From positions 2,418,001 to 2,482,000 of the forward strand of contig NZ_JBGNYA010000001.1 of NCBI RefSeq assembly GCF_041477585.1: a stretch of DNA of 64,000 bases. The letters are read 5' to 3'. Source of the DNA: Halobellus sp. MBLA0158. GTDB lineage: Archaea; Halobacteriota; Halobacteria; Halobacteriales; Haloferacaceae. This document shows positions 1-64,000 of this stretch, one piece after another. How positions within the stretch are numbered: position 1 is the stretch's first letter; each line of letters starts with the position of its first letter. The notes below the pieces were generated by a model. That model made no database searches. It was not told the DNA's origin and saw only the letters and a list, made by a program, of their open reading frames with translations. A program made the position numbers and the translations under genes.

Positions 1-805
1 CGGCGGCGGCCGCGGGGTCGGCGTCCGCGGCGACCACCGTCGGATTCTTCCCGCCCATCTCGCACTGCGCTCGCGCGCCGCGGTCGACGGCCGTCTCGTA
101 GACCTGCGTGCCGACGGCCGTCGAGCCGGTGAACGACACCGCGTCCACGTCCTCGTGGGCGACCATGTACGAGCCCGTCGATCCGCTCGCGGTGACGACG
201 TTCGCGACCCCGTCGGGGAGGCCCGCCTCGTCGAGCGCCTCGAAGAGCTCCACCGCGGGGCCGGGCGCGAGCGACGCCGGCTTCAGGACCGCGGTCGTCC
301 CGGCCGCCAGCGCGGGCGCCAGTTTCCAGGCGGGAATCGCGATCGGGTAGTTCCACGGCGTGATGAGCGCCGCGACGCCGACCGGCTCCTCTCGGGTGTA
401 GAGGTTGGTGTCCGGGCCGCTGGCGGCCTTGCGCTCGCCCGCGAGGTCGCGGGCCTGCTCGGCGAAGTAATAGAAGATGTCGACGGCGCGCTGGACCTCT
501 CCGCCGGCCTCGGCGTGGGTCTTCCCCTCCTCGGCGGTCAGCCGCTCTGTCAGTTCTTCCGAACGGTCGTCGAGGATGCCCGCGGCTCGTCGCAGTATCG
601 CCCCGCGCTCGGGGCCGGGCGTCGCCGCCCACGCCGATGCCGCCTCGTTCGCCGCCCGGATCGCCCGCTCGGCGTCCTCGTCGCCGGCGGCCGGGTACTC
701 CGCGACGACCTCGTCGGGCGCCGCGGGGTTCGTCGTCTCGAACGTCTCGCCGGTGGTCGATCCGACCCACTCCCCGTCCACGTAGTTATGATACGTCTTT
801 GTCAC
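1..805 (-). CDS. Aldehyde dehydrogenase, N-terminal part (cut by window edge)
   Basis: NAD(P)-dependent aldehyde dehydrogenase oxidising an aldehyde to its acid; only about the first 268 residues lie in the window and the catalytic Cys is beyond the left edge. Visible family features: an ITPWNYP segment, the WKLAPALAAGN cofactor region, an SFTGSTAVG loop and the general-base Glu in CEMGGKNP. I chose GTG at 805 (reads MTKTYHNYVDGEW); the ATG two bases upstream runs straight into a stop. It is divergent from the FAH-fold dehydratase at 941. In pentose and related oxidative sugar pathways of haloarchaea, an FAH-fold dehydratase feeds an alpha-ketoglutarate-semialdehyde dehydrogenase, so this gene could be that enzyme (inference). 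Confidence 0.85.
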   Translation of the reverse strand, partial: MTKTYHNYVDGEWVGSTTGETFETTNPAAPDEVVAEYPAAGDEDAERAIRAANEAASAWAATPGPERGAILRRAAGILDDRSEELTERLTAEEGKTHAEAGGEVQRAVDIFYYFAEQARDLAGERKAASGPDTNLYTREEPVGVAALITPWNYPIAIPAWKLAPALAAGTTAVLKPASLAPGPAVELFEALDEAGLPDGVANVVTASGSTGSYMVAHEDVDAVSFTGSTAVGTQVYETAVDRGARAQCEMGGKNPTVVAADADPAAAA

Positions 806-910
806 ATATACGCTATCAACGGACAGGCATACGATTCTTACGGTCGATCGGGGGTCGCGCGGACGAGGATCGCCGCCACCCGTGTCGGATTCGGCCACCA
901 CCCCACCAAA

Positions 911-920
911 GCATAAATAC
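911..920 (+). promoter_or_regulatory. TATA-like box of the FAH-fold dehydratase gene
   Basis: The AT-rich element GCATAAATAC lies about 25 nt before the ATG at 941. That is the normal TATA-to-start distance of a leaderless haloarchaeal mRNA and argues for 941 rather than the ATG at 926. Confidence 0.55.
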
Positions 921-940
921 CGCGAATGACTTGTTCGGCT

Positions 941-1810
941 ATGCGATACTACCAGCTCGGCGACGCCGACGAGTCGCGGCTCGCCGTCAGGACGCCGGAC
1001 GGGCTCTACGACCTGACGGCGGCCAACGCCGACGTCGCGACGTACCGCGACCTCGTCCGGGCCGCCGCCATCGCCGACCTGAACGCCGACGAGATCGCGA
1101 GCGGGATCGTCGCCGACGCGCCCCGCATCGACGAGGCGGCGATCGAGGGCTCGGTCCGGCGGCCGCTGGTCCCCAGCGAGGTGTGGGCGGCCGGCGTGAC
1201 CTACCGGATCAGCGAGGAGGCGCGCCGCGAGGAGAGCGCGATGGAGCAGATCTACGTCGACGTCTACGAGGCCGACCGCCCGGAGGTGTTCTTCAAGGCG
1301 ACGCCGAGCCGACTCGTCGGTCCCGGAGAGGCCGTCGGGATCCGCCGCGACTCCGACTGGGACGTCCCCGAGCCGGAACTGGGCGTCGTGCTCCACCGGG
1401 GCGAGATCGTCGGCTTCACGATCGGCAACGATATGAGCAGCCGCTCCATCGAGGGCCGGAATCCGCTGTACCTCCCGCAGGCGAAGGTCTACGACAGGTG
1501 CTGTTCGATCGGCCCGTGCGTCCGTTCGGCCGCGTCGCTGGAGGATCCCCAGGACCTGGAAATGTGGATGACGATCGAACGCGACGGCGACCGCCTGTTC
1601 GAGGAGTCGACGAACACCGGCGGGATGGTCCGGTCGCTGGAGGAGCTCGTCGAGTGCTACGTCGACCACAATGCCGTCCCGGAACTGTCGGTCCTGTTGA
1701 CCGGCACCTCGCTCGTCCCCTCGGAGGGCTTCACGCTCCGGGAGGGAGACCGGATCGACATCGGCATCGAGGGGATCGGCTCGATCACCAACCCGGTCAC
1801 CGTCGTCTGA
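941..1810 (+). CDS. Fumarylacetoacetate hydrolase-fold protein, probable 2-keto-3-deoxy sugar acid dehydratase
   Basis: Member of the FAH fold (metal-dependent hydrolases, isomerases and dehydratases of 2-keto acids), 289 aa. The N-terminal MRYYQLGD and the C-terminal core carry the metal-ligand cluster: Glu residues in PEPELGVV near residue 145 and the Asp in GNDMSSR near 162. The start at 941 follows a TATA-like box at 911-920; the ATG at 926 would sit too close to it. Its divergent aldehyde dehydrogenase neighbour suggests the dehydratase/semialdehyde-dehydrogenase pair of oxidative pentose or deoxy-sugar degradation known in Haloferax. Other FAH activities (acylpyruvase, ureidoglycolate lyase) cannot be excluded. 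Confidence 0.8.
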   Translation: MRYYQLGDADESRLAVRTPDGLYDLTAANADVATYRDLVRAAAIADLNADEIASGIVADAPRIDEAAIEGSVRRPLVPSEVWAAGVTYRISEEARREESAMEQIYVDVYEADRPEVFFKATPSRLVGPGEAVGIRRDSDWDVPEPELGVVLHRGEIVGFTIGNDMSSRSIEGRNPLYLPQAKVYDRCCSIGPCVRSAASLEDPQDLEMWMTIERDGDRLFEESTNTGGMVRSLEELVECYVDHNAVPELSVLLTGTSLVPSEGFTLREGDRIDIGIEGIGSITNPVTVV

Positions 1811-1876
1811 GGCGTCCGCGCCGCTGGGCCGCGGCGCGAACTGTCGGCGGCGAGAGCGTCGAGTCGCGGACGGGTA

Positions 1877-3133
1877 CTACTCGAGGGCGTACATCCGACC
1901 GTCGGTGCCGCCGAAGTACAGCGTCCCGTCGATCAGCGCCGGGCTGGCCCCGACGCCGCGGCCGCCGATCTCCATGAACCACTCCGCCTCGCCGTCCGTG
2001 GTGAGCGCCTGGACGCCGACGCCCTCGCCTTCGGTCTGGCTGTGCGTGCCGAAGTACAGGCGGCCGTCGGAGACGACCGGACTGCTGCCGATCTCCAGCG
2101 CCGTGGTCTCGAACCGCCAGCGTTCCTCGCCGGTCCGGCGGTCGAACTTGTACATCTCCGCGTAGTACGTCGTCGGGTCGTCGAGGGAGTTGTACGGCGT
2201 GTCCCCGACGTAGACGCCGTCCCGATCGACGGCGACCGACCCGGAGATGTACTGCGAGAAGGGCTCGGCCAGCCAGACCCGCTCGCCGCTGTCGGCGTCG
2301 ACGGCGTGGACGTTCCCGTCCCAGTCCGCGACGAAGACCGTCCCGTACGCGAGCGCCGGGCTGGACCAGATCATATCCGACGCCTCGTACATCCAGGCGA
2401 CCTCGCCCGTCTCCGAGTCGAGCGCGTACAGCGTCTCGTCGGAGGCGCCGATGTAGACCGTCCCGTCGTCGACGGCGGGCGTGCTCACGACCTCGTCCCC
2501 GACGGGGCGTTCCCAGCGCGTGTCGCCCGTGGCCGCATCGAGCGCGTACACCCAGCCGTTCTCGGAGACGTCGGCCTCCTCGGCGTACCAGGCGCAGGCC
2601 AGATTGTGACAGCCGACGCCGAGGTAGACCGTCCCGTCGACGACCGTCGGGCTGCCGCGGATCAGCCCGCCGAGTTCGCGGGTCCACCGCTCCTCGCCGC
2701 TCTCGGCGTCGACCGCGTACAGGCCCGTGTCGTAGGAGCCGACGTAGACGGTCCCGTCGGCGTACGCCGGCGTCGCCTCGATGCGCCCGCCGGTCGCGTA
2801 CGACCACCGCTCCTCGCCGGTCGCGGCGTCGAGCGCGTAGAGGTTCGCGTCGGTACAGCCGACGAACACCGTGCCGTCGGCGACGATCGGACTGCCCCAG
2901 AAGGCCCCGCCGGCGTCGAAAGTCCACTCGGTCGACGGGTCCGAACTCGTCGGCGACACGCCGCGGGCGTACCCCGTGTTGTGCTCGTGTCCGCGGAACG
3001 ACGGCCACTCCGTCACCGCGTCGGTGACGGGGTGCGATCCCGAGCGCCCGGTCCGGGGAGCGGCACAGCCAGCAGCGAGCCCGACGGCCGCGGTCGATAT
3101 GGCCGAGAGGAATCCGCGTCGGTCTGTCCACAT
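1877..3133 (-). CDS. Tat-exported PQQ-like beta-propeller lipoprotein
   Basis: Predicted outer-face lipoprotein of 418 aa. The N-terminus has a twin-arginine motif (DRRGFL, residues 4-9), a hydrophobic stretch and a lipobox ending at Cys23. The rest is a run of PQQ-type blades, each with a variant of TVYVG...LYALDA.TGEERW, typical of BamB-like or PQQ-enzyme-like propellers; no catalytic PQQ-dehydrogenase residues are recognised. The frame stays open upstream to 3259, but only the ATG at 3133 places the Tat signal at the N-terminus, and a TAATAAT element about 30 nt upstream (3160-3166) supports it. The role is unknown; binding or scaffolding at the cell surface is plausible. It is transcribed separately from the adjacent liv genes. 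Confidence 0.8.
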   Translation of the reverse strand: MWTDRRGFLSAISTAAVGLAAGCAAPRTGRSGSHPVTDAVTEWPSFRGHEHNTGYARGVSPTSSDPSTEWTFDAGGAFWGSPIVADGTVFVGCTDANLYALDAATGEERWSYATGGRIEATPAYADGTVYVGSYDTGLYAVDAESGEERWTRELGGLIRGSPTVVDGTVYLGVGCHNLACAWYAEEADVSENGWVYALDAATGDTRWERPVGDEVVSTPAVDDGTVYIGASDETLYALDSETGEVAWMYEASDMIWSSPALAYGTVFVADWDGNVHAVDADSGERVWLAEPFSQYISGSVAVDRDGVYVGDTPYNSLDDPTTYYAEMYKFDRRTGEERWRFETTALEIGSSPVVSDGRLYFGTHSQTEGEGVGVQALTTDGEAEWFMEIGGRGVGASPALIDGTLYFGGTDGRMYALE

Positions 3134-3299
3134 ACATCGACGTACTTCGGAGGTACGCGTAATAATCCTGTGGCACGTCCGGGGTGCGAACGCGAGTGGG
3201 AGTCGGCGCCGAGCCTCCGCCCATATGAGTACTCTCTGTTTACCGCCGAACGCCGTCACCGGCGGGTGGCGTTCGGTGGTAAGACGAGAGCGATCACTA

Positions 3300-4043
3300 T
3301 CAGACGACGAGGTACTGATCGAGGTCCTCGTCTCTGAGTTCGGCGACCGAGCCCTCGTGGACGATGCGGCCCTGGTCGAGGACGTAGCCGCGGTCTGCGA
3401 GCTTCAGCGCCTGGCGGACGTTCTGTTCGATGATCATCACGGTCAGCCCGCGGTCGGCGATCTCGTCTATCGAGGAGACCACCGACTCGACGATCTGGGG
3501 CGCGAGGCCCTCGGTCGGTTCGTCGAGCAACAGCAGGTCCAGATCCGGGAGCCGCAGCGTGCGCGCGATCGAGAGCATCTGCTGTTCGCCGCCCGAGAGC
3601 GTGCCGGCCTCCTGGTCGCGCCGCTCTTCGAGCCGCGGGAACAGCTCGTAGAGCTCCGCCTGGTCCATCGTGCTCTCGCCGTCGCCGCGCGCCCGCCTCC
3701 GGACCGTGTTCCACCACCCGGTCGTGATCTTCGAGAGCTTGAGGTTCTCCTCGACCGTCAGGTGGGTGAAGACGCGCCGCTCTTCGGGGACGACGCCGAT
3801 CCCGCCCATCACGACGTCGTCTTCCTCCCAGTCGGTGATGTCCTGGCCGTCGAACCGCACCGCGCCGCCCCGCACCTCCGGCGGCTCGGCCCCGACGATG
3901 CTCCGGACCGTGGTCGTCTTCCCCGCGCCGTTCCGACCGAGGAGCGTGACGATCTCGCCCTCGTCGATCGTCATCGAGACGCCGCGGAGGATGTGGCTCT
4001 CGCCGTAGTAGGCGTGGACGCCGTCCAGTTCGAGCAGGCTCAT
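3300..4043 (-). CDS. livF: Branched-chain amino acid-type ABC transporter ATPase LivF
   Basis: Cytoplasmic ATPase of a HAAT-type importer, 247 aa. Walker A GRNGAGKT at residues 36-43, signature LSGGE at 149-153, Walker B LLLLDEP at about 170-176, and the LivF-typical PEERRVF segment. It is the last gene of livHMGF; its ATG overlaps the end of livG by four bases (ATGA), indicating translational coupling. Substrates of this family include branched-chain amino acids, amides, urea and other small organics; the surrounding catabolic genes leave the substrate open. Confidence 0.93.
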   Translation of the reverse strand: MSLLELDGVHAYYGESHILRGVSMTIDEGEIVTLLGRNGAGKTTTVRSIVGAEPPEVRGGAVRFDGQDITDWEEDDVVMGGIGVVPEERRVFTHLTVEENLKLSKITTGWWNTVRRRARGDGESTMDQAELYELFPRLEERRDQEAGTLSGGEQQMLSIARTLRLPDLDLLLLDEPTEGLAPQIVESVVSSIDEIADRGLTVMIIEQNVRQALKLADRGYVLDQGRIVHEGSVAELRDEDLDQYLVV

Positions 4044-4798
4044 ACCACATCACTCCCGAGGTAGGCCTCGCGGACGGTCTCGTTCTCCCTGATCTCGCTG
4101 GGCGTGCCGTCGGCGATGAGCTCGCCCTCGTTGAGGACGAAGATCCGGTCGGAGACCCCGAAGATCACGTCCATGTCGTGCTCGACGAGGCAGATCGTCA
4201 TTCCCCACTCCTCGCGGAGCTGCTCGATCAGTTCGACCGTCATCTCGGTCTCCGTGGGGGACATCCCCGCGGTGGGCTCGTCCATAAACATCAGGTCCGG
4301 TCCCGTCGCGAGGCCGATCGCCACCTCAAGGCGCCGCTTGTCGCCGTACGGGAGCGACTTGGCCTCCAGTTCCTGCTCGTCTTCGAGTTCGATCGTCTCG
4401 AGGACGGTGTCGGTTCGCTCGATGACGTCGTCGAAGTAGTCCCGTCGCCGGAAGAAGTTCACGCTGAAGGAGCCCTCCTCGACCGCGTGGGCCGCGATCT
4501 CGACGTTCTCGCGGACCGTCCGCTCCGGGAAGATCGAGGCCGTCTGGAACGTCCGGCCGACGCCGAGCTGGGCGATCTCGTGGGGATCCATCCCGACGAT
4601 GTCCTGTCCGTCGTAGCGGATGTCGCCGTCGCTCGGGCGGAGCCGGCCGGTGATGACGTTGATCAGCGTCGACTTGCCCGCCCCGTTGGGCCCGATGAGC
4701 GAGACGAGTTCGCCCTGTTCGACCGAGAGATTGACGTCGCTGAGCGCGCGCAGGCCGCCGAAGGTCTTGGTGAGGCCCCGGGTTTCGAGGAGCGACAT
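4040..4798 (-). CDS. livG: Branched-chain amino acid-type ABC transporter ATPase LivG
   Basis: Second ATPase of the HAAT importer, 252 aa. Walker A GPNGAGKS at residues 36-43; the signature is the LivG variant LPYGDKRRLE; Walker B is FMDEP; the C-terminal LivG extension (NEGELIADGTPSEI) is present. The frame continues far upstream inside livM, but the start MSLLETRGLTKTFGG at 4798 overlaps the livM stop by one base (TGATG) and gives the normal family length. It would pair with LivF on the cytoplasmic side of the LivHM permease. Confidence 0.93.
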   Translation of the reverse strand: MSLLETRGLTKTFGGLRALSDVNLSVEQGELVSLIGPNGAGKSTLINVITGRLRPSDGDIRYDGQDIVGMDPHEIAQLGVGRTFQTASIFPERTVRENVEIAAHAVEEGSFSVNFFRRRDYFDDVIERTDTVLETIELEDEQELEAKSLPYGDKRRLEVAIGLATGPDLMFMDEPTAGMSPTETEMTVELIEQLREEWGMTICLVEHDMDVIFGVSDRIFVLNEGELIADGTPSEIRENETVREAYLGSDVV

Positions 4799-5991
4799 CA
4801 CCGGTCGTCCCCCTGTTCGGCGTCCGACCGCAGTCCCGGCGTCTTCCGTTTCAGCTTCTCCGGGATGGTCTGCGGCTCGCGGAGGGCCGCGGTGGCGTCC
4901 GTGATCATCCCCCAGACGCCCTCGGGGTAGGTCCAGACGACGGCGGTGAACGCCAGGGCCACGAGCATCTGCCAGTACTGGCCGATCGGCCCGAGGATCG
5001 AGAGGCCGGGGATGACCCACCCGAGCCCGTTGAGGACAGAGCCCATCCACTGGAAGAGGAACACCCCGACGAGCGGGCCCGCGAGCGTGCCGAGTCCGCC
5101 GAGGACCACCATCACGACGAGGTTCCCGCTGTTCGTCCACAGCATCCGCTCGGGGACGACAGAGCCGCTCATCAGCCCGGGGCCGGTGACCATAAAGAAC
5201 AGCGTCCCGGCCAGCCCGCCGATGAAGGCCGACAGCATAAACGCGGCGTACTTGTACCGCCAGACGTCGAGCCCCACGAACCGCGCGCGGGTCTCGTTTT
5301 CCTGCACCGCCTTGAAGATCAGGCCGTACGGCGACTTCCTGACCCTCGTGATCAGGACGATGGTGGCGACGAAGAAGATGCCGAGGAAGACGTACATCCC
5401 GCTGCCGAGGAACTCCAGCGGGCCCCGGTACTCGCCGAGCGCGAAGACGCCGAGGAGGGGATCGAAGCTCGGTCGGAGCCCGTTTATCCCCTTTGTGATC
5501 GGTTCGAGCGGCTCCCTGACGAGTCGGTAGAGCGTCTGGGCGATCGCCAGCGTGACGATCGCGAAGTAGACGCCGTGCAGGCGGAGCAACACCAGCGCCG
5601 AGAGGAAGGCGAGCACCACCGAAAAGAGGACCCCGACGACCAGGATCAACAGCGGCGAGCCGCTGACGTGGAGGGCAAACAGCGCCGCCGCGTACCCCGA
5701 GCCGCCCCAGAACATCGCGTGGCCGAAGGAGAGCAGCCCGGTCTGGCCCAGCAGGAAATTGAACGAAAGCCCCAGCAGCATCCACGCCATCATACTCAGC
5801 GCGAGGCGATGATACCCCTGGACGAAATCGGAGATCACCGGCGCGCTCGATATCGTCCACGAGAAGGTGAGGACGAACACGACCGCGGCGCCGCCGATGA
5901 ACCGCTCTGTGTGTTTGATCTGGTCCCAGGTCTCCACGCTGAGCAGCCGCCCGTCGACGCCGATGCGCCGTCTGAGGTCTTCGCGGTTCAT
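4798..5991 (-). CDS. livM: Branched-chain amino acid-type ABC transporter permease LivM
   Basis: Polytopic inner-membrane permease of 397 aa with the family motifs GQTGLLSFGHAMFWG and GGLGTLAGPLVG, and a run of hydrophobic helices. The N-terminal extension with many charged residues before the first helix is common in LivM. The start codon overlaps the livH stop (ATGA). The C-terminus is short and hydrophilic (KLKRKTPGLRSDAEQ). It forms the membrane channel with LivH. Confidence 0.92.
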   Translation of the reverse strand: MNREDLRRRIGVDGRLLSVETWDQIKHTERFIGGAAVVFVLTFSWTISSAPVISDFVQGYHRLALSMMAWMLLGLSFNFLLGQTGLLSFGHAMFWGGSGYAAALFALHVSGSPLLILVVGVLFSVVLAFLSALVLLRLHGVYFAIVTLAIAQTLYRLVREPLEPITKGINGLRPSFDPLLGVFALGEYRGPLEFLGSGMYVFLGIFFVATIVLITRVRKSPYGLIFKAVQENETRARFVGLDVWRYKYAAFMLSAFIGGLAGTLFFMVTGPGLMSGSVVPERMLWTNSGNLVVMVVLGGLGTLAGPLVGVFLFQWMGSVLNGLGWVIPGLSILGPIGQYWQMLVALAFTAVVWTYPEGVWGMITDATAALREPQTIPEKLKRKTPGLRSDAEQGDDR

Positions 5992-6932
5992 TGGGCGATC
6001 GCCTCACTTTCGAAGAGCCCGTTCGGTCGGAACGCGAGCACGATGATCGCGAGCACGTAGATGCTTGCAGTGGACATACTCGGAACGAACACGCCGACGA
6101 CTGCAACGCTCAGTCCCGCCAACAGCGACGCGAGGATCGTCCCCCGGAGGCTCCCGACGCCGCCCATAATCACGATGACGAGCGCCGGGATGATGATCTC
6201 GACGCCGGACTGGTAGCTGAACCCGAACTGGAAGCCGCCGAGCAGGCCGCCGATCCCGGCGTAGGCCGCGCCGATCGCGAAGATCAGGAGGAACGGCCGG
6301 TCCACGCGGATCCCGAGGAGTCGGGTCATCTCGGTGTCCTCGGTGCCCGCACGCACGGCGAGCCCGTAGTTCGTGTACCGGTAGAACGCGACGATCACGC
6401 CGATCAGTACGAGCGTGAGGAGGACGGCGATGACCCGCACGGTCGACACCGACTCGAACCCCGGCGGGACGCCGATGCCCGGCAGCTCGAAGGCGCCCAG
6501 GAGCCAGTCCGGTCGCGGGTACAGGAGCGACGACTTGCCGAAGATCTCCCCGACCACCTCCTGGAATACGAGCAGGATCCCGAAGGTCACCAGCAACTGA
6601 TCCAGCAAGGGCCGATCGTAGAACGGCTTCGCGAGGAAGTGCTCCATCACCACGCCGGCGAGGAACACGACGATCGGCACCACGACGAGTGCCGCGACGA
6701 AGCCGGCGTCCAGGCCGAACTGGCCCATCCCCGCGAGGATCCCGTCGCTGTACTGATTCGTCCCGGCGATCACGTACCCGAGATACGCTCCGAAGAGGTA
6801 CAGCGCGCCGTGCGCCATGTTCACATACTGGAGGGACCCGAAGATGATCGAGAGGCCGATCGCCACCAGGACGTAGATCGAGGCCCGGAACAGCACATTG
6901 AAGCTGAACTGGATCACCTCGGCGACGACCAT
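5988..6932 (-). CDS. livH: Branched-chain amino acid-type ABC transporter permease LivH
   Basis: First membrane component of the importer, 314 aa, with the LivH hallmarks GSLQYVNMAHGALYLFGAYLG near the N-terminus and VIVIMGGVGSLRGTILAS near the C-terminus. A TATA-like element (GCATATTACC, minus strand, about 6958-6967) lies about 30 nt before the ATG, so livHMGF may have its own promoter separate from livK, whose stop is 187 bp upstream. Confidence 0.92.
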   Translation of the reverse strand: MVVAEVIQFSFNVLFRASIYVLVAIGLSIIFGSLQYVNMAHGALYLFGAYLGYVIAGTNQYSDGILAGMGQFGLDAGFVAALVVVPIVVFLAGVVMEHFLAKPFYDRPLLDQLLVTFGILLVFQEVVGEIFGKSSLLYPRPDWLLGAFELPGIGVPPGFESVSTVRVIAVLLTLVLIGVIVAFYRYTNYGLAVRAGTEDTEMTRLLGIRVDRPFLLIFAIGAAYAGIGGLLGGFQFGFSYQSGVEIIIPALVIVIMGGVGSLRGTILASLLAGLSVAVVGVFVPSMSTASIYVLAIIVLAFRPNGLFESEAIAQ

Positions 6933-7118
6933 TGCTATGCACCCCGCCTGTGTACTGTGGTAATATGCATCACGATTTGTGCTAATACGTTCCCCACTAA
7001 TCCTTGATGAATCTTACTGTACTTTTCGGCGTGTCACACGGAGTAGACGACGCCCCGGTCGGAAACGGGTCGCAAACGCAAAGGAGTCGCGACCGACCGG
7101 ACTCACACCACGTTCCGG

Positions 7119-8522
7119 TTACTCGTCCCCGTAGGGGCCGAGTTCGCAGTTCGTCGCCGGCGCCTCGTTACAGCCGTAGACCAGCGGTTCGGTCGTCCTG
7201 ACCACTTCCGTCCGGATGCCGAGTTCCTCGGCGCGGTCGTCGCCGACGCCGCGGACGAAGTAGTAGGGCCGTTCGACCTGGTGGTCGCACTCGCGGAACT
7301 GGGAGTCGCCCCAGGCCTGGCTCCACTCGAAGTTCTCCAGTTCGCGGATGACCGTCGGCGGGTGGAAGGTCCCGGCCTGTTCGACCGCCATCGCGTACAC
7401 CAGCACGCTCTCGTAGGTGTGCAGGTGGCTCTGATTCGGCGTGGCGTCGTACTCGTCCTCGAACGCCTGGACGAAGATCTCCGACGCCTCGTTGCCGGCG
7501 CCGGGGTTCCACGGCTCGCCCCCGTAGACGCCCTCGGCGGCCGACCCCATCGGATTGAGCGTGAACGCGCTGACGTGGGGGATGATCACGTCGATCTCCT
7601 CTGTGAGACCGGCGTCGACCATCTGCTGGAGCCCGCTCGCCGCGAATCCGCCGAAGCTCGAGAAGTACAGGACGTCCGCCCCGGACTCCTGGAGCGCGGA
7701 GATCTGCGAGGAGTGGTCGTTCTCGTCCTCGGCGATCGGCGCCTCGCCGGCGAGCTCCCACGGGCCGTTGTCCACGAGGTACTTCGTGGCCGCGGCGCTG
7801 TTGGACTGCCCGTAGGAGTAGTCCATGTAGATGTGGAACAGCGAGCGGTCCTCGCCGAGCTCCGCCGGCGCGGCCTCGCCCATCATCATCCCGATGATCT
7901 CGGCGTGGAAGGTCGGATGGAAGTAGTACCGCGAGCAGTTCTCGCCGCTGATGCTGGACGACGTGGAGTTGCCGGCCATGAACGGCACGTTGTTCGCCGC
8001 CGCAATCTCCTCCATCGCGATGGTGACCGTACTGGACATCCCGCCCGTCCAGAACTGGGCGTTATCCTGATTGATGATCTGCTGGGCGTTCTCGCGGGCG
8101 GTCTGTGCGTTCGTCGCGGTGTCGTACGCGGTCGACTCGACCTCGTAGCCGAGGACGCCGTTGCCGCTCAGGAGATCGGTGTTGTCGACCAGGCCGCCGC
8201 CGTTGTTCAGGTGGTCGATGATGAGGTCGAAGCCCTCGCGCTGGTCCTGGCCGTCGGGGCCGAGACCGCCGGACTCGGGTCCGTTGAAACTGATCGTGAC
8301 CGAATCGCCCTCGGGCGGCCAGTTGCCGATCGGGTCCTCCTCGCCGACCAGTTCGTCGCCGCCTCCGGTACTGGTCCCGCCGCCGCTGCCCGCGGTGGTC
8401 CCGTTGCCACCGCCGCCACCGTTGCCCTGGCAGCCCGCCAAGCCGACGGCGAGGCCGCCGGCGGTGATGCTCTTCAAATACCGTCGTCGCGACTGGTCTG
8501 ATGAGGAACGCTGGTCTGTCAT
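7119..8522 (-). CDS. livK: Tat lipoprotein, periplasmic-binding protein of the Liv-type importer (LivK)
   Basis: Substrate-binding protein of type I fold (Peripla_BP_6), 467 aa, anchored outside the membrane. Tat motif SRRRYLK at residues 11-17, lipobox Cys31 in GLAGC, then a Gly/Ser/Thr-rich linker of about 40 residues and the binding domain. Start MTDQRSSS at 8522 was chosen over the frame start at 8534 because it puts the Tat signal at the usual distance. A TATATG element near 8543-8548 precedes it. It is the first gene of the livK-livHMGF set and defines the substrate, which cannot be read from the sequence. Confidence 0.92.
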   Translation of the reverse strand: MTDQRSSSDQSRRRYLKSITAGGLAVGLAGCQGNGGGGGNGTTAGSGGGTSTGGGDELVGEEDPIGNWPPEGDSVTISFNGPESGGLGPDGQDQREGFDLIIDHLNNGGGLVDNTDLLSGNGVLGYEVESTAYDTATNAQTARENAQQIINQDNAQFWTGGMSSTVTIAMEEIAAANNVPFMAGNSTSSSISGENCSRYYFHPTFHAEIIGMMMGEAAPAELGEDRSLFHIYMDYSYGQSNSAAATKYLVDNGPWELAGEAPIAEDENDHSSQISALQESGADVLYFSSFGGFAASGLQQMVDAGLTEEIDVIIPHVSAFTLNPMGSAAEGVYGGEPWNPGAGNEASEIFVQAFEDEYDATPNQSHLHTYESVLVYAMAVEQAGTFHPPTVIRELENFEWSQAWGDSQFRECDHQVERPYYFVRGVGDDRAEELGIRTEVVRTTEPLVYGCNEAPATNCELGPYGDE

Positions 8523-8737
8523 AATTGTTAGCACAGCCTACAGCTATATGACACCATACATAACTTAAATCTTTGGTGGCGTCAATAGTCAATCCCCCAT
8601 CAGGCGCGGCTGTCGGTACGCTGATCGGGACCGATCGGTCGACGCGCCGGCGCAGAAGTCGGCTCGGTCGGAGTGCTCTGGACTCGAAGTTCGGGCGACA
8701 ATCGGAAATCGGAGCCCCAATCGGCGAATCTTCCCGC

Positions 8738-9949
8738 TCAGTCCGCGGCCTGCATATACTTATGGAGCCGTTCGGCCATCGCTCGGGCGAACGGCTCGTC
8801 GTTGACGTTGGCGTCCACCTCGATCAGTTCGACGTCGTCGTCGAGATTCTCGCGAAGCGCCTCGAACAGGGCGGCGTCGGCCTCCGGGTCGTGGAAATCC
8901 TCGCCCTCCGCGTCGAGCATCGAGACGCCGCCGAGCGGGAGCGCGAGCGCGGTCGGCCCCGTCGCGGCGTTCAGTTTCTCGGCGATGATCCGGCCGAGTT
9001 CGGCGTTCTCTGCCGGCGTGGTCCGCATCAGCGTCACCTGGGGGTTGTGGACGTGGAACTTCCGGCCCTCGAACTCGGTGGGGACCGACTCCTCCGGCCC
9101 GAAGTTGACCATATCCAGCGCGCCGGTCGAGACGACCTGCGGAATGCCCCGCTCGCCGGCGGCGTCGAGCCGGTCCGGCCCCGCGGAGAGGACGCCGCCG
9201 ACGAGCTCGTCGGCCCACTCTGTCGTCGTCACGTCGAGGACGCCGTCGATGACGCCCTCCTCGATGAGGTTCTCCATCGCTCGCCCGCCGGTACCGGTCG
9301 CGTGGAAGACGATGACCTCGTAGCCGCGCTCTTCGAGCCACTCGCGCGCGGTCTGGACGCAGGGCGTCGTGACGCCGAACATCGTGATGCCGACGGTGGG
9401 CTTGTCCGCCACCTCGACGCTGGGCTCGTTGGCGACCATCCCGACCACCGCCAGGGCGGCGTTCGAGATGACCGTCCGCGAGAGCTGATTGAGCCCCTCA
9501 ATGTCGGCCACGGAGTACAGCATCGCGATGTCGCTGGACCGGACGTAGGGCTCGGTGTCGCCGGAGGCGACCGTCGACACCATAAACTTCGGGACGCCCA
9601 CGGGGAGCGCCCGCATCGCCGCCGTCGCGATGGAGGTGTTCCCCGACCCGCCGAGGCCGAGAACCGCGTCCAGCGTCCCCTCGTCGTGGAGGCGCGTCGC
9701 GATTTCGGCGGCGCCGTCGCCCATCACTTCGACGGCCTCGCCGCGGTCTCCGGCCTCCCGGAGCGCTTCGAGATCCCGTCCGCCCGCCTCGGCGACCGCC
9801 GACGCGGGGGTGTCGGGCTCGATCTCGGGGTCGCCCACCACGCCGGTATCGACGAGGTGGACGTCGAGGCCCTGGGCCTCGATGACGTCGCGGGCGAATC
9901 CGATCTCTTCGCCTTTCGTATCGAGCGTTCCCACGATGACGACGCTCAT
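8738..9949 (-). CDS. Tm-1-like ATP-binding domain protein (UPF0261)
   Basis: UPF0261 / Tm-1-like N-terminal domain family, 403 aa, starting MSVVIVGTLDTKG. Conserved-looking segments are LDAVLGLGGSGNTSIAT (about residues 92-108), FMVSTVASGDT and IFHATGTGGRAM. In tomato Tm-1 and many bacteria this nucleotide-binding domain is joined to a TIM-barrel domain; here the second half is the separate gene immediately upstream (9978-10811), 28 bp away on the same strand. The biochemical role of the pair is not established; a metabolic enzyme is suspected because the genes recur in catabolic clusters. Confidence 0.85.
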   Translation of the reverse strand: MSVVIVGTLDTKGEEIGFARDVIEAQGLDVHLVDTGVVGDPEIEPDTPASAVAEAGGRDLEALREAGDRGEAVEVMGDGAAEIATRLHDEGTLDAVLGLGGSGNTSIATAAMRALPVGVPKFMVSTVASGDTEPYVRSSDIAMLYSVADIEGLNQLSRTVISNAALAVVGMVANEPSVEVADKPTVGITMFGVTTPCVQTAREWLEERGYEVIVFHATGTGGRAMENLIEEGVIDGVLDVTTTEWADELVGGVLSAGPDRLDAAGERGIPQVVSTGALDMVNFGPEESVPTEFEGRKFHVHNPQVTLMRTTPAENAELGRIIAEKLNAATGPTALALPLGGVSMLDAEGEDFHDPEADAALFEALRENLDDDVELIEVDANVNDEPFARAMAERLHKYMQAAD

Positions 9950-9977
9950 ATCGGGTCACACCACCGGGTCGCGTCCC

Positions 9978-10811
9978 TCATACGTCGATCTCCTTGAACT
10001 CGCGGGCCTGGTTCTCGATCGCCTCCTCGGTCGGGAGGCGCTCGATGCTGGAAGCGCCGAAGAACCCGACGACGCCCTCGGTGTGTTCGAGCACGTACTC
10101 GGCGTCGTCCGGCCAGGCGATCGGCCCGCCGTGGCAGATGACCATCACGTCGTCGTTGACCGCCTTCGCGGCGTCGTGGTGGGCTTGCACCCGCTCGGCG
10201 GCCGTCTCCAGATCGAGCGCCGTCTCGGCGCCGATGTCGCCGGAGGTCGTCAGCCCCATGTGCGAGACGACGACATCCGCTCCCGCCTCTGTCATCGCAC
10301 GCGCTTGGTCCTCGTTGAACACGTACGGACACGTCAACATCCCCTGGTCGCTGGCCTCGCGGATCATCTCGACCTCCTTGTCGTAGCCCATCCCCGTCTC
10401 CTCGATGTTCTGCCGGAAGGTGCTGTCCTCGTCGATCAGGCCGACCGTGGGGAAGTTCTGGACGCCGGAGAAGCCGCGGCGGCGGAGGTCCTCGATGAAC
10501 ACGTCCATATCGCGGAAGGGGTCGGTGCCGTTGACGCCGGCGAGTACAGGGGTGTCCTCGACGACCGGGAGCACCTCGCTGCCCATCTCGACGACGATCT
10601 CGTTCGCGTCGCCGTAGGGGAGGATCCCCGCCAGCGAGCCGCGCCCGTTCATCCGGTAGCGCCCGGAGTTGTAGATGATCAGGAGGTCGACGCCGCCCCG
10701 CTCGGCGAACTTCGCCGAGATGCCAGTTCCGGCGCCGGCGCCGATGATCGGCTCTCCGTCTTCCACAGTCGACCGTAGCCGCTCGAGCGAATCACTGCGT
10801 GTGAATCTCAT
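9978..10811 (-). CDS. PEP-hydrolase-like TIM-barrel protein (Tm-1 C-terminal type)
   Basis: Phosphoenolpyruvate hydrolase family / TIM-barrel signal-transduction-like protein, 277 aa. Typical segments: PIIGAGAGTGISAKFAE near the N-terminus, LPVVEDTPVLAGVNGTDPF around 80-98, and VMVICHGGPIAWPDD near the C-terminus. A TTAAATATCC element at about 10838-10847 lies about 30 nt upstream of the ATG, so the two-gene unit starts here and continues into UPF0261. Known as the C-terminal half of plant Tm-1; substrate unknown. Confidence 0.85.
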   Translation of the reverse strand: MRFTRSDSLERLRSTVEDGEPIIGAGAGTGISAKFAERGGVDLLIIYNSGRYRMNGRGSLAGILPYGDANEIVVEMGSEVLPVVEDTPVLAGVNGTDPFRDMDVFIEDLRRRGFSGVQNFPTVGLIDEDSTFRQNIEETGMGYDKEVEMIREASDQGMLTCPYVFNEDQARAMTEAGADVVVSHMGLTTSGDIGAETALDLETAAERVQAHHDAAKAVNDDVMVICHGGPIAWPDDAEYVLEHTEGVVGFFGASSIERLPTEEAIENQAREFKEIDV

Positions 10812-10991
10812 AGACCATCGGCTACTTTCAAGGGTTGGATATTTAATATTGGGGGCGACGGTGAGCGAGAGCGTCAGCGAGCGGAAGATCGCCCGCGGGC
10901 GGCCTCGACGCCGCGCTTCCGCGCTCGGACGCGCTTTCGCGATTTCGCGACGGCTCCGTCGTTCGTCCGATCTGCCGAGTCGCTCTCGGCG

Positions 10992-11408
10992 TCACTCGGC
11001 CGCGTCGCTCGACTCCTCCGGAGGGACCACCGTACACTCGGGCGCCTCGCGGATCTCGGCCTCGGGACCCGGGGGGCCGTACATCGCCAGGAACCGCATC
11101 GGCTCCCAAGAGTCGTTGATCGTGCTGTGTTCGACGCCCGCGGGGATGTAGACCATCTCGCCCGGCGAGACGGTCCGCTCCTCGTCGGCGATGGTCTGGA
11201 CGCCCTCGCCGTTGAGGAAGAAGAGGATCTCCTCGCTGTCGGGATGGGTGTGCCGCTCGTGACCCTTTCCGGGTTCGAGCACGACGATCCCGGCGCTGAA
11301 GTGCTCCGCCCCCGTCGTCTCGGGCGTGCTCAACCACTTGATCGATCCCCAGTCGAGATCGAGCAGCTCGATCTCGTCGGGGTCGATAAAGCGCTGATCT
11401 CGCGTCAT
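10992..11408 (-). CDS. Small cupin-domain protein
   Basis: Single-domain cupin of 138 aa with the two cupin motifs: GHERHTHPDSEEILFFLNGEG (His and Glu metal ligands) and PAGVEHSTIND (third His). Likely a metal-binding isomerase, dioxygenase or sensor; no substrate can be named. I place the start at the ATG at 11408, 30 nt from an AT-rich element at 11434-11441. The frame is also open to an ATG at 11522, which has its own TATA-like element (GATATAGC near 11545) but would add a basic, atypical 38-residue extension. It is divergent from malate synthase, with several palindromes between the two. Confidence 0.8.
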   Translation of the reverse strand: MTRDQRFIDPDEIELLDLDWGSIKWLSTPETTGAEHFSAGIVVLEPGKGHERHTHPDSEEILFFLNGEGVQTIADEERTVSPGEMVYIPAGVEHSTINDSWEPMRFLAMYGPPGPEAEIREAPECTVVPPEESSDAAE

Positions 11409-11499
11409 ACCATCAACACGGACAGCGGTCATCGGAATAAGTGTTGTGTCGCCGTCGGCGCCCGATCGGTCACGAACAGACAGTCGGGTGCGGGAGCGA

Positions 11500-11514
11500 T
11501 TCGCATAATGAGAA
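11500..11514. promoter_or_regulatory. Candidate IclR operator, copy 1 (TTCnCATnATGnGAA)
   Basis: The sequence TTCGCATAATGAGAA is a near-perfect 15-bp palindrome with the same frame as copy 2 at 11638-11652; a degenerate copy lies upstream of the IclR gene at 13994-14008. It lies upstream of the cupin start at 11408, or just inside the transcript if the alternative promoter near 11545 is used. Confidence 0.5.
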
Positions 11515-11522
11515 TAGTTCAT

Positions 11523-11857
11523 TATCGTTGATACTTGGATCGGCTATATCATTATTTATGTTAACATAATCCGGTATCCATTACATAGTTAGTTCTGTAA
11601 TGGATGTCGGCCGTCGGGAGGAATGTTCGGCATTTTGTTCTCATTATGTGAATAGAGCGTGTGCTCCGGTGTCGAGTCGCGTTCTTCCACGTGCAGGTGT
11701 GGGTCCACCACTCAGTTAACCCCGATGAAACGACGTCTCCGTGTCCGTCTCTATCTCTGTTTCCGTCTCGGTCTCCCTGTTGTCCGCAGTTGCCCAATTA
11801 TTCCTGGATCTGGGGGTAAATGTTTAAGTCGCTACAGTAAGCGATATAGCCTGCACG
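11523..11857. other. AT-rich divergent control region between cupin and malate synthase
   Basis: No convincing gene. It holds a 14-bp palindrome TTATGTTAACATAA (11556-11569), an inverted repeat TCCATTACA/TGTAATGGA with a 10-nt spacer (11577-11585 and 11596-11604), a 15-bp operator-like palindrome (11638-11652), a pyrimidine-rich CGTCTC-type tract (about 11738-11783) and the malate synthase TATA box (TTTAAG near 11822-11828). Confidence 0.5.
11638..11652. promoter_or_regulatory. Candidate IclR operator, copy 2 (TTCnCATnATGnGAA)
   Basis: TTCTCATTATGTGAA matches the same palindromic frame as copy 1. It lies about 170 bp upstream of the malate synthase TATA box and about 200 bp from the cupin promoter, on the shared divergent region. 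Confidence 0.5.
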
Positions 11858-13159
11858 ATGAGCACTGAACGACACTACGATCGCGAGTTCGTGCGGACGT
11901 TCTTCACGTCGCCGACGGCGGTCGACGAGGACGACTCCGCGAAGATGCTGCGGAGCGCCGCGCAGCTGCGCGGGATGCAGGCGCCCGACGTCTGGGTGCC
12001 GGACAACGAGGACGCGACCGCGCCGTCGATGCGCGAACAGGGCGTCGAGAACATCGTCGAGGTCGTCGCCGAGCACGGCGCGGACTTCCCCGGTGAGATC
12101 CACCCGCGCGTCGTCTGGCACCGCGACGATCCGGAGACCCGCTACCAGGGGTTCCAGCAGATGCTGTCGATCGCGACCGACGACCGCGACGCGATCACAC
12201 ACATCGACGGCTTCGTCATCCCCGAGGTCGGCGACCTCGACGACTGGAAGAAGGCCGACGAGTTCCTCACGATCGTCGAACACGAGGCCGGACTCGACGA
12301 GGGAAGCCTCTCGATGTCGGTGATCGTCGAGTCCGGCGAGGCCGAACTGGCGATGGGCAACCTCCGCGCGGAGATGGGCAGGCCCGCGAACAACCTCGAA
12401 CGCCTGTTCCTGCTCGTCGACGGCGAGGTCGACTACACGAAGGATATGCGCGCGATGACGCGGACGGGCGAGCTCCCGCCGTGGCCCGAGCTCCGCCACA
12501 ACACCTCCCGCGGCGCCAGCGCGGCCGGCCTGATCGCCGTCGACGGCCCCTACGACGACATCCGCGACGAGGCGGGCTACCACGCCCGGATGCGCGAGAA
12601 CCGCGAGAAGGGGATGACCGGCATCTGGTCGCTCACGCCCGGCCAGGTCGTCGCGGCCAACACCGCGCCGCTCCCCCCGGAGGAAGGCACCTGGCTGCTG
12701 GAGGTCGACGGCGAGGAGATCGATCTCGTCGAGGAAGACGGCACGCAGGTCTACGACGGCGACGCGGTCGAAATCGAGGACCTCGGCGACACCTACGTGC
12801 TGGAAGTCGGCGACGACGAGCGCGAGCTCGACGAGGACGAGCTCCGCGAGGAACTGCTGAACATGACGGCGTACGTCCCGGGGATGGACGACATCGTCGA
12901 CTCGATGGAGGAGTTCGAGGCCGCCAAGGAGGCCGGCCGGGGCGCGATCGCGATGACCCAGGCGACGACCATCGCCATCGACGGCGTCGAGATCGACATC
13001 GAGAAGGACCGGATGTGGGACGAGGCGACCTATCAGGCCGCACAGACGCCGATCACGCTCTTCCAGGACGTCTACGAGCACCGGCCAGACCAGCACGACG
13101 AACTGGAGGAGATGTACGGCGCCGACGTCGTCGAGCGCGCGACGTCCGTGGGGGACTGA
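11858..13159 (+). CDS. aceB: Malate synthase, haloarchaeal type
   Basis: Glyoxylate-shunt enzyme condensing glyoxylate and acetyl-CoA to malate. The 433-aa length and the start MSTERHYDREFVRTFFTSPTA match the compact haloarchaeal isoform, distinct from bacterial malate synthases A and G. The N-terminal two-thirds resembles the CitE-like TIM barrel (VWVPDNEDATAPS, VVWHRDDPETRY). A TTTAAG element about 30 nt upstream fits leaderless initiation. Context: an IclR regulator downstream, as in bacterial ace control, and a large glycolate/lactate-type dehydrogenase at 15.2 kb that could deliver glyoxylate. Isocitrate lyase is not in the window. Confidence 0.93.
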   Translation: MSTERHYDREFVRTFFTSPTAVDEDDSAKMLRSAAQLRGMQAPDVWVPDNEDATAPSMREQGVENIVEVVAEHGADFPGEIHPRVVWHRDDPETRYQGFQQMLSIATDDRDAITHIDGFVIPEVGDLDDWKKADEFLTIVEHEAGLDEGSLSMSVIVESGEAELAMGNLRAEMGRPANNLERLFLLVDGEVDYTKDMRAMTRTGELPPWPELRHNTSRGASAAGLIAVDGPYDDIRDEAGYHARMRENREKGMTGIWSLTPGQVVAANTAPLPPEEGTWLLEVDGEEIDLVEEDGTQVYDGDAVEIEDLGDTYVLEVGDDERELDEDELREELLNMTAYVPGMDDIVDSMEEFEAAKEAGRGAIAMTQATTIAIDGVEIDIEKDRMWDEATYQAAQTPITLFQDVYEHRPDQHDELEEMYGADVVERATSVGD

Positions 13160-13188
13160 GAGTAATCACTGTGACTCCGCCACGGGGG

Positions 13189-13962
13189 CTATCGTTCCTC
13201 GCGGAGTGACTCTTCGAGCGCCGCCACCGCGTCGAGCAGTTCGTCGGCGATGTCGGTTTCGAGCCGCGTCATATTGAGGCGGAACTTCGGCCCGCCGACG
13301 CTCAGCCCCCCGACGATGTCGCCGGTGTGGTCGTGGACGGGTGCGCCGACCGAGACCAGCCCCGGGGCGAACTCCCCGTCGGCGACGACGAAGTCCTGCG
13401 ACCCGACGTCCTCTAGGGAGTCGAACAGCTGCTCCCGGTTGGCGATGGTCGCCTCGGACTCGCGCGGGAGGCCCCACCTGTCGAGGATCGCCTCGATGCG
13501 ATCGCGGTCCAGTTCGGCGAGGATGGCCTTCCCGGCGGCGGTGTTGTGCAGGTAGTACTCCGAGCGGTAGTGGAGGCTGTCCTCCCGGGACACCTCGTCG
13601 TCCGAGGAGCCGTAAAACAGCAGCAGCCGGCCGTGTTCGAGGATCGTGAAGTTCGCCTCCTGGCCGGTGTCGGCGGCCAGACCGTCGACGACCTCCCGTA
13701 CCGTCTCCTCGCGCGGATAGCGGGCCTTGGCGCGCTCGCCCAGCAGGGCGAGCCGGAACCCCACCTGGTAGGTGTCGCCCTCCTTGATCAGGAATCGGCT
13801 GTCCCTGAGCGTGTTGAGGTGGCTGCAGATCGAACTCTTCGAGGCGGAGACCATCCGATCGAGTTCGGCCACCGTGAGCCCCTCGTGCTCCAGAATGAGG
13901 GTGAGAATTTCTAACGAGGTCTGGGTCGTCTTCAGACGTCGCCCCGAATCGTTACTGATCAT
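13189..13962 (-). CDS. IclR-family transcriptional regulator
   Basis: 257 aa, with an N-terminal winged HTH (residues about 15-70: LTVAELDRMVSASKSSICSHLNTL) and an IclR effector-binding domain (YYLHNTAAGKAILAEL at about 128-143, and GLVSVGAPVHDHTGDIVGGLSVGG). Convergent with malate synthase, 29 bp between the stops. A 15-bp palindrome related to those in the malate synthase/cupin region sits just upstream of the promoter (13994-14008), suggesting autoregulation and control of that region. The ligand may be glyoxylate or a related acid (inference). Confidence 0.9.
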   Translation of the reverse strand: MISNDSGRRLKTTQTSLEILTLILEHEGLTVAELDRMVSASKSSICSHLNTLRDSRFLIKEGDTYQVGFRLALLGERAKARYPREETVREVVDGLAADTGQEANFTILEHGRLLLFYGSSDDEVSREDSLHYRSEYYLHNTAAGKAILAELDRDRIEAILDRWGLPRESEATIANREQLFDSLEDVGSQDFVVADGEFAPGLVSVGAPVHDHTGDIVGGLSVGGPKFRLNMTRLETDIADELLDAVAALEESLREER

Positions 13963-13993
13963 ACGGGATGGTTTGTGCCCGCGATAATAGATA

Positions 13994-14008
13994 TTTTCAT
14001 AATGTGAG
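13994..14008. promoter_or_regulatory. Candidate IclR operator, copy 3 (degenerate)
   Basis: TTTTCATAATGTGAG shares the CATnATG core and flanks with copies 1 and 2, differing at two outer positions. It abuts the TATA-like CTATTATC (about 13983-13990) of the IclR gene. Confidence 0.4.
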
Positions 14009-14128
14009 TGTGAACCGCGGCGTCGCGAGCGGTCTCAATCGAGACTGAATGACCGGCAAGGGCGTCAGAAGCCGGATCTGGGCGAGTCGCCGGGCGAATC
14101 CGGCCGAGCGGCGGGCAACCCTCGCAGT

Positions 14129-15037
14129 TCACACGGCACGGGACCGGTTCATCCACCCGATGCGAGTGATCGCCTCCGCGCCGAGCTGACCGAGGAGGCT
14201 GGCCGCTTCGAGGTCGTGGTTCTGGAACGCCTCGACGACGATGTCGCCGGCGCTCAACACCCCGTGGTCACCGATGGGCACGTACAGCCCCGACTGCAGT
14301 TCGCCCCGGTTGTGGTCGTCCATCGTGCGCTCGTGGTTCGCGTGGATCTCCGGTTCGCCCGACCGGTACACCCGCGCGGCCGGCGTCTCCTCGCCGATGG
14401 AGTAGTCCGGGCGGTCGCCCGCCCGCTCGACGCACTCCTCTGTCGCCACCACCGTCTGGAGGATGGTCCGGTCCTCGTCGATCAGCCGGACCGTCGTGTT
14501 GACGAGTCCGAGGATGTTCTTCGCCGCGTCGGCGAGGATCTCCGCGACCTCCTGTCTCGAACTCGCCCCGCGCAGTTCCTGGCTCGTCCGCCGGAGGATC
14601 TCGATGCGCTGCTCGCGCCGCTTGACGTCCGTGACGTCCTGGACGGCGCCCCGGAGCACCGTCGTCCCGTCTTCGTCGTGCGGCTCGCAGTACATCCGGA
14701 CCGAGCGCTCCGTCGTTCCCTCGCCGGCGAGACCGACGTCGATACGAAACGGCTCTCGGTCCTCGATCGCGTCGGTGAAACGCTGATTCACGCGCCCGCG
14801 GTCCGCCTCGCTATACCGCTTGAGCACCTCCTCGAAGGTCGGCTGTGCGTCCGGGTCGATGCCGTGGATTCGCTTCGCCTGGTCGCTCCACCACAGGCGG
14901 CTCACCGAGGCGTCGTAGGACCAGACGCCGATTTCGGTCAGCCGTTGCAGGCTCGCCAGGAGCGCATCACGCTCCAGTTCCGACTCCGGAAGCGAGGTAT
15001 GTACCGTTGAGGGGTCCCAACCTGGCGTATCGGGCAT
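14129..15037 (-). CDS. PAS-GAF domain sensor protein without output domain
   Basis: 302 aa. Residues about 25-135 form a PAS/PAC domain (GVWSYDASVSRLWWSDQAKRIHGI ... MYCEPHDEDGTTVLRGAVQDVTDVKRRE), followed by a short helical linker and a GAF domain (about 150-295: SSRQEVAEILADAAKNILGL ... GLYVPIGDHGVLSAGD). Such PAS-GAF halves precede the HTH_10 domain of bacterio-opsin-activator proteins or a histidine kinase, but here the protein ends after GAF with GWMNRSRAV. It may be a stand-alone signal protein or a truncated regulator. A TTTATTTC box about 30 nt upstream supports the start. Confidence 0.8.
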   Translation of the reverse strand: MPDTPGWDPSTVHTSLPESELERDALLASLQRLTEIGVWSYDASVSRLWWSDQAKRIHGIDPDAQPTFEEVLKRYSEADRGRVNQRFTDAIEDREPFRIDVGLAGEGTTERSVRMYCEPHDEDGTTVLRGAVQDVTDVKRREQRIEILRRTSQELRGASSRQEVAEILADAAKNILGLVNTTVRLIDEDRTILQTVVATEECVERAGDRPDYSIGEETPAARVYRSGEPEIHANHERTMDDHNRGELQSGLYVPIGDHGVLSAGDIVVEAFQNHDLEAASLLGQLGAEAITRIGWMNRSRAV

Positions 15038-15203
15038 TGATGCCTACCGATAGCAGTTCACGTGAAATAAATCCACCCCCTGGACGGCCCGGGGATCGCG
15101 AACGGATGTCGACGGCGGCGATGCCGCACGGTTCGGCCGCCGCCGACCCGTCGCTCGATCCGAGACCAGAGGATTTAATGATGATCTATACGTGTGTGAA
15201 TCG

Positions 15204-18200
15204 ATGGCAGCCGAAGACGAGTCCTATCGTCCATCCGGGTTCGACACGTCGGCGGCGGCGCTCGGAGGCGATCGTCCGGACGTCGAACAGTACGCGGAGT
15301 TGGCGGCCGACCTGCGGGAGGAGGTCGCCGGCGAGGTACAGTTCGACGAGTACGCACAGGTCCTCTATGCGACCGACGGCAGCATCTACCAGGCCCGGCC
15401 CGCGGGCGTCGTCCTCCCGAGAGACGTCGACGACGTCAGAGCGACCGTCGAGACCGCGGGGCGCCACGACGTGCCGGTCCTCCCGCGGGGGACCGGGTCG
15501 TCGCTGGCGGGACAGGCCGTCGGCAACGGCTGTGTCGTCCTCGACTTCACGAAGCACATAGACGACATCGTCGACGTGGACCCCGACGCGAAGCGCGCGA
15601 CGGTCCAGCCCGGCGTCGTCCAGGACCACCTCGACGACCGCCTCGACCGCGACGGGCTGAAGTTCGCCCCGGACCCGGCCTCCTCGAACCGGGCGACGAT
15701 CGGCGGCGGCATCGGCAACAACTCCACGGGCGCCCACTCGGTCCGCTACGGCATCACCGACGCCTACACCGAGGAACTGCGGGTCGTCCTCGCGGACGGA
15801 TCGCTGATCCACACCCGCGAGGTCGTCCTCGACAGCGACGAGTACGAGGCGATTGTCGCGAAGGACGACGCCGAGGCGCGGATCTACCGGACCGTCCGCG
15901 GGCTCGTCGGGGATCACGAAGACGAGATCGCCGAGCGCTACCCCGAACTCAAGCGGTCGGTGTCGGGCTACAACCTCCAGAAGGTGATCTACGAGAACGA
16001 CGCCGGCGAGTCGGTCATCAACCTCTCGAAGCTGTTCGTCGGCGCCGAGGGGACCCTCGGGGTCGTCGTCGAGGCGACGCTCTCGCTCGTGACGAAGCCC
16101 GACGAGACTGCGCTGGCGCTGTTCTGCTTCGACGACCTCGTGGACGCGATGGAGGCGGTGCCCGAAGCCCTCGAATTCCCGGTCAGCGCCGTGGAGCTGA
16201 TGGACGACGAGGTGTTCCGCCTGGCGCGGGAGTCGGAGGGCTATGCGGAGTACGCCGAGCCGATCCCCGACGGCACCCAGGCGGCGCTGATGCTGGAGTG
16301 GGACGACGAGCTCGTCGACGACTTCGCGGCCGCAATCGAGGACACCACCGCCCACTTCGTCGAGTCCGGGGCGGCCTTCGACGTGCTGGAGGCCTACGAC
16401 GAGGCCGACCAAGAGCGGCTGTGGAAGCTCCGGAAGGCCGCGATTCCCCTGCTCATGAGCCTGGAGGGCGACCCCAAGCCGTACCCGTTCATCGAGGACG
16501 CGTCGGTGCCGCCCGAAGAGCTCGCCGAGTACGTCGGGAAGTTCGAGGACGTCCTCGACGCCCACGACACCTCGGCGGCGTACTTCGCCCACGCGGGCGT
16601 CGGCACGCTCCACATCCGGCCGATCCTCAACCTCAAGGACGGCGAGGGGATCGAGAAGATGCACTCGATCGCCGACGACGTGACGGACCTCGTGCTCGAC
16701 CACCACGGGGCGTTCTCGGGCGAGCACGGCGACGGGATGGCCCGGACCGAGTTCAATCCCAAGATGTACGGCGAGGACCTCTGGGAGGCCTTCAAGGAGC
16801 TGAAGACGGCGTTCGACCCCGACTGGCTCTGCAATCCGGGCAACGTCGTCTACCGCGAGGACGCGTCGGATCCGGGCCCCGATCACGACCGGGGCGTCGG
16901 CGCGGACATGCGCGAGAACCTCCGGTACGGTCCGGAGTACCAGTCGATCGAGCCCCAGACGGCGCTCGACTTCGACGAGGAGGGGGGCTTTTCGCACCTC
17001 GTCGAGCTGTGCAACGGCTGCGGCACGTGCCGCCAGACCGACTCCGACGTGATGTGTCCGACCTACCGCGCGTCGAAGGAGGAGGTCCAGACGACCCGCG
17101 GCCGGGCGAACATGCTGCGGGCCGCCATCTCGGGCGAACTCGACGACGACGAGCTCCATTCGGAACGGTTCCAGCGCGAGGTGCTCGACCTCTGTGTCGG
17201 CTGCAAGGGCTGCAAGAGCGACTGCCCGACGGGAGTCGATATGGCGAAACTCAAGGCCGAGATGAAACACCGACACCACGAAGAGGCGGGGACGAGCGTC
17301 CGCACCCGGCTGTTCGCCAACATCGACACCGCGTCGCGGATCGGGTCCGCGCTCGCGCCGCTCTCGAACTGGGCGACGAAGCTCCCGGGCGCGCGGACCG
17401 CGATGCAGAAGCTGCTCGGCATCGCCCCCGAGCGGGAGCTACCGCCGTTCCGCCGGGAGACCCTCGAAGACTGGTTCGAGGGGCGCGGCGGGTCCTCGGT
17501 GTCCCGCGCCGACGCCGACCGCCGAGTCCTGCTGTTCCCGGACACCTACACGAACTACTCGTACCCCCGAGCGGGGAAGGCCGCCGTCGAGGCGCTCGAA
17601 GCCGCCGGCGTCCACGTCGATATTCCGGACAACACCGGACCGTCTGGCCGGGCGGCGTTCTCGGCCGGACTGCTCGACACCGCTCGCGAGCGGGCGCGGG
17701 CGAACGTGGAGGCGCTGGCCGACCGCGTGGACAGCGGCTGGGACGTCGTGTTCGTCGAGCCGTCCGACGCGGTGATGTTCCAGGACGAGTACGCGGACCT
17801 CCTCGACGGTCCCGAGGTCGATGCCGTCGCCGGCAGCGCCTACGGGGTGCTGGAGTACGTAGACGTCCACCGACTGGACGAGTCGCTCCCCGTCGACGAC
17901 CGGTCTTCGGGCGCGGCCGGGTCGCTGAGCTACCACGGCCACTGCAATCAGAAGGCGACGAACAAGGACCACCACGCCGTCGGGGTCCTCCGCCGCGTCG
18001 GGTACGCCGTCGACCCGCTCGATACCACCTGCTGTGGGATGGCCGGGAGCTTCGGCTACCACGACGAGCACTACGACCTCTCGAAGGCGATCGGCCAGCT
18101 GCTGTTCGCGGAGCTCGACGACAGCGACGCGGACGGGATCGTCGCGCCCGGTGGGTCCTGCCGCTCGCAGTTGGGAGACAGAGACGGGGTCGAGGAGATC

Positions 18201-18239
18201 CCGCCGCATCCCGTCGAGGCGGTCGCCGACCGTCTGTAG
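15204..18239 (+). CDS. GlcD-GlcF/GlpC fusion FAD/FeS oxidoreductase (2-hydroxyacid dehydrogenase)
   Basis: Membrane-associated flavoprotein of 1011 aa, probably oxidising glycolate, D-lactate or another 2-hydroxyacid and passing electrons to quinone. FAD-binding type 4 domain near residues 60-260 (LPRGTGSSLAGQAV, GGGIGNNSTGAHSVRYG), FAD-oxidase C domain to about 560, two 4Fe-4S motifs (CNGCGTC near 603 and CVGCKGCKSDCP near 663) and a C-terminal GlpC/CCG part (HGHCNQKA, CCGMAGSFG near 942). The fused order is typical of haloarchaea; in E. coli these are separate Glc subunits. ATG 15204 was preferred over GTG 15192 because a TTTAAT box lies about 28 nt upstream. With malate synthase nearby, glycolate is an attractive substrate (inference). 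Confidence 0.9.
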   Translation: MAAEDESYRPSGFDTSAAALGGDRPDVEQYAELAADLREEVAGEVQFDEYAQVLYATDGSIYQARPAGVVLPRDVDDVRATVETAGRHDVPVLPRGTGSSLAGQAVGNGCVVLDFTKHIDDIVDVDPDAKRATVQPGVVQDHLDDRLDRDGLKFAPDPASSNRATIGGGIGNNSTGAHSVRYGITDAYTEELRVVLADGSLIHTREVVLDSDEYEAIVAKDDAEARIYRTVRGLVGDHEDEIAERYPELKRSVSGYNLQKVIYENDAGESVINLSKLFVGAEGTLGVVVEATLSLVTKPDETALALFCFDDLVDAMEAVPEALEFPVSAVELMDDEVFRLARESEGYAEYAEPIPDGTQAALMLEWDDELVDDFAAAIEDTTAHFVESGAAFDVLEAYDEADQERLWKLRKAAIPLLMSLEGDPKPYPFIEDASVPPEELAEYVGKFEDVLDAHDTSAAYFAHAGVGTLHIRPILNLKDGEGIEKMHSIADDVTDLVLDHHGAFSGEHGDGMARTEFNPKMYGEDLWEAFKELKTAFDPDWLCNPGNVVYREDASDPGPDHDRGVGADMRENLRYGPEYQSIEPQTALDFDEEGGFSHLVELCNGCGTCRQTDSDVMCPTYRASKEEVQTTRGRANMLRAAISGELDDDELHSERFQREVLDLCVGCKGCKSDCPTGVDMAKLKAEMKHRHHEEAGTSVRTRLFANIDTASRIGSALAPLSNWATKLPGARTAMQKLLGIAPERELPPFRRETLEDWFEGRGGSSVSRADADRRVLLFPDTYTNYSYPRAGKAAVEALEAAGVHVDIPDNTGPSGRAAFSAGLLDTARERARANVEALADRVDSGWDVVFVEPSDAVMFQDEYADLLDGPEVDAVAGSAYGVLEYVDVHRLDESLPVDDRSSGAAGSLSYHGHCNQKATNKDHHAVGVLRRVGYAVDPLDTTCCGMAGSFGYHDEHYDLSKAIGQLLFAELDDSDADGIVAPGGSCRSQLGDRDGVEEIPPHPVEAVADRL

Positions 18240-18477
18240 CACGGAGTGCCGGAGGACGACCGTTCGAATTTCGATACCGGGACCGGCGCCGCCGAACCGT
18301 CGCCCGCACTCGGCGGCGTCGCCGTTCGACGCGGGCGACCGATTCCCAAATGAGAACCACAGGAACCACGAACGCGGTTCGCAGCCTCACGCACAGCCGG
18401 ATCCCCCTCCGGATCGCCCGGATCGCGAGCGGGGACCCGTTCCGGAAACACCGTCCGACAGCGGCCGCTGATCCCGG

Positions 18478-19431
18478 ATGTCGCTGACCTCGGCGTTCAC
18501 CGGTGCCGTCGGTCCGATCCTCGTCATCGCCGCGGTCGGATACCTCCTGACGTTCGCGGCCGACGTCGACGTCGCGTCGCTGAACACGGTCGGCCTCTAC
18601 GTACTGGTCCCCGCGCTCGCGTTCCACAGCATCGCGACGACCGAACTCGGCGGCGACGCCGTGCTCAAACTCGGCGTCGGCGTCGTCGCGTACGCGCTGA
18701 TTATGGTCGGGATTGCCTGGGCGGCGGGCCGATTGGTCGGCGAGACGGGCCCGCTGCTCGGCGCGATGATGCTCGCGGCGGCGATCCCCAACTCCGGCTT
18801 CATCGGGATTCCGCTCTCGGAGTTCGCGTTCGGGTCGATCGGCCGGACCACAGCGGTGCTGTATCTGACGATCCAGAACGTCGTCGTCTACACGCTCGGG
18901 GTGTACATCGCCTCGCGCGGGACCGACAGGAGCGCCCTGAGCGCGGTCACCGAGATATTCCGGCTGCCGCTGGTGTACGCCGTCGTCGCGGCGGTACTGG
19001 TGCGAGGCCTCGGGTTCGTGCCGGCCGGAGAGACCGCGATCCTAGAGACGCTCCGCCTCGTCGGCGACGCCTCGATCCCGATTATGCTTCTGATACTAGG
19101 GGTCCAACTGGCCGACACGGACGTCTCCGCCATCTCTCGCACGGCCACCCCATCGATTCTGAAACTCGGCGTCGCACCCCTGGTCGGGATCGGTCTCGCG
19201 CTCGCGCTGGGGTTCGAGGACCCGACCGTCGCGCGGGTCTTCGTCCTGGAGTGTGCCACCCCCGCGGCGGTCATCCCGCTTGCGCTCATCATCGAATACG
19301 CCGACGGCGACGCGGTGGGCGGCGTGACCGCCCCCGAGTACCTCAGCACTACGATCTTCGTGACCACGGTGGCCGGCACCGTCGTACTGACGGTGCTGAT
19401 TGCCCTCCTGCGGTCCGGAACGCTCCTGTAA
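18478..19431 (+). CDS. AEC-family (auxin efflux carrier-like) transporter
   Basis: Membrane carrier of 317 aa with about ten hydrophobic helices in two inverted halves. The mid-protein loop AAAIPNSGFIGIPL is the AEC family signature (PNxGFxGxP), and the second half has CATPAAVIPLALI. Bacterial relatives move malonate, malate or other carboxylates, which fits an adjacent hydroxyacid dehydrogenase. It starts 238 bp after that gene, same strand; no clear TATA element is seen, so co-transcription is possible. Confidence 0.88.
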   Translation: MSLTSAFTGAVGPILVIAAVGYLLTFAADVDVASLNTVGLYVLVPALAFHSIATTELGGDAVLKLGVGVVAYALIMVGIAWAAGRLVGETGPLLGAMMLAAAIPNSGFIGIPLSEFAFGSIGRTTAVLYLTIQNVVVYTLGVYIASRGTDRSALSAVTEIFRLPLVYAVVAAVLVRGLGFVPAGETAILETLRLVGDASIPIMLLILGVQLADTDVSAISRTATPSILKLGVAPLVGIGLALALGFEDPTVARVFVLECATPAAVIPLALIIEYADGDAVGGVTAPEYLSTTIFVTTVAGTVVLTVLIALLRSGTLL

Positions 19432-19465
19432 GTTTGGGGATCGCGCTCGTACGCTCCGCGCGTTC

Positions 19466-20602
19466 TCAGACCTCGACCCAGCGTCCGGATTCGTCGCTCC
19501 GCTCGATGGCGTCGAGGACGCGCTGGACGGCCAGCCCGTCGGCGAAGTTCGGGCCGTAGGACTCGCCCTCGGCGACCGCCGAGAGGAACTCGTAGTCCTC
19601 GTGGACGAAGGTGTGCTCCCAGCCGAGGACGTGGCCGGGGGGCCACCAGTGGTCGAGGTAGGGATCGTCGGGGTCGGTCACGAGGACCGTCTCGAAGCCG
19701 CGGCCGTCGTCGCGGAGCACTTCGAGTTCGTTGAGCCGTTCGAGGTCGAACCGCAGGCTGCCGTCCGAGCCGTTGATCGCGATGGTGTGGGCGTTCTTCT
19801 GGCCGTTCGCGAACCGCGAGGCCTCGAACGTCCCCATCGCGCCGTTCGCGAACTCCGCCTGGGCCGAGTAGGCGTCGTCGACGGTGACCGGCCGCGTCTC
19901 GACCGAGTCTCCGCTCTCCGCGTCGAGGCCGCCGCCGTCGGCGCCGGGGACGGGGCGCTCCTCGACGAAGGTCTTGAGGTGTCCGCTGACGCGCTCGATC
20001 GAGTCGCCGAGGAGGTACTGCGCCAGGTCGATCGAGTGGGCGCCGAGGTCGCCGAGGGCCCCGCTGCCGGCGATCTCCTCGCTGTTTCGCCACGACCACG
20101 GGGCCTGCGGATCGACCAACCAGTCCTGGAGGTAGTTCGCGCGGACGTGGTGGATCTCGCCGATGGCCCCCTCGTCGATCAACTGCTTCGCGTGCTGGAT
20201 CGCCGGCACGTACCGGTAATTGAACGCGACGGCGGTCGGGACATCGGCCTCCGCGGCCGCTTCGGCCATTCGCTCGGCGCCGTCGAGCGTCGCTGCCAGC
20301 GGCTTCTCGGAGAGCACCGGCACGCCCGCTTCGAGGGCGGCGACGGACGGCTCGACGTGGACGTCGTTCGGCCCGAGGTTGTAGAAGACGTCGACCTCGT
20401 CGACGACCTCCCGCCAGTCGGTCGCGGTCCGGGCGAAACCCAGTCGGTCGGCCGCGTCCGCGAGCGCGTCCTCGTCCCTCCCGACGAGAACGTCGCGTTC
20501 GATGTCGGGCGCATCGGGGAAGAACATCGACAACCGCGAGAAGGCGTTCGAGTGCGCCTTGCCCATAAACCGATACCCGAGCATTCCGATCGAGAGCGTC
20601 AT
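19466..20602 (-). CDS. Gfo/Idh/MocA-family oxidoreductase
   Basis: NAD(P)-dependent sugar or cyclitol dehydrogenase, 378 aa. N-terminal Rossmann domain from MTLSIGMLGYRFMGKAHSNAF, catalytic region SEKPLA at about residues 111-116 (Lys of EKP), and GDLGAHSIDLAQYLLG with the usual Asp and His of the substrate-binding domain. The frame is open well upstream, but only ATG 20602 gives the canonical N-terminus. That ATG has no TATA at -27; instead a leaderless 24-codon ORF (20599-20673) ends over it in an ATGA overlap. Divergent from a xylose-isomerase-like TIM barrel, a usual partner in sugar or inositol catabolism. Confidence 0.88.
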   Translation of the reverse strand: MTLSIGMLGYRFMGKAHSNAFSRLSMFFPDAPDIERDVLVGRDEDALADAADRLGFARTATDWREVVDEVDVFYNLGPNDVHVEPSVAALEAGVPVLSEKPLAATLDGAERMAEAAAEADVPTAVAFNYRYVPAIQHAKQLIDEGAIGEIHHVRANYLQDWLVDPQAPWSWRNSEEIAGSGALGDLGAHSIDLAQYLLGDSIERVSGHLKTFVEERPVPGADGGGLDAESGDSVETRPVTVDDAYSAQAEFANGAMGTFEASRFANGQKNAHTIAINGSDGSLRFDLERLNELEVLRDDGRGFETVLVTDPDDPYLDHWWPPGHVLGWEHTFVHEDYEFLSAVAEGESYGPNFADGLAVQRVLDAIERSDESGRWVEV

Positions 20603-20673
20603 CGTCGGCCCTCCCGGGCGAGGTCGCGGCTGTCCGGACGGTGAACGCACTCGGTGGAGTCGGTTGCACGCAT
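20599..20673 (-). CDS. Candidate leaderless micro-ORF (24 aa) coupled to the Gfo/Idh/MocA gene
   Basis: ATG at 20673 lies about 28 nt downstream of a clear TATA-like element (minus-strand GTTTAATAG, 20697-20705), the spacing of a leaderless mRNA. The 24-residue peptide (MRATDSTECVHRPD...) stops in a four-base ATGA overlap with the oxidoreductase start. No known domain. It may only serve to bring ribosomes to the downstream gene, or be a chance reading frame in a 5' leader. Confidence 0.35.
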   Translation of the reverse strand: MRATDSTECVHRPDSRDLAREGRR

Positions 20674-20841
20674 AGTACCGACTGGCAGCACCAACACTAT
20701 TAAACTTCCCGTGCGCGGGGTTCCGGTCCCCGGAGTTGCGGTCGCGAGCGCATCGATCCGAGCAGTTCGTCTCGCGTCGCGACGGCCGAGCGACGAATTG
20801 TGCATAAATTATATGGTATAATGACACGAACCCCGGGGTGT

Positions 20842-21810
20842 ATGGAGCTCGGTGTACTCACGGCACAGCCGCTCGGACATATGGACCGGGCGGACGCCTT
20901 CGACTTCCTCGAATCGCTCGGCGTCGACGCCGTCGAACTGGGAACGGGCGGCCTCATCGGCGCCGCCCACGTCGACCGGAACAAACTCCTGACCGACGAG
21001 GACGCGCGGGCGAAACTCCGCAGCGAACTCGACGAGCGAGGCCTCGATATCTGCGGCTTCGCCGTCCACGACAACCCCCTGCATCCGGACGAGGAACGGC
21101 GGGAGCGCGTCGACAGGGAAACGAAGGAGACGATCGAACTCGCCGCCGAGTTCGGCGTCGACAGGGTCATCACGTTCTCGGGGTTGCCGGCGGGCGCGCC
21201 CGGGGACAGCGTCCCCAACTGGGTCACCTTCCCCTGGCCCGAGGAACATGCCGAAGCGCGCGACTACCAGTGGGAGGTGGCGACGGAGTACTGGAGCGAC
21301 CTCGGCGCCTACGCGGACGACTACGGCGTCGACATCGCCATCGAGATGCACCCGAATATGCTCGTCTACGACCCCGTGGGGATGGTCAAACTGCGGGAGG
21401 CGACACACGAGCGGATCGGCGCGAACCTCGATCCCTCCCACCTCTGGTGGCAGGGCATCGACATCCCGAAAGCGATCCGCTATCTCGCCGAACACGACGC
21501 GATCCACTACGTCCACGCGAAGGACGTGCGCGTGTACGATTCCAACGCCGAGATCGAGGGCGTCTTCGACAACAAGGACTTCGACCGCGAGGAGGAACGC
21601 GCGTGGATGTTCCGCTCGGTCGGATACGGCCACGACGAGGACGCTTGGCGGGACATCATCAGCACGCTTCGCCTGGTCGGATACGACGACGTGCTCAGTA
21701 TCGAGTGGGAAGACGGTCTGGCCGAACCCACCGAGGGGCTCGAAAAGGCCGTAGATACGCTTCAGCGCGGTATCCTCCGGAAAGACGCCGACGTCGATTG
21801 GGTCCCCTGA
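20842..21810 (+). CDS. Sugar phosphate isomerase/epimerase (xylose isomerase-like TIM barrel)
   Basis: AP-endonuclease-2/xylose-isomerase-like TIM barrel, 322 aa, starting MELGVLTAQPLGHM. Metal-site segments of the family: AIEMHPNMLVYD, IGANLDPSHLWWQGID, YVHAKDVRV and SIEWEDGL. Probably isomerises or epimerises a sugar, keto-sugar or inositol derivative together with the divergent oxidoreductase. ATGs at 20821 and 20842 are both in frame; 20842 is favoured since the TATAT element at about 20808-20813 is too close to 20821. A small hairpin (ACGGTG/CACCGT, 21813-21831) followed by T residues lies directly after the stop. Confidence 0.87.
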   Translation: MELGVLTAQPLGHMDRADAFDFLESLGVDAVELGTGGLIGAAHVDRNKLLTDEDARAKLRSELDERGLDICGFAVHDNPLHPDEERRERVDRETKETIELAAEFGVDRVITFSGLPAGAPGDSVPNWVTFPWPEEHAEARDYQWEVATEYWSDLGAYADDYGVDIAIEMHPNMLVYDPVGMVKLREATHERIGANLDPSHLWWQGIDIPKAIRYLAEHDAIHYVHAKDVRVYDSNAEIEGVFDNKDFDREEERAWMFRSVGYGHDEDAWRDIISTLRLVGYDDVLSIEWEDGLAEPTEGLEKAVDTLQRGILRKDADVDWVP

Positions 21811-22249
21811 ACACGGTGGGGTCGTCACCGTTTCCCGGGACCAGAATTAGAGGCGTTTTCGGCTCTCGTAGACCGTACTGAGTTCCGACGCGTAGCTGTG
21901 TGTGTCGAGTGGAGTGTGAATGCTCGTGCCTCCGAGATCGGATTGGTCTAGGTGGGTATTCTGAAGTGAGACGAATTGTCTTCTAAATTAATTTGTAAGT
22001 TATTTTATACTATCTGGTGTTTGGCTGTATTTGAATATTCTGACTGCGTGAATTGCGTTCGATAGCCAATATATCGTGGTAACATAGTTTATCTTTCACA
22101 TTATATTCTTTGTACTACAATATAATAGTTCAGTTAGTTATAATTAATATCGGCCACAGTTCAGCAACGACACCGACTACCAACTGAGATGGCAATCACT
22201 CCAGCACGCGACGCGTTGCTGATTTAATGGAGAAGCGATTCTATCAGAT
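21811..22249. other. AT-rich spacer before rdfA
   Basis: No convincing ORF on either strand. It contains a possible terminator hairpin (21813-21831), then strongly AT-rich sequence unlike the flanking genes, and the rdfA TATA element (TTTAAT near 22223-22228) about 25 nt before the ATG. Confidence 0.45.
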
Positions 22250-22870
22250 ATGACCGACACGCCCGACCCAACCCGATCCAAAGTCGGCGACCTCATCCAT
22301 CGGTACGAGATGGGAGACATCGGTCGGGAGCTGGAAGATCGGTGGTTGGGGAACGGATACGACAGCCAGAGCCTCCGGAGCCTGGCTGAGTGGTTCAATC
22401 GGCGATTGCTCCGGACGAAACTGGAACGGAACGGGATGACGCCACTGGACGGGGAAGTGGCCAATATGTACCGGCTGCTCTCGTCGGACGACGTCACCGC
22501 CGGGGCCCGAGTGGAAGCGGAATCGACACTCGAAGACAACGGCATCGATCCGGAGCGACTCAAACGGGAGTTCGTCTCGCATCAAGCGATTCATACGTAT
22601 CTGACCAAATTCAGGGGGGCCTCCAAGGACGGGTCGTCAGCCGATCCCCGAGAGAAGGCGCAGAACACGATCCAAAAACTCAGAAATCGGCTGATCGCCG
22701 TGATAGAAAACAGTCTCGAACAGCTCCGGGAGCGCCAGCGGATCACACTCGGGGAGTTCAACATTTTACTCGATATCCAAATTCTGTGCGAGGACTGCGG
22801 AGCCAGCTATTCAGTTACCGAGTTGTTCGATCGAGGAGGTTGCGACTGCGAACCGGAAAGCGAAGCGTAG
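22250..22870 (+). CDS. rdfA: RdfA-family protein (rod-determining factor homologue)
   Basis: 206 aa, recognised from the haloarchaeal RdfA family. It has the N-terminal SKVGDLIHRYEMGDIGRELEDRW region, SLAEWFNRRLLRTKLERNGM, GEVANMYRLLSSDD, EFVSHQAIHTYLTKFRGA, and a C-terminal putative zinc site CEDCG ... CDCEPESEA. In Haloferax volcanii one RdfA is needed for the rod cell shape; many haloarchaea have several paralogues of unknown role, some near mobile elements. It stands alone between two AT-rich spacers, with no cell-shape gene nearby. Leaderless start supported by TTTAAT about 25 nt upstream. Confidence 0.8.
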   Translation: MTDTPDPTRSKVGDLIHRYEMGDIGRELEDRWLGNGYDSQSLRSLAEWFNRRLLRTKLERNGMTPLDGEVANMYRLLSSDDVTAGARVEAESTLEDNGIDPERLKREFVSHQAIHTYLTKFRGASKDGSSADPREKAQNTIQKLRNRLIAVIENSLEQLRERQRITLGEFNILLDIQILCEDCGASYSVTELFDRGGCDCEPESEA

Positions 22871-23439
22871 TCGGCCAATTCACTGCGTCTCGGGCGATAG
22901 CGTCATATCAATATAACAAAGTGGAGCAGGAATGGGCACACCGTCGAAACGCTACTCGGAACGTGGACGATTCGCGAAATGGGACCGCCGGCTTGTAATC
23001 GTATTCCAAGGGCATAATCAACAAGGATATTTAAATACTATATTAAATATAAATTATTTCTTATGAATATTTCAATGCTCCCTTAGCGTTTTTCGCTATA
23101 ATTACGTATTCAAAATCTAGTACTGACATCAAATACGAAGCATATAATTACATAAATTTGATATATCTGAATGGTGCTTGTCGATATTTCTCGGGAAAAT
23201 AGCTCGGGCATCACCAGTAACATATGTACCCTTGTTAGATCCACATCTGGTAGCAGATGGATTCCGAGTCAACGTGATTTCGAGGCGGGAACGATCTAAT
23301 CGAAAGTGTTCGGTGATGATGAATCGGTACGGTGCATACACAGAGCCGCTCATACCGCAGAAATACACAAGACAGTCCATAATCGAAGGATCCGAGCGAT
23401 TCGGAGATGGAGAATCGATACGGTCGATACCCGAGACGG
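22871..23439. other. AT-rich spacer after rdfA
   Basis: About 570 bp without a gene I can support. It contains a loose inverted repeat ATATTTAA/TTAAATAT (23027-23050) and several short frames that resemble nothing. Base composition differs sharply from the coding regions, suggesting transferred or decayed DNA. Confidence 0.4.
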
Positions 23440-24213
23440 CTACTGGATATTGGGGTCGTTGAGGTTCAGTTCGACGACGTTGACGGACTGCCGAAGCAGC
23501 TCCGGCATTTCTTCGTGGAGACGGTCGTCCTTCATTCGATGGACCGGTCCGGCGACGCTTAACGCACCGATAGGCGTCCCGTCCTGGAGGAGGATCGGCT
23601 TTCCGACGGACCGCATTCCCTCGCGGAACTCCTCCATATCGAAGGCCAGACCGCGTTCACGGATCGTCTCCAACTCCTCGTCGAGTTCGCTTCGGTCTGT
23701 GATCGTATTCGAGCTCTGAGCCGGTAAGCCGTGCTTGTCGATGATGGCGTCGACCTCCGCTTCCGGAAGGTGAGCGAGGATCGATTTCCCGGTCGCAGAG
23801 CAGTGGAGGTACGTCCGCGCGCCCGTGATTGCGGGGTAATCGATGTCCTGACTCCCCTGGCCGATATCGAGATAGATCCCGCGGCCGTGTTCTTCCACCA
23901 GTAGCGTGATCAGCTCGCCCGACTCCTCGGCTAGCTTCTGGACCTCCGATTTGGCGAAATCGTACAGCGTCGAGCGGTGTCGGACGCGTTCGCCGAACTT
24001 CAGGAATCGCAGGCTGAGCTGGTACTCGTTTCCCTCTTGCACGACGTACTCGAACTGTTTGAGCGTCGTCAGGTGATTGTGGACGACGCTCTGCGGGCGA
24101 TCGAGGTACTCGGCGAGTTCGGTGACGCGGGCGCCGTTGAGGTCGTCTAACGCCTCCACGATGTCGTTGGTGGTCTTGAGGGCGTTCACCCGGATTCCGT
24201 CGTCGTCTCCCAT
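23440..24213 (-). CDS. IclR-family transcriptional regulator
   Basis: 257 aa. Winged HTH at residues about 10-70 (ARVTELAEYLDRPQSVVHNHLTTLK), effector domain with YLHCSATGKSILAHLPE at about 131-147 and SVGKPILLQDGTPIGALSVAGPVHRM near the C-terminus. Same family as the regulator at 13.2 kb but clearly diverged. It is the last gene of the ALDH-sulfatase-IclR series on the minus strand, so it probably controls the sulfatase/amine island. A 10-bp palindrome TGTGATCACA (24219-24228) sits right before its ATG. Confidence 0.88.
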   Translation of the reverse strand: MGDDDGIRVNALKTTNDIVEALDDLNGARVTELAEYLDRPQSVVHNHLTTLKQFEYVVQEGNEYQLSLRFLKFGERVRHRSTLYDFAKSEVQKLAEESGELITLLVEEHGRGIYLDIGQGSQDIDYPAITGARTYLHCSATGKSILAHLPEAEVDAIIDKHGLPAQSSNTITDRSELDEELETIRERGLAFDMEEFREGMRSVGKPILLQDGTPIGALSVAGPVHRMKDDRLHEEMPELLRQSVNVVELNLNDPNIQ

Positions 24214-24218
24214 TGTCG

Positions 24219-24228
24219 TGTGATCACA
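24219..24228. promoter_or_regulatory. Palindrome at the IclR start, possible autoregulatory site
   Basis: Perfect 10-bp palindrome TGTGATCACA, beginning six bases upstream of the ATG at 24213 and therefore at or near the transcription start of a leaderless message. No second copy was found in the neighbouring promoters. Confidence 0.3.
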
Positions 24229-24301
24229 TAACCCGGGGGGAGAAAAGTGTTATTCTGCGATACCGAATACTGATTCTCGGTGTTCGATTCGGCGTCGGCT
24301 A

Positions 24302-26233
24302 TCAGGCGACGTTGCGTCGGCTGGGGACCGCTCCCTCCTGCAGCACGAGCTGGTCGATCAGTTCGCGGTAGAGGCGGTTCTTGAGCGGCTCGGCCGCGTC
24401 GTCGTTCCAGAGGTTGTTCAGTTCCTCGGGATCGTCGTGGAGGTCGAACAGTTCGCCGTACTCCTGATCCGGATACACCGTGAGCTTGTATTGGTCAGTG
24501 ACCAGCGTGCGGGGCCAGATACCGAGGTAGTCCTCGTCGGTCTCCACGACGGTCGAGCGGTCTCGGGGATCGCTCTCGTCCGTGAGCAGCGGCACGAGTG
24601 ACTCGCCGGGCCACGTGTCCGGCCCGTGGCGGTACGACGGCTCGTAGACCGCGTGCGGGGACGTAACGCCGCAGAGGTCCAACATCGTCGGCATCAGGTC
24701 CTCGTGGCTCGTGACGGTCTCGACGCGCTTGCCCTCTCGGAACTCCCCGGGCCAGTTCCAGATCATCGGCACGCGGAGGAGCCCCTCGAACTGGAAGGGG
24801 CCCTTTCGGATCATCCAGTGATCGCCCATCATCTCGCCGTGGTCCGAGAGGAAGACGACGACCGTGTCCTCCCGGAGACCGTTGCGCTCCAGCGCGTCGA
24901 CGACTCGCCCGACCTCGTGGTCGAGGTAGCTGACCATCCCGTAGGTGACGGCGATGATCTCCTTGATGGCCTCCTCTTGGACTTCCGGGCCGGGCTCGGT
25001 GTACAGCCCCTGTAGCTGGAAGAAGTCGCCCTCGTAGACGTCGCGGTAGAACTCCGGCAGTTCGTCGAGTTCCTCGTCGCTTCGGGCGGGCAGTTCCACG
25101 TCGGACGGATCGTACATCGACCCCCACGGCTCGGGGGCGGCGTACGGATTGTGCGGGTCCGGATAGGAGCACCACAGGAAGAACGGATCGTCGTCGTCTT
25201 CCTGCTCGTCCAGAAACTCGATGCTGCGGTCGCTGATCCAGTGGTTGTAGTGAGCCTCCTCCGGAAGTGACCACTCCCGCAACACCTGGAAGGTATCGCC
25301 GCGGACGTTGTCGGGGTGATCGAAGGAGATGCGGTCGTATGCGTCGGGATAGTTCGACTCCAGCCAGCGCTTGTACTCGCCGTAGATCTCGTTGACGTGG
25401 CCGCCGGTGAAGTCGGTCGTCTCGAACCCGTAGTAGGGCTCGGGGAGTTCGGAGAGCAGCCCCGACTCCCAGACCTCGCGGGCCTCGGGGAACTCCGACG
25501 GCTCGAACGAGAGGTCCGCGTAGGTGGTCGCGTCGATCGTGTCGAACATCCCCGCGAGGCGCGTTTTCAGCTCCTCGGCGAACGCCTCCCAGTCGGCCTC
25601 CGAGAGGTCGTCGGTGGGCCACTCGGAGACGGCCTCCGCGGCGGCCTCCTGGAAGAGGAGCGCGCCATCGGACCACTTCGGGACGTGGATCCGTTCGAGC
25701 GTGCGCAGGAGCAGATTGTCACCACGGTTCGAGAAGCCCTCGTGATAGCCGACGGACTCCCGTCCCGCAGCGAGGTCGTCGGGACATTCGAGTAGATCGC
25801 GAAGCACCGCGTCGAGCACCTCGCCGAGCCGTCGACCGAACTCGGTCTCCGCGCGCTCGGGGAGCTCCGCAGCGATGTGTGAGACCTGCTGCGGCGCCGG
25901 AAGCGTGTAGAGGTGGAGGTGAAGTTTCCCCGCCGAGTGAGTTCGGTAGCCCGCCTCCGAGAGCTGCTGCGGAATGGACGGAAGCTCCTCCCGAAGGTGG
26001 ACCCCGTTCGATCGCACTCCGTGTCGGTGGGGGTTCCGTCCGGTGAACATCGTCGCGCGGGCCGGCATACACATCGGATTGTTCGTGTAGGTCCGATCGA
26101 ACGAGACGCCCGTCTCGGCGAGTGCGTCGATGTTCGGCGTGTCGACGACGTCGTTTCCGTTGCACCCCAGGTGGTCGTATCGCAACTGATCGGCGACGAA
26201 ACACACCACGTTCGGGTTGCTACTGCTAGTCAT
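24302..26233 (-). CDS. Cys-type arylsulfatase-family sulfatase
   Basis: 643-aa cytoplasmic-looking sulfatase (no signal peptide). N-terminal metal and substrate motif VVCFVADQLRYDHLGCNG, and the formylglycine motif C-M-P-A-R at residues 55-59 inside NNPMCMPARATMFTGRNPHRHG. The second metal cluster is the Asp-His of LSDHGEMMGDHWMIRKGPF. The Cys must be oxidised to formylglycine by a maturase not seen in this window. The size suits choline-sulfatase or other alkyl/sugar sulfatases. Own promoter: CTTTATCC about 27 nt upstream. With betaine-aldehyde-type dehydrogenase and OpuC genes nearby, choline-O-sulfate is one possible substrate (inference). Confidence 0.88.
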   Translation of the reverse strand: MTSSSNPNVVCFVADQLRYDHLGCNGNDVVDTPNIDALAETGVSFDRTYTNNPMCMPARATMFTGRNPHRHGVRSNGVHLREELPSIPQQLSEAGYRTHSAGKLHLHLYTLPAPQQVSHIAAELPERAETEFGRRLGEVLDAVLRDLLECPDDLAAGRESVGYHEGFSNRGDNLLLRTLERIHVPKWSDGALLFQEAAAEAVSEWPTDDLSEADWEAFAEELKTRLAGMFDTIDATTYADLSFEPSEFPEAREVWESGLLSELPEPYYGFETTDFTGGHVNEIYGEYKRWLESNYPDAYDRISFDHPDNVRGDTFQVLREWSLPEEAHYNHWISDRSIEFLDEQEDDDDPFFLWCSYPDPHNPYAAPEPWGSMYDPSDVELPARSDEELDELPEFYRDVYEGDFFQLQGLYTEPGPEVQEEAIKEIIAVTYGMVSYLDHEVGRVVDALERNGLREDTVVVFLSDHGEMMGDHWMIRKGPFQFEGLLRVPMIWNWPGEFREGKRVETVTSHEDLMPTMLDLCGVTSPHAVYEPSYRHGPDTWPGESLVPLLTDESDPRDRSTVVETDEDYLGIWPRTLVTDQYKLTVYPDQEYGELFDLHDDPEELNNLWNDDAAEPLKNRLYRELIDQLVLQEGAVPSRRNVA

Positions 26234-26339
26234 ACACGTGACCGAGTGGCCCGGGGTATCGGATAAAGGTTTTCCAAAAGTGGGTCACAGCCGTCTCGGT
26301 TCCGAGAGAAGAGTCCGGCGGTCGGCCTCGATCCTACCG

Positions 26340-27854
26340 TCAGAGTTCGGGCTGGTCGAGGTTGACGTAGACGCTCTTCTGTCGCTGGTAGTGATCCAGC
26401 GCTTCAAGGCCGAGGTCCTTCCCGAAGCCGGATTGTTTGAAGCCGCCGTAGGGCGCGTCGGGCATAATCGGGCCGTACTCGTTCACGTAGACGAGGCCTG
26501 CATCGAGATCGTCCGCGGTCCGGTGGACGAGGGAGGTCTTCTCCGTGCCGATGCCCGCGGCGAGGCCGTACTGGGTGTCGTTGGCGAGGTCGATCGCCTC
26601 CTCGTACTCGGAGAAGGTCTGGATCGTCTGGACGGGCCCGAAGATCTCCTCGCGAGCGATCGTCATCTCGTTGGTGACGCCGCCGAAGACCGTCGGTTCC
26701 ACGTACCAGCCCTCGGAGAGTGCCGGATCGTCGGGCACCCCGCCGCCGCAGAGCAGGTCCGCTTCTTCCCGACCGGTCTCGATGTACTCCCGTACGGTCT
26801 CGAACTGGCGCTGAGAGGTCAGCGGGCCCATCGTGGTTTCTTCGTCGAGGGGGTCGCCCAGCACGTAGGACTCGGCCTTCTCGACGAAGCGCTCGGTGAA
26901 CTCCTCGGCGACGGACTCGTGGACGAGCGCGCGCGAGAACGCGTCGCAGATCTCGCCCGTGCTGTAGAAGATCCCATCGGCCACCGCCTCGACGACCTTC
27001 TCCAGATTCGCGTCGGGGAAGACGATGAAGGGGGACTTGCCGCCGAGTTCGAGGGTGACGGGCGCGACTCGGTCCGCGGCCGCGCGCATCACGCCGCTGC
27101 CGACGGCCGTGCTCCCGGTGAAAGAGATCTTTCTGATGTCGTCGTGTTCGGCTATGGCTTGCCCAACCTCGCTCCCCGGGCCGGGGACGACGTTGAGGAC
27201 GCCGTCGGGGAAGATGCCCTCCGAGAGTTGGGCCGCTCGAAGCGTCGATAGCGGCGTGTCGTTGGCGGGCTTGAGCACGCAGGCGTTGCCGGCCGCCAGC
27301 GCGGGGCCGAGTTTCCAGGCGGCCGCCCACAGGGGATAGTTCCAGGGGACGATCTGGCCGACGACCCCGTACGGTTCCTGGGTCGTGTAGAGGTGGACGT
27401 CCTCGCCGCCCGGAATCTCACTTCCGCGCTGGGCCCGACAGACTGACGCGTAATACTCTAGGGTGTCGATCGCGCCCTCGACCTCCCCGCGAGCCTGCGA
27501 GATCGGTTTCCCGCAGTCCAGACACTCCAAGAGCGTGAGTTCGTCAGTGTGGTCTGCCAGGACGTCGGCCCACTCGAAGAGGCGCGCCGAGCGGTCGCGG
27601 ACGCTCGCGGCCTCCCACTCGCGCTCGAAGGCGTCCCACGCCGCCTCGACCGCGCTGTCGACCGCCGAAGAATCGCCCTGGGGGACTTCGACGATCGACT
27701 CGCCGGTCACGGGATCTTCGACTTCGCTCTTCTGTCCCTGAGTGTGGAGTTCGCCGTCGATCCACGCGCCGAATTCGACGTCGTCCGTCGCCTCCTCGTG
27801 TTTCGAGCGATGCCGCTCGATCACTGGACTCTCACCTGATCGGGAACTGCTCAT
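26340..27854 (-). CDS. Aldehyde dehydrogenase, betaine-aldehyde-dehydrogenase-like
   Basis: Full-length NAD(P)-dependent aldehyde dehydrogenase, 504 aa. Catalytic Glu269 in LELGGKSP and nucleophile Cys303 in STGEICDAFSR; cofactor loop SFTGSTAVGSGV at 244-255; IVPWNYPLW at 168-176. The sequence style (LLECLDCGKPISQARGEV, GPIMPDAPYGGFKQSGFG) is that of betaine/aminoaldehyde dehydrogenases. An ATTTTTAC box about 27 nt upstream supports ATG 27854. It heads the minus-strand series ALDH-sulfatase-IclR and lies opposite the amidohydrolase/Rieske/OpuC genes, so a role in oxidising betaine aldehyde or a similar amine-derived aldehyde is likely but unproven. Confidence 0.88.
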   Translation of the reverse strand: MSSSRSGESPVIERHRSKHEEATDDVEFGAWIDGELHTQGQKSEVEDPVTGESIVEVPQGDSSAVDSAVEAAWDAFEREWEAASVRDRSARLFEWADVLADHTDELTLLECLDCGKPISQARGEVEGAIDTLEYYASVCRAQRGSEIPGGEDVHLYTTQEPYGVVGQIVPWNYPLWAAAWKLGPALAAGNACVLKPANDTPLSTLRAAQLSEGIFPDGVLNVVPGPGSEVGQAIAEHDDIRKISFTGSTAVGSGVMRAAADRVAPVTLELGGKSPFIVFPDANLEKVVEAVADGIFYSTGEICDAFSRALVHESVAEEFTERFVEKAESYVLGDPLDEETTMGPLTSQRQFETVREYIETGREEADLLCGGGVPDDPALSEGWYVEPTVFGGVTNEMTIAREEIFGPVQTIQTFSEYEEAIDLANDTQYGLAAGIGTEKTSLVHRTADDLDAGLVYVNEYGPIMPDAPYGGFKQSGFGKDLGLEALDHYQRQKSVYVNLDQPEL

Positions 27855-28269
27855 ACTGTCACTCCCTACCAGGGGAGTAAAAATCTTCTTACGGCTCTTG
27901 CGTTCGCCCGACCCCCTTGGCGATTGCTCCTCTACATTTCAGTTAGACAATATTTTCTCGGATTCGCGTACGGATGTCCCAACAAAGCGGCGAGGCCACG
28001 GACCGCTAATTCCCGCGGGGTTCAGCAACGACACGAGCGAGCGAACGGGCGGAGTGTTCGTCGCGAAAAACTGAGAGAGGATTGAGGCCCACACAACACC
28101 ACGAGACCGACCGAGGGCTTACGCCGGAACTCATCTGGCAATGGACCTCTAGACCCAAAATGTAATTTCTTCTATAGACTGTGGATAGCGAGGTGAGCGA
28201 GACTCGGTGACGCAAGCAGGACGAATCCGAGCTGTTCGAGATCGGGTCCGGTTCCGTGGCGGGACCGGG
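27855..28269. other. Intergenic region upstream of the aldehyde dehydrogenase
   Basis: Holds the dehydrogenase promoter (ATTTTTAC on the minus strand, about 27878-27886). Beyond that I see no gene; short frames on both strands lack haloarchaeal codon bias. Confidence 0.4.
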
Positions 28270-28581
28270 TTACGCCATCTCGGCGTCGATCCGCTTGCGC
28301 ACCTCGTCGGCGCTGATCTGAAACACGTTGTTTCCGTGATCGTCCCGTCGGCGAACCGCACTCACACAGTCCGTTCCCCCGATGCGGATCACCCACCGGC
28401 TGGGATAGCTCGGATCCTCACTGACGAGTTCGACTTCCGTCCCGTATTCGGATTCGAGTTCTTCGATGACTTCGTGAACGTACGTCCCGTCGGCGAACCG
28501 CGACGGCTCGTACTCCGGGAGACCCAACTCCTCGCGGAGTTCGGCGTTCCGTTCCCACCACTCGGGGCGATCGGATGGCAT
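28270..28581 (-). CDS. Conserved haloarchaeal protein of unknown function (103 aa)
   Basis: Small acidic soluble protein starting MPSDRPEWWERNAELREELGL. It has an N-terminal helical region, then FADGTYVHEVIEELESEYG and a short beta-rich part (RWVIRIGGTDCVSAVRRRDDHGNNVFQIS). The frame continues upstream without support; ATG 28581 lies about 25 nt from an A/T-rich element (AAAAAAATACC) on the minus strand. I recall no function. It lies between the divergent dehydrogenase and amidohydrolase units and may be unrelated to them. Confidence 0.65.
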   Translation of the reverse strand: MPSDRPEWWERNAELREELGLPEYEPSRFADGTYVHEVIEELESEYGTEVELVSEDPSYPSRWVIRIGGTDCVSAVRRRDDHGNNVFQISADEVRKRIDAEMA

Positions 28582-28738
28582 CACGAGCGGTGTTGGAGGG
28601 CCCTTGTGGTATTTTTTTCGACGGGGTCGGTGGCACGATGTGTGCGAGACGCGCTCGCGCGGGAGTCGAGTGTGCTGCTGGGAAGGAACCATCAGCAATC
28701 CAGAAAAAGCGTTATATATTCCCTCGTGAAACGGTGAG

Positions 28739-29815
28739 ATGATGTCACAGACAGCCGCCCACGCGTTAGCGGAGACTACCGTCGTGGACACGGACGTCCA
28801 CATCACGGTAGAGGAAGAGGCGATCGCCGAGTACCTCGAGGAACCGTACCGGTCGAGCATCACCGACTCACCGCATCCGATGTTCCCGTCCAGCAGTTGG
28901 GACCAGCGGATGGGCGGCAAGATCGACGACTACTTCTCCGAGTTCACCGGTCCCGAGGACGTCAGGCAGTTCCAGGAGGACTTCGAGATCGAGTACCCGA
29001 TCATCAATACCTTCGAACCGCTCGGGAAGTTCTCACAGCCCGACCTGGCGATGAGCCTGATGCGGGCGTACAACGACTACCTCCTCGACAGATTCCTCGA
29101 CGACTACGACTTCCTGGGGTTGGCCGCGGTGGCGACACAGCGACCGGAGGAGGCCGCCGCGGAGATCGAACGCATCGGGGACAACGACCAGATCGTCGGG
29201 CTCTATCTCGGGACGAGCGGCGAGTACCCGCCGCTCGGAGACCCGTCGAACGACCCCATCTACAGGGCCGCAGAGGACCACGACCTGCCGATCGTCTTCC
29301 ACGGGAACGGCGAGGAATTTATGTTCGATTTCCCGTTGCACAACAAGGGGTTCAACAACTACTTCGAGGTGCAATCGCTCGGCCACCCGTGGCAACAGAT
29401 GGCGACGATGGCCAGCGTCATCGGGGAGGGAGTCCCGGCGAAGTTCCCCGATCTCGACTTCGTCTTCCTCGAAGCGGGGATCGGATGGGTCCCGTACATG
29501 ATGCATCGGATGAACAAGATCTACCGAATGCGGCGGAGCGAAGTCCCGCTCCTCGAACAGTCGCCCGAGGAGTACATCCGCGATCGGTTCTACATCGGCT
29601 CACAGCCGCTCGGCGAGCCCAACCGTTCCGAGGATATGAAGCGGATGATCGAGACGCTCGGTGCGGATATGCTGATGTTCGCTACCGACTATCCGCACTG
29701 GGACTTCGATCACCTCGAAGAACTCGACAAGTACCTACAGCACTACTTTACCGAGGAGGAGCGGCAGAAGATCCTGTACGAGACCCCGGTAGAGGCGTTC
29801 CGTCTCCCCTTCTAA
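28739..29815 (+). CDS. Amidohydrolase family protein (ACMSD-like, amidohydrolase 2)
   Basis: Metal-dependent TIM-barrel hydrolase or decarboxylase, 358 aa. N-terminal metal motif DTDVHI at about residues 18-23, then IVFHGNGEEF near 186, FVFLEAGIGWVPYMMHRM near 242-259 and MFATDYPHWDFDH near 317, a pattern of amidohydrolase-2/ACMSD-type enzymes. A strong TATA element GTTATATATT (28711-28720) precedes two adjacent ATGs (28739, 28742). The Rieske ferredoxin gene follows after two bases, so the two are one transcript. The reaction is unknown; it could process the product of the Rieske oxygenase at 33.9 kb. Confidence 0.85.
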   Translation: MMSQTAAHALAETTVVDTDVHITVEEEAIAEYLEEPYRSSITDSPHPMFPSSSWDQRMGGKIDDYFSEFTGPEDVRQFQEDFEIEYPIINTFEPLGKFSQPDLAMSLMRAYNDYLLDRFLDDYDFLGLAAVATQRPEEAAAEIERIGDNDQIVGLYLGTSGEYPPLGDPSNDPIYRAAEDHDLPIVFHGNGEEFMFDFPLHNKGFNNYFEVQSLGHPWQQMATMASVIGEGVPAKFPDLDFVFLEAGIGWVPYMMHRMNKIYRMRRSEVPLLEQSPEEYIRDRFYIGSQPLGEPNRSEDMKRMIETLGADMLMFATDYPHWDFDHLEELDKYLQHYFTEEERQKILYETPVEAFRLPF

Positions 29816-29817
29816 CG

Positions 29818-30183
29818 ATGAGTGAACACACCGTTGCGACAGTCGGTGAACTGGACGAAGGCGACCGGAAGCTGGTCGAAATCGAGGGGCGAGAGATCGC
29901 CCTGTTCCGGATCGACGGCGAGTTTCGGGCGTACACGAACTGGTGCATCCACCAGGGCGGGCCCGCCTGCGAGGGGAGCATCACCGGCACCAGCGACGCC
30001 GAGTTCGATCGCGACGAGCTCCAGACGGAGCTCCAGTGGGGCAAAGAGGGCGAAGTGCTCAACTGCCCGTGGCACGGCTGGGAGTACGACATCCCGACCG
30101 GAGAGTGTCTCTCGAAGGAGGGAACGAAACTGCCCTCGCATCCGGTACGGGTCGAAGACGGCGACGTAGTGGTCTCGCTGTAA
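29818..30183 (+). CDS. Rieske [2Fe-2S] ferredoxin-like protein
   Basis: 121-aa single-domain Rieske protein. Cluster ligands are Cys43/His45 (CIHQGGP) and Cys83/His86 (CPWHGWEYD). Between the two motifs is a longer acidic insert of about 25 residues than in ordinary Rieske ferredoxins. No membrane segment, so it is a soluble electron carrier or a component of a ring/amine oxygenase. It starts two bases after the amidohydrolase stop. A likely electron donor for the Rieske oxygenase at 33.9 kb, since no dedicated reductase is seen in the island (inference). Confidence 0.9.
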   Translation: MSEHTVATVGELDEGDRKLVEIEGREIALFRIDGEFRAYTNWCIHQGGPACEGSITGTSDAEFDRDELQTELQWGKEGEVLNCPWHGWEYDIPTGECLSKEGTKLPSHPVRVEDGDVVVSL

Positions 30184-30319
30184 CCGATAACCGTTCGGCG
30201 TTTCTGCGCACCGATTCCGAGCCGAAGTGTCCGATTATTCGGTCGAACTCCCGTCGGGTAGCCGTATATCATTCCGAACAGGAAAAGATTTAATTAGTGT
30301 TGTAAGCATTAGCGAGTGT

Positions 30320-31273
30320 ATGGCTAACACACGCCGGGATGTCCTTAGACGAGGCCTCGCCGCGTCAGGGGCAACCGTTCTCGGATCGCTAGCTGGATGC
30401 ACGGGGACCTTCACTGGAGGCGGATCGACCACGACGGTGACGGCGGCGTCGATGCAGTGGACCGAAGCCGAGCTGATGGGATATCTCGGCTTCGAGTCGA
30501 TAAAGGCGAACACCGACGTGGAGACCGAAGACGAACTGTCGCTCGGGGGATCGATGCAGTGCTTCCAAGCCCTCAAGAGCGGGGAGATCAGTTTCTACCA
30601 CCTGTACACGGCGGGGGCGTACGCCACGATGCCGCCGAAACACGAGGAGATCCCGAGTGACCCCGAGGAGGTCTACCAGCAGGCCAAACAGGAGATGCAG
30701 GAGGAACATAACCTGCGGTACCTAGAGCGCGCCAACTTCAACAACACCTACGCCCTCGCGGTCCGGCCCGGCTGGCAGGAAGAGACGGGAATCGAGACGA
30801 TCAGCGACCTCGCAGAGCACTTCAACGGCGGCAACACCGACATCACCGTCGTTTTGGGACCGGAGTTCGCAGAGCGCGAAGACGGGTGGCCGGGCGTCAC
30901 GCAGGCGTACGGCTTCGCCGGCGTAGCCGACGAGCTAAACATCAGAAAGATCGGCGCGAACCTCACCTATCAGGTACTCGGTGAGGGCGAAGCCGAGGTC
31001 GGGATGGTGTTCACCACCAATCCGAAGATCAAGCAGTACGACCTCGCCGTCCTGGAGGACGACCAGAACTTCTTCGCGCCGTACAACCCGGCGCCGCTCG
31101 CCCGCCCCGACGACGTGCCGTCGGGATCGGCGGTGGAGGAGGCGCTCACCGCACCGATGGCCGCGCTCAGCAGCGAAGAGCAGGTCATCGAACTGAACTC
31201 CCGAATCGCCATCGACGGCGAAGACGTCCAGGACGTGGCAGTCGACTTCTTGGAGAGCGAAGGAATCATCTGA
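30320..31273 (+). CDS. Tat lipoprotein, OpuC-type (quaternary amine) substrate-binding protein
   Basis: 317 aa. Tat motif TRRDVLRR at residues 4-11, lipobox Cys27 in SLAGC, then an OpuAC-type binding domain (SMQWTEAELMGYLGFE; YALAVRPGWQEETGIETISDLAEH; MVFTTNPKIKQYDLAVLEDD). The frame is open upstream, but ATG 30320 puts the Tat signal at the N-terminus and follows TTTAAT (about 30290-30295). First gene of a four-gene OpuC operon. The family carries glycine betaine, choline, carnitine, choline sulfate and similar compatible solutes; the aromatic cage residues cannot be assigned by eye. Confidence 0.9.
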   Translation: MANTRRDVLRRGLAASGATVLGSLAGCTGTFTGGGSTTTVTAASMQWTEAELMGYLGFESIKANTDVETEDELSLGGSMQCFQALKSGEISFYHLYTAGAYATMPPKHEEIPSDPEEVYQQAKQEMQEEHNLRYLERANFNNTYALAVRPGWQEETGIETISDLAEHFNGGNTDITVVLGPEFAEREDGWPGVTQAYGFAGVADELNIRKIGANLTYQVLGEGEAEVGMVFTTNPKIKQYDLAVLEDDQNFFAPYNPAPLARPDDVPSGSAVEEALTAPMAALSSEEQVIELNSRIAIDGEDVQDVAVDFLESEGII

Positions 31274-31276
31274 CTG

Positions 31277-31993
31277 ATGACCACCGCGCACTCACCAACG
31301 GGACCGTTGTTCATCTCTCCGTACATCGAGTTCGTCGCGGAGAACTTCAATCAGCTCGTCGCTCGGCTGGTCGAACACATCCTGATCACGGCGGAGACGG
31401 TGCTCATCGCGGTACCGATCGCGGTCGGGCTCGGCGTCCTGATAACGTACAACGACCGCGCGGCGACGGCGGTGCTCTGGCTGGCCGGCATCGCGATGAC
31501 CATTCCCAGCCTCGCGGCGTTCGGGCTGCTCGTTCCGTTCTTGGGGATCGGAAGCGACCCGGTCGTGTTCACGTTGATCCTGTACTCGCAGCTCCCCGTC
31601 ATTCGGAACACGTACGTCGGACTGACGGGTGTCGAGGAGGCGATGAAAGAGGCCGGGCGGGGACTGGGAATGACGCGCCGCCAGCGGCTCCGCCGCATCC
31701 AGATTCCGATGGCCCTGCCGATCATCCTGGCCGGCGTCCGCAACGCGGTCGTCATCGTGGTCGGCGTCGCGGCGGTCGGCGCCTACATCGGTGCGGGCGG
31801 GCTCGGAGAGTTCATCTTCAACGGCATCCGGCAGGGCGACTCCGTGATGATCGTCGTCGCGACGATCGTCGTGTCGCTGCTGGCGCTCGCCGCGGACTAC
31901 GGCATCGCCACGGTCGAACAGCTCCTGCGGATCCGCAACGGCGAAGAGGTCGAACAGCGAGTCAGCACACAGCTCATAGAGAGGGCGATATAA
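31277..31993 (+). CDS. OpuC-type ABC transporter permease
   Basis: 238 aa, about five to six membrane helices, with the permease coupling motif EAGRGLGMTRRQRLRRIQIPMALP (EAA loop) near residues 118-141. Begins three bases after the binding-protein stop and its stop overlaps the ATPase start by one base (TAATG). Forms the channel with the second permease at 32978. Confidence 0.92.
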   Translation: MTTAHSPTGPLFISPYIEFVAENFNQLVARLVEHILITAETVLIAVPIAVGLGVLITYNDRAATAVLWLAGIAMTIPSLAAFGLLVPFLGIGSDPVVFTLILYSQLPVIRNTYVGLTGVEEAMKEAGRGLGMTRRQRLRRIQIPMALPIILAGVRNAVVIVVGVAAVGAYIGAGGLGEFIFNGIRQGDSVMIVVATIVVSLLALAADYGIATVEQLLRIRNGEEVEQRVSTQLIERAI

Positions 31994-32976
31994 TGATCGA
32001 ATTCGAGGACGTAACGAAGGTATACCCGGATGGGACGACAGCCATCGAGGAGATCAGTTTCACCGTCGAGGAAGGGACGACGACCGTACTCGTCGGCCCG
32101 TCCGGCTGCGGGAAGACCACCAGTATGAAGCTGGTGAACCGACTCGAAGAACCCACCGAGGGGACCGTCTACGTCGACGGGACCGACAATCAGGAGCTCG
32201 ACAAGATCGATCTCCGGCGAAGCATCGGCTACGTGATCCAAGAGATCGGCCTGTTCGATCACCTGACCGTCGGCGAAAACATCGCCACCGTCCCGGAGCT
32301 GGTCGGCTGGGATCAGTCCAGGATCGACGACCGCGTCGACGAGCTACTGGAACTGATGGACCTCTCCCCGGAGTACCGGGACCAGTATCCGCGGGAACTG
32401 TCCGGCGGACAGCGACAACGCATCGGTGTGGCCCGGGCGCTCGCCGCCGACCCGGACATCCTCCTGATGGACGAACCCTTCGGCGCCCTCGACCCGATCA
32501 CCCGGGACAACCTCCAAGACGAGTTCCTCCAGATCCAAGAGCGGATCAACACGACGATCCTGTTCGTCACCCACAGCATCGACGAAGCGCTCAAGATGGG
32601 CGATCGGATCGCGATCTTCGACGTCGGCGAGATCGTCCAGTACGACACGCCGGCAGAGATCCTCTCGAACCCGAAGAACGAATTCGTAGAGAACTTCATC
32701 GGAGAGAATCAGACGTTCAAGCAGCTGTCGATCACCCGCGTCCGCGAGGTGATGGACGAACCACAGGCCCACGAGTCCGCCAGCGCCGACGTCGCCCCCG
32801 CGGCCGACGGCGGGGAGTACTACAGCATTTCGCCGGACGATACGCTTCAGGTCGGTCTGACGCGGCTGCTGAGCATCGATCACACCACACTGCCCGTGGT
32901 GGAGGGCGACGACGTGGTCGGGTACCTCACCGAAGAGCACGTCCGGTCGTACTTCGACTCCGCGGGGGAGCCGTAA
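31993..32976 (+). CDS. OpuC-type ABC transporter ATPase with CBS domain
   Basis: 327 aa. Walker A GPSGCGKT at residues 35-42, signature LSGGQRQR near 136, Walker B ILLMDEP near 156, H-loop FVTHSIDEAL. The last about 80 residues (SISPDDTLQVGLTRLLSIDHTTLPVVEGDDVVGYLTEEHV) form a CBS-type domain, in OpuA-like systems the ionic-strength sensor that gates transport. The spacing and order (SBP-permease-ATPase-permease) are those of OpuC operons. Confidence 0.92.
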   Translation: MIEFEDVTKVYPDGTTAIEEISFTVEEGTTTVLVGPSGCGKTTSMKLVNRLEEPTEGTVYVDGTDNQELDKIDLRRSIGYVIQEIGLFDHLTVGENIATVPELVGWDQSRIDDRVDELLELMDLSPEYRDQYPRELSGGQRQRIGVARALAADPDILLMDEPFGALDPITRDNLQDEFLQIQERINTTILFVTHSIDEALKMGDRIAIFDVGEIVQYDTPAEILSNPKNEFVENFIGENQTFKQLSITRVREVMDEPQAHESASADVAPAADGGEYYSISPDDTLQVGLTRLLSIDHTTLPVVEGDDVVGYLTEEHVRSYFDSAGEP

Positions 32977-32977
32977 G

Positions 32978-33652
32978 ATGGCCGGCGTCGTCTCGACGTC
33001 CCTGAGCGGCATCAGGTACCTGCTCGATCACCTCCCGGAGTTCTGGCAGCTCCTGGCGGAGCATATGGTCTTGGTCATCGTCTCGGAGATGATCGCGGTA
33101 TCGCTCGCGATCCCGCTCGGGGTGATCGCGGCTCGCCACGAGAAGCTGAAGAGCCCCATCCTCTCGGTCGGGAACGTGGCACAGACGGTGCCGCCGCTGG
33201 CCGTGATCGCGCTGATGTTCCCGATCCTGGGGCTCGGCTTTCTGCCCTCGTTCGTGGCGCTGTTTATCTACGCGCTGCTTCCGGTGATGGTCAACACGAT
33301 CACGGGGCTGGAAAGCGTCGAAGAGGGGACGATCAACGCGGCCAAAGGGATGGGAATGACCCGGAACGAGCGGCTGACGAAAATCAGATTCCCGCTGGCC
33401 CTGCCGGTCATCTTCGCCGGCATTCGGACGAGCACCGTGATCAACGTCGGAACGGCGTACCTGGCGTTCTTCATCGGCGGCGGCGGGCTGGGTGCCTGGG
33501 TCATCAGCGGCATCAATCTATTCAATATGCCACAGGTGTTCGCCGGGGCGATCTCCGGCGCAGTACTGGCGATCTCGTTGGACCTGATCCTGGCGGCGGT
33601 CGAAAGCCGACTCGGAAACACCGGTCCGGCGTCTGCGCAGGTCGCCGCCTGA
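32978..33652 (+). CDS. OpuC-type ABC transporter permease (second)
   Basis: 224-aa paralogue of the permease at 31277, with about five helices and the coupling loop NAAKGMGMTRNERLTKIRFPLALP near residues 113-136. It begins one base after the ATPase stop and ends the operon. Two non-identical permease subunits are normal for OpuC systems. Confidence 0.92.
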   Translation: MAGVVSTSLSGIRYLLDHLPEFWQLLAEHMVLVIVSEMIAVSLAIPLGVIAARHEKLKSPILSVGNVAQTVPPLAVIALMFPILGLGFLPSFVALFIYALLPVMVNTITGLESVEEGTINAAKGMGMTRNERLTKIRFPLALPVIFAGIRTSTVINVGTAYLAFFIGGGGLGAWVISGINLFNMPQVFAGAISGAVLAISLDLILAAVESRLGNTGPASAQVAA

Positions 33653-33938
33653 TCCTCGACGTGGCTTTAATTTGATGGTTTGAAAATAGATATTTTTGTT
33701 ATCGTATCATTTAGTGTAGGATTTCTTGTCCAGTCAATTTTAGAATTACTTCCATATTAGAGCAACTGAAGCCAATTGAACTTGACGTCCAAAAATAACT
33801 ATTTTATTATTGATTATTAATCGCAGGCAGAATAAACGCGAAATGACTGACCGAAATTCGCGGAAATGACGGCCCCCACTTATACACGTGTGGTATTCCT
33901 CTCTCACCTCTTTCCATATCTGTCGAATGTAATGCGAT

Positions 33939-35084
33939 ATGACGCGATGGGACGATGATCGTGTCGAAATACACGGTGTTAGTGCCGACATCACCGACGA
34001 AACGAACGCATTACCGACGAAATATTTTACCGACCCTGGCGTCCACGAGATGGAAAAAGACCAGATTTTCGGACGGTACTGGGTGTACGCGGGCCACGAA
34101 AATCTGATCCCGGAGCGGGGCGACTACTTCACCCGAACTATCGCCGACAGACAGATAATCGTCACCCGCGACGACGGGGGAGACGTCCGTGCGTTCTACA
34201 ACGTCTGTGCGCATCGTGGCTCGAAGATGCTCGACGACACGCCGATGACGGATCCGGGGAGTCTCAACCGGATCACCTGCCCCTACCACCTCTGGGCGTA
34301 CGAACTCGACGGCGACCTCGCGAGCACTCCCGAGAGCTTCGAGGAGGCCACTCTCAATCCCGACCTCGACGACGACGACGCCGTCCCCGAACTCGACTCG
34401 GAGGCCAACGGACTGCTGGAAGTCACTACGGACTCGATCGGGCCGCTAGTCTTCGTCAACTTCGCCGACGACCCGGACCTCTCGCTCGCGGAGCAGGCCG
34501 GAGAGATGAAGACGGAACTCGAAGCGCTTCCGCTCGGGGAATACGAACACGCTCGCCGCTACGTCTCCGAGGTCGAATGCAACTGGAAGGCGTTCGGCGG
34601 GAACTACTCGGAGTGTGACCACTGCCATCCGAACCATCAGGACTGGGTGACGGGCCTCGAACTCAGAGACTCCGAACTCGAACTCAACGACTACCACTGG
34701 GTGCTCCACTACAAACACAAAGAGGACGTGGACGACGAGATGCGCATCCACCCCGAGCACGAGGCGAAGTTCTACTACTTCTGGCCGAACTTCACGGTCA
34801 ATATGTACGGGACTGCCGACGGCTACGGAACGTACATCATCGACCCCATCGACGAGGGCCGGTTCCAGCTCATCGCGGACTACTACTTCCGCGACGCAGA
34901 CCTCTCCGAGGAGGAAGAGCAGTTCGTGCAGACGAGCCGGAAGCTCCAGGAGGAGGACTTCGAGTTGGTCGAACGGCAGTACGAGGGCCTCAAGTCGGGT
35001 GCGCTCGGGCAGGGCCAGCTCGGTCCGAACGAACACACGGTTCACAAACTTCACCGGCTCGCACAAGATGCCTACAACGCCTGA
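33939..35084 (+). CDS. Rieske non-heme iron oxygenase alpha subunit (CntA/choline-monooxygenase-like)
   Basis: 381-aa oxygenase. Rieske ligands Cys90/His92 (CAHRGSK) and Cys114/His117 (CPYHLWAYELDG). Mononuclear iron site in NYSECDHCHPNH, with His228 and His233. The GGNYSECxHC context is typical of enzymes acting on quaternary amines (carnitine, choline, glycine betaine, stachydrine) rather than of aromatic-ring dioxygenases, though the usual Tyr before the first His is Asp here. No beta subunit is encoded nearby, as expected for that class. The start MTRWDDDR has a weak CATATC element 22 nt upstream. A small winged-helix gene follows after four bases. Confidence 0.88.
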   Translation: MTRWDDDRVEIHGVSADITDETNALPTKYFTDPGVHEMEKDQIFGRYWVYAGHENLIPERGDYFTRTIADRQIIVTRDDGGDVRAFYNVCAHRGSKMLDDTPMTDPGSLNRITCPYHLWAYELDGDLASTPESFEEATLNPDLDDDDAVPELDSEANGLLEVTTDSIGPLVFVNFADDPDLSLAEQAGEMKTELEALPLGEYEHARRYVSEVECNWKAFGGNYSECDHCHPNHQDWVTGLELRDSELELNDYHWVLHYKHKEDVDDEMRIHPEHEAKFYYFWPNFTVNMYGTADGYGTYIIDPIDEGRFQLIADYYFRDADLSEEEEQFVQTSRKLQEEDFELVERQYEGLKSGALGQGQLGPNEHTVHKLHRLAQDAYNA

Positions 35085-35088
35085 AGGA

Positions 35089-35442
35089 ATGGCCGCACAG
35101 AGCACCCGAGCGGGCGTCGTCACGTGTCCCGACTGTGACCTTTCGGTGCCGATCGACGACCCCAACGAAGCAATCGAACTGCATCGACGACACGCGAGCG
35201 TCACCGCTCACAGCGTCGTCTGGAAGAGCGTCGGAATCGATGCCGCCGTCTCCGAAGCAGATGTGACTGGGGCGCTCTACGAACTCGAAGACGCGTATCC
35301 CGACGGCGTTCCGTTCGGGACTCTCACCGCATCGCTCGCTGATCACGGTATTTCGATCGGGGAAACGCTTGAGATCGTGTCCGATCTCCGAATGGACGGA
35401 AAGATCTACGAACCGCGAGACGATCACATACTGTCGGTTTGA
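35089..35442 (+). CDS. Small zinc-knuckle/winged-helix protein
   Basis: 117 aa starting MAAQSTRAGVVTCPDCD. One CPDC pair and histidines (HRRHASVTAHSV) make a possible zinc site, followed by a winged-helix-like tail (ALYELEDAYPDGVPFGTLTASLAD ... DLRMDGKIYEPRDDHILSV) reminiscent of the C-terminal winged helix of archaeal MCM. ATG 35089, with a GAAGGA ribosome-binding sequence overlapping the oxygenase stop, was chosen over 35068, which lies inside the oxygenase. Possibly a regulator of the oxygenase; no function is established. Confidence 0.65.
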   Translation: MAAQSTRAGVVTCPDCDLSVPIDDPNEAIELHRRHASVTAHSVVWKSVGIDAAVSEADVTGALYELEDAYPDGVPFGTLTASLADHGISIGETLEIVSDLRMDGKIYEPRDDHILSV

Positions 35443-36067
35443 GTGAGTTTCTCTACGCATTATTTCGTTTTCGGAGACAGCGTTCCAGTGCGAAACTACA
35501 CCATACGAAGGTGGAGTTCCGGGAGTTTTACTGCCCGAACTGTGCCACGCGCGACGACTGAAATCGCAAAGGAGGATCAGACCTGATCGCAGACTTCCGA
35601 CTGTAGGTGGCCTGCTTCGTGATCTCTGTCATCACTCGGAATCAGACAGAACCGGTTTTATTATCAGTAATACATTATTTATTGTGTTCATAAATTATAA
35701 TTATTTATATATTTGGTAATTATTCCCCATTACTATTCCTAATTCGAGAAAATAGTGGCGGATTGGGTCCTAAAGGCCGATAGCCTCAACGTTCAAAATC
35801 CGGCCATTAACACACGTTTCGATCCTCAATGACAGATTAATCTACGATCATCCTGACCCGTGCTGTTCAGAATTTGGGAGATGAGCAGTGTTTATCTCCA
35901 GACCGATTCGATCAGTTTTGCTGCTAAATAATTTCTAATTGATATAATTAGAATATTGGTGTTTACCGTTAAATTCGCTTCGAAGAACTTACCGCCAACG
36001 TAGGTGCAGTCTCATGGACACCACCAGGTCGGTATGCTGATATGCCGGGGCCATTCACACGAGGACG
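35443..36067. other. AT-rich intergenic region with a gene remnant
   Basis: Mostly low-GC sequence with no full gene. It holds the short conserved coding fragment at 35490-35561 and long A/T runs (35650-35740 and 35930-35975). It marks the left side of the accessory patch that contains the IS element. Confidence 0.45.
35490..35561 (+). pseudogene. Remnant resembling the Cys-pair end of an acetone/acetophenone carboxylase gamma-type subunit
   Basis: A 23-codon in-frame piece reads AKLHHTKVEFREFYCPNCA and then TRDD before a stop. FREFYCPNCA is very close, as I recall it, to the FREFYCPGC segment of acetone carboxylase gamma and related hydantoinase/carboxylase subunits. No upstream coding sequence or start is visible, so it would be the leftover of a deleted gene. 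The match is short and from memory. Confidence 0.35.
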
Positions 36068-36643
36068 ATGTGGCCTTGGGGACACGCAGCGGTTGGGTAT
36101 TTGCTGTATGCCTCGTTCACGTATCTCTCTGATCGGGAAGCTCCGAGCGACGTCGCGACGGTCGTGTTAGCAATCGGGACTCAGTTACCGGACCTGATCG
36201 ACAAGCCGTTGGCGTATTCTGTACAGGTACTCCCTGAGGGGCGCTCGCTCGCGCATTCGGTGCTGTTTGCGGTACCGCTTTGTCTTCTCGTCTGGCGGGT
36301 CGCACGATCGGCCGAACAGTGGCAGGCATTCGGCATTGGGTACGGATCGCATCTGATAGCCGATAGTTACAATTTCATCCTGGCGGGGCGATTTGAGATG
36401 GTGACGTTTCTGCTATGGCCGGTATTGCCATCTCCCGATTATCCGACCCAAAGCTTCGCTGGCCACTGGGTACGACTGTTCGAGTCGATAACATCGGTAT
36501 CGATCAACGGTGCGATACGCGGAGAGTTGCCGGGAGTCGTCTATCAGGGCCTACTCGCTGTCAGTATCGGAATTCTGTGGTGGTCTCACGGGAGACCCGG
36601 GACGCAGTGGGCGTATCGGTGGCTCCAGAATCAAGTCTCGTAA
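36068..36643 (+). CDS. Membrane-bound metal-dependent hydrolase family protein (YdjM/DUF457-like)
   Basis: 191 aa with four to five hydrophobic helices. Motifs are WPWGHAAVGYLLY at the N-terminus, AIGTQLPDLIDKP near residues 35-47, LAHSVLFAVPL near 61 and GYGSHLIADSYNF near 90-102, the HxxxG / PDxxD / HS / H..AD metal-site pattern of the YdjM family. Function in archaea unknown. Starts MWPWGH; the region upstream is AT-rich with no clear promoter spacing. A second family member is at 55176. Confidence 0.8.
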   Translation: MWPWGHAAVGYLLYASFTYLSDREAPSDVATVVLAIGTQLPDLIDKPLAYSVQVLPEGRSLAHSVLFAVPLCLLVWRVARSAEQWQAFGIGYGSHLIADSYNFILAGRFEMVTFLLWPVLPSPDYPTQSFAGHWVRLFESITSVSINGAIRGELPGVVYQGLLAVSIGILWWSHGRPGTQWAYRWLQNQVS

Positions 36644-36743
36644 GCCCCATACTCAGTAAATTTGGAGAATAGCGAAGAACCACAGAGAGACGAACATCAG
36701 ACTCGCTCGATTCCAGTACCGGCCGCATACAGATCGATGTCGT

Positions 36744-36941
36744 CTAATTTCGGACGAGCCAGAACAGCAGCCCGAGTGATTCGCGGAGCGTAACTCCAGC
36801 AGCGAACACGTACACTGTCTCCAACGGCAGCGGAAGAAAGTCGATAGTCGCGATAGCCAGCGACATCACCAAGGCCATTCCGACCCACCCGATAGCAAAC
36901 CGTCGATCCGCACTCGTGGACTGTGCGCCCAGCGTGGCCAT
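36744..36941 (-). CDS. Small membrane protein (65 aa), unknown
   Basis: Short protein (MATLGAQSTSADRR...) with two hydrophobic segments, residues about 16-35 (IGWVGMALVMSLAIATIDFL) and 40-62. Supported as a gene by a TATA-like CAAATTATTTG element about 27 nt upstream of the ATG (around 36965-36975). No family recognised. Confidence 0.5.
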   Translation of the reverse strand: MATLGAQSTSADRRFAIGWVGMALVMSLAIATIDFLPLPLETVYVFAAGVTLRESLGLLFWLVRN

Positions 36942-37027
36942 ACCTATGCTACAGGAGACACCATCAAATAATTTGATCCGATGATTCGAGTCGGCATCTG
37001 TGAGTTGTGGATGGGACTAGACGTCGA

Positions 37028-37180
37028 TTACGAGAACCACTCTGTGTACTCATCACACTGGCGGCATTCGGCCTGTGTAAGCCACTCTTCGCCCTGGTCG
37101 TGTTGCCAAGGCGGGACACGCGCGATTCGTATCGACAGAGATCCGCACTCAGGGCACCCAGCGGGGGGATTTCCGGCCAT
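37028..37180 (-). CDS. CPxCG micro-protein (50 aa zinc finger)
   Basis: Fifty-codon ORF reading MAGNPPAGCPECGSLSIRI ... ECRQCDEYTEWFS and a TAA stop. Two Cys pairs (CPECG at residues 9-13 and CRQC near 39-42) about 27 apart form the one-zinc knuckle of haloarchaeal micro zinc-finger proteins. A CTATTCG element lies about 27 nt before the ATG. The IS at 37220 sits only 40 bp upstream, so the insertion may have cut the upstream part of its promoter. Function unknown; some relatives affect motility or biofilm. Confidence 0.7.
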   Translation of the reverse strand: MAGNPPAGCPECGSLSIRIARVPPWQHDQGEEWLTQAECRQCDEYTEWFS

Positions 37181-37211
37181 ACTGGATTGTTCGGGTCAAC
37201 TCGAATAGTTG

Positions 37212-37219
37212 TCTCTCAG
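37212..37219. repeat. Left target-site duplication of the IS element
   Basis: TCTCAGAC directly precedes the left IS end and is repeated exactly at 38160-38167; 8-bp duplications are typical of ISH1-like IS5-family elements. Confidence 0.8.
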
Positions 37220-38159
37220 ACGGCTCTATTGAATCCGCATACAGCGACGGGATTCACTGTTTGATGGCTCGTTCGACGTTGTAGACTGCCGCGGCGAGAG
37301 TGATCTCTCGGAACTGACGGTACCAAGCACGCGCTCGGACGGCGGAGCCGTACGAGCGCTTGATCACCGAATTCACGGTCTCACAGACCGAACGCTGATT
37401 GTAGAGTTCATCTTTGATCCGCGCGTTGTGCGCGTGGTCGTAGGGTGCAAAGACGCGGTGTTTAATCAACGGTCTCACGCCTTCTGAGCGAAGTTCTTTT
37501 CGAAAGCTCATATCGTCGTAACCCTTGTCGGCGGCGAGGCTCCGCAGGTCGCCCTGCGGAACGCAGGCGACCTGCGGGCCGACGTTCGTCCCGTTCGGCC
37601 ACTTCGTGCTACAGTGAACGTCGATAACCGCGCCCTGCTCGGTATCGACGAGGAACGTCGCTTGGACGGTCTGTACCTCACGATCACAGCGGCTGAGATA
37701 GTGACTCGACGCCTGACGGCGGTCGAAGTAGGTAGCGTCGATGGCAGCGTGTCCCGACTGATCGAGCTGCTCCGACGAGAGTCGGAGCAGCTCACGCCAG
37801 ATACGCATCGGAGCTCGGTCAAACGACTTACAGAGCGCCGACGGGCCGGGGAACTCGCCGCGCTCTAAGACGAGCGCGGCTCGTACCCGCTCCATCTCTT
37901 CAGCCCAGTCAAGGACTTCTTCGAGTGTCGCTTCCATATGGAGCCGGAGAAAATGCAAGACAGCGTGCTTCCAGCCGGCAACTCCGTTGCCGGCAGGATC
38001 GCTGATCTGCATCAGCGCAGCATCAGTAAGTTTTCGTGCTATCGAGACGGCTTGTTTGACGAAGCGGAAGAGGGTCTTCTGCACAAAGGCACTTCTTCCG
38101 CTTCATCTCAATCGTTCTGACGACTTACCCCGACGCAGTCCGTGGATTCAATAGAGCCC
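37220..38159 (-). mobile_element. IS5-family insertion sequence (about 940 bp), complete
   Basis: Bounded by a 15-bp terminal inverted repeat: GGCTCTATTGAATCC at 37220-37234 and its complement at 38144-38158 (one extra C at the right end). An exact 8-bp target duplication TCTCAGAC flanks it. Encodes one intact transposase. Intact ends, intact duplication and an open transposase frame point to a recent insertion. Confidence 0.88.
37254..38084 (-). CDS. IS5-family DDE transposase
   Basis: 276 aa, GTG start at 38084; the upstream frame is closed by a TGA. Catalytic triad Asp116 (AAIDATYFD), Asp186 (LAADKGYDD) and Glu235 (QRSVCETVNSVIKR), the DDE order and spacing of IS5. C-terminal region GSAVRARAWYRQFREI is typical of halophilic IS5 transposases. 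No frameshift or stop, so it should be active. Confidence 0.92.
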   Translation of the reverse strand: MQKTLFRFVKQAVSIARKLTDAALMQISDPAGNGVAGWKHAVLHFLRLHMEATLEEVLDWAEEMERVRAALVLERGEFPGPSALCKSFDRAPMRIWRELLRLSSEQLDQSGHAAIDATYFDRRQASSHYLSRCDREVQTVQATFLVDTEQGAVIDVHCSTKWPNGTNVGPQVACVPQGDLRSLAADKGYDDMSFRKELRSEGVRPLIKHRVFAPYDHAHNARIKDELYNQRSVCETVNSVIKRSYGSAVRARAWYRQFREITLAAAVYNVERAIKQ

Positions 38160-38167
38160 TCTCAGAC
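38160..38167. repeat. Right target-site duplication of the IS element
   Basis: Exact copy of the left 8-bp TCTCAGAC. Confidence 0.8.
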
Positions 38168-38303
38168 ATTAGCATAAATATAGTCACGGCACACGCCCGT
38201 ATGTATGAAATTTTATATTTATAATGTTATAAAAGAAGTGACTGACGAGAGAAAGACTGTGACGATCGTTCACTTTACTGATCCTCTGAATCGGCCTCGG
38301 TAG

Positions 38304-38588
38304 TCAATCGTGATACGCTGGGTCCGATGTGGTGTTCATATTCTCCTCCGAACCGGGGCGAACAAGTAGATAGTCCTGCTTAGCTTCGATCCGGTCGGCC
38401 GGGACGAGGAGCTGTCCGTCGTCGATTTCGTGGAATCCGCCGGCCCCACCGTTGTGTCCTCCTAACCGGAGGTATTCGAGGTGCCCTGTTTTTGGGTCTA
38501 TCGTGATAGTCTTGACTCTGCCGAGTTCCGTACCTTCGGTCGTCATTACCTCACAGTCGCGGAGGGTGGATACGAGGACCGATCCCAT
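38304..38588 (-). CDS. PRC-barrel domain protein
   Basis: 94 aa. Residues about 10-75 have the PRC-barrel pattern (CEVMTTEGTELGRVKTITIDPKTGHLEYL ... LLVPADRIE). The domain occurs in RimM and photosystem H subunits; in haloarchaea, free-standing PRC proteins such as CdpB are tied to cell division and RNA-related roles. This one is a divergent paralogue with an unknown partner. GTTAAGCGG (about 38611-38618) is a possible TATA. Confidence 0.82.
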   Translation of the reverse strand: MGSVLVSTLRDCEVMTTEGTELGRVKTITIDPKTGHLEYLRLGGHNGGAGGFHEIDDGQLLVPADRIEAKQDYLLVRPGSEENMNTTSDPAYHD

Positions 38589-38754
38589 AGTCGAAGATGG
38601 ATTCGTCTCCGCTTAACATTCAAGATAGATGAAATCATCACTGTACCAATGATCATCCTACGTATCAATACTAGTCTCGTGAATAGCTACCACAACGCTA
38701 GAGTCAATGTCTCGGAATTCGTCGTTTAAGATGCAGAAATCACTCGGCTCCGAC

Positions 38755-39285
38755 TCACTCGATCCCGGCACGGATCTCGCGGACGACAGAGAGGATTGAT
38801 CGCCACTGTGCAGCCGACCCAGGGACTCTTTCGTCGGCGCTTGCGGTCCGGTCCATAATCGCTGTCTGTACGGACTCCGGATCGTCGATCCGCCGAAACT
38901 GCAGATCATCCCCGCCCGCGACTTCAACGGTGACGGTCCCGTACCCGAAAGCCGATCCGGTGATGGATCGACTATACCCCGTGTTCTGGACTTTCTGCAG
39001 TCCGACTCGGCGGACGGTGCGACCGGCCACGCCGCGTTTCAGCCAGAGCGCCCGCGTCGTGAGCAGGTACTCGGTACGTTTCACTCGGAGGAGAGCCCAC
39101 GCTATCAGGCCGATACCGGGGACGACGCCGACGACCGCTCGTGGGTCCGCGAACACCGTCGCTGCGGCCGCGAGAGCGCACACCACGACCCCGACACCGA
39201 CACCAGGGAGCGCAGCCGAAATACGTGGCTGTCCTGCCCAGACGATGCTCTCGTCGCCGCGGCGGAACCACCAGTCGTCGCTCAT
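38755..39285 (-). CDS. Bacterial PH-domain membrane protein (YdbS-like)
   Basis: 176 aa: two N-terminal hydrophobic helices (about residues 25-65), then a bPH2 domain (RTEYLLTTRALWLKRGVAGRTVRRVGLQKVQNTGYSRSITGSAFGYGTVTVEVAGG). Its ATG overlaps the stop of the second PH-domain gene (ATGA at 39282-39285), so the two are translated together. Roles of this pair are unknown; membrane-associated stress functions have been suggested for bacterial YdbS/YdbT. Confidence 0.85.
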   Translation of the reverse strand: MSDDWWFRRGDESIVWAGQPRISAALPGVGVGVVVCALAAAATVFADPRAVVGVVPGIGLIAWALLRVKRTEYLLTTRALWLKRGVAGRTVRRVGLQKVQNTGYSRSITGSAFGYGTVTVEVAGGDDLQFRRIDDPESVQTAIMDRTASADERVPGSAAQWRSILSVVREIRAGIE

Positions 39286-39908
39286 CGCTCCTCAGTGGCT
39301 GATCCGTCACCGGAGTTCTGTACCCCGGCAACTGAGGTGTCACCCTCGTCGTCGCTCAGTTCCCGACGGATCGCCCGGAGTTCGTGGAGAATCTCGTCCA
39401 GTACGTCGTCGGCGTGGGCTCCCGCATCCGTGTCGCCTTGCTCTCGGTCGTCGACCTCCCTTGCGATCAGTTCCTGCACCGACGCCGGATCCGGGATGCT
39501 GCGAAACTTGAGTTCGACGCCCGACCCACCGGCTGTGCTGACATCGACCGAGCCGTAGCCGAACGACGAACCGAGGGCCGACTGCGAGTAGGAGATGTTC
39601 TGCACCTTGTCGAAGCCGATCTGTTGTACGTCCCGCGAGAGGATCCCGCGCTTGCTGTAGAGCCCGCGGTTCGTGACGACGTAGTTCGTGTTCGTGTACT
39701 GGAGGTACGAACCGACGAGGATCGGAATCCCAACGAGGACCAGCGAGAGCGGGATCCCGATGATGAACGCAGGAACGATACTGTACTTGTGGGGCGTACT
39801 CGCCCATTGAATCGATTCGCCATCCTCGAGTGTGAGCCAGTCGAGGTCGAGGTCACCTGTATCAGCCGAATCGGGCTTCGGCGTGTCCTGGAGGGCGGCA
39901 TCGGACAT
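39282..39908 (-). CDS. Bacterial PH-domain membrane protein, paralogue
   Basis: 208 aa. Hydrophobic pair at about residues 45-75 followed by a bPH2 domain (TNYVVTNRGLYSKRGILSRDVQQIGFDKVQNISYSQSALGSSFGYGSVDVSTAGG), very like the downstream gene, and an acidic C-terminal tail with a short coiled coil (DDVLDEILHELRAIRRELSDDEGD). First gene of the two-gene unit, divergent from the membrane protein at 40112. Confidence 0.85.
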   Translation of the reverse strand: MSDAALQDTPKPDSADTGDLDLDWLTLEDGESIQWASTPHKYSIVPAFIIGIPLSLVLVGIPILVGSYLQYTNTNYVVTNRGLYSKRGILSRDVQQIGFDKVQNISYSQSALGSSFGYGSVDVSTAGGSGVELKFRSIPDPASVQELIAREVDDREQGDTDAGAHADDVLDEILHELRAIRRELSDDEGDTSVAGVQNSGDGSATEER

Positions 39909-40111
39909 ATGTCCAGGAACATAGCCGAGTCACAAAACCATAGCGGCTTGCGAAGTAGCGATCGAAGCGGGATCTCCGCTGAGCGGCCGAGCAACGGTCG
40001 CTACTACGATCCGATTTCGTTCCCAACGAGCGATGAGAACCGGACGGTATGTGGCCTCTCTGAAGAGGTCGTCCCCGATGTATAAGGTAACTCCAAGCGG
40101 TGCAGACGAAT

Positions 40112-40933
40112 ATGGTTGCGGCGGTAAGGACGATCTTCGGGGTGATTCTATTTGTTTGCTCCTTGTGGTTCGGCTACCGAGCGATCACTGCCGGGATGCT
40201 TTACCAATCGATGGCGGCATCCGAAGACGGGATTCCATCAACGCTCGTCGATGGCGAGACAGTCGCCATAGAAGGAACAGTAAACGTCAGGGACTCACCG
40301 CCGCTAAGTGATCTTTTTGAGATTGACGCGGAGGGCCCGATCGGTGCATACGTGTGGCGACTCAAGGAATCCGAGTCGTATAATTACAATCTCGATGCCG
40401 ACGAGTCCGGAGCGGATACGAATATGATCACGTATGCGTCCGGGATTGAGTCTGGAACGTTTGCCGTCGACGACGGTCGTCGCGAGATTCGGATCGACAC
40501 GGACTGGCTAGCCGAGACCCACGACAGCGACGACATCACGACCGCGTCTCCGGACTGGACGGTAACGACTCGGCTGTCGAAGCGGAGCTGGAGGTCCCAG
40601 TACATCCACCTGGAGGACCACTGGATCGTCAACCCCGTTGCCGAAGTGGACGGCTTCGATGCAGACGCCGCCGACGAGAGCCTAGACGACGAGTACGTTG
40701 AGGCGAAAGCGATCCTCGACGGCGAGACGCTGGCCGTCTGCGGGGAAGTCACGGTCGAGCAGGGCACTCCCGTGCTCCAAGGCAGCGACGAGACGCCGCT
40801 GGTACTTTCCGATCAGGGGTTTGATGCATTCGGCGGGAGGCTTCGTCGGCAGAGCCTGAAGTACGGACTGGCCGCGGGTGGATGTGCGGTCATCGCCAGC
40901 CTCGCGTTGGTAAGCGGACTGGGAATTGGATGA
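40112..40933 (+). CDS. Two-pass membrane protein, GIDE-like haloarchaeal family
   Basis: 273 aa. Hydrophobic helix at residues about 5-30, a long extracellular or cytoplasmic acidic domain (about 40-240: SLxTLVDGETVAIEGTV..., VKAILDGETLAVCGEVTVEQGTPVLQ) and a C-terminal helix (LAAGGCAVIASLALVSGLG). The single-domain layout resembles the BAM/GIDE domain of mitochondrial MUL1-like proteins. ATG 40112 has a TATAAGG box 25-30 nt upstream. Divergent from the PH-domain pair; may act with it on membrane homeostasis (inference). Confidence 0.65.
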   Translation: MVAAVRTIFGVILFVCSLWFGYRAITAGMLYQSMAASEDGIPSTLVDGETVAIEGTVNVRDSPPLSDLFEIDAEGPIGAYVWRLKESESYNYNLDADESGADTNMITYASGIESGTFAVDDGRREIRIDTDWLAETHDSDDITTASPDWTVTTRLSKRSWRSQYIHLEDHWIVNPVAEVDGFDADAADESLDDEYVEAKAILDGETLAVCGEVTVEQGTPVLQGSDETPLVLSDQGFDAFGGRLRRQSLKYGLAAGGCAVIASLALVSGLGIG

Positions 40934-41026
40934 AACGCGCCGATGTCAGTTGCTCAGCAATGCGATCTGGAGGCGCGGCACACGGAGACGAGGGACTTTC
41001 TGTGTCACCCTGAAAACCGACATCTG

Positions 41027-41800
41027 CTATATCGGAAGTACGTGGAGCAGTATCTCGTGGACTGAGACGGTCCAAACCATCGCGTGTGTGACCGCCGTGA
41101 CCGCGAGGTTCTCCGTGCGTTCGTACGCGTAGCCCCACGCTAACCCCGGAAGTATCGTATCGATCCCCCAGTAGAGGCTGCCGCCGAAACTCACGCCCTG
41201 GGTCATCAGTCCGACGAGGAAATGCAGCACACCGAACAACAGGCCGGCAAAAACCACGACGCCCAGCGTGTCGAAGGCGGCGCGAAGCCGACCTTGAATG
41301 AGTCCCCGGTAGACGAGCTCTTCCGCCGGTGCAGCGAACAGATACATCCCAACGAACGCGACCGGCCAGAGCAGGGGCCGGGTCTCCAAGGCGAGTTCTT
41401 CCATCCCGGTTCCCGGCTGTGGATGGGGAAGTCCGACCGCAGCTAACACCGGTGGGAGCACGACTCCCTGGGCCGCAAAGAGGAGCGGCAGCCCGATGAT
41501 CCAGCCGACGTCTTCGAGTGTCGGCCGGCGGACCTTCACGTACCGCTCCCAGTCCCCCTGCCACGCCAGGTACGCAGCGGCGAAGCCGGCGAAGCCGACT
41601 TGGATGTAGTTCCCCTGGAGCACCCGAACGACAGGTGACGCAGCGAGATCGAGTATCGACACGAGACCGTTCGTCGAGATGACGCCGATGAGTCCGGCGA
41701 GCAGCGCGCCGACGGTGATTCCGAGTCCAGCGACGACCGCACGAGCCTGGCGTCCGCGTCTCGTCTCCAACGCGACCGAAAGGTCGGACGAAAGGCTCAC
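41027..41800 (-). CDS. CPBP-family intramembrane metalloprotease
   Basis: 257 aa polytopic membrane protein. The Abi/CPBP active-site motifs are intact: E160-E161-xxx-R165 in APAEELVYRG, His193 in FGVLHFL, and a distal His in VTHAMVW. GTG start at 41800, directly after an in-frame TGA; a 38-codon ORF ends there in a GTGA overlap. Family members cleave prenylated or lipid-linked proteins or serve as immunity factors. It lies among other membrane proteins (42.1-46.7 kb) of unknown function. Confidence 0.88.
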   Translation of the reverse strand: MSLSSDLSVALETRRGRQARAVVAGLGITVGALLAGLIGVISTNGLVSILDLAASPVVRVLQGNYIQVGFAGFAAAYLAWQGDWERYVKVRRPTLEDVGWIIGLPLLFAAQGVVLPPVLAAVGLPHPQPGTGMEELALETRPLLWPVAFVGMYLFAAPAEELVYRGLIQGRLRAAFDTLGVVVFAGLLFGVLHFLVGLMTQGVSFGGSLYWGIDTILPGLAWGYAYERTENLAVTAVTHAMVWTVSVHEILLHVLPI

Positions 41801-42093
41801 GGCGAATCACGCCTCGATACGACGGCCGAGCCGTTCGAGAGGCGCTGCCTACGGAGGGACGGCGACCAGTCCCGGTGGTCAAGGCCTGACGTCGGGGAGT
41901 GGAGGGCTGACATAGTTGCTCCGTAGCGATCAGGAATGCAGGGTGATTTCGCGCGATATCTCGTATCCACCGCGGGACGGGTGGTCGGGTACGGCTTGTT
42001 GGGAGGGCACATCCACGACTCGAATAGGAGCGAGAAAAGTGTACCTCAGACTGAAAAATTGGTTTTAGACAGTCTGGAGCCGCTGGCCGTGGG

Positions 42094-43206
42094 TCACGAG
42101 TCGGGAGCTGTGCGAAGCCGGTCGATACGATCCCCGAGCGCGACCTTGACCGAGAGCGGATTCGGAATGCGCCGTCGTGTTGGCTCCAGGGTATGCGCGT
42201 CGGCGTACTCGGAGAGCGCATCGGCAACGGTCACCCGTCCGACCTGCTCGGCAGCGTACTCGTCTGCGGCACGAATTTGCCGTCGGGCGAGCCAAAAGCC
42301 GACGACGATCGATCCGAGTGCGAGCCCGAGTAACGGCCACCGGGGGCCGATGCCGCTGACGGACGCGGTCAGAGAGATGCCGGCCACGAGAACCGTCCCG
42401 ACCCTGATCTCGAAGACGTGGGTTCGAAGTTTCCCGGCTTCAATCGCTAGCAGCGCTGCGGCGGTCTCGTCGTCGAAAGCGTCGAGAAACGTGCTCGTCA
42501 CGAAGAGCCGCCGGTAGGTCGGCGGCCCGCGGACGAGCGTTTCCGCTCTCTCCTCGTTCTCGGTGTCGAGAAGCCGTACGTCTCGAACGGTGAGTCCGGC
42601 GCGGTCGCAGAGTCGCGCCACTCGATCTGCAGTGTCCCCCGTTGGCTTCGACGTCGAGCGAAGGACAGCAATCACCCACGGTGCCGCGTACAGCATCCCG
42701 ACCAGGAGCGCTGCGATCCCGACGGCAAGGACGAGCGGTGAGGACTCGATCGTGAGGACTTGGAGTGGAGCCAGCACGACGGTGAGAAGCGCGCTGACGC
42801 CGATCACGTACCGCGTCATCTTCCAGATCGACGTACTGGTGGCGAGGTCGACGTCGCGCACGTCCCGGATGCCCCGTACCGTGGGGAGATACGAGACGAT
42901 CCAGACACACCCGGCCGCGAGGAACGTGACGAAATCAGCGAGAACTCCTGTCACAATGCCCGGAGCGGCGGGCAGCGGTGTGAGGACGGCGGCGCCGAAC
43001 CCGGTGAGGGCGAACACGGCGTAGGCGAGCAGCGTGTACGGGAAGAGGACGGCTGCGTACAGCAGTCGGTACTTTCCGACGGGGTTCCCGAGGCGGCGAA
43101 CGACAGCACTCCCGGTCGCTCCGAGGAGACCGCCGACGATCGCGAGTCCCACGAGCGCGGCAATCGCAACACTGACTGAGGGCGGCGTCGTTTGGAGGGC
43201 AGCCAT
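42094..43206 (-). CDS. M48-like membrane protein with degenerate zinc site
   Basis: 370 aa, several N-terminal helices, then an M48-like soluble part. Where the family has HExxH, the sequence is I255-E256-A-G-K259 (ALLAIEAGKLRTH); only the central Glu is kept. The downstream third-ligand region ADEYAAEQVG (314-323) is preserved. Thus it is probably a non-catalytic pseudoprotease. ATG 43206 lies about 27 nt from TTTTAGTG; ATG 43227 would be too close. Divergent from the DUF6159-like gene. Confidence 0.75.
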   Translation of the reverse strand: MAALQTTPPSVSVAIAALVGLAIVGGLLGATGSAVVRRLGNPVGKYRLLYAAVLFPYTLLAYAVFALTGFGAAVLTPLPAAPGIVTGVLADFVTFLAAGCVWIVSYLPTVRGIRDVRDVDLATSTSIWKMTRYVIGVSALLTVVLAPLQVLTIESSPLVLAVGIAALLVGMLYAAPWVIAVLRSTSKPTGDTADRVARLCDRAGLTVRDVRLLDTENEERAETLVRGPPTYRRLFVTSTFLDAFDDETAAALLAIEAGKLRTHVFEIRVGTVLVAGISLTASVSGIGPRWPLLGLALGSIVVGFWLARRQIRAADEYAAEQVGRVTVADALSEYADAHTLEPTRRRIPNPLSVKVALGDRIDRLRTAPDS

Positions 43207-43310
43207 AGCTGCGTGTTGCCGAAACACGCACTAAAATCATCGCGTCGTACGGCGAAACGCCGACTGAGGATCGCGTCGGTCGGACAGATGCAGTTTTCAC
43301 TCTCCCGGAT

Positions 43311-43318
43311 TTTTAATA
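43311..43318 (+). promoter_or_regulatory. TATA-like box for the DUF6159-like unit
   Basis: TTTTAATA, 24-31 nt before the ATG of the micro-ORF at 43342 and about 165 nt before the DUF6159-like start at 43482. Confidence 0.5.
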
Positions 43319-43341
43319 CATCACTGACCGAACTACTTCCT

Positions 43342-43485
43342 ATGCCCTCCACCACTCGACGACACACCTCGCCTCCACTCACGGGAAGTGGCAGACACCG
43401 AGCGACTTGTGGTCCGGTAGCACGCTCGATGTGCGACACTCCCCGGCTTGTTCGTGACCACTCGACTGGAGGTCAGTCGGGATGA
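43342..43485 (+). CDS. Candidate leaderless micro-ORF (47 aa) coupled to the DUF6159-like gene
   Basis: ATG at 43342 is 24-31 nt after a strong TATA-like TTTTAATA (43311-43318), exactly the leaderless spacing, and the 47-codon frame (MPSTTRRHTSPPLTG...) ends in an ATGA overlap with the next gene at 43482, which has no TATA of its own. The peptide is basic and without a known domain. It could be a coupling leader or a chance frame. Confidence 0.4.
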   Translation: MPSTTRRHTSPPLTGSGRHRATCGPVARSMCDTPRLVRDHSTGGQSG

Positions 43486-44309
43486 CCTCGAAATACCGAC
43501 GCGGATTCGAGATCACCCGCGACAGCCTCCGCATCTTCACCCAGCGACCGACGCTTCTGGTCCTTCCGGCGTTGAGCCTGCTCGCTGTCGGGAGTGCCTT
43601 CGCCGTCCTCGGCGCGATCGTCGTCCAGCGAGGCCTCGTCGCGTCGCTGCTGACCAACGACCTCTACAAGTACGGCGCGTTGTTCTGTGCGATCGCGATC
43701 TCCTCGAGCGTGGCGACGTTTTTCAACGCCGCGGTGGTACACTGCGCGGCGCAACTGTTCGACGGGAACCCGACATCGGTTCGGGATGGTCTCGCTGCGG
43801 CGTGGGGCGCGCGCCGGCAGATCGCCCTGTGGGCAGTCACCGCTGCCACGCTCGGGACGGTCTTGTACATCCTCGATGAGAAGTTCGGCGTGGTCGGAAG
43901 CCTGACGCGGATGGTGTTCGATCTCGCGTGGGCGCTCCTGACGTTCTTCATCGTGCCGGTCATCGTCCTCGACGAGCGACGGAGCCTGCGTCGGCAACTC
44001 CGCCGGAGCGGGTCGCTCTTCCGGGATACGTGGGGCGAAAGCGTCTCCGCCACGCTCGGGGTGAGTTTCGCCTTCCTGCTCGTTGCGCTCCCCGGCGTCG
44101 CGCTGGCTGCGGCTGGCTACTTCGCTCTCGATGGCGCGGTCGCCGCCGGCGCGCTCGTCGCTGGCGGCGGGATCGTCGTTGCGGCTATTGTCGGTTCGCA
44201 GACGGTGTCCGCGGTCGTCCGGACCGCGCTGTATCGCTACGCGACGACGGGTGCGCAAGTCGGCCCGTTCGACGCTCGGGACCCGGACGCGGTCTTTCCC
44301 GACGGCTGA
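43482..44309 (+). CDS. Polytopic membrane protein, DUF6159-like
   Basis: 275 aa with about six hydrophobic helices. N-terminal KYRRGFEITRDSLRIFTQRPTLLVLPALS and the conserved cytoplasmic loop LRRQLRRSGSLFRDTWGESVSATLG are typical of the DUF6159 family. The family is haloarchaeal and bacterial, with no known function. It may be translated by coupling to the preceding micro-ORF. Confidence 0.75.
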   Translation: MTSKYRRGFEITRDSLRIFTQRPTLLVLPALSLLAVGSAFAVLGAIVVQRGLVASLLTNDLYKYGALFCAIAISSSVATFFNAAVVHCAAQLFDGNPTSVRDGLAAAWGARRQIALWAVTAATLGTVLYILDEKFGVVGSLTRMVFDLAWALLTFFIVPVIVLDERRSLRRQLRRSGSLFRDTWGESVSATLGVSFAFLLVALPGVALAAAGYFALDGAVAAGALVAGGGIVVAAIVGSQTVSAVVRTALYRYATTGAQVGPFDARDPDAVFPDG

Positions 44310-44311
44310 CG

Positions 44312-44440
44312 ATGCCGATCTACGACCGTCGCTCCTCCGCAGAGTACGAGATCGTCGATCGCTGGGACGGCGGGATCGGATGGCTCGCACACCCTGACGA
44401 ATTGGTTTTTGGACAAGGATCCGATACAGGCCCTAAATAG
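44312..44440 (+). pseudogene. Truncated N-terminus of a haloarchaeal MBL-fold-like protein
   Basis: Forty-two codons reading MPIYDRRSSAEYEIVDRWDGGIGWLAHPDE and then an abrupt GQGSDTGPK and stop. As I recall, the first 30 residues match the conserved start of a widespread haloarchaeal metallo-beta-lactamase-like family whose full length is over 200 aa. The remainder of such a protein is missing in all frames up to the next gene, so this is probably a remnant after deletion. Confidence 0.5.
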
Positions 44441-44502
44441 ATTAAATCTGGTTTTGATACTCCAGTCGATCTAATATGTGACACCGGTAAGTGGGAGATG
44501 CG

Positions 44503-45312
44503 ATGGTCCTCGTCTCCGCGTTCAAAGACGGATACACTGCCCTCCGATCGAATCCGATCCTGCTCGTCGCCGGTCTCCTCGTGGGGGTCGGAAGCCAACT
44601 CCAGTACGTCGAGCACCTGACCGATTCACCGGTGGTCTCCGCAGGCGCATCGCTCGCGTGGCTGGTCGTGTTCCCGTTCGTACTCGGTGGCTTCCTCGGA
44701 ACCGCCCGCGCCGCCGTCGAAGGGACAGACGCCTCGGTCTCTCAGTTCGTTACTGCCGGACGGACGCATTATCTCACGCTGCTACTCGGCACTGTGGCGT
44801 TCGTGCTTCTCGTTCTCGGAACGGTCTTCGGGCTCGGGTTCGCTGGACTCGTTCTCGGAATCGGATCGATCGCCCTCGGAGCGATTCACGAAATGGCCGC
44901 CTTCGCCGCCGGCGTCGTCTCGCTACTCCTCTGGCTGGTGGCCGTCCTTGCCGTCATAATGTTCGTCCAGTTTTACGATGCCGCGATCGTCATCGAAGAC
45001 CAGGGCGTCGTTGACTCGTTCCGCAGAAGTGTCGGGCTCGTCCGCTCGAACCTCAAAAGCGTAGCCGGATTCTCGCTAGCGTGGCTCGTGCTGATGAACG
45101 GCTTCCTCGTCCCCGAGTACGTGCTGCAATTGCTGCTGACGGATGCGGGGGTGACGGCCGTATTACCGATCGGCCGCGGGATTCCGACCGTCGTCCTACT
45201 CCCGATCGGAGTCGTCCTGTCGGCGGTCGGCTTCGCGTACTTTTATACCGTGTATACGGCGTACTACCTGCGCTTGATCGCCATCTCACCCATCACGACC
45301 GAATCAGTATGA
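44503..45312 (+). CDS. Polytopic membrane protein, DUF4013/DUF7847-like
   Basis: 269 aa, about six helices, starting MVLVSAFKDGYTALRSNPILLVAGLLVG. The conserved amphipathic loop IVIEDQGVVDSFRRSVGLVRSNLKSVAGFSLAW is the hallmark of this family, shared with the protein at 45846. ATG 44503 is about 27 nt after CTAATATG (44471-44478); the in-frame GTG at 44491 is less likely. Function unknown. Confidence 0.75.
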   Translation: MVLVSAFKDGYTALRSNPILLVAGLLVGVGSQLQYVEHLTDSPVVSAGASLAWLVVFPFVLGGFLGTARAAVEGTDASVSQFVTAGRTHYLTLLLGTVAFVLLVLGTVFGLGFAGLVLGIGSIALGAIHEMAAFAAGVVSLLLWLVAVLAVIMFVQFYDAAIVIEDQGVVDSFRRSVGLVRSNLKSVAGFSLAWLVLMNGFLVPEYVLQLLLTDAGVTAVLPIGRGIPTVVLLPIGVVLSAVGFAYFYTVYTAYYLRLIAISPITTESV

Positions 45313-45396
45313 TTACTCACTAACAACTACGTACGATGGTCTCGAAGAGTCACTAATCAGCGCCGACTCACAGCCCCCAAAGCACCAAACACACCG

Positions 45397-45849
45397 ATGC
45401 CACGACTCCTGCCAACCCAAACGGACGCAACAGTGGAACGAAGCGACACCCCTGCCGTGTTGAGTCTCGACGACGAGGCGACGAGGGACGTGATCGAAGC
45501 GCTGTCGTCGGAGACCGCCTACGAGATCTTCCAGTTGCTCAACGAAACGCCGGCGACGCCGGCGCGGATCGCCGAGGACCTCGACCAGAGCGTCCAGAAC
45601 GTTCACTACCACCTGCGGAACCTCGAATCGGCCGGCGTGATCGAAGTCACCGACACGTGCTACTCGGAGAAGGGTCGCGAGATGAGCGTGTACGTCGTCT
45701 CTGAAGATCCGACGCTGCTCTTTCTCGGCACCGAGGACGACCGACCGAGCCTCAAACGCGCGTTCAAGTCCTTCGCCTCGCTCCTGGGGCCACCATCGAT
45801 CCTGCTTGCCGCTGGTGAATCGGTCTCGCACTTCATCACTGGGGAATGA
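45397..45849 (+). CDS. ArsR-type winged-helix regulator
   Basis: 150 aa. Winged HTH at residues about 25-90 (DVIEALSSETAYEIFQLLNETPATPARIAEDLDQSVQNVHYHLRNLESAGVIEV) and a C-terminal amphipathic/hydrophobic stretch (LLGPPSILLAAGESVSHFI). Its stop overlaps the start of the membrane protein at 45846 (ATGA), so it is co-translated and likely autoregulates this unit. No metal-binding Cys motif of classical ArsR is seen. Confidence 0.85.
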   Translation: MPRLLPTQTDATVERSDTPAVLSLDDEATRDVIEALSSETAYEIFQLLNETPATPARIAEDLDQSVQNVHYHLRNLESAGVIEVTDTCYSEKGREMSVYVVSEDPTLLFLGTEDDRPSLKRAFKSFASLLGPPSILLAAGESVSHFITGE

Positions 45850-46748
45850 GTCGTACCGAGACACCGATTCGAAGAGCTTCTACCGTCGACGAGACAACGT
45901 CGTGTGACGTGGTACCGACGATCAAGATCCGAGACGACGTCGACGGGTGTGGGTGCCTCGAATGCCGGAACGTCGAGACGACCACCACCAATCGGACCGT
46001 CCTCGACGCTCTCGTCTGGTCTATTGGCTTGTTTCGGTCGTACCCGTCGATCGTCGTCTTCGCCGGCGTGATCATCCTCGCTAATCGACTCCTCGAAACG
46101 GACGCCGTCACCGCACTCCCGACGCCCGCAGTCGGCGTGGTCGAAGCCGTGACGGCGTTCGCGTTTATCATCTCGATTCGCGCCTACGTGGGCACGATCG
46201 TCGCCGGCGAACTGACCGGCGAGGCAGTCACGATACGTGAAGGGCTGCGTCGAAGCGGTGCCCGGACACCGGCGTTAGTCGGTCTCGTCCTGCTCGTCGT
46301 ATGTTCCGTGATGATGATTCCATTCTTCCTGTCGCTGCCACTCGTGCTTCTGGCCGGCGTTCTTCCGGTCAACCCGGTGGAAGCGGTCGGATTTCCCCTC
46401 GTTGCAGCCGTCGGTGGAATTTTTTTCGTAGTACCGTTTCTGCTGCTCATTTTCAAATTCTGGTTCGCCCCCGAGGCGTGCGTCATCGGGGAGTACGGCC
46501 CGATCGAATCACTACGGGTGAGCTGGCGCATCACGACGAACTACCGCGGGAAGTTCCTGCTCCTCGTCGCGATCGCGATCGGGAGTGCGCTCAGTCTCTA
46601 CCTGCCAACAGTCCTACCCGAAGTGGGGACGGGGGTGACTCCGATGGAACCCGTACTACGTGGGGTCTCATCAAGCGTCAGTGAACTTCTCTCGATCGTC
46701 TGGGCAAGTGCGTACGCGCACATCTACGTCCAGGGCGTCGTTTCGTGA
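45846..46748 (+). CDS. Polytopic membrane protein, DUF4013/DUF7847-like
   Basis: 300 aa. A 48-residue N-terminal cytoplasmic part with Cys residues (CDVVPTIKIRDDVDGCGCLECRN, possible metal site), then six or so helices and the conserved loop VIGEYGPIESLRVSWRITTNYRGKFLLLV. A paralogue of the protein at 44503. The start overlaps the HTH gene by four bases. Confidence 0.72.
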   Translation: MSRTETPIRRASTVDETTSCDVVPTIKIRDDVDGCGCLECRNVETTTTNRTVLDALVWSIGLFRSYPSIVVFAGVIILANRLLETDAVTALPTPAVGVVEAVTAFAFIISIRAYVGTIVAGELTGEAVTIREGLRRSGARTPALVGLVLLVVCSVMMIPFFLSLPLVLLAGVLPVNPVEAVGFPLVAAVGGIFFVVPFLLLIFKFWFAPEACVIGEYGPIESLRVSWRITTNYRGKFLLLVAIAIGSALSLYLPTVLPEVGTGVTPMEPVLRGVSSSVSELLSIVWASAYAHIYVQGVVS

Positions 46749-46929
46749 CGACTTCCCAGAGGAGGGAGGGATCTGCGATCTGCACCGGTCCTTCACGTCG
46801 ACTTAGACTCACCCATCCCAGCCATCATTCAAGCAGTTGAAGGCCACCCGTGCAGCCGAGATCCTACTCGACCGCATACGTGACGCCTCTTCGAGGTGTT
46901 GCGTGGACTGATCGTCTTGGCGGGGCTGC

Positions 46930-48189
46930 TCAAAGGTTCCCGTTGACGATATCGGCCACGCGCTGGCGGTCGAACAGCTGTTCGTCGGCCGGAATTTCGG
47001 GATAGGGATTCCCGTCGACGTAGCCCGGCCACTCGCCGAACTGGTCCGGATAGAGCTGTTTGGCCGTCATCTCCAGTTGGAAGAGGTTCATAATCGGCCC
47101 CTGGTAGCGTGCGCCCTGGGCGTACACCTCGCCGTTCCGAACCGCACTGAGCTCCGATGCGACGGCGTCGGCTTCCAGCCCTGCACGGATGTCTGCGATG
47201 CTGTAGCTCGATGCCAGCGTGAACAGCACGAGGACCACGTCCGGATCTGCGTCGAGCATCGCCTCGTAGTCGACCTGGGTCTGCGGCCCCTCGAACTCGG
47301 TGTCGCCGAAGGCGTCGATGGCGCCGAGTGGCTGGGTGTGGGCGTTCAGGAATCCGTCGGCGTTGAGATGATACACCCAGAACGTGTCGTCCTGCCCCTT
47401 GAACGTCAACGCGACCGAGGGGCGTTCGCTTTCCGGGGGCAGCCCTGCTTCGATCTCGGACCGCATCGACGAGTGAATCTCCCGAAGCGCACGCGCACGG
47501 TCGCCGGCACGGAACACTTGCGCGGCGCGCTCGTAGATCCCCCACAGCGAGTAGTACTCGTAGTCCTCGGCCCACGCTTCCGGTGGATCGCGTCGACGGT
47601 CGCTGTAGTAGTTGCCGAACCACGGCCCGATTTGGGTCCGGATCTCTACCACGTCGTCCCGGCTGAGGGTCTCCAGGGTCGACGCGTACGCCGGATCCGA
47701 GAGGTGGACGTCGCTGTCGAGTTCGTAGAATCCCTCCTTGCCGAGGTTCCACGAGTCGGTCAGCCCTTCGTACTCGAAGCTGACGCCGTCCAGCCGGTCG
47801 TAGAAGTGGTTCATCAGCGTCCCGTGGTAGTCCGGATAGTAGATCGAATTGATGGCGTCGGCGGCCCCGGACGCGATGGCCATATCCGCGCCATACGGGA
47901 GCCCGGTGTAGACCGACTCCGGAACGGCCTCGAACTCGACTTCGCCCATCGGCGCCATCGACACGGTGTAGCCGTCGCCGGCTCCAGCCTCGGTCGTGGT
48001 GTCGGCCGTCGCCTCAGTCTCGGGAGTCGCGGACGCTGTGTTCGTCGCCGGTGTCGCCTCGGATTCGGATTCGGATTCAGACTGACTCGAACACCCAGCG
48101 ATCAGTCCACTGCCGACGACTGCCGCGCCGTACTTCATATAGTCACGTCGCGTCGGTGCGTGATTCGAATTGGCGTCGCCGTCGCTCAT
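46930..48189 (-). CDS. Tat lipoprotein, siderophore-type substrate-binding protein (second of pair)
   Basis: 419 aa. Tat motif TRRDYMK at residues 13-19, lipobox Cys33 in LIAGC, acidic Ser/Glu/Thr linker to about 70, then a type III periplasmic-binding (FepB/BtuF-like) domain. It is 2 bp after its homologue at 48192, with an almost identical C-terminal motif (QLFDRQRVADIVNG). No permease or ATPase lies nearby, so it must share a transporter or act as an auxiliary binder. Iron-regulated by location behind the Idr boxes. Confidence 0.88.
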   Translation of the reverse strand: MSDGDANSNHAPTRRDYMKYGAAVVGSGLIAGCSSQSESESESEATPATNTASATPETEATADTTTEAGAGDGYTVSMAPMGEVEFEAVPESVYTGLPYGADMAIASGAADAINSIYYPDYHGTLMNHFYDRLDGVSFEYEGLTDSWNLGKEGFYELDSDVHLSDPAYASTLETLSRDDVVEIRTQIGPWFGNYYSDRRRDPPEAWAEDYEYYSLWGIYERAAQVFRAGDRARALREIHSSMRSEIEAGLPPESERPSVALTFKGQDDTFWVYHLNADGFLNAHTQPLGAIDAFGDTEFEGPQTQVDYEAMLDADPDVVLVLFTLASSYSIADIRAGLEADAVASELSAVRNGEVYAQGARYQGPIMNLFQLEMTAKQLYPDQFGEWPGYVDGNPYPEIPADEQLFDRQRVADIVNGNL

Positions 48190-48191
48190 AC

Positions 48192-49418
48192 TCAGATTTC
48201 TCCGTTGATGATGTCCGCAACGCGCTGCCGATCGAACAGCTGCTGGCTTTCCGGCGTCTCTGTCGCGCCTTGGAACTCCCCGAAGGCGTCGGGGTAAATT
48301 TGCTGTGCCGCGTTCTCCAGTTGGAAGAGATTGAAAATCGGGCCCTGCATCGGCGTCCCGCCGACGTACACGCGGTCGTTCTGAATCGCGGTGAGCTCTT
48401 TGCCGACCGGATGGTCCTCCAGCGCGAGCAACGCGTCGAACCGTTCGGAGGGCTCGATATCCCAGTGGTGGATGATCACGTCCGGGTCGATTTCGAGCAT
48501 CTCTTCGAGGTCGATCGCGCTGTAGTTCCGCGCGTACGTCTTGTCGCTGTCAGCGAACGCGCCGTTGGGCTCCAGCGGGCGGTAGTGCGCTTTCGCGAAT
48601 CCGGGGCCGTTGATCTCGTACGTCCCGAAGGATCTCTCGCTCGGGTTGTACACGACCAGCGCGACGGTCGGCCGCTCGCTCCGGGGCGGGAGCCGCTCCT
48701 GGATCTCTGTGACCATCCCGTCGTGGACCTCCCGGAGCTTCGCTCCGCGGTTCGCCACCCGGTAGACCTGGCTGATCTTCTCCGCGAGCTCCCACAGGGA
48801 GTAGTACTGATACGCCTCCCGGCACTCGCCCTCGGGTGGCTGGCTGTGCGCCCGACTGAATCGGTTGGCGAAGAAGGGCGCGACGTTGTCCGCCACCTCC
48901 TCGAAGTCTCCCTCGTCCCACCCGGAGTCGAAGGAGAGCCACCGGCACGGGTCGAGGTGGTGGATGTCGGCGTCCAGTTCGTAGAACAGTTCCTTCGGGA
49001 GGCCGTCGCTCCACAGACCGGTGAGGTCGTCCGTATCGAACTCGACGCCCGGGAGTTCGTCGTAGAACCCCGTGAAGTACCCGCCGGGACGGCCAGACGC
49101 GATGAGCCGATCTTGCTGTCCGATGGCCACGAGGTGGTCCGCCCACACGTCGTCGAAAATGACCGCCGTCTCGGGTACGGCGTCGAACGTGACCTCCCCC
49201 ATCGGAGCCATCCTCACCGAGTAGCCTCCCTCGTCCGCTGCCGTCTCCGTCGTCGATTCCGACTCGAACCCGTCTTCTGTGCTCGCCTCGGACGGCGTCG
49301 GCTCGGTCCCAGAGCCGCCCGTACACCCGGCGAGTAATCCGCCGCCGATGACTGCCCCTCCGAACTTCACGTACTCTCGCCGCGTCGGTGCCGCCTGGCC
49401 GTCGGAGTCGTCTGACAT
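48192..49418 (-). CDS. Tat lipoprotein, siderophore-type substrate-binding protein (first of pair)
   Basis: 408 aa. Tat motif TRREYVK at residues 12-18, lipobox Cys32, acidic linker to about 65, then a type III binding domain (DIEPSERFDALLALEDHPVGKELTAIQNDRVYVGG). First gene of a two-gene unit formed by tandem duplication. A TATA-like CTAAATTTT (about 49438-49446) lies 20-28 nt upstream, and the perfect palindrome at 49421-49438 sits between it and the ATG. The ligand is probably an Fe(III)-siderophore; a haem or cobalamin ligand is not excluded. Confidence 0.88.
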   Translation of the reverse strand: MSDDSDGQAAPTRREYVKFGGAVIGGGLLAGCTGGSGTEPTPSEASTEDGFESESTTETAADEGGYSVRMAPMGEVTFDAVPETAVIFDDVWADHLVAIGQQDRLIASGRPGGYFTGFYDELPGVEFDTDDLTGLWSDGLPKELFYELDADIHHLDPCRWLSFDSGWDEGDFEEVADNVAPFFANRFSRAHSQPPEGECREAYQYYSLWELAEKISQVYRVANRGAKLREVHDGMVTEIQERLPPRSERPTVALVVYNPSERSFGTYEINGPGFAKAHYRPLEPNGAFADSDKTYARNYSAIDLEEMLEIDPDVIIHHWDIEPSERFDALLALEDHPVGKELTAIQNDRVYVGGTPMQGPIFNLFQLENAAQQIYPDAFGEFQGATETPESQQLFDRQRVADIINGEI

Positions 49419-49420
49419 AC

Positions 49421-49438
49421 TTTTAGGCTAGCCTAAAA
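49421..49438. promoter_or_regulatory. Idr/DtxR-type iron box, perfect 18-bp palindrome
   Basis: TTTTAGGCTAGCCTAAAA reads the same on both strands. It contains the TTAGG...CCTAA arms of DtxR/IdeR-type boxes and of the Idr motif of Halobacterium. It lies between the TATA element and the start codon of the binding-protein gene, a repressing position. Confidence 0.75.
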
Positions 49439-49454
49439 AATTTAGTGGTTCCGG

Positions 49455-49472
49455 TTTTAGGATTGCCTAAAT
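49455..49472. promoter_or_regulatory. Second Idr/DtxR-type iron box
   Basis: TTTTAGGATTGCCTAAAT, an imperfect copy of the box at 49421, 34 bp further upstream. Two boxes upstream of the same start suggest cooperative binding of repressor dimers. Confidence 0.6.
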
Positions 49473-49528
49473 TATCGCTCGAAGCGACTCCCCGAATCTG
49501 GTGAGGCACGCATCGAGTATCACGAGGG

Positions 49529-50458
49529 TCAGTTGTCCGCCTCGTTCGAGTGACGTTCGGCCTCGATCTCGCGCGCCGCATCGAGGATGAGGTCGTCGTC
49601 GATGTGATCGAGCAAGCGCCGCTGTCCGCGCAGACCACGCGCCGCGATCTGGTCCTCCGAGAGGTACGTCTCGAACCGCCGGTCGATATCTCGCTCTCGC
49701 AACGCGACGCGACGGTCCTCGTCTAAGTCGTGATCGGCAGGGAGCCGCTCGTCGAACCACTCGCGCCACCGGTCACGATCCCTCCACTCGCCGTCGAGCG
49801 TGGACTCCTCCCGCATCCAGTCGTAATGGTCGGCGACCCTCTCTGGATAGCCGCGTTCTTTGCGGAGGTCCTCGATCACCCGAAGCCCGACGCGGGCCCC
49901 GCGTCCGGCAGCCACAATGGCCTGTCTGTCGGCTTCACTCGACGGTGAGGCGACGTATAGTCCCTCGACGGGGGTCGTGCCGTCGTGGTCGGCGTAGTCG
50001 CCGTCGAAGGTCTCGCGTGTCTCGCCGTCGTGTTCGTATTCCTCGAACATCGCCGCGTCGTCGTCGAGGCCGCGCAGATACTCACCATCGTAGCGCGTCG
50101 CGGCGACGACGCGCCGAGCCGTGAGGACGTCGCCCTCCTGCGGTTCGACGAGAAGTCCCTCGGCGTCGTCGACGCGCTCGACCGACTCGACGAGGTCGGG
50201 AACGATCTCACAGCCCGTCTCCGCTGCGTGGTCGTGCATCAGCTCGTACAGCGTCTCGATGTCGATGCCCGCCGGGAAGCCGAGGTAGTTCTCGAGGTGG
50301 GCACACCGTTGGATCGAGGACCGTCCGCAATCGAAGATGACCGTATCGAGCCCGTAGCGGGCGCAGAATATGCCCGCCGAACAGCCCGCCGGTCCTCCGC
50401 CGACGACGACCACGTCGCGGTCGCACTCGTGTGTTGGTTCGAGGTCCGTTCGGCTCAT
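49529..50458 (-). CDS. FAD/NAD(P)-dependent oxidoreductase, thioredoxin-reductase-like, iron-regulated
   Basis: 309 aa. N-terminal FAD motif VVVVGGGPAGCSAGIFCARYG (residues about 15-35), second FAD motif VEGLYVASPSSEADRQAIVAAGRG near 165-185, then a charged helical C-terminus of about 110 residues not found in thioredoxin reductases. No CxxC disulfide centre, so it does not reduce thioredoxin. Ordered before the siderophore-binding genes and preceded by an iron box, so a ferric-siderophore or other iron-related reductase is possible. ATG 50458 is preceded by a 21-codon ORF ending in ATGA. Confidence 0.8.
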   Translation of the reverse strand: MSRTDLEPTHECDRDVVVVGGGPAGCSAGIFCARYGLDTVIFDCGRSSIQRCAHLENYLGFPAGIDIETLYELMHDHAAETGCEIVPDLVESVERVDDAEGLLVEPQEGDVLTARRVVAATRYDGEYLRGLDDDAAMFEEYEHDGETRETFDGDYADHDGTTPVEGLYVASPSSEADRQAIVAAGRGARVGLRVIEDLRKERGYPERVADHYDWMREESTLDGEWRDRDRWREWFDERLPADHDLDEDRRVALRERDIDRRFETYLSEDQIAARGLRGQRRLLDHIDDDLILDAAREIEAERHSNEADN

Positions 50459-50520
50459 ATCCAGGTGGCGACTCTACTGATACTGCGGATGCGCTGGCGG
50501 TCAGACTGGAATTCGGCCAT
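50455..50520 (-). CDS. Candidate micro-ORF (21 aa) coupled to the FAD oxidoreductase
   Basis: ATG at 50520 begins a 21-codon frame (MAEFQSDRQRIRSISRVATWI) whose TGA overlaps the oxidoreductase start in ATGA. TATA-like elements (TTATTTAG, 50535-50542, and TTTTGATT further up) are 19-27 nt away, a weaker fit than in the two other cases. It lies just inside the iron box. Confidence 0.3.
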   Translation of the reverse strand: MAEFQSDRQRIRSISRVATWI

Positions 50521-50522
50521 AT

Positions 50523-50540
50523 TTTTAGGCCAACCTAAAT
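50523..50540. promoter_or_regulatory. Idr/DtxR-type iron box upstream of the FAD oxidoreductase
   Basis: TTTTAGGCCAACCTAAAT, same arms as the boxes at 49421 and 49455, overlapping the probable TATA element TTATTTAG (minus strand). Confidence 0.7.
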
Positions 50541-50575
50541 AATCAAAAGCGTTCCGGAACGTATAACGGCCGAAA

Positions 50576-51586
50576 TTAGCGGGGCGCCCCGCACTGCGGA
50601 CACATCGGTGGTCCCCCCTCGGGCAGATCGAGCCCGCAGTGCGGACACGACCCGTCGTCCGAGGCAGTCATTTCCTCGACCACGTCGTCGATCTCGTCTC
50701 GGATCGATGCGATCGTGCCCACCTCGTCGGGAGCCTCGCCGGACTGCTCGGGAGCGAGCTGCTGTCGGCAGAACGACAGCCGGTCGATCAAGAAGGCCGG
50801 TGGGTCCTCGTGGTCGGTCTCGATATCGTCGAGAGATCGGTCCCACTCAACGCTCACCGGGGACGTTGCGAGTAACCCGATCGCTTCGGCCGCTCGCCCC
50901 ACCACGTACGGGTTCGCATCGTCGAGTCGCGCTTGGAGCGGTCCCGCTGCTCCGGCCAGTTTATCAGGATATGCACACCCGACAACGACCAGGGCCGTAC
51001 AGAGATAATACCGGACGAGTTCGGCCTCGTCATCGAGGTGTTCGGCGAGCGAGGACGCGTGGTGGCGGAGTCGATTCGGATCGCCGAGCGCCACGTGTGC
51101 CAGTGCCTTCGCGAGCTTCTCTTTGACCTCCGGTTCGTCGAACGCCAGTCCGAGACGGAGGTCGGCGAGCGTCTCCGGGTCGGCGACTTCGTCGGGCGCC
51201 TCGATCGCGACGTATCCGAGCGCCTCGGCGCAACGCGCCCGGACGAAGTAGAACTCGTCCTCGTCCGCAAGACGCCCAGCGAGCGCGTCGACAGCGGAGA
51301 GGACGACCGCCGGCTCCGACGCGCTCAACGCGACGAACAGTTTCGCCGCCGTCAGCCTGACAGCGCGGTCATCATCGGTCAAGAACGCCGAACACTGGTC
51401 GGCGAGGTCCTGGAAGGAGTGTGGCCGCTCTTCAGCTATCTCCCGAGCCGCCCGCAACGCGTGCTTGCGAGTTTCAGCGTCAGCCGTACCGAGCCGATCG
51501 AGACACGTGGCCGCCTTCTCGTGGTTCGCTTCCTCGAGAACGGTCCTCAGGCGGTCGGGCGTTGGTGGCTGGTCTGGATCACTCAT
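50576..51586 (-). CDS. HEAT-repeat protein with C-terminal zinc ribbon
   Basis: 336 aa. About five HEAT/armadillo-like helical repeats from residue 25 to 225 (LRAAREIAEERP, FVRARCAEALGYVAIEAPDEV, YLCTALVVVGCAYPDKLAG), a linker, and a C-terminal zinc ribbon CPHCGLDLPEGGPPMCPQCG. Probably a protein-protein scaffold; no target can be named. The stop is close to the iron box of the next gene, but its own promoter shows no box. Confidence 0.75.
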   Translation of the reverse strand: MSDPDQPPTPDRLRTVLEEANHEKAATCLDRLGTADAETRKHALRAAREIAEERPHSFQDLADQCSAFLTDDDRAVRLTAAKLFVALSASEPAVVLSAVDALAGRLADEDEFYFVRARCAEALGYVAIEAPDEVADPETLADLRLGLAFDEPEVKEKLAKALAHVALGDPNRLRHHASSLAEHLDDEAELVRYYLCTALVVVGCAYPDKLAGAAGPLQARLDDANPYVVGRAAEAIGLLATSPVSVEWDRSLDDIETDHEDPPAFLIDRLSFCRQQLAPEQSGEAPDEVGTIASIRDEIDDVVEEMTASDDGSCPHCGLDLPEGGPPMCPQCGAPR

Positions 51587-51715
51587 CGACGTAATTGGGT
51601 ATGGGATTGACTTCCACGACGGGTCGCTTCAATCCGGTGGTTCCACCCAACCCGGGGGATCTCTACGGGGTATCCATCGAAGAACGACGCATCGAAAAAG
51701 AACGAATCGAGGTCG

Positions 51716-52465
51716 TTAGGATTCGACCGCGTTCTGGGAATCGAGGTCCTCGCCTCCTTCCTCCAACAACGCTTCGGCCTTCTCTCGGTCCTCGGGATAG
51801 CCGACGTCCACGCGCCAGCCGTCCAGCCGAATCGCGTCGATCGTCCGTCCGCTCTGAATCAACAGGTCGATCGCCTCCGAGATCTCGTACTCGCCCCGAT
51901 TCGAGGGTTGCACCAGATGACACGCGTGGAAAATCGCCGGCGTGAACGTATAGAAGCCAGTCATCACTAGATTCGATGGCGGATCCTCGGGCTTTTCGAC
52001 CACGTCGGTGATCTCGCCGTATTTGTTCGTATCACAGACGCCGTATCGGCTTGCATCTTCCCAGGGCACCTCCTCGACGAGGAACGCCGCATCGGCCCGA
52101 TCCTCGCGCTGGCGTCGAACGACGTCCTCCAAGTTCGCCTGGAAGATGTTGTCCCCGAGCATCAGCATAAAGTCGTCGTCGATGTGCTCTTCGACGGTCA
52201 GAAGCGCGTGTGCCAGTCCCTTCTGTTCGCGCTGGTGTGCGTACGTGATCGGGACGCCTTCGTACTCGTCGCCGTAGTGTTCGATGATTCTCTGTTTCAG
52301 GTAGCCCACGACGACCACCAGTTCGTCGGCCCCTAACTCGACGAGCTGATCGAAGCAGTGTGTCAAGATAGGTCGTCCCGCGACCTCGACTAGCCCTTTG
52401 GGCTTGTCCTCCGTCAGGGGCCGGAGCCGCGTTCCCTCGCCGGCCGCCAGCACTACGGCTTTCAT
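51716..52465 (-). CDS. Sugar-1-phosphate nucleotidyltransferase (AglF/RmlA-like)
   Basis: 249 aa. N-terminal signature MKAVVLAAGEGTRLRPLTEDKPKGL (nucleotide loop GEGTRLRP; Lys in KPKG), then MLGDNIF and WRVDVGYPED. Forms NDP-sugars from sugar-1-phosphate and NTP, for S-layer N-glycans or surface polysaccharides; RmlA versus UTP-type cannot be told by eye. ATG 52465 gives the signature at residue 1; an AAAAAAGATATC element lies about 30 nt upstream, so the 14-residue upstream extension is not used. Confidence 0.88.
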   Translation of the reverse strand: MKAVVLAAGEGTRLRPLTEDKPKGLVEVAGRPILTHCFDQLVELGADELVVVVGYLKQRIIEHYGDEYEGVPITYAHQREQKGLAHALLTVEEHIDDDFMLMLGDNIFQANLEDVVRRQREDRADAAFLVEEVPWEDASRYGVCDTNKYGEITDVVEKPEDPPSNLVMTGFYTFTPAIFHACHLVQPSNRGEYEISEAIDLLIQSGRTIDAIRLDGWRVDVGYPEDREKAEALLEEGGEDLDSQNAVES

Positions 52466-52665
52466 TGTACACGACCGATTGCGACCTATCGTGATATCTT
52501 TTTTCACTCAGACGGCTGTCGTCTCTGAGAGGTTCGATATTCGAATATTCTACGGATCCGTACCAGTTAGTCACATCCTGTGTTCGAGACTGAGATACGT
52601 CGGCTCGTCGTTGGCTCTTTTCGGAGACCTGACGAGAAAGTGGATATAATGAACGGGAATGGAAC

Positions 52666-53223
52666 CTATGAAAACCGCGATCGGATCCGCTCGACGGTCT
52701 CCGAGTCGTGCGCCTCCGGTGTGAAGTAATAGCGCGCGACGGCGTCCCGTGCGGCGATGATGTCCTGGCTTCGATCGACGAAGCGACAGACGTCATCCAC
52801 CGAAGCGTACTGAAGCATCAAGGAGATCGAATCGACGCTGACGACCGCCGGAGCGTTCTGGGGGACTCGTTTGAAGAATTTGACCAGTTCCAGGCCGATC
52901 TGGACCAGATCGCCGGGCTCGGAGACGTACGAAAACGTCGTCGAGAAGCCGAGCGAGTCACTGACGTCGCCGATAGCGCCAGCGTCGGGCACGGCGTAGC
53001 CGGTGTGGACGATCCCGATTTCGGCCGGGCCCTCCTCCGCGTGGTCGGACCACTGCTGAAGTCTGGCGGTAGGCGACCACACATAATCGATGTGGAAGGC
53101 CCACGTCTCTGGGGACAGCGCGGGAAGTATTTGGGCGAGGGCCTGGGAATCACCCCGGAGCGGCGTTCGTTCGATCAGGCGCACGTCCGGACCCTGTAAG
53201 TCGTTGACGGCCATTGATCTCAC
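52666..53223 (-). CDS. DUF7504-like protein, RecA/KaiC-like fold without Walker A
   Basis: 185 aa from GTG 53223 (182 from ATG 53214). The mid-region NAPAVVSVDSISLMLQYASVDDVCRFV resembles the Walker-B strand and following helix of KaiC/RadA-like domains, but no P-loop is present, as in the haloarchaeal DUF7504 family. The GTG lies about 29 nt from AGTATATC, the ATG about 38, so leaderless GTG is slightly better. Role unknown; relatives pair with signal-transduction genes. Confidence 0.6.
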   Translation of the reverse strand: MRSMAVNDLQGPDVRLIERTPLRGDSQALAQILPALSPETWAFHIDYVWSPTARLQQWSDHAEEGPAEIGIVHTGYAVPDAGAIGDVSDSLGFSTTFSYVSEPGDLVQIGLELVKFFKRVPQNAPAVVSVDSISLMLQYASVDDVCRFVDRSQDIIAARDAVARYYFTPEAHDSETVERIRSRFS

Positions 53224-53323
53224 TACCGACTGTTGAACGTGTTAGGTAGATATACTGTTCGATTGGCTATCAAGTAACGTGGCAGCGACTGTCGTCAGAA
53301 GTCCCGTTCGATTCTTGGGGGGA

Positions 53324-54535
53324 CTACTCTCCGGCCACGGCGCTGAGGAAGAACGCGTTAAAGATGGTCTGGATGCCGAGGACGATGGCCGTGAACGCGA
53401 GCACGTCACCGACGACCATCGGCAGTCTGGTGAAGCCAGTCTGTGCCCACTGGACGACCAGCCACCCGGCATACAGGAGGCCGGCGGTGTAGATCACGAG
53501 CCCGATAGTCGCGATGTGTTCGAGGTTCAGTTGCTCGATGAGCGCGTCGGTGATCGGATCGTTCGGTCGCTGGATCGGATCGCTGGCGACGGTCGCAAAC
53601 ACGCTCAGGCTCCCGACCTGATAGCCGACGAGGACGAAGAGCGAGCCCGCGATCGCCGAGTGGATCCCGAAGGAGACCCCCGAGATCGAGATATCAAGGA
53701 ACGCCAGCATCATCACCATAACGCCGAGTGCGCCCATCACGGCCCCAGGGACCGAGAACAGGTAGCCCGGCGCGTTCAGGAGCATAAAGCGGACGTGCCG
53801 CCAGCCGTCCCGGAAACTGTCCAGCGTCGCGTCGCCTTCGCGTTCGTGGTAGGTGATGGGAATCTCCTCGATCGTGAGGTCGCGCGCGCCGGCTTCCATA
53901 ATCATCTCGGAGGCGAACTCCATTCCCGTAGTGCTGAGGTCGAGCTCCGGCAGCATATCGGCTCGAAACGCCCGGAATCCCGAGTGCGCGTCACTGACGC
54001 CGGCGTCGTAGAAGAGATTCAAGAAGCGGGTGAGCAGCGGATTGCCGACGTACTGGTGCAACGCCGGCATCGCGCCCTCTTTGATTTCGCCGTCGAGTCG
54101 GCTCCCCATCACCATATCGGCGTCTCCGCGGACGACCGGATCCAGAAGTTTGGGGAACTGCTCGAAGTCGTATGTGGTGTCGGCGTCGCCGATGATGATG
54201 TAGTCGCCGCGACACCGCTCGAACGCGTATCGATAGGCGTACCCGTATCCCTGATCGTCGGGTTCGACGACGATCGCGCCCAGGTCCCGTGCGATCTCAG
54301 GCGTCCGGTCGGTCGAGTCGTCGCTGATGATCACCTCCGTGTGGTATCCCGATTCCCGTACCGCGTTCCGCACCCGTTGGATGCACTCTGCGATGCCGTC
54401 CTCTTCGTTCATCGTGGGCATCACGACGCTGACCGTCGGCGCGATGTCACTGTCTGGGCCGAGTAGGAGACTTTCGCCCTCTCTCTCGGGCCCGTCGATC
54501 GATTGGTTTCCTTGGATGGTTCGTGTAGAGGTCAT
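53324..54535 (-). CDS. Family 2 glycosyltransferase with C-terminal membrane domain
   Basis: 403 aa. GT2 domain at residues about 35-260: VSVVMPTMNEEDGI, metal motif DAD at 117-119 (IIIGDADTTYDF), acceptor region GVSDAHSGFRAFR. Four hydrophobic helices follow (about 275-400). This DPM1/AglJ-like layout transfers a sugar to a polyprenyl phosphate carrier, or makes dolichol-phosphate-sugar, for protein N-glycosylation. Start ATG 54535; the in-frame GTG at 54583 is possible. A CTATAG element (54598-54604) may be its promoter. Confidence 0.87.
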   Translation of the reverse strand: MTSTRTIQGNQSIDGPEREGESLLLGPDSDIAPTVSVVMPTMNEEDGIAECIQRVRNAVRESGYHTEVIISDDSTDRTPEIARDLGAIVVEPDDQGYGYAYRYAFERCRGDYIIIGDADTTYDFEQFPKLLDPVVRGDADMVMGSRLDGEIKEGAMPALHQYVGNPLLTRFLNLFYDAGVSDAHSGFRAFRADMLPELDLSTTGMEFASEMIMEAGARDLTIEEIPITYHEREGDATLDSFRDGWRHVRFMLLNAPGYLFSVPGAVMGALGVMVMMLAFLDISISGVSFGIHSAIAGSLFVLVGYQVGSLSVFATVASDPIQRPNDPITDALIEQLNLEHIATIGLVIYTAGLLYAGWLVVQWAQTGFTRLPMVVGDVLAFTAIVLGIQTIFNAFFLSAVAGE

Positions 54536-55175
54536 CGTGGCCTCGTTGCCCGCTGTGCGGTGTGTTCCGAACGGAGGGCCCACCGCAATCCGCGACCCTC
54601 TATAGCGCGACTTCCCGACGCGCTACCCACAGGAAACATCGCCATTCTGGCTGAGAGCCTCCCTAAGAGGTACCGTACGCGGCGCCCCACTTGACCGCGA
54701 ACACTCCAGATCCTGTGGTTCGCGTGTCACTACCGAAGTAGATACATTTCGGTCATAAAATACTTTCCTCGTGAGAAGATAACGAGTATAATCGATACTA
54801 GGGGATCATAACAGTCCTCTATAGATCGCTTCTAGACAGTAGTGACTCGAAAGCGCCGACATCGCTACGCTCCGCGAATAGCGTCACGTCAGCATAACGA
54901 GTACCTGCTGTCGAGAATGAATTTGAGGATACCGTTCACCATCGTCGCGTAGCCACCGGGCAAATCAATGAGATCCGGTGCGACTGATGTCTTACCCACG
55001 CCGCGTTCGAGGAGGGTCAGTTACACAAGACTTTTAATTTCCTCGCCAAATCATCTCGTACGGTTAACGGACGCCGCCCCGACGGGCGCCCGGGTAGGGG
55101 TACACGAGCGAACGTCGGCGCGCCGTCCGATGGACATTTTTCGAGAGCAAATCGAACAGCGGCAGTGCTGACACG
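54536..55175. other. Intergenic region without a recognisable gene
   Basis: About 640 bp. It contains the likely glycosyltransferase promoter (54598-54604) and an AT-rich part (54740-54830). On the minus strand a frame around 54890-55025 reads LTLLERGVGKTSVAPDLID... to a stop, without a visible start or family match; I do not call it. Confidence 0.4.
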
Positions 55176-56174
55176 CTAGAGCGTGATGTAGACCGCCGTG
55201 TACCCGAACAGCGCGATAGTGACGCCGCTCAGTGCGATCACTGCATACGAGAGACTGGCCCGTAGAAGGTGGGACCGCCCCGTCGACAATCGGCGGAAAT
55301 TCCCGTCCCCGTCCGATGCGAGCAACGACCGCGCCCACGCGACGGCGCCACAGGCCAATCCGACCGCCAGGATCGAGAACACGAAGTGGTACGACACGTC
55401 GAGCGTCGGCGGGACCAACAGCAACGGCGCAACACTGTACGCCGCACCGAGGGTGACACTCCGATCGAAGACCGGGCCGACGGAGCCGTCGGTAAGCCGC
55501 ACTACGACCAGGACGGCGAGCCAGATCGTCGCCAGTTCGACGGCGAACGCCCCCAAGAGGTGCAGCGTCGGATCGGCGTGCAGGGCCACGCGCCCGTCGA
55601 ACACCGCCAGGCCAAACGGATACAGCAGTTCCGGAGGTTCGCCCGTGAACAGATCTCCCCACGGGTGAGTGGCGAGACCGATCACTGCCGCGGCCGCCAG
55701 TGCGCGCGGCGAGAGATCGGCGTACTGCCGCACGGCGGCCGCGAGCACGACGCCGGCGACGACGAACGCGCCCATCACGAAGCCGCCGAGCGCGCCGCTC
55801 ACGGCCAGCGCGACGCCGACCAAGCCGATCAGTAACGCGACGCCGACGCTCCGGGCGAGTCGCGTGCGCCCGGCCTCGCCGGCGCGGAGCGTCGCCAGCG
55901 CGACGGCGGGGGCGACGACGGCCGCGACGACGAGCGAGTGGGTCATCGAGCGGTGGACGCGGTTCGCCGCACTCCAGAACGCGTCGGCGTCGGCAGCGGC
56001 GACGACCGCGGACCCGTCAACTGCGAACAGGGCGTACGCGACGTCGATATCGGGCAGGGCCGCGAAGGCGCCGGCCGCGACGCCGACCGCCAGAGCGCGG
56101 CGCGTCGGCCAGCCGCGCCACTCTGCGGCCAGAGCCGCGAGGGCGAACGCGAGCATCGCGTGGCCGACGAACAC
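55176..56174 (-). CDS. Membrane-bound metal-dependent hydrolase family protein (YdjM/DUF457-like)
   Basis: 332 aa from GTG 56174 (reads MFVGHAMLAFALAALAAEW), multi-helix membrane protein. Metal-site motifs FVGHAMLAF, AALPDIDVAYA, HRSMTHSLVVAA and ATHPWGDLFTGEPPELLYPF are those of the YdjM family. Leaderless GTG is supported by TTATAT (56199-56206) about 28 nt upstream; ATG 56156 lies six codons in. The frame stays open into the opposite gene but that part is antisense. Function unknown; larger than the paralogue at 36068. Confidence 0.85.
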   Translation of the reverse strand: MFVGHAMLAFALAALAAEWRGWPTRRALAVGVAAGAFAALPDIDVAYALFAVDGSAVVAAADADAFWSAANRVHRSMTHSLVVAAVVAPAVALATLRAGEAGRTRLARSVGVALLIGLVGVALAVSGALGGFVMGAFVVAGVVLAAAVRQYADLSPRALAAAAVIGLATHPWGDLFTGEPPELLYPFGLAVFDGRVALHADPTLHLLGAFAVELATIWLAVLVVVRLTDGSVGPVFDRSVTLGAAYSVAPLLLVPPTLDVSYHFVFSILAVGLACGAVAWARSLLASDGDGNFRRLSTGRSHLLRASLSYAVIALSGVTIALFGYTAVYITL

Positions 56175-56300
56175 GCGTAATACTGCCGCGCTCAGCGAAT
56201 ATAAGCGACTCGCCCCGTTGCGAGCCGTGATATCACGCCGGGATCGACTCGGCGGCCGAGGCCACCACCGACTAAGTGACGGCAGCGCGATGCGGAAGTG

Positions 56301-57428
56301 ATGGATACGCCAGCCGATATCCGCGAGGCGGTCCCGGCGTTCGACGACGTTCGGTATCTGAACACCGGCGCCAGCGGCCCCAGTCCCCGTCCCGTCGTGG
56401 AAGCCGCACAGGCGGCACTGGAAGCCCACGAGTGGGACGCCGCCGGCGATCCCGGGCCGTATCCCCACGCGTTCGAGCGGTACGACGAGGCCCGCGGCGA
56501 CGTCGCCGCCTTCGTCGGCGCCGACGAAGACGAGATCGCGCTCACACAGAGCACCACCGACGGCATCAACCGCATCGCCTCGGCGATCGACTGGGAGCCC
56601 GGCGACGTGATCGTCCGCACCGATCTCGAACACCCCGCCGGAATCCTCCCGTGGCAGCGCCTCGAACGCGACGGCTGCGAGGTCCGGGTCGCGCCCACTA
56701 TCGAGGGGCGCATCGATCGCGACGCCTACCGCGACGCCGTCGCCGACGCGAAGCTCGTGTGTCTGAGCGCGCTCACCTGGAACTACGGCACGCACCTCCC
56801 CGTCGCCGAACTCGTCGCGGACGCCCACGACGCGGGGGCGCGCGTCCTCGTCGACGCCGTGCAGGTCCCCGGACAGACCGATGTCGACGTCTCGGCGTGG
56901 GGCGCAGACGCCGTCGCGATGGCGAGTCACAAGTGGATGCTCGGGCTCTGGGGGGCCGGCTTCCTGTACGTGGACACGGATGCCGCACCCGACTTCCACC
57001 CCGGCCAGATCGGCTACCGCGGCATCGAGCGCTTCGACGACGCTAGCTACGAGCTCAAGCCCGGCGCGGCGCGGTTCGAGGTCGGCACCACGAGCCCCGC
57101 GCCGTACGCCGCGCTCTCGAAGTCGATCGACGTCCTCGAAGGCGTCGGTCTCGACACGATCGAGGCCCACATCCGTGAACTCGCCACGCGGTTCGTCGAC
57201 CACGTCCCCGACGACCGGCTGATCAGCCCGGCGGAGCCGGAGTCGGGCCTCGTCACCGTCCGCGTCGACGACCCCGAGACCACCGTCGAGCGACTCAACG
57301 AGGAGTACAACGTCGCTATCAGATCGCTTCCGAATCCGGCGGGCGCCGTGCGCGCTTCGCTCCACGTGTACAACACCGCAGAAGACGTCGACCGACTCGT
57401 GACCGGCCTCGACGAAATCGGGTGGTGA
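56301..57428 (+). CDS. Class V aminotransferase (cysteine desulfurase-like PLP enzyme)
   Basis: 375 aa fold-type I PLP enzyme. PLP site: Asp185 and Gln188 in VLVDAVQVPGQ and Lys211 in MASHKWMLG; N-terminal YLNTGASGPSP binding region. Unlike cysteine desulfurases, no mobile-loop Cys segment is recognised near the C-terminus, so it may be an isopenicillin-N-epimerase-like or selenocysteine-lyase-like aminotransferase. ATG 56301; the GTG at 56298 is adjacent. Divergent from the YdjM-like gene. Confidence 0.87.
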   Translation: MDTPADIREAVPAFDDVRYLNTGASGPSPRPVVEAAQAALEAHEWDAAGDPGPYPHAFERYDEARGDVAAFVGADEDEIALTQSTTDGINRIASAIDWEPGDVIVRTDLEHPAGILPWQRLERDGCEVRVAPTIEGRIDRDAYRDAVADAKLVCLSALTWNYGTHLPVAELVADAHDAGARVLVDAVQVPGQTDVDVSAWGADAVAMASHKWMLGLWGAGFLYVDTDAAPDFHPGQIGYRGIERFDDASYELKPGAARFEVGTTSPAPYAALSKSIDVLEGVGLDTIEAHIRELATRFVDHVPDDRLISPAEPESGLVTVRVDDPETTVERLNEEYNVAIRSLPNPAGAVRASLHVYNTAEDVDRLVTGLDEIGW

Positions 57429-57431
57429 GGC

Positions 57432-58364
57432 TCAGCGCTGCAGTACGGCCCGGATAAGCCGCCGCTCTTCGTCTTCGGTGACCTGCTCGGCGTCCATACA
57501 CGCGTGGACGACCTTGTGGACGAACTCGGGATCGTCGAAGGGCGACGCCTCCGGGTCTTCGCGCTTGCTCTCCCGCTCGCCGGCGTCGGCTTCGATCGCG
57601 TCCAGCCGGCGTTCCACGGCCCCGAGCCGGTCTGAGAGTTCCTCCACGGCGTCGGTGAGTCGGTCGACATCTTCGGCAGCGATGTCTGGAGCGTGACTCG
57701 CTTCGGCCTCTGCGCCCGGTTCGGATATGGTGTCCGTGGTGGGGGTGCCATCCGGCTCCGAGGCGATCTCATCCGGCGATTCCGACGTCGCATCATCTTT
57801 CGCGATCTCCGCTTCGCGGGCGGAGTCCGCGTCCGTACTGGAATCATCCTTGTCTGTTGTTGAGGCACCGTCGTCGTCGGAACCGAAGAGGGCAGCCGTC
57901 AGCGACGCCCGATCAGCCCACTCGAAGCCGTCGATGTCGCGGATGCGGTTGCTCACCGTCGCGCGCGAGACGTCCAGAACGTCGGCGATTTCCTGCTGGG
58001 TCGCGGACGGATGCTCGTAGATGGCGCGCAGCGTCTCGCGGTCCTTCGCCGACAGCGAGTCCAAATCGACCCGGGCGGGTGTGGCCTCCGCGTCCGAGTG
58101 GCCGGACGCGTCGCCGTCCTGATTCGGGGTTTCGGATTCGGTGTCGTCCTCCGACTCGTCCACATCGCCGTCGGCTGGAGCGGGCATCGGCGGCGCCGGG
58201 TCGCCGTATTCTTCGAGGACGCGTTCGACCAGATCCGCCGATGCGCTCGGGACGCGCTCGGCGATGTCGGCGTACGACGCGTCCGGTTCGTCGGCCGCGA
58301 GATCGAGGATCCGCCGTTGACGGATCGACTTCGGAGCGTTCGATCGGTTGTGTGATTCACTCAT
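57432..58364 (-). CDS. Two-HTH DNA-binding protein with acidic linkers and coiled coil
   Basis: 310 aa. N-terminal HTH-like region (residues 12-52: IRQRRILDLAADEPDASYADIAERVPSASADLVERVL), acidic linker, a clear winged HTH at about 100-145 (SLSAKDRETLRAIYEHPSATQQEIADVLDVSRATVSNRI), a long Ser/Asp/Glu-rich linker and a coiled coil at 230-265 (VDRLTDAVEELSDRLGAVERRLDAIEAD). Likely a haloarchaeal transcription regulator. The promoter element CTTATCC is about 25 nt upstream. Confidence 0.8.
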   Translation of the reverse strand: MSESHNRSNAPKSIRQRRILDLAADEPDASYADIAERVPSASADLVERVLEEYGDPAPPMPAPADGDVDESEDDTESETPNQDGDASGHSDAEATPARVDLDSLSAKDRETLRAIYEHPSATQQEIADVLDVSRATVSNRIRDIDGFEWADRASLTAALFGSDDDGASTTDKDDSSTDADSAREAEIAKDDATSESPDEIASEPDGTPTTDTISEPGAEAEASHAPDIAAEDVDRLTDAVEELSDRLGAVERRLDAIEADAGERESKREDPEASPFDDPEFVHKVVHACMDAEQVTEDEERRLIRAVLQR

Positions 58365-58639
58365 CTGCCATCCCTATCCAGTTGGATAAGAAGTATTTAC
58401 ACTACATTAACAGTTCCGCGGTACGGGTGAACGTTGCCTGGTGGGCCGAACCAGAAGGGGAGCCGAATCGAGAACGAGAAGATCGACTATCAACCACGCG
58501 TGGGAGCGACCATCCGAGATGTACAGAATTCGTATATCAGGATAGAATTTATCACGACGGTCGCCCGGAGTTGGAGCCCGATTTCACCCGCGCGACGCCG
58601 GTGAAGTGATACGTCTCCCCGCTGTATCCCCTCGACAAG

Positions 58640-59212
58640 ATGGCAGACAGTTCCGAGACCGTTCGGCTCCCGCTCGAACCGCTCCGGCGCCGGGTCGCCG
58701 ACGCGACCGGCGAATCGGCCTCATTCGTCGAGCTCACGGGCGTCGACCTCACGGCGAACACCCTCGAAGTCACCTACACGATCCCCGACGAGGACGTGCC
58801 CGTCGTCGAGGTGATCGTCGAGGGGCCGAACGGCGAGACGGACACGACGCCGGTTCGGCTCGACGCGCCCGCCGGCTTGAGAGTCTACGGCGAACTCCTC
58901 CGTATCGAGTACGCCGGCCGCGACGCCGAGACCGACGAGATCCTCGTGTCGGTCTCCCACCGCCGCGGGGACAACTGGCACACGCTCCTCGGTTGCGGCC
59001 AGATGTGGGCCGTCCCGACCGAGCGAAACGGCGAGTCGATTTCGCTCACCTGCCACGTCGAGACCCCGTCGGTCCCCGAGGAGGAAGACGACGAACCGGA
59101 TGCGGCAGTCGACGACGAACCCGAAGCCGACCAACCAAATGAACTCGATGCCGACTTCTCGGACGACGCGCGCGAGAGCGACGAGGGCGGCTTTTTGAGC
59201 GGTCTCGACTGA
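58640..59212 (+). CDS. Conserved haloarchaeal protein of unknown function (190 aa)
   Basis: Beta-rich N-terminal 130 residues (VELTGVDLTANTLEVTYTIPDEDVPVVEVIVEGP; LRVYGELLRIEYAGRDAETDEILVSVSHRRGDNWHTLLGCGQMW) and a very acidic, disordered tail. No catalytic motif seen. Not recognised beyond its haloarchaeal style. Divergent from the two-HTH protein, 275 bp apart. Confidence 0.6.
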   Translation: MADSSETVRLPLEPLRRRVADATGESASFVELTGVDLTANTLEVTYTIPDEDVPVVEVIVEGPNGETDTTPVRLDAPAGLRVYGELLRIEYAGRDAETDEILVSVSHRRGDNWHTLLGCGQMWAVPTERNGESISLTCHVETPSVPEEEDDEPDAAVDDEPEADQPNELDADFSDDARESDEGGFLSGLD

Positions 59213-59350
59213 TATCGCCGTTCGATAAATCGTATATCGAGATACGAAATTCCGTGACCGCACAAATGGATCGAAGCATCCCGGGCGGGAGCGGACGCAT
59301 CATCTTACTTTTCCGATACAACTTTATCGAGTGAGCGGCGCCCGATACGT

Positions 59351-60271
59351 ATGCAAGGAAAGCGGGTACTCGTCACCGGCGGTGCGGGGTTCATCGGATC
59401 GAACCTCGCCAATACGCTCGCGGCGGACAACCACGTCATCGCGCTCGACAACGGCTATCTCGGCACGCCCGCGAACCTCTCCGACGACGTGGAATACGTC
59501 GAAGCCGACGTCCTCGACGACGGCCTCCCGACGGACGTCGACGTCGTCTACCACCTCGCGGCGCTGTCCTCCCGACAGATGCTCGAAGAGAACCCCCGGC
59601 AGGGCGCACGGGTCAACATCGAGGGCTTCGTCAACGTCGTCGAGCAGGCTCGCGAGGACGGTTGTGACACCTTCGTATACGCCTCGACGTCGTCGGCGTA
59701 CGGGAGTCGGACCGAACCGAGCCCCGAGGATATGGACCTCGAAGCGTCGACGGGCTACGACGCGTCGATGCTCGGGCGGGAGCGCTACGCGGAGTACTAC
59801 AACGACTTCTACGACGACCTCTCGCTCGCGGGAACGCGGTTCTTCTCCGTCTATCAGGGCTACGGCGGCAACGAGGAACACAAAGGCGAGTACGCGAACA
59901 CGGTGTCACAGTTCGCCGACAAGATCGCCAGCGGCGAGTCGCCGGTGCTGTGGGGCGACGGCACCCAGACGCGGGACTTCACGCACGTCGACGACATCGT
60001 CCGCGGTCTCGTTCGCACGGCCGAAGCGGAACTCGCCGGCGTCTACAACCTCGGGACGGGCGATCCGTACTCGTTCAACGAGATGGTCGAGATGATCAAC
60101 GACGTCCTCGGGACCGACGTCGAACCGGAGTACGAGCCGATCCCGCTGGAGAACTACGTCCACGACACCTGCGCGGACATCACGCGGATCCGCGAGGCCA
60201 CCGGCTGGGAGCCCCAGATCGACTTCGAGGAGGGCGTCCGGCGGGTGTGTGAGCCCTATTTAGACGACTGA
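59351..60271 (+). CDS. NAD-dependent sugar epimerase/dehydratase with altered catalytic Lys
   Basis: Extended SDR, 306 aa. NAD motif GGAGFIGS at residues 10-17, Asp33 adenine-ribose site, catalytic Ser/Thr region STSSAYG at 112-118, and Tyr136. The Lys of Y-x3-K is replaced by Met140 (GYDASML). LNRT-like RDFTHVDDIVRG is preserved. The change could abolish or redirect activity. CTTTATCG about 27 nt upstream supports the start. Lies with a second SDR (60530) and may act in surface-glycan sugar synthesis. Confidence 0.85.
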   Translation: MQGKRVLVTGGAGFIGSNLANTLAADNHVIALDNGYLGTPANLSDDVEYVEADVLDDGLPTDVDVVYHLAALSSRQMLEENPRQGARVNIEGFVNVVEQAREDGCDTFVYASTSSAYGSRTEPSPEDMDLEASTGYDASMLGRERYAEYYNDFYDDLSLAGTRFFSVYQGYGGNEEHKGEYANTVSQFADKIASGESPVLWGDGTQTRDFTHVDDIVRGLVRTAEAELAGVYNLGTGDPYSFNEMVEMINDVLGTDVEPEYEPIPLENYVHDTCADITRIREATGWEPQIDFEEGVRRVCEPYLDD

Positions 60272-60304
60272 GGCGCCGATCCGACCCTGTTGCGCTCGTC
60301 GTCG

Positions 60305-60496
60305 TCACCACACGCGGACGGCTGGCGTCCCGCAGTCCTCACAGAGGATCGCCGCGGAGTCCTTGTACTCTCCGACGTCGAGGTCGCCGTCGCAGTAGTG
60401 ACAGTCCGCAGTCTCCATTCGATCGAGTAGCTGTTCGGGATCCCGCCGCGTCGACTCCTGATCCGACATACCTCGATCGTGGTGGGCAGTCGACAT
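60305..60496 (-). CDS. Small zinc-finger protein (63 aa)
   Basis: Cys pairs CHYC (about residues 32-35) and CEDCG (about 52-56) about 20 apart make a zinc ribbon: DCHYCDGDLDVGEYKDSAAILCEDCG. ATG 60496 is preceded by a strong GGAGGT ribosome-binding sequence six bases upstream; an in-frame ATG at 60469 (MSDQESTRR) would fit a leaderless start and is the alternative. Function unknown; it may be a nucleic-acid or protein interaction module. Confidence 0.75.
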   Translation of the reverse strand: MSTAHHDRGMSDQESTRRDPEQLLDRMETADCHYCDGDLDVGEYKDSAAILCEDCGTPAVRVW

Positions 60497-60529
60497 AATT
60501 CTACCTCCGAGACCGACGTCCGGCCCGGG

Positions 60530-61477
60530 CTATGCCGCTTCGTGCTCGGCGCGGAGTTCCTCGACGAGGCCCTGCGCCGCGCGACGGACCGCCTCGTCGC
60601 TGGACTGGCTCGGCTCCCAGCCGAGGGCCGAGAGCTTCTCGATCGACAGCCGCATCTTCGGCACGTCGCCCGTCCACCCGCGGTCGCCGCCCGTGTAGGT
60701 GTACTCGGGATCGAGGCCCATCTCGTCAGCGACGATGTCGGCGATGCGGTTGACCGACGTCGTCGTCCGCGTGCCGAGGTTGTAGATGTTCAGCGCCTCG
60801 TCGGCGTGTTCGACGACGTGGCAGATGGCGTCGACGCACTCCTCGACGTGGAGGTACGACTTCTCCTGGCGGCCGTCGCCGAGGATTTCGAGCGTCTCCG
60901 GATCTTCGAGGAGTTTCTCGATGAAGTCGGGGATGACGTTGCCGCGCTGGCGCGGCCCGACGATGTTGGCGAAGCGGAAGCACCACGCCGTCATCCCGTA
61001 GGAGTGCGCGTAGGTGGACAGCAGCGACTCGTCGGCGAGCTTCGACGCGCCGTAGATCGAGATCGGCTCCAGCGGCGCGTAGTCCTCGGGCGTCGGTCGC
61101 GGCGCCTCGCCGTAGACGGTCGACGACGAGGTGAAGACGACGTGCTCGACGCCGACCTCGTCTATCCGTTCGAGGACGTTGTAGGTCATCGCCGAATTCT
61201 CCTCGAACAGTTGGCGGGGCTTGTCGTAGTTGGTGTCGGTGTAGGCCGCGAGGTGGAACACGACGTCGACGTCGTCGGTGACGACGCGCGCGACGTCGGA
61301 TTCGTCGGTCAGGTCGGCCTCGACGAACTCGACGCCGTCGGGAACGCGGTCGCGCGTCCCCTTCGAGAGGTCGTCGGCGACCACGACGTCGTTGTCGGCG
61401 CGGAGGTGGGCGGCGAGGTGCGACCCGATGAGGCCCGCACCGCCCGTCACGACCACGCGCTTTTCGGTCAGATCCAT
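60530..61477 (-). CDS. NAD-dependent sugar epimerase/dehydratase (UDP-glucose 4-epimerase-like)
   Basis: Extended SDR, 315 aa. NAD motif GGAGLIGS at residues 12-19, TSSSTVYG at 116-123, catalytic Y142xxxK146 (IYGASK), followed by FRFANIVGPRQRGNVIPDFI and EKSYLHVEECVDAI. Typical GalE/WbpP-type enzyme making UDP-sugars for glycan assembly. A TTTTTT element about 27 nt upstream supports ATG 61477. Confidence 0.9.
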   Translation of the reverse strand: MDLTEKRVVVTGGAGLIGSHLAAHLRADNDVVVADDLSKGTRDRVPDGVEFVEADLTDESDVARVVTDDVDVVFHLAAYTDTNYDKPRQLFEENSAMTYNVLERIDEVGVEHVVFTSSSTVYGEAPRPTPEDYAPLEPISIYGASKLADESLLSTYAHSYGMTAWCFRFANIVGPRQRGNVIPDFIEKLLEDPETLEILGDGRQEKSYLHVEECVDAICHVVEHADEALNIYNLGTRTTTSVNRIADIVADEMGLDPEYTYTGGDRGWTGDVPKMRLSIEKLSALGWEPSQSSDEAVRRAAQGLVEELRAEHEAA

Positions 61478-61540
61478 ACCGGTAGTGTGAGAGAACCGAA
61501 AAAAGGGGTTGCGATGCGGCAGTGGATAGATCTCCCTGGG

Positions 61541-61933
61541 CTACGACCGCGTCGTGACGACCTCGACGGAGCGCGTCCGCGGCCCGTCGCTCTCGACGAA
61601 CAGCACGGACTGCCACGTCCCGAGGTCCAGGGAGCCATCGGCGACCGGGATCGAGACGCTCTCGCCCAACAGCATCGCCCGCAGGTGCGCGTCGGCGTTG
61701 TCGTCGATGGCGTCGTGCTCGTAGCCGTCGCCGCGCGGGACGATCGAATCGAGCGCGCGCGTGAGGTCGGCGCGGAGCCGCGACTCGTTCTCGTTGACGA
61801 CGACGCCCGCGGTCGTGTGCGGGACGAACACCGTACAGACGCCGCGTTCGACGTCCGCCGGGACCGCCGCCGCGACCTCGGCCGTCACGTCGCGGACGTC
61901 GACGCGTTCGCCCGTCTCGACTTGGAACGACAT
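61541..61933 (-). CDS. YjbQ-family protein (secondary thiamine-phosphate synthase-like)
   Basis: 130 aa. Core motif VFVPHTTAGVVVNENE near residues 35-50 (His and Asn/Glu) and HLRAMLLGESVSIPV typical of the YjbQ/UPF0047 family, which has side activity complementing thiamine-phosphate synthase. ATG 61933 (MSFQVETGERVDVRDV) gives the normal family start; the frame to 61993 adds a tail crossing the promoter region shared with the divergent aldo/keto reductase. Confidence 0.88.
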   Translation of the reverse strand: MSFQVETGERVDVRDVTAEVAAAVPADVERGVCTVFVPHTTAGVVVNENESRLRADLTRALDSIVPRGDGYEHDAIDDNADAHLRAMLLGESVSIPVADGSLDLGTWQSVLFVESDGPRTRSVEVVTTRS

Positions 61934-61973
61934 ACCGGCCGTTTGCCACCCAGCGTGATGAGTGTTACCAGTG

Positions 61974-61982
61974 GTTTTAATC
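61974..61982 (+). promoter_or_regulatory. TATA-like box for the aldo/keto reductase
   Basis: GTTTTAATC, about 27 nt before ATG 62005, decides that start over the TTG at 61987. It lies in the 71-bp divergent region with YjbQ. Confidence 0.5.
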
Positions 61983-62004
61983 TCGTTTGACAACTCCAGG
62001 GGAT

Positions 62005-62844
62005 ATGACGCTTCACCTGCCGCGGCTCGGGCTCGGGACCTCGGATCTCGGGATCACACTCGGCGACGGTGACGACGACCCGGAGGAGTGTGTCACCGCG
62101 GTCGAGACGGCGCTCGATCTGGGCTACCGCCACGTCGACACGGCCCAGATGTACGGGAACGAACACCTGGTCGGAAAGGCCATCGAGCGGTCGGACGTCG
62201 GCCGCGACGAGGTCGTTCTCGCCACGAAAGTCCACCCGCAGAACCTCGCGTACGACGACGTCATCGAGACTACGAAGGAGAGCCTCGACAGACTGCGGAC
62301 CGACTACGTGGACCTCCTCTACGTCCACTGGCCGATCGACGCGTACGATCCCGACGAGACGCTCCCCGCTTTCGATCGACTCCGCGAGGAGGGCTACATC
62401 GACCACGTCGGCGTGAGCAACTTCACCGTCGAGACGCTGGAGGTCGCCCGCGGGGTCCTGGACGCGCCGATCGCGGCGAACCAGATCCAGCTCCATCCGA
62501 TGCTGCCGCCGACCGAGGGCGAGCGGGCCGAACTGCTCCCCTACGCCGCCGAACACGACATCGAGGTCGTGGCGTGGTCGCCGCTCGCACGGGGCGAGGC
62601 GCTCTCGCTGGCGCCGGTGCGGGCGGTCGCAGAGAAACACGGGGTGAGCCCGGCGCGCGTGATCCTGGCTTGGCTCTCGGATTTCGACGTGAGCGTGGTC
62701 GCGAAGGCCTCGACGCGCGACCACCTGGAGGACAACCTCGAAGCGCCGTCGCTGTCGCTCGACGACGAGGACGTCGAACGGATCGAGTCGATCGAGGAGC
62801 GAAAGCGGCTGTTCGACCGCGAGGACGCGCCCTGGAATCAATAG
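62005..62844 (+). CDS. Aldo/keto reductase
   Basis: 279 aa NAD(P)H oxidoreductase reducing aldehydes or sugars. The full AKR catalytic tetrad is visible: Asp45, Tyr50, Lys75 and His108 (HVDTAQMYG, LATKVHP, LYVHWP). The C-terminal AKASTRDHLEDNL region binds NADP. ATG 62005 was chosen from the TATA spacing; the frame start at 61987 would be a TTG. Substrate unknown, most like general aldehyde/keto-sugar reductases. Confidence 0.9.
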   Translation: MTLHLPRLGLGTSDLGITLGDGDDDPEECVTAVETALDLGYRHVDTAQMYGNEHLVGKAIERSDVGRDEVVLATKVHPQNLAYDDVIETTKESLDRLRTDYVDLLYVHWPIDAYDPDETLPAFDRLREEGYIDHVGVSNFTVETLEVARGVLDAPIAANQIQLHPMLPPTEGERAELLPYAAEHDIEVVAWSPLARGEALSLAPVRAVAEKHGVSPARVILAWLSDFDVSVVAKASTRDHLEDNLEAPSLSLDDEDVERIESIEERKRLFDREDAPWNQ

Positions 62845-63045
62845 CTCGGCCGGCGCGGCGGGAACTGCCGGTCCGTCGGGAATACGGGCTGTTTGTGTCG
62901 AGTCAGCGATCGAATCCGTCAGTAACTGTCGAATAGACAGATGCACTCACGATACTGCATATTTTGGACATTCGTATTTCAAAATTCGAAATGAGAAAAC
63001 AAATGGAGAAGACTTAACCGTATACCCGGTCTGTGTCTAATCGCA

Positions 63046-63240
63046 ATGGCAAACGGTAAGGTTGATTTCTTCAACGACGCAGGCGGTTACGGCTTCATCT
63101 CTACGGACGACTCCGACGACGACGTGTTCTTCCACATGGAAGACGTTGGCGGCGAGGATCTGACCGAAGGGACGGATATTGACTTCGACATCGAACAGTC
63201 CCCCAAGGGACCGCGCGCGACGAACGTCGTCCGCAACTAA
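63046..63240 (+). CDS. cspA: Cold-shock domain protein
   Basis: 64 aa, RNP1-like GYGFI (residues 14-18) and RNP2-like VFFHM (27-31), the classical cold-shock RNA/DNA-binding barrel in the acidic haloarchaeal form. ACTTAACC (about 63013-63020) is a TATA-like box 27-30 nt upstream. RNA chaperone. Confidence 0.95.
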   Translation: MANGKVDFFNDAGGYGFISTDDSDDDVFFHMEDVGGEDLTEGTDIDFDIEQSPKGPRATNVVRN

Positions 63241-63453
63241 CGTAGCGTTCGCGTCGCCGCGCGGCGACACGACGACACCACTTTTGCAGTAACTCAGCCG
63301 CAGAGAGGCGTCACGGGCGACCGTCCCGCCGATACGTACTGGATACGCACGAAGTGATTCGATGAGTGATTCGGACGAGGCCATCGACGACCGCGAAGCG
63401 CGCACCGAGAAACGGCCCGACCGATCGCGCCGCAATACTTCGAGCGCGCCCGA

Positions 63454-64000
63454 TCAGTCGTCGCCCAGGACCCCCTCGGCGACGGCCATATCCTCGACGT
63501 CGGGGTCTTCCTCGGAGTGCCGGAGGACGAACCGCTTTCTGAGGATGTCGGCGGCGTAGATGACCGTCCCGACGATGATGAGGGTGTCTCCCGGCAGCCG
63601 CGCCCAGAACAGCGTCTGGATGATCGGCTGCTCGTAGAACGCGAGGCTACGCGCGGCCGCGTACGTCCCGGTGAAGGCCGTCTCCAGCTGGAGGAAGCCC
63701 ACCGGGAGCACCGAGACGAACACCATCAGCGCGAGGCCGACGTTCCAGCACCAGAACGCCGCCCGGAGCCAGGAGCCGTCCCAGCGTGCCGGCTTGATGG
63801 CGATCTGGAGCATATACGCGACCATCCCCAGCGCGAGGAAGCCGAACGCGCCGAACATCGCCGCGTGGCCGTGGCCGACCGTGAGGTAGGTGCCGTGCTC
63901 GTAGTAGTTGATCAGCGGGAGGTTGATGAAGAACCCGAGCACGCCGGCGCCGACGAAGTTCCAGACGCCGCTGGCGACGATGAACATAAAGGGGATGCGG
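63454..64000 (-). CDS. norB: Quinol-type nitric oxide reductase, C-terminal part (cut by window edge)
   Basis: About 182 residues of a heme-copper-type membrane subunit. The string FMFIVASGVWNFVGAGVLGFFINLPLINYYEHGTYLTVGHGHAAMFGAFG carries the HGH pair that ligates heme b3 and low-spin heme b in NorB, with several helices after it and an acidic tail. The sequence style is that of single-subunit qNOR (NorZ), which reduces NO to N2O. The N-terminal part lies beyond the right edge, on the minus strand. Confidence 0.85.
   Translation of the reverse strand, partial: RIPFMFIVASGVWNFVGAGVLGFFINLPLINYYEHGTYLTVGHGHAAMFGAFGFLALGMVAYMLQIAIKPARWDGSWLRAAFWCWNVGLALMVFVSVLPVGFLQLETAFTGTYAAARSLAFYEQPIIQTLFWARLPGDTLIIVGTVIYAADILRKRFVLRHSEEDPDVEDMAVAEGVLGDD

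Follow-up and report, generated by a model that had tools for sequence, protein, structure and literature searches.

Gene content and order at the locus

The stretch of DNA that we analysed (64,000 nucleotides of Halobellus sp. MBLA0158; hereafter the window) contains six genes that an earlier note had joined into one membrane-maintenance or defence-related unit: a CPBP protease homologue, an M48-like protein (M48L), a DUF6159 protein, two DUF7847-like membrane proteins (DUF7847a and DUF7847b) and an HTH regulator. All six were found where that note had placed them (Table 1), and it had missed two further features, a truncated gene and a conserved promoter element. The true starts of M48L and DUF7847a are probably the ATG codons at 43206 and 44503, respectively.

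Table 1. Genes and sequence features of the locus (positions within the window).
Feature	Position	Strand	Basis or remark
CPBP (Rce1-like) intramembrane protease homologue, 257 aa	41027..41800	-	Pfam PF02517, 56.7 bits (cut-off 22.4)
Weak palindrome upstream of CPBP	42052..42067	.	4 mismatches; similar block aligned in 4 genomes; suggestive only
M48L, M48-homologous membrane protein	42094..43227	-	hhalign to M48; multi-pass by hydropathy
DUF6159 family membrane protein	43482..44309	+	Pfam PF19656, 62.6 bits (cut-off 27)
Remnant of 235-aa gene (g235)	44312..44440	+	First ~30 residues; intact at this place in relatives
Conserved promoter element of trio	44440..44479	+	Putative operator and TATA-like CTAATA (44471-44476)
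Putative operator copy TTAAATCTGGTTTTGA	44442..44457	+	2 mismatches to TCAAAACNNGTTTTGA
DUF7847a, multi-pass membrane protein	44491..45312	+	Pfam PF25231, 164.3 bits (cut-off 28.7); hydropathy
HTH, winged-helix regulator	45397..45849	+	Pfam HTH_20, 51.7 bits (cut-off 27)
Codon of HTH Cys88	45658..45660	+	First wing strand (strand 82-89, AlphaFold)
DUF7847b, multi-pass membrane partner of HTH	45846..46748	+	CxCxxC N-terminal segment
CGCLEC (CxCxxC), residues 35-40 of DUF7847b	45948..45965	+	Conserved among homologues

The order M48L, DUF6159, 235-aa gene, DUF7847a, HTH, DUF7847b recurs in Halopenitus persicus, Halorubrum rubrum and Halopenitus malekzadehii (in the last of which DUF6159 is broken into two ORFs), and a Haloplanus plasmid carries the same gene set, CPBP included. 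Since gene order is thus kept in other genera, the objection that the earlier note had itself anticipated, an absence of neighbourhood conservation in relatives, does not apply. In several genera the DUF6159 gene (upstream of the trio of DUF7847a, HTH and DUF7847b), the 235-aa gene, DUF7847a and the M48-like gene are found alongside the HTH/DUF7847b pair. The genes flanking the run vary from genome to genome. A single six-gene operon was ruled out, as CPBP and M48L lie on the opposite strand and, in genome G014, on a different contig from the trio. The 235-aa protein had no match in Pfam (E≤0.001) or NCBIfam (E≤0.1) and nothing convincing among PDB profiles (best E-value 0.65); a likeness to metallo-beta-lactamases is an impression only.

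The unit had also been taken to include a PH-domain pair at 38.8-39.9 kb, which we found not to be linked to the trio in relatives. Of 60 genomes searched, the window's own among them, 31 had a PH homologue, and in the six other trio-carrying genomes of the genus with a PH match it was either on a different contig from the trio or over 30 kb away; this position away from the trio ruled the PH pair out of the unit. The proposed link to defence fared no better, as PADLOC returned nothing beyond generic HTH matches (HTH and CARF-linked HTH models) and one PH protein matching DpdJ at 14 bits, and no match at E≤0.01 among the proteins of seven relatives. Antiviral defence was rejected for want of any supporting match.

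M48L and the CPBP homologue

Comparison of M48L with 17 haloarchaeal M48 proteins gave a convincing profile match (hhalign 98.9%, E-value 2.5e-17, 199 columns), although plain hmmscan with PF01435 matched only 4 of 13 M48L members (best E-value 0.0013) and not the window protein. M48L thus resembles M48 peptidases of the HtpX/Ste24-like type (PF01435) in this profile match, in its multi-pass hydropathy and in retaining the AAD region and the C-terminal RI-RLR end; it differs from them in having no HExxH motif, which was absent from all 18 M48L homologues examined (0/13 and 0/5), and in the window protein the Glu of E-x-x-A-D is replaced by Ile. A search of PDB profiles gave nothing convincing (best E-value 0.025). 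The "M48-like" label of the earlier note therefore stands as homology and falls as a peptidase assignment: because HExxH is absent, an active protease is ruled out by the known active site, and M48L is, as judged from its sequence, a pseudo-peptidase for which no peptidase activity is expected.

For the CPBP homologue we checked the motifs that we take to mark CPBP/Rce1-like proteins (EExxxR, FxxxH and a final HxxxN). The first two were present in the alignment and the last was HxxxW rather than HxxxN (the window reads HAMVW, and 7 of the 11 sequences aligned, its own among them, have Trp). CPBP accompanies M48L in genomes G008 and G014 and in Haloplanus GX21, and a close CPBP homologue together with M48L was seen only in Halobellus and Haloplanus.

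The HTH regulator and DUF7847b form a pair with matched cysteines

The HTH and DUF7847b genes overlap by 4 bp (ATGA), and across haloarchaeal families the two occur together almost without exception, usually side by side. Among 392 haloarchaeal genomes, all 53 with a Cys-type HTH also had DUF7847b (Fisher p 1.7e-62, in a test that ignores genome relatedness), and three further genomes had DUF7847b (E≤1e-20) without a Cys-type HTH. In these counts, 19 of the 75 genomes with DUF7847b-profile matches, whose best E-value was 3.6e-10 or weaker, were left out as other DUF7847-like proteins; a fragment with two stops (G259) was left out of the locus set. For 56 of 59 Cys-HTH sites the distance to DUF7847b was at most 1.5 kb; of the remaining three, two were on separate contigs. 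The pair stays together in same-strand, divergent and convergent arrangements.

DUF7847b falls just below the PF25231 cut-off (27.9 bits versus 28.7) with an alignment spanning most of the model, and 2 of 11 aligned members (window included) match it at E≤0.1; among DUF7847/BPSS1780-like proteins (PF25231, NF041043), DUF7847a is over the Pfam cut-off and scores 31.7 bits against NF041043, far under its cut-off of 90. DUF7847b is set apart from the DUF7847 family by its extra CxCxxC N-terminal segment and its HTH partner. Its AlphaFold model was of low confidence (pLDDT 43.7), and no PDB profile was found to match it. The HTH had been called an ArsR-type regulator, which holds as far as the HTH_20 model goes and fails on the ArsR metalloregulator model NF033788 (30.9 bits versus 55). 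Its TrmB score was also under the cut-off (19.3 bits versus 25.6). The AlphaFold model of the HTH is a winged helix, with a block-mean pLDDT of at least 83 over residues 41-100.

The cysteines of the two proteins match up: DUF7847b has CxCxxC, and the HTH has a single cysteine in its wing. CxCxxC was present in 62 of 63 DUF7847b homologues, the sole miss being cut off by a contig end, and the wing cysteine in 62 of their 63 HTH partners, the remaining one (locus L116) having His. When all HTHs of these loci were counted, 62 of 65 had the cysteine, the exceptions being L116 and two tail-bearing paralogues. No cysteine was found at the Cys88 position in 23 paralogues examined, a sample of 21 HTHs from 20 places (picked from the strongest non-linked matches and the window genome's own) and two from trio-type loci. 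Strongly hydrophobic C-termini were found in 22 of these 23, and the median distance from the motif to the protein end was 118 aa in paralogues versus 54 aa in linked HTHs. The window HTH is without the second C-terminal hydrophobic segment (membrane tail) that the paralogues have. By a C-terminal hydrophobicity cut, 45 of the 63 linked HTHs fell below and 18 above, so that these 18 might touch the membrane unaided.

We infer that DUF7847b keeps the HTH at the membrane via a common metal/thiol site made up of its three cysteines and the wing cysteine. Alternatively, this site could be a structural zinc anchor that tethers the HTH constitutively, the signal being read elsewhere, for example in the membrane domain or by DUF7847a. 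The hydrophobic tails of the examined paralogues, which make membrane anchoring appear common in the wider HTH family, speak for such a tether; by itself it leaves the wing position of the cysteine unexplained, and we consider it unlikely.

A palindrome shared among the loci

The loci share a palindrome, TCAAAAC-NN-GTTTTGA, that precedes HTH, DUF7847b and DUF7847a, as well as M48L in some species. Allowing at most two mismatches, we counted 58 sites in 72 loci versus a mean of 1.0 in five dinucleotide shuffles; 43 of the sites preceded DUF7847a, HTH or DUF7847b, 11 preceded some other called gene and 4 did neither. With at most three mismatches, 50 of 62 DUF7847b loci had a site near the start of DUF7847a, HTH or DUF7847b, and of the 12 without one, four (L024, L092, L097 and L098) had the element by matrix scan. 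Of 37 aligned rows, 36 had a recognisable promoter element. Some loci (L135-L163) repeat genomes already represented by L016-L025 and L083-L102, and a separate set of 55 copies includes such duplicates. In the window, the middle of TAATA is 29 nt upstream of the ATG at 44503.

The palindrome also occurs beyond the pair's own promoter. In three genomes it was found 42-45 bp before the start of a DUF7847a homologue far from the pair, and it preceded M48L in all three fetched trio loci with M48L outside Halobellus/Haloplanus (L088, L092 and L094) and in L257, a locus chosen for its site; M48L on two other plasmids had no site at its promoter. ABC and CPBP genes have it in some lineages. In the window itself, the copies at M48L and CPBP are all degenerate (4-5 mismatches), and DUF6159 has no clear palindrome of its own. 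Site-bearing genes that we labelled SIMPL, methyltransferase, RNase Z and SDR appear to be such on an impression from sequence.

The pattern is not confined to genomes with the pair. It was present in 51 of 339 genomes without a Cys-HTH, before other genes or inside genes among the matches listed, and in one of these genomes (L232) a tail-bearing HTH paralogue is preceded, at 53 bp, by a copy with 2 mismatches; the palindrome may therefore serve other factors too. Three of 12 off-locus sites hand-picked in Cys-HTH genomes among the matches listed were inside ORFs; eight other off-locus places were likewise hand-picked among the matches listed, and L217-L246 and L257 were chosen because they hold the pattern. 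A reversed control pattern matched about 20 of 392 genomes (counted by eye).

These sites bear on the possibility that the pair is a toxin-antitoxin or defence-like system, with DUF7847b as membrane toxin, the HTH as autoregulating antitoxin, and persistence on plasmids by addiction. Nine plasmid records have a match and genome G008 has a degraded copy, which together with the tight two-gene arrangement, the patchy distribution and the putative operator at the pair's own promoter would suit addiction. However, the palindrome also lies before distant DUF7847a, M48L, ABC and CPBP genes, the core pair has no PADLOC match beyond generic HTH matches, and the orientation of the two genes varies, which is not typical of antitoxin control; we regard this explanation as very unlikely. 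A virus origin was also rejected, since searching 50,697 phage records gave no DUF7847b match (E≤1e-5).

The least probable explanation, which we rate as extremely unlikely, is that unrelated haloarchaeal membrane genes have come to lie together by chance in a region of plasmid-like character. Inconsistent linkage of CPBP and the PH pair and the differing flanks agree with it; the order kept in Halopenitus, Halorubrum, Haloplanus and Halobellus, the invariable company of Cys-HTH and DUF7847b and the palindrome common to the loci do not. Chance is contradicted for the core and stands for the PH pair.

A proposed split regulator of envelope genes

We lean towards a core that is a split membrane-associated one-component regulator controlling an envelope gene set, probably bridged by a metal/thiol site. 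The HTH/DUF7847b linkage and the DNA site are well supported; the metal bridge, the signal and the envelope-stress role are what we infer from them. The unit of the earlier note survives in this form, an HTH with one membrane partner as its core, which is narrower than was described. A role in membrane or envelope maintenance is plausible because membrane or envelope proteins are the products of many genes that share the DNA site, and it is this part of the earlier proposal that we retain, without defence or the PH pair.

In the proposed mechanism the HTH would bind the palindrome, and a membrane, metal or redox signal would open or close the cysteine site and so change operator occupancy. At DUF7847a the putative operator would sit immediately upstream of the BRE/TATA region. 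The change in occupancy would alter expression of an envelope set including DUF7847a and M48L, the latter as a catalytically dead scaffold that might act as an adaptor or substrate trap. DUF6159 would be counted in solely for its place in the gene order, and some lineages may add CPBP, parts of an ABC-2 transporter, a membrane protein of 148 aa and a LolA-like protein. The system would probably serve an envelope-stress response that is both chromosome- and plasmid-borne.

A more specific version, possible and put forward tentatively, is two-protein signalling in which the factor and a multi-pass sensor are joined by one metal site, with the three cysteines of CxCxxC and the wing cysteine (once His) as ligands; its opening would free or engage the wing, and an M48 scaffold would be part of the regulon. 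In zinc-binding anti-sigma factors (the ZAS family, e.g., RsrA/ChrR-like), a Cys-rich partner motif, HxxxCxxC, controls a transcription factor. The present pair differs in having CxCxxC rather than HxxxCxxC and a multi-pass membrane partner. Archaea are not known to have sigma factors.

Alternatively, the cysteines could form a thiol redox switch without metal, the wing cysteine forming a disulfide with, or being oxidised from, CxCxxC, and DUF7847b reporting membrane redox state or oxidant entry. The cysteine set is conserved in both partners, and OxsR, a single-domain TrmB thiol regulator of Haloferax volcanii, uses one cysteine in its oxidant response according to the accessible part of its description (PMC9426492). 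OxsR and the HTH are both small haloarchaeal winged-helix proteins with one functional-looking cysteine; in that part of the source, however, the OxsR cysteine is placed at the predicted dimer interface rather than in a wing, and no membrane partner is mentioned (PMC9426492). The HTH also departs from the OxsR type in its TrmB score and in Cys88 not being in the dimer-forming helices, and the His of L116, a single case, could bind metal but not form a disulfide. We think a metal-free switch rather unlikely.

The split regulator that we favour can be compared with ArnR and ArnR1, which the available portions of the sources describe as membrane-bound one-component regulators of Sulfolobus acidocaldarius (PMC6396743, PMC13286277). 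These are likewise archaeal HTH regulators at the membrane, where we would place the HTH; in ArnR/ArnR1 the HTH and membrane part are one polypeptide, whereas here they would be two proteins with matched cysteines (PMC6396743, PMC13286277, as far as those portions go).

Literature coverage and significance

In the literature covered, outside which lie subscription journals and preprints, we found nothing on DUF6159 or on DUF4013 in archaea, only Pseudomonas hypothetical proteins for DUF7847 (in sources accessible in part), and nothing recognisable as the HTH/DUF7847b pair in work on membrane-anchored archaeal regulators, zinc fingers of haloarchaea, halocins and envelope stress, one-component systems, pseudoproteases and related subjects. 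The records label M48L a "peptidase", and it can now be recognised as a conserved dead M48 relative. More generally, the locus illustrates how physical partners can be spotted from cysteines that match between adjacent genes.

The locus bears on how haloarchaea sense envelope damage and adjust transcription: it offers a defined regulator with its membrane partner, a DNA site and a list of candidate targets, each of which can be tested in haloarchaea that are open to transformation. If true, the one-metal-site design would be one so far undescribed in archaea, in which membrane state would be read directly onto a palindrome regulon, and the system would be a functional counterpart, without sigma factors, of the zinc-binding anti-sigma envelope-stress systems.

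Pairing of the HTH regulator with DUF7847b

A search of 392 genomes of the order with a profile of the second DUF7847-type protein (DUF7847b) gave matches in 75, and in 56 the match reached E ≤ 1e-20. Around these matches we fetched 52 further loci; the 72 loci formed by these and 20 earlier ones were re-annotated using profile HMMs, and 58 of the 66 DUF7847b hits scoring over 60 bits had the HTH regulator gene within 400 bp. The close HTH genes lay upstream on the same strand (45), divergent (7) or convergent (6), and retention of the pair through these changes of orientation argues for function over inherited order. The remaining eight hits comprised four with an HTH 0.9–4.7 kb away (the farthest, in locus L133, being a tail-bearing paralogue), three at a contig end or in fragments with no HTH in the locus, and one ORF mis-call. 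A pattern scan for HTHs with a cysteine in the wing (Cys-HTH), conducted independently of DUF7847b, found 59 places in 53 of the 392 genomes, and all 53 had DUF7847b. Genomes with DUF7847b at E ≤ 1e-20 and no Cys-HTH pattern were G315 (the His variant), G259 (a fragment containing stop codons) and G399 (partial). The core of the run is the pair HTH and DUF7847b.

Features of the run and its surroundings
Feature	Sequence	Position	Strand	Remarks
Transposase-like gene	window	37254-38084		from ORF reading; close to PH pair
PH-domain (bPH_2) gene pair	window	38755-39908		resembles its own two-gene module
Protein with hydrophobic ends	window	40100-40933		without Pfam or NCBIfam match; occurs in only 5 of the 60 genomes (own included)
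CPBP	window	41027-41800	-	
M48-like	window	42094-43227	-	HExxH position reads IEAGK
DUF6159	window	43482-44309	+	
g235 remnant	window	44312-44440		129 bases, cut to first ~30 residues
Promoter element	window	44440-44479		conserved
DUF7847a	window	44491-45312	+	
HTH	window	45397-45849	+	
DUF7847b	window	45846-46748	+	Cys motif GCGCLECR near start
Two tandem, similar-looking solute-binding-type lipoproteins	window	46930-49418		from ORF reading; adjoin island
Degraded HTH and DUF7847b beside intact DUF6159-M48-like-CPBP	L015 (G008, C3)	13200-17132		
g235, intact	L016	9329-10036		

Matched cysteines in the two proteins

The motif CxCxxC was present in 62 of the 63 DUF7847b proteins over 100 bits, the single exception being cut by a contig end, and its three cysteines were invariant in an alignment of 63 sequences (the window's and 62 motif-bearing DUF7847b). 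In the HTH the partner cysteine sits in D-x-C-YSEKGxEM and was found in 62 of the 65 HTHs over 110 bits from DUF7847b loci; of the other three, one (L116) is a genuine partner carrying His and two are tail-bearing paralogues (the second HTH of L105, and that of L133). No cysteine occurred at this position in 23 sampled paralogues. The AlphaFold model of the HTH has a mean pLDDT of 65, with block means of at least 83 over residues 41–100, and in it Cys88 is at the end of strand 82–89, which forms the wing hairpin with strand 95–101. HTHs linked to DUF7847b were also shorter than the paralogues (after the motif, a median of 54 residues compared with 118), and 18 of 63 had a C-terminus over the hydrophobicity cut against 22 of 23 paralogues. 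In a tree the linked HTHs clustered (support 94/53), with a single origin in 90% of bootstraps, giving moderate support to a common origin. The single Cys-to-His case leans towards metal binding, rather than a plain thiol, at the proposed shared site.

A palindrome at the promoters

Of 37 aligned rows, 36 showed a recognisable 40-base element upstream of DUF7847a; the exception, L098, was misaligned there and a scan found its copy. In more distant lineages the element resolved into the palindrome TCAAAAC-NN-GTTTTGA, which with at most 2 mismatches occurred at 58 sites in the 1,077,774 bases of the 72 loci; five dinucleotide-preserving shuffles averaged 1.0. Forty-three sites lay upstream of DUF7847a, HTH or DUF7847b and 11 before some other called gene, leaving 4 in neither position. 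With up to 3 mismatches allowed, 50 of 62 DUF7847b loci had a site near the start of one of these three genes, and in 4 of the remaining 12 a scan found the 40-base element. The palindrome stood 36–45 bp before called DUF7847a starts and at varying distances before HTH and DUF7847b. Since the middle of a TATA-like TAATA was 29 nt before the DUF7847a ATG in 44 of 55 copies (duplicates included), on our reading the palindrome is immediately upstream of the BRE/TATA region and the promoter is probably leaderless; the position would fit activation, or repression through blocked TFB.

None of the 23 paralogues had the site (≤3 mismatches) at its own promoter; a paralogue outside that sample, found through the site (L232), had a 2-mismatch copy 53 bp upstream. 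Genome-wide, the pattern TYAAAWYNNRTTTTGA occurred in 37 of the 53 Cys-HTH genomes versus 51 of the 339 without Cys-HTH, so that it is enriched but not exclusive. In two loci from genomes without Cys-HTH (L229 and L239), SIMPL-like genes had the palindrome or a near copy 42–44 bp upstream, so the site may also serve a different regulator.

Candidate regulon

Outside Halobellus and Haloplanus, the fetched trio (DUF7847a, HTH, DUF7847b) loci contained M48-like genes in L088, L092 and L094, and all three were preceded by the site, as was the M48-like gene of L257, a locus fetched for its site; there was none at the M48-like promoter on Halorarius and Salinirubellus plasmids. The site also preceded DUF7847a homologues distant from the pair (at 655 kb on one contig in G157, on separate contigs in G246 and G365), a membrane protein of 148 aa (L247, L248), a CPBP pair (L111, L112), ABC-2 transporter parts (L114, L115, L119, L128) and a LolA-like protein (L130), and an SDR-like gene in L016 had a 2-mismatch copy. 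Among 12 hand-picked off-locus sites in Cys-HTH genomes, 7 preceded membrane or envelope-type genes, 2 lay between methyltransferase-like and RNase-Z-like genes and 3 were inside ORFs; the sites at 8 places in genomes lacking Cys-HTH were less coherent. In the window the only good copy (2 mismatches) was at DUF7847a, with one at 4 mismatches at CPBP and an aligned but degenerate one at the M48-like gene.

The M48-like protein, which database records label 'peptidase', matched a profile of 17 haloarchaeal M48 peptidases (98.9%, E-value 2.5e-17), bearing out the family assigned in the earlier note. HExxH was found in none of 13 homologues, nor in 5 further ones, and the protein is apparently a conserved dead M48.

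Conservation of the neighbourhood

All six genes named in the earlier note (CPBP, M48-like, DUF6159, DUF7847a, HTH, DUF7847b) were present as described, on a 3.10-Mb contig; the g235 remnant, the promoter element and the Cys motif were not in that note. In our survey of 60 genomes (own included) the DUF7847a-HTH-DUF7847b block kept its order in 9 of the genus's 17 genomes (own included), as well as in G054 from a different family, where it spans a contig break. The outer genes varied more. In G008, DUF6159-M48-like-CPBP adjoin broken pieces of HTH and DUF7847b, a trio being kept on another contig; in G014, DUF6159 adjoins the trio and M48-like-CPBP are on a different contig. G043 belongs to another family; its DUF6159, HTH and DUF7847b fall inside 4 kb despite 26–46% identity. 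DUF6159 was near HTH or DUF7847b in 4 of 14 hits in 13 genomes (the window's own, G014, G008 and G043), and most other fetched homologues had neither neighbour.

Wider sampling shifted the picture towards the unit proposed in the earlier note. A plasmid of Haloplanus sp. GX21 carries CPBP, M48-like, DUF6159, g235 (a 235-aa gene), DUF7847a, HTH and DUF7847b in the window's order; the trio is accompanied by M48-like, DUF6159 and g235 in Halopenitus persicus, Halorubrum rubrum and Halopenitus malekzadehii (DUF6159 there split into two ORFs), by DUF6159 and g235 in Halobellus captivus, Halobellus inordinatus and Halorubrum sp. CBA1125, and by DUF6159 in Halorubrum laminariae. In several genera the g235 gene, intact in relatives, has DUF6159 on one side and the trio on the other; its protein had no Pfam, NCBIfam or convincing PDB match.

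The unit stood as to gene order in other genera and failed as to the PH pair, which is a separate module: 31 of 60 genomes had a homologue, mostly away from the island. In G007 a PH homologue had a CPBP gene nearby (L031, about 43% identity), and in G014 a homologue of the protein with hydrophobic ends was about 11 kb from the M48-like-CPBP pair. The six-gene finding is real, its core firmer than could be known from the window and its edges looser.

The defence-related role suggested for the run found no support in this analysis. The kinds of genes carrying the site suggest an envelope-stress role for the set, and in our reading the HTH regulator would be held by its membrane partner DUF7847b via a shared Cys site. 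On that reading the finding would represent a novel form of membrane-linked one-component regulation.
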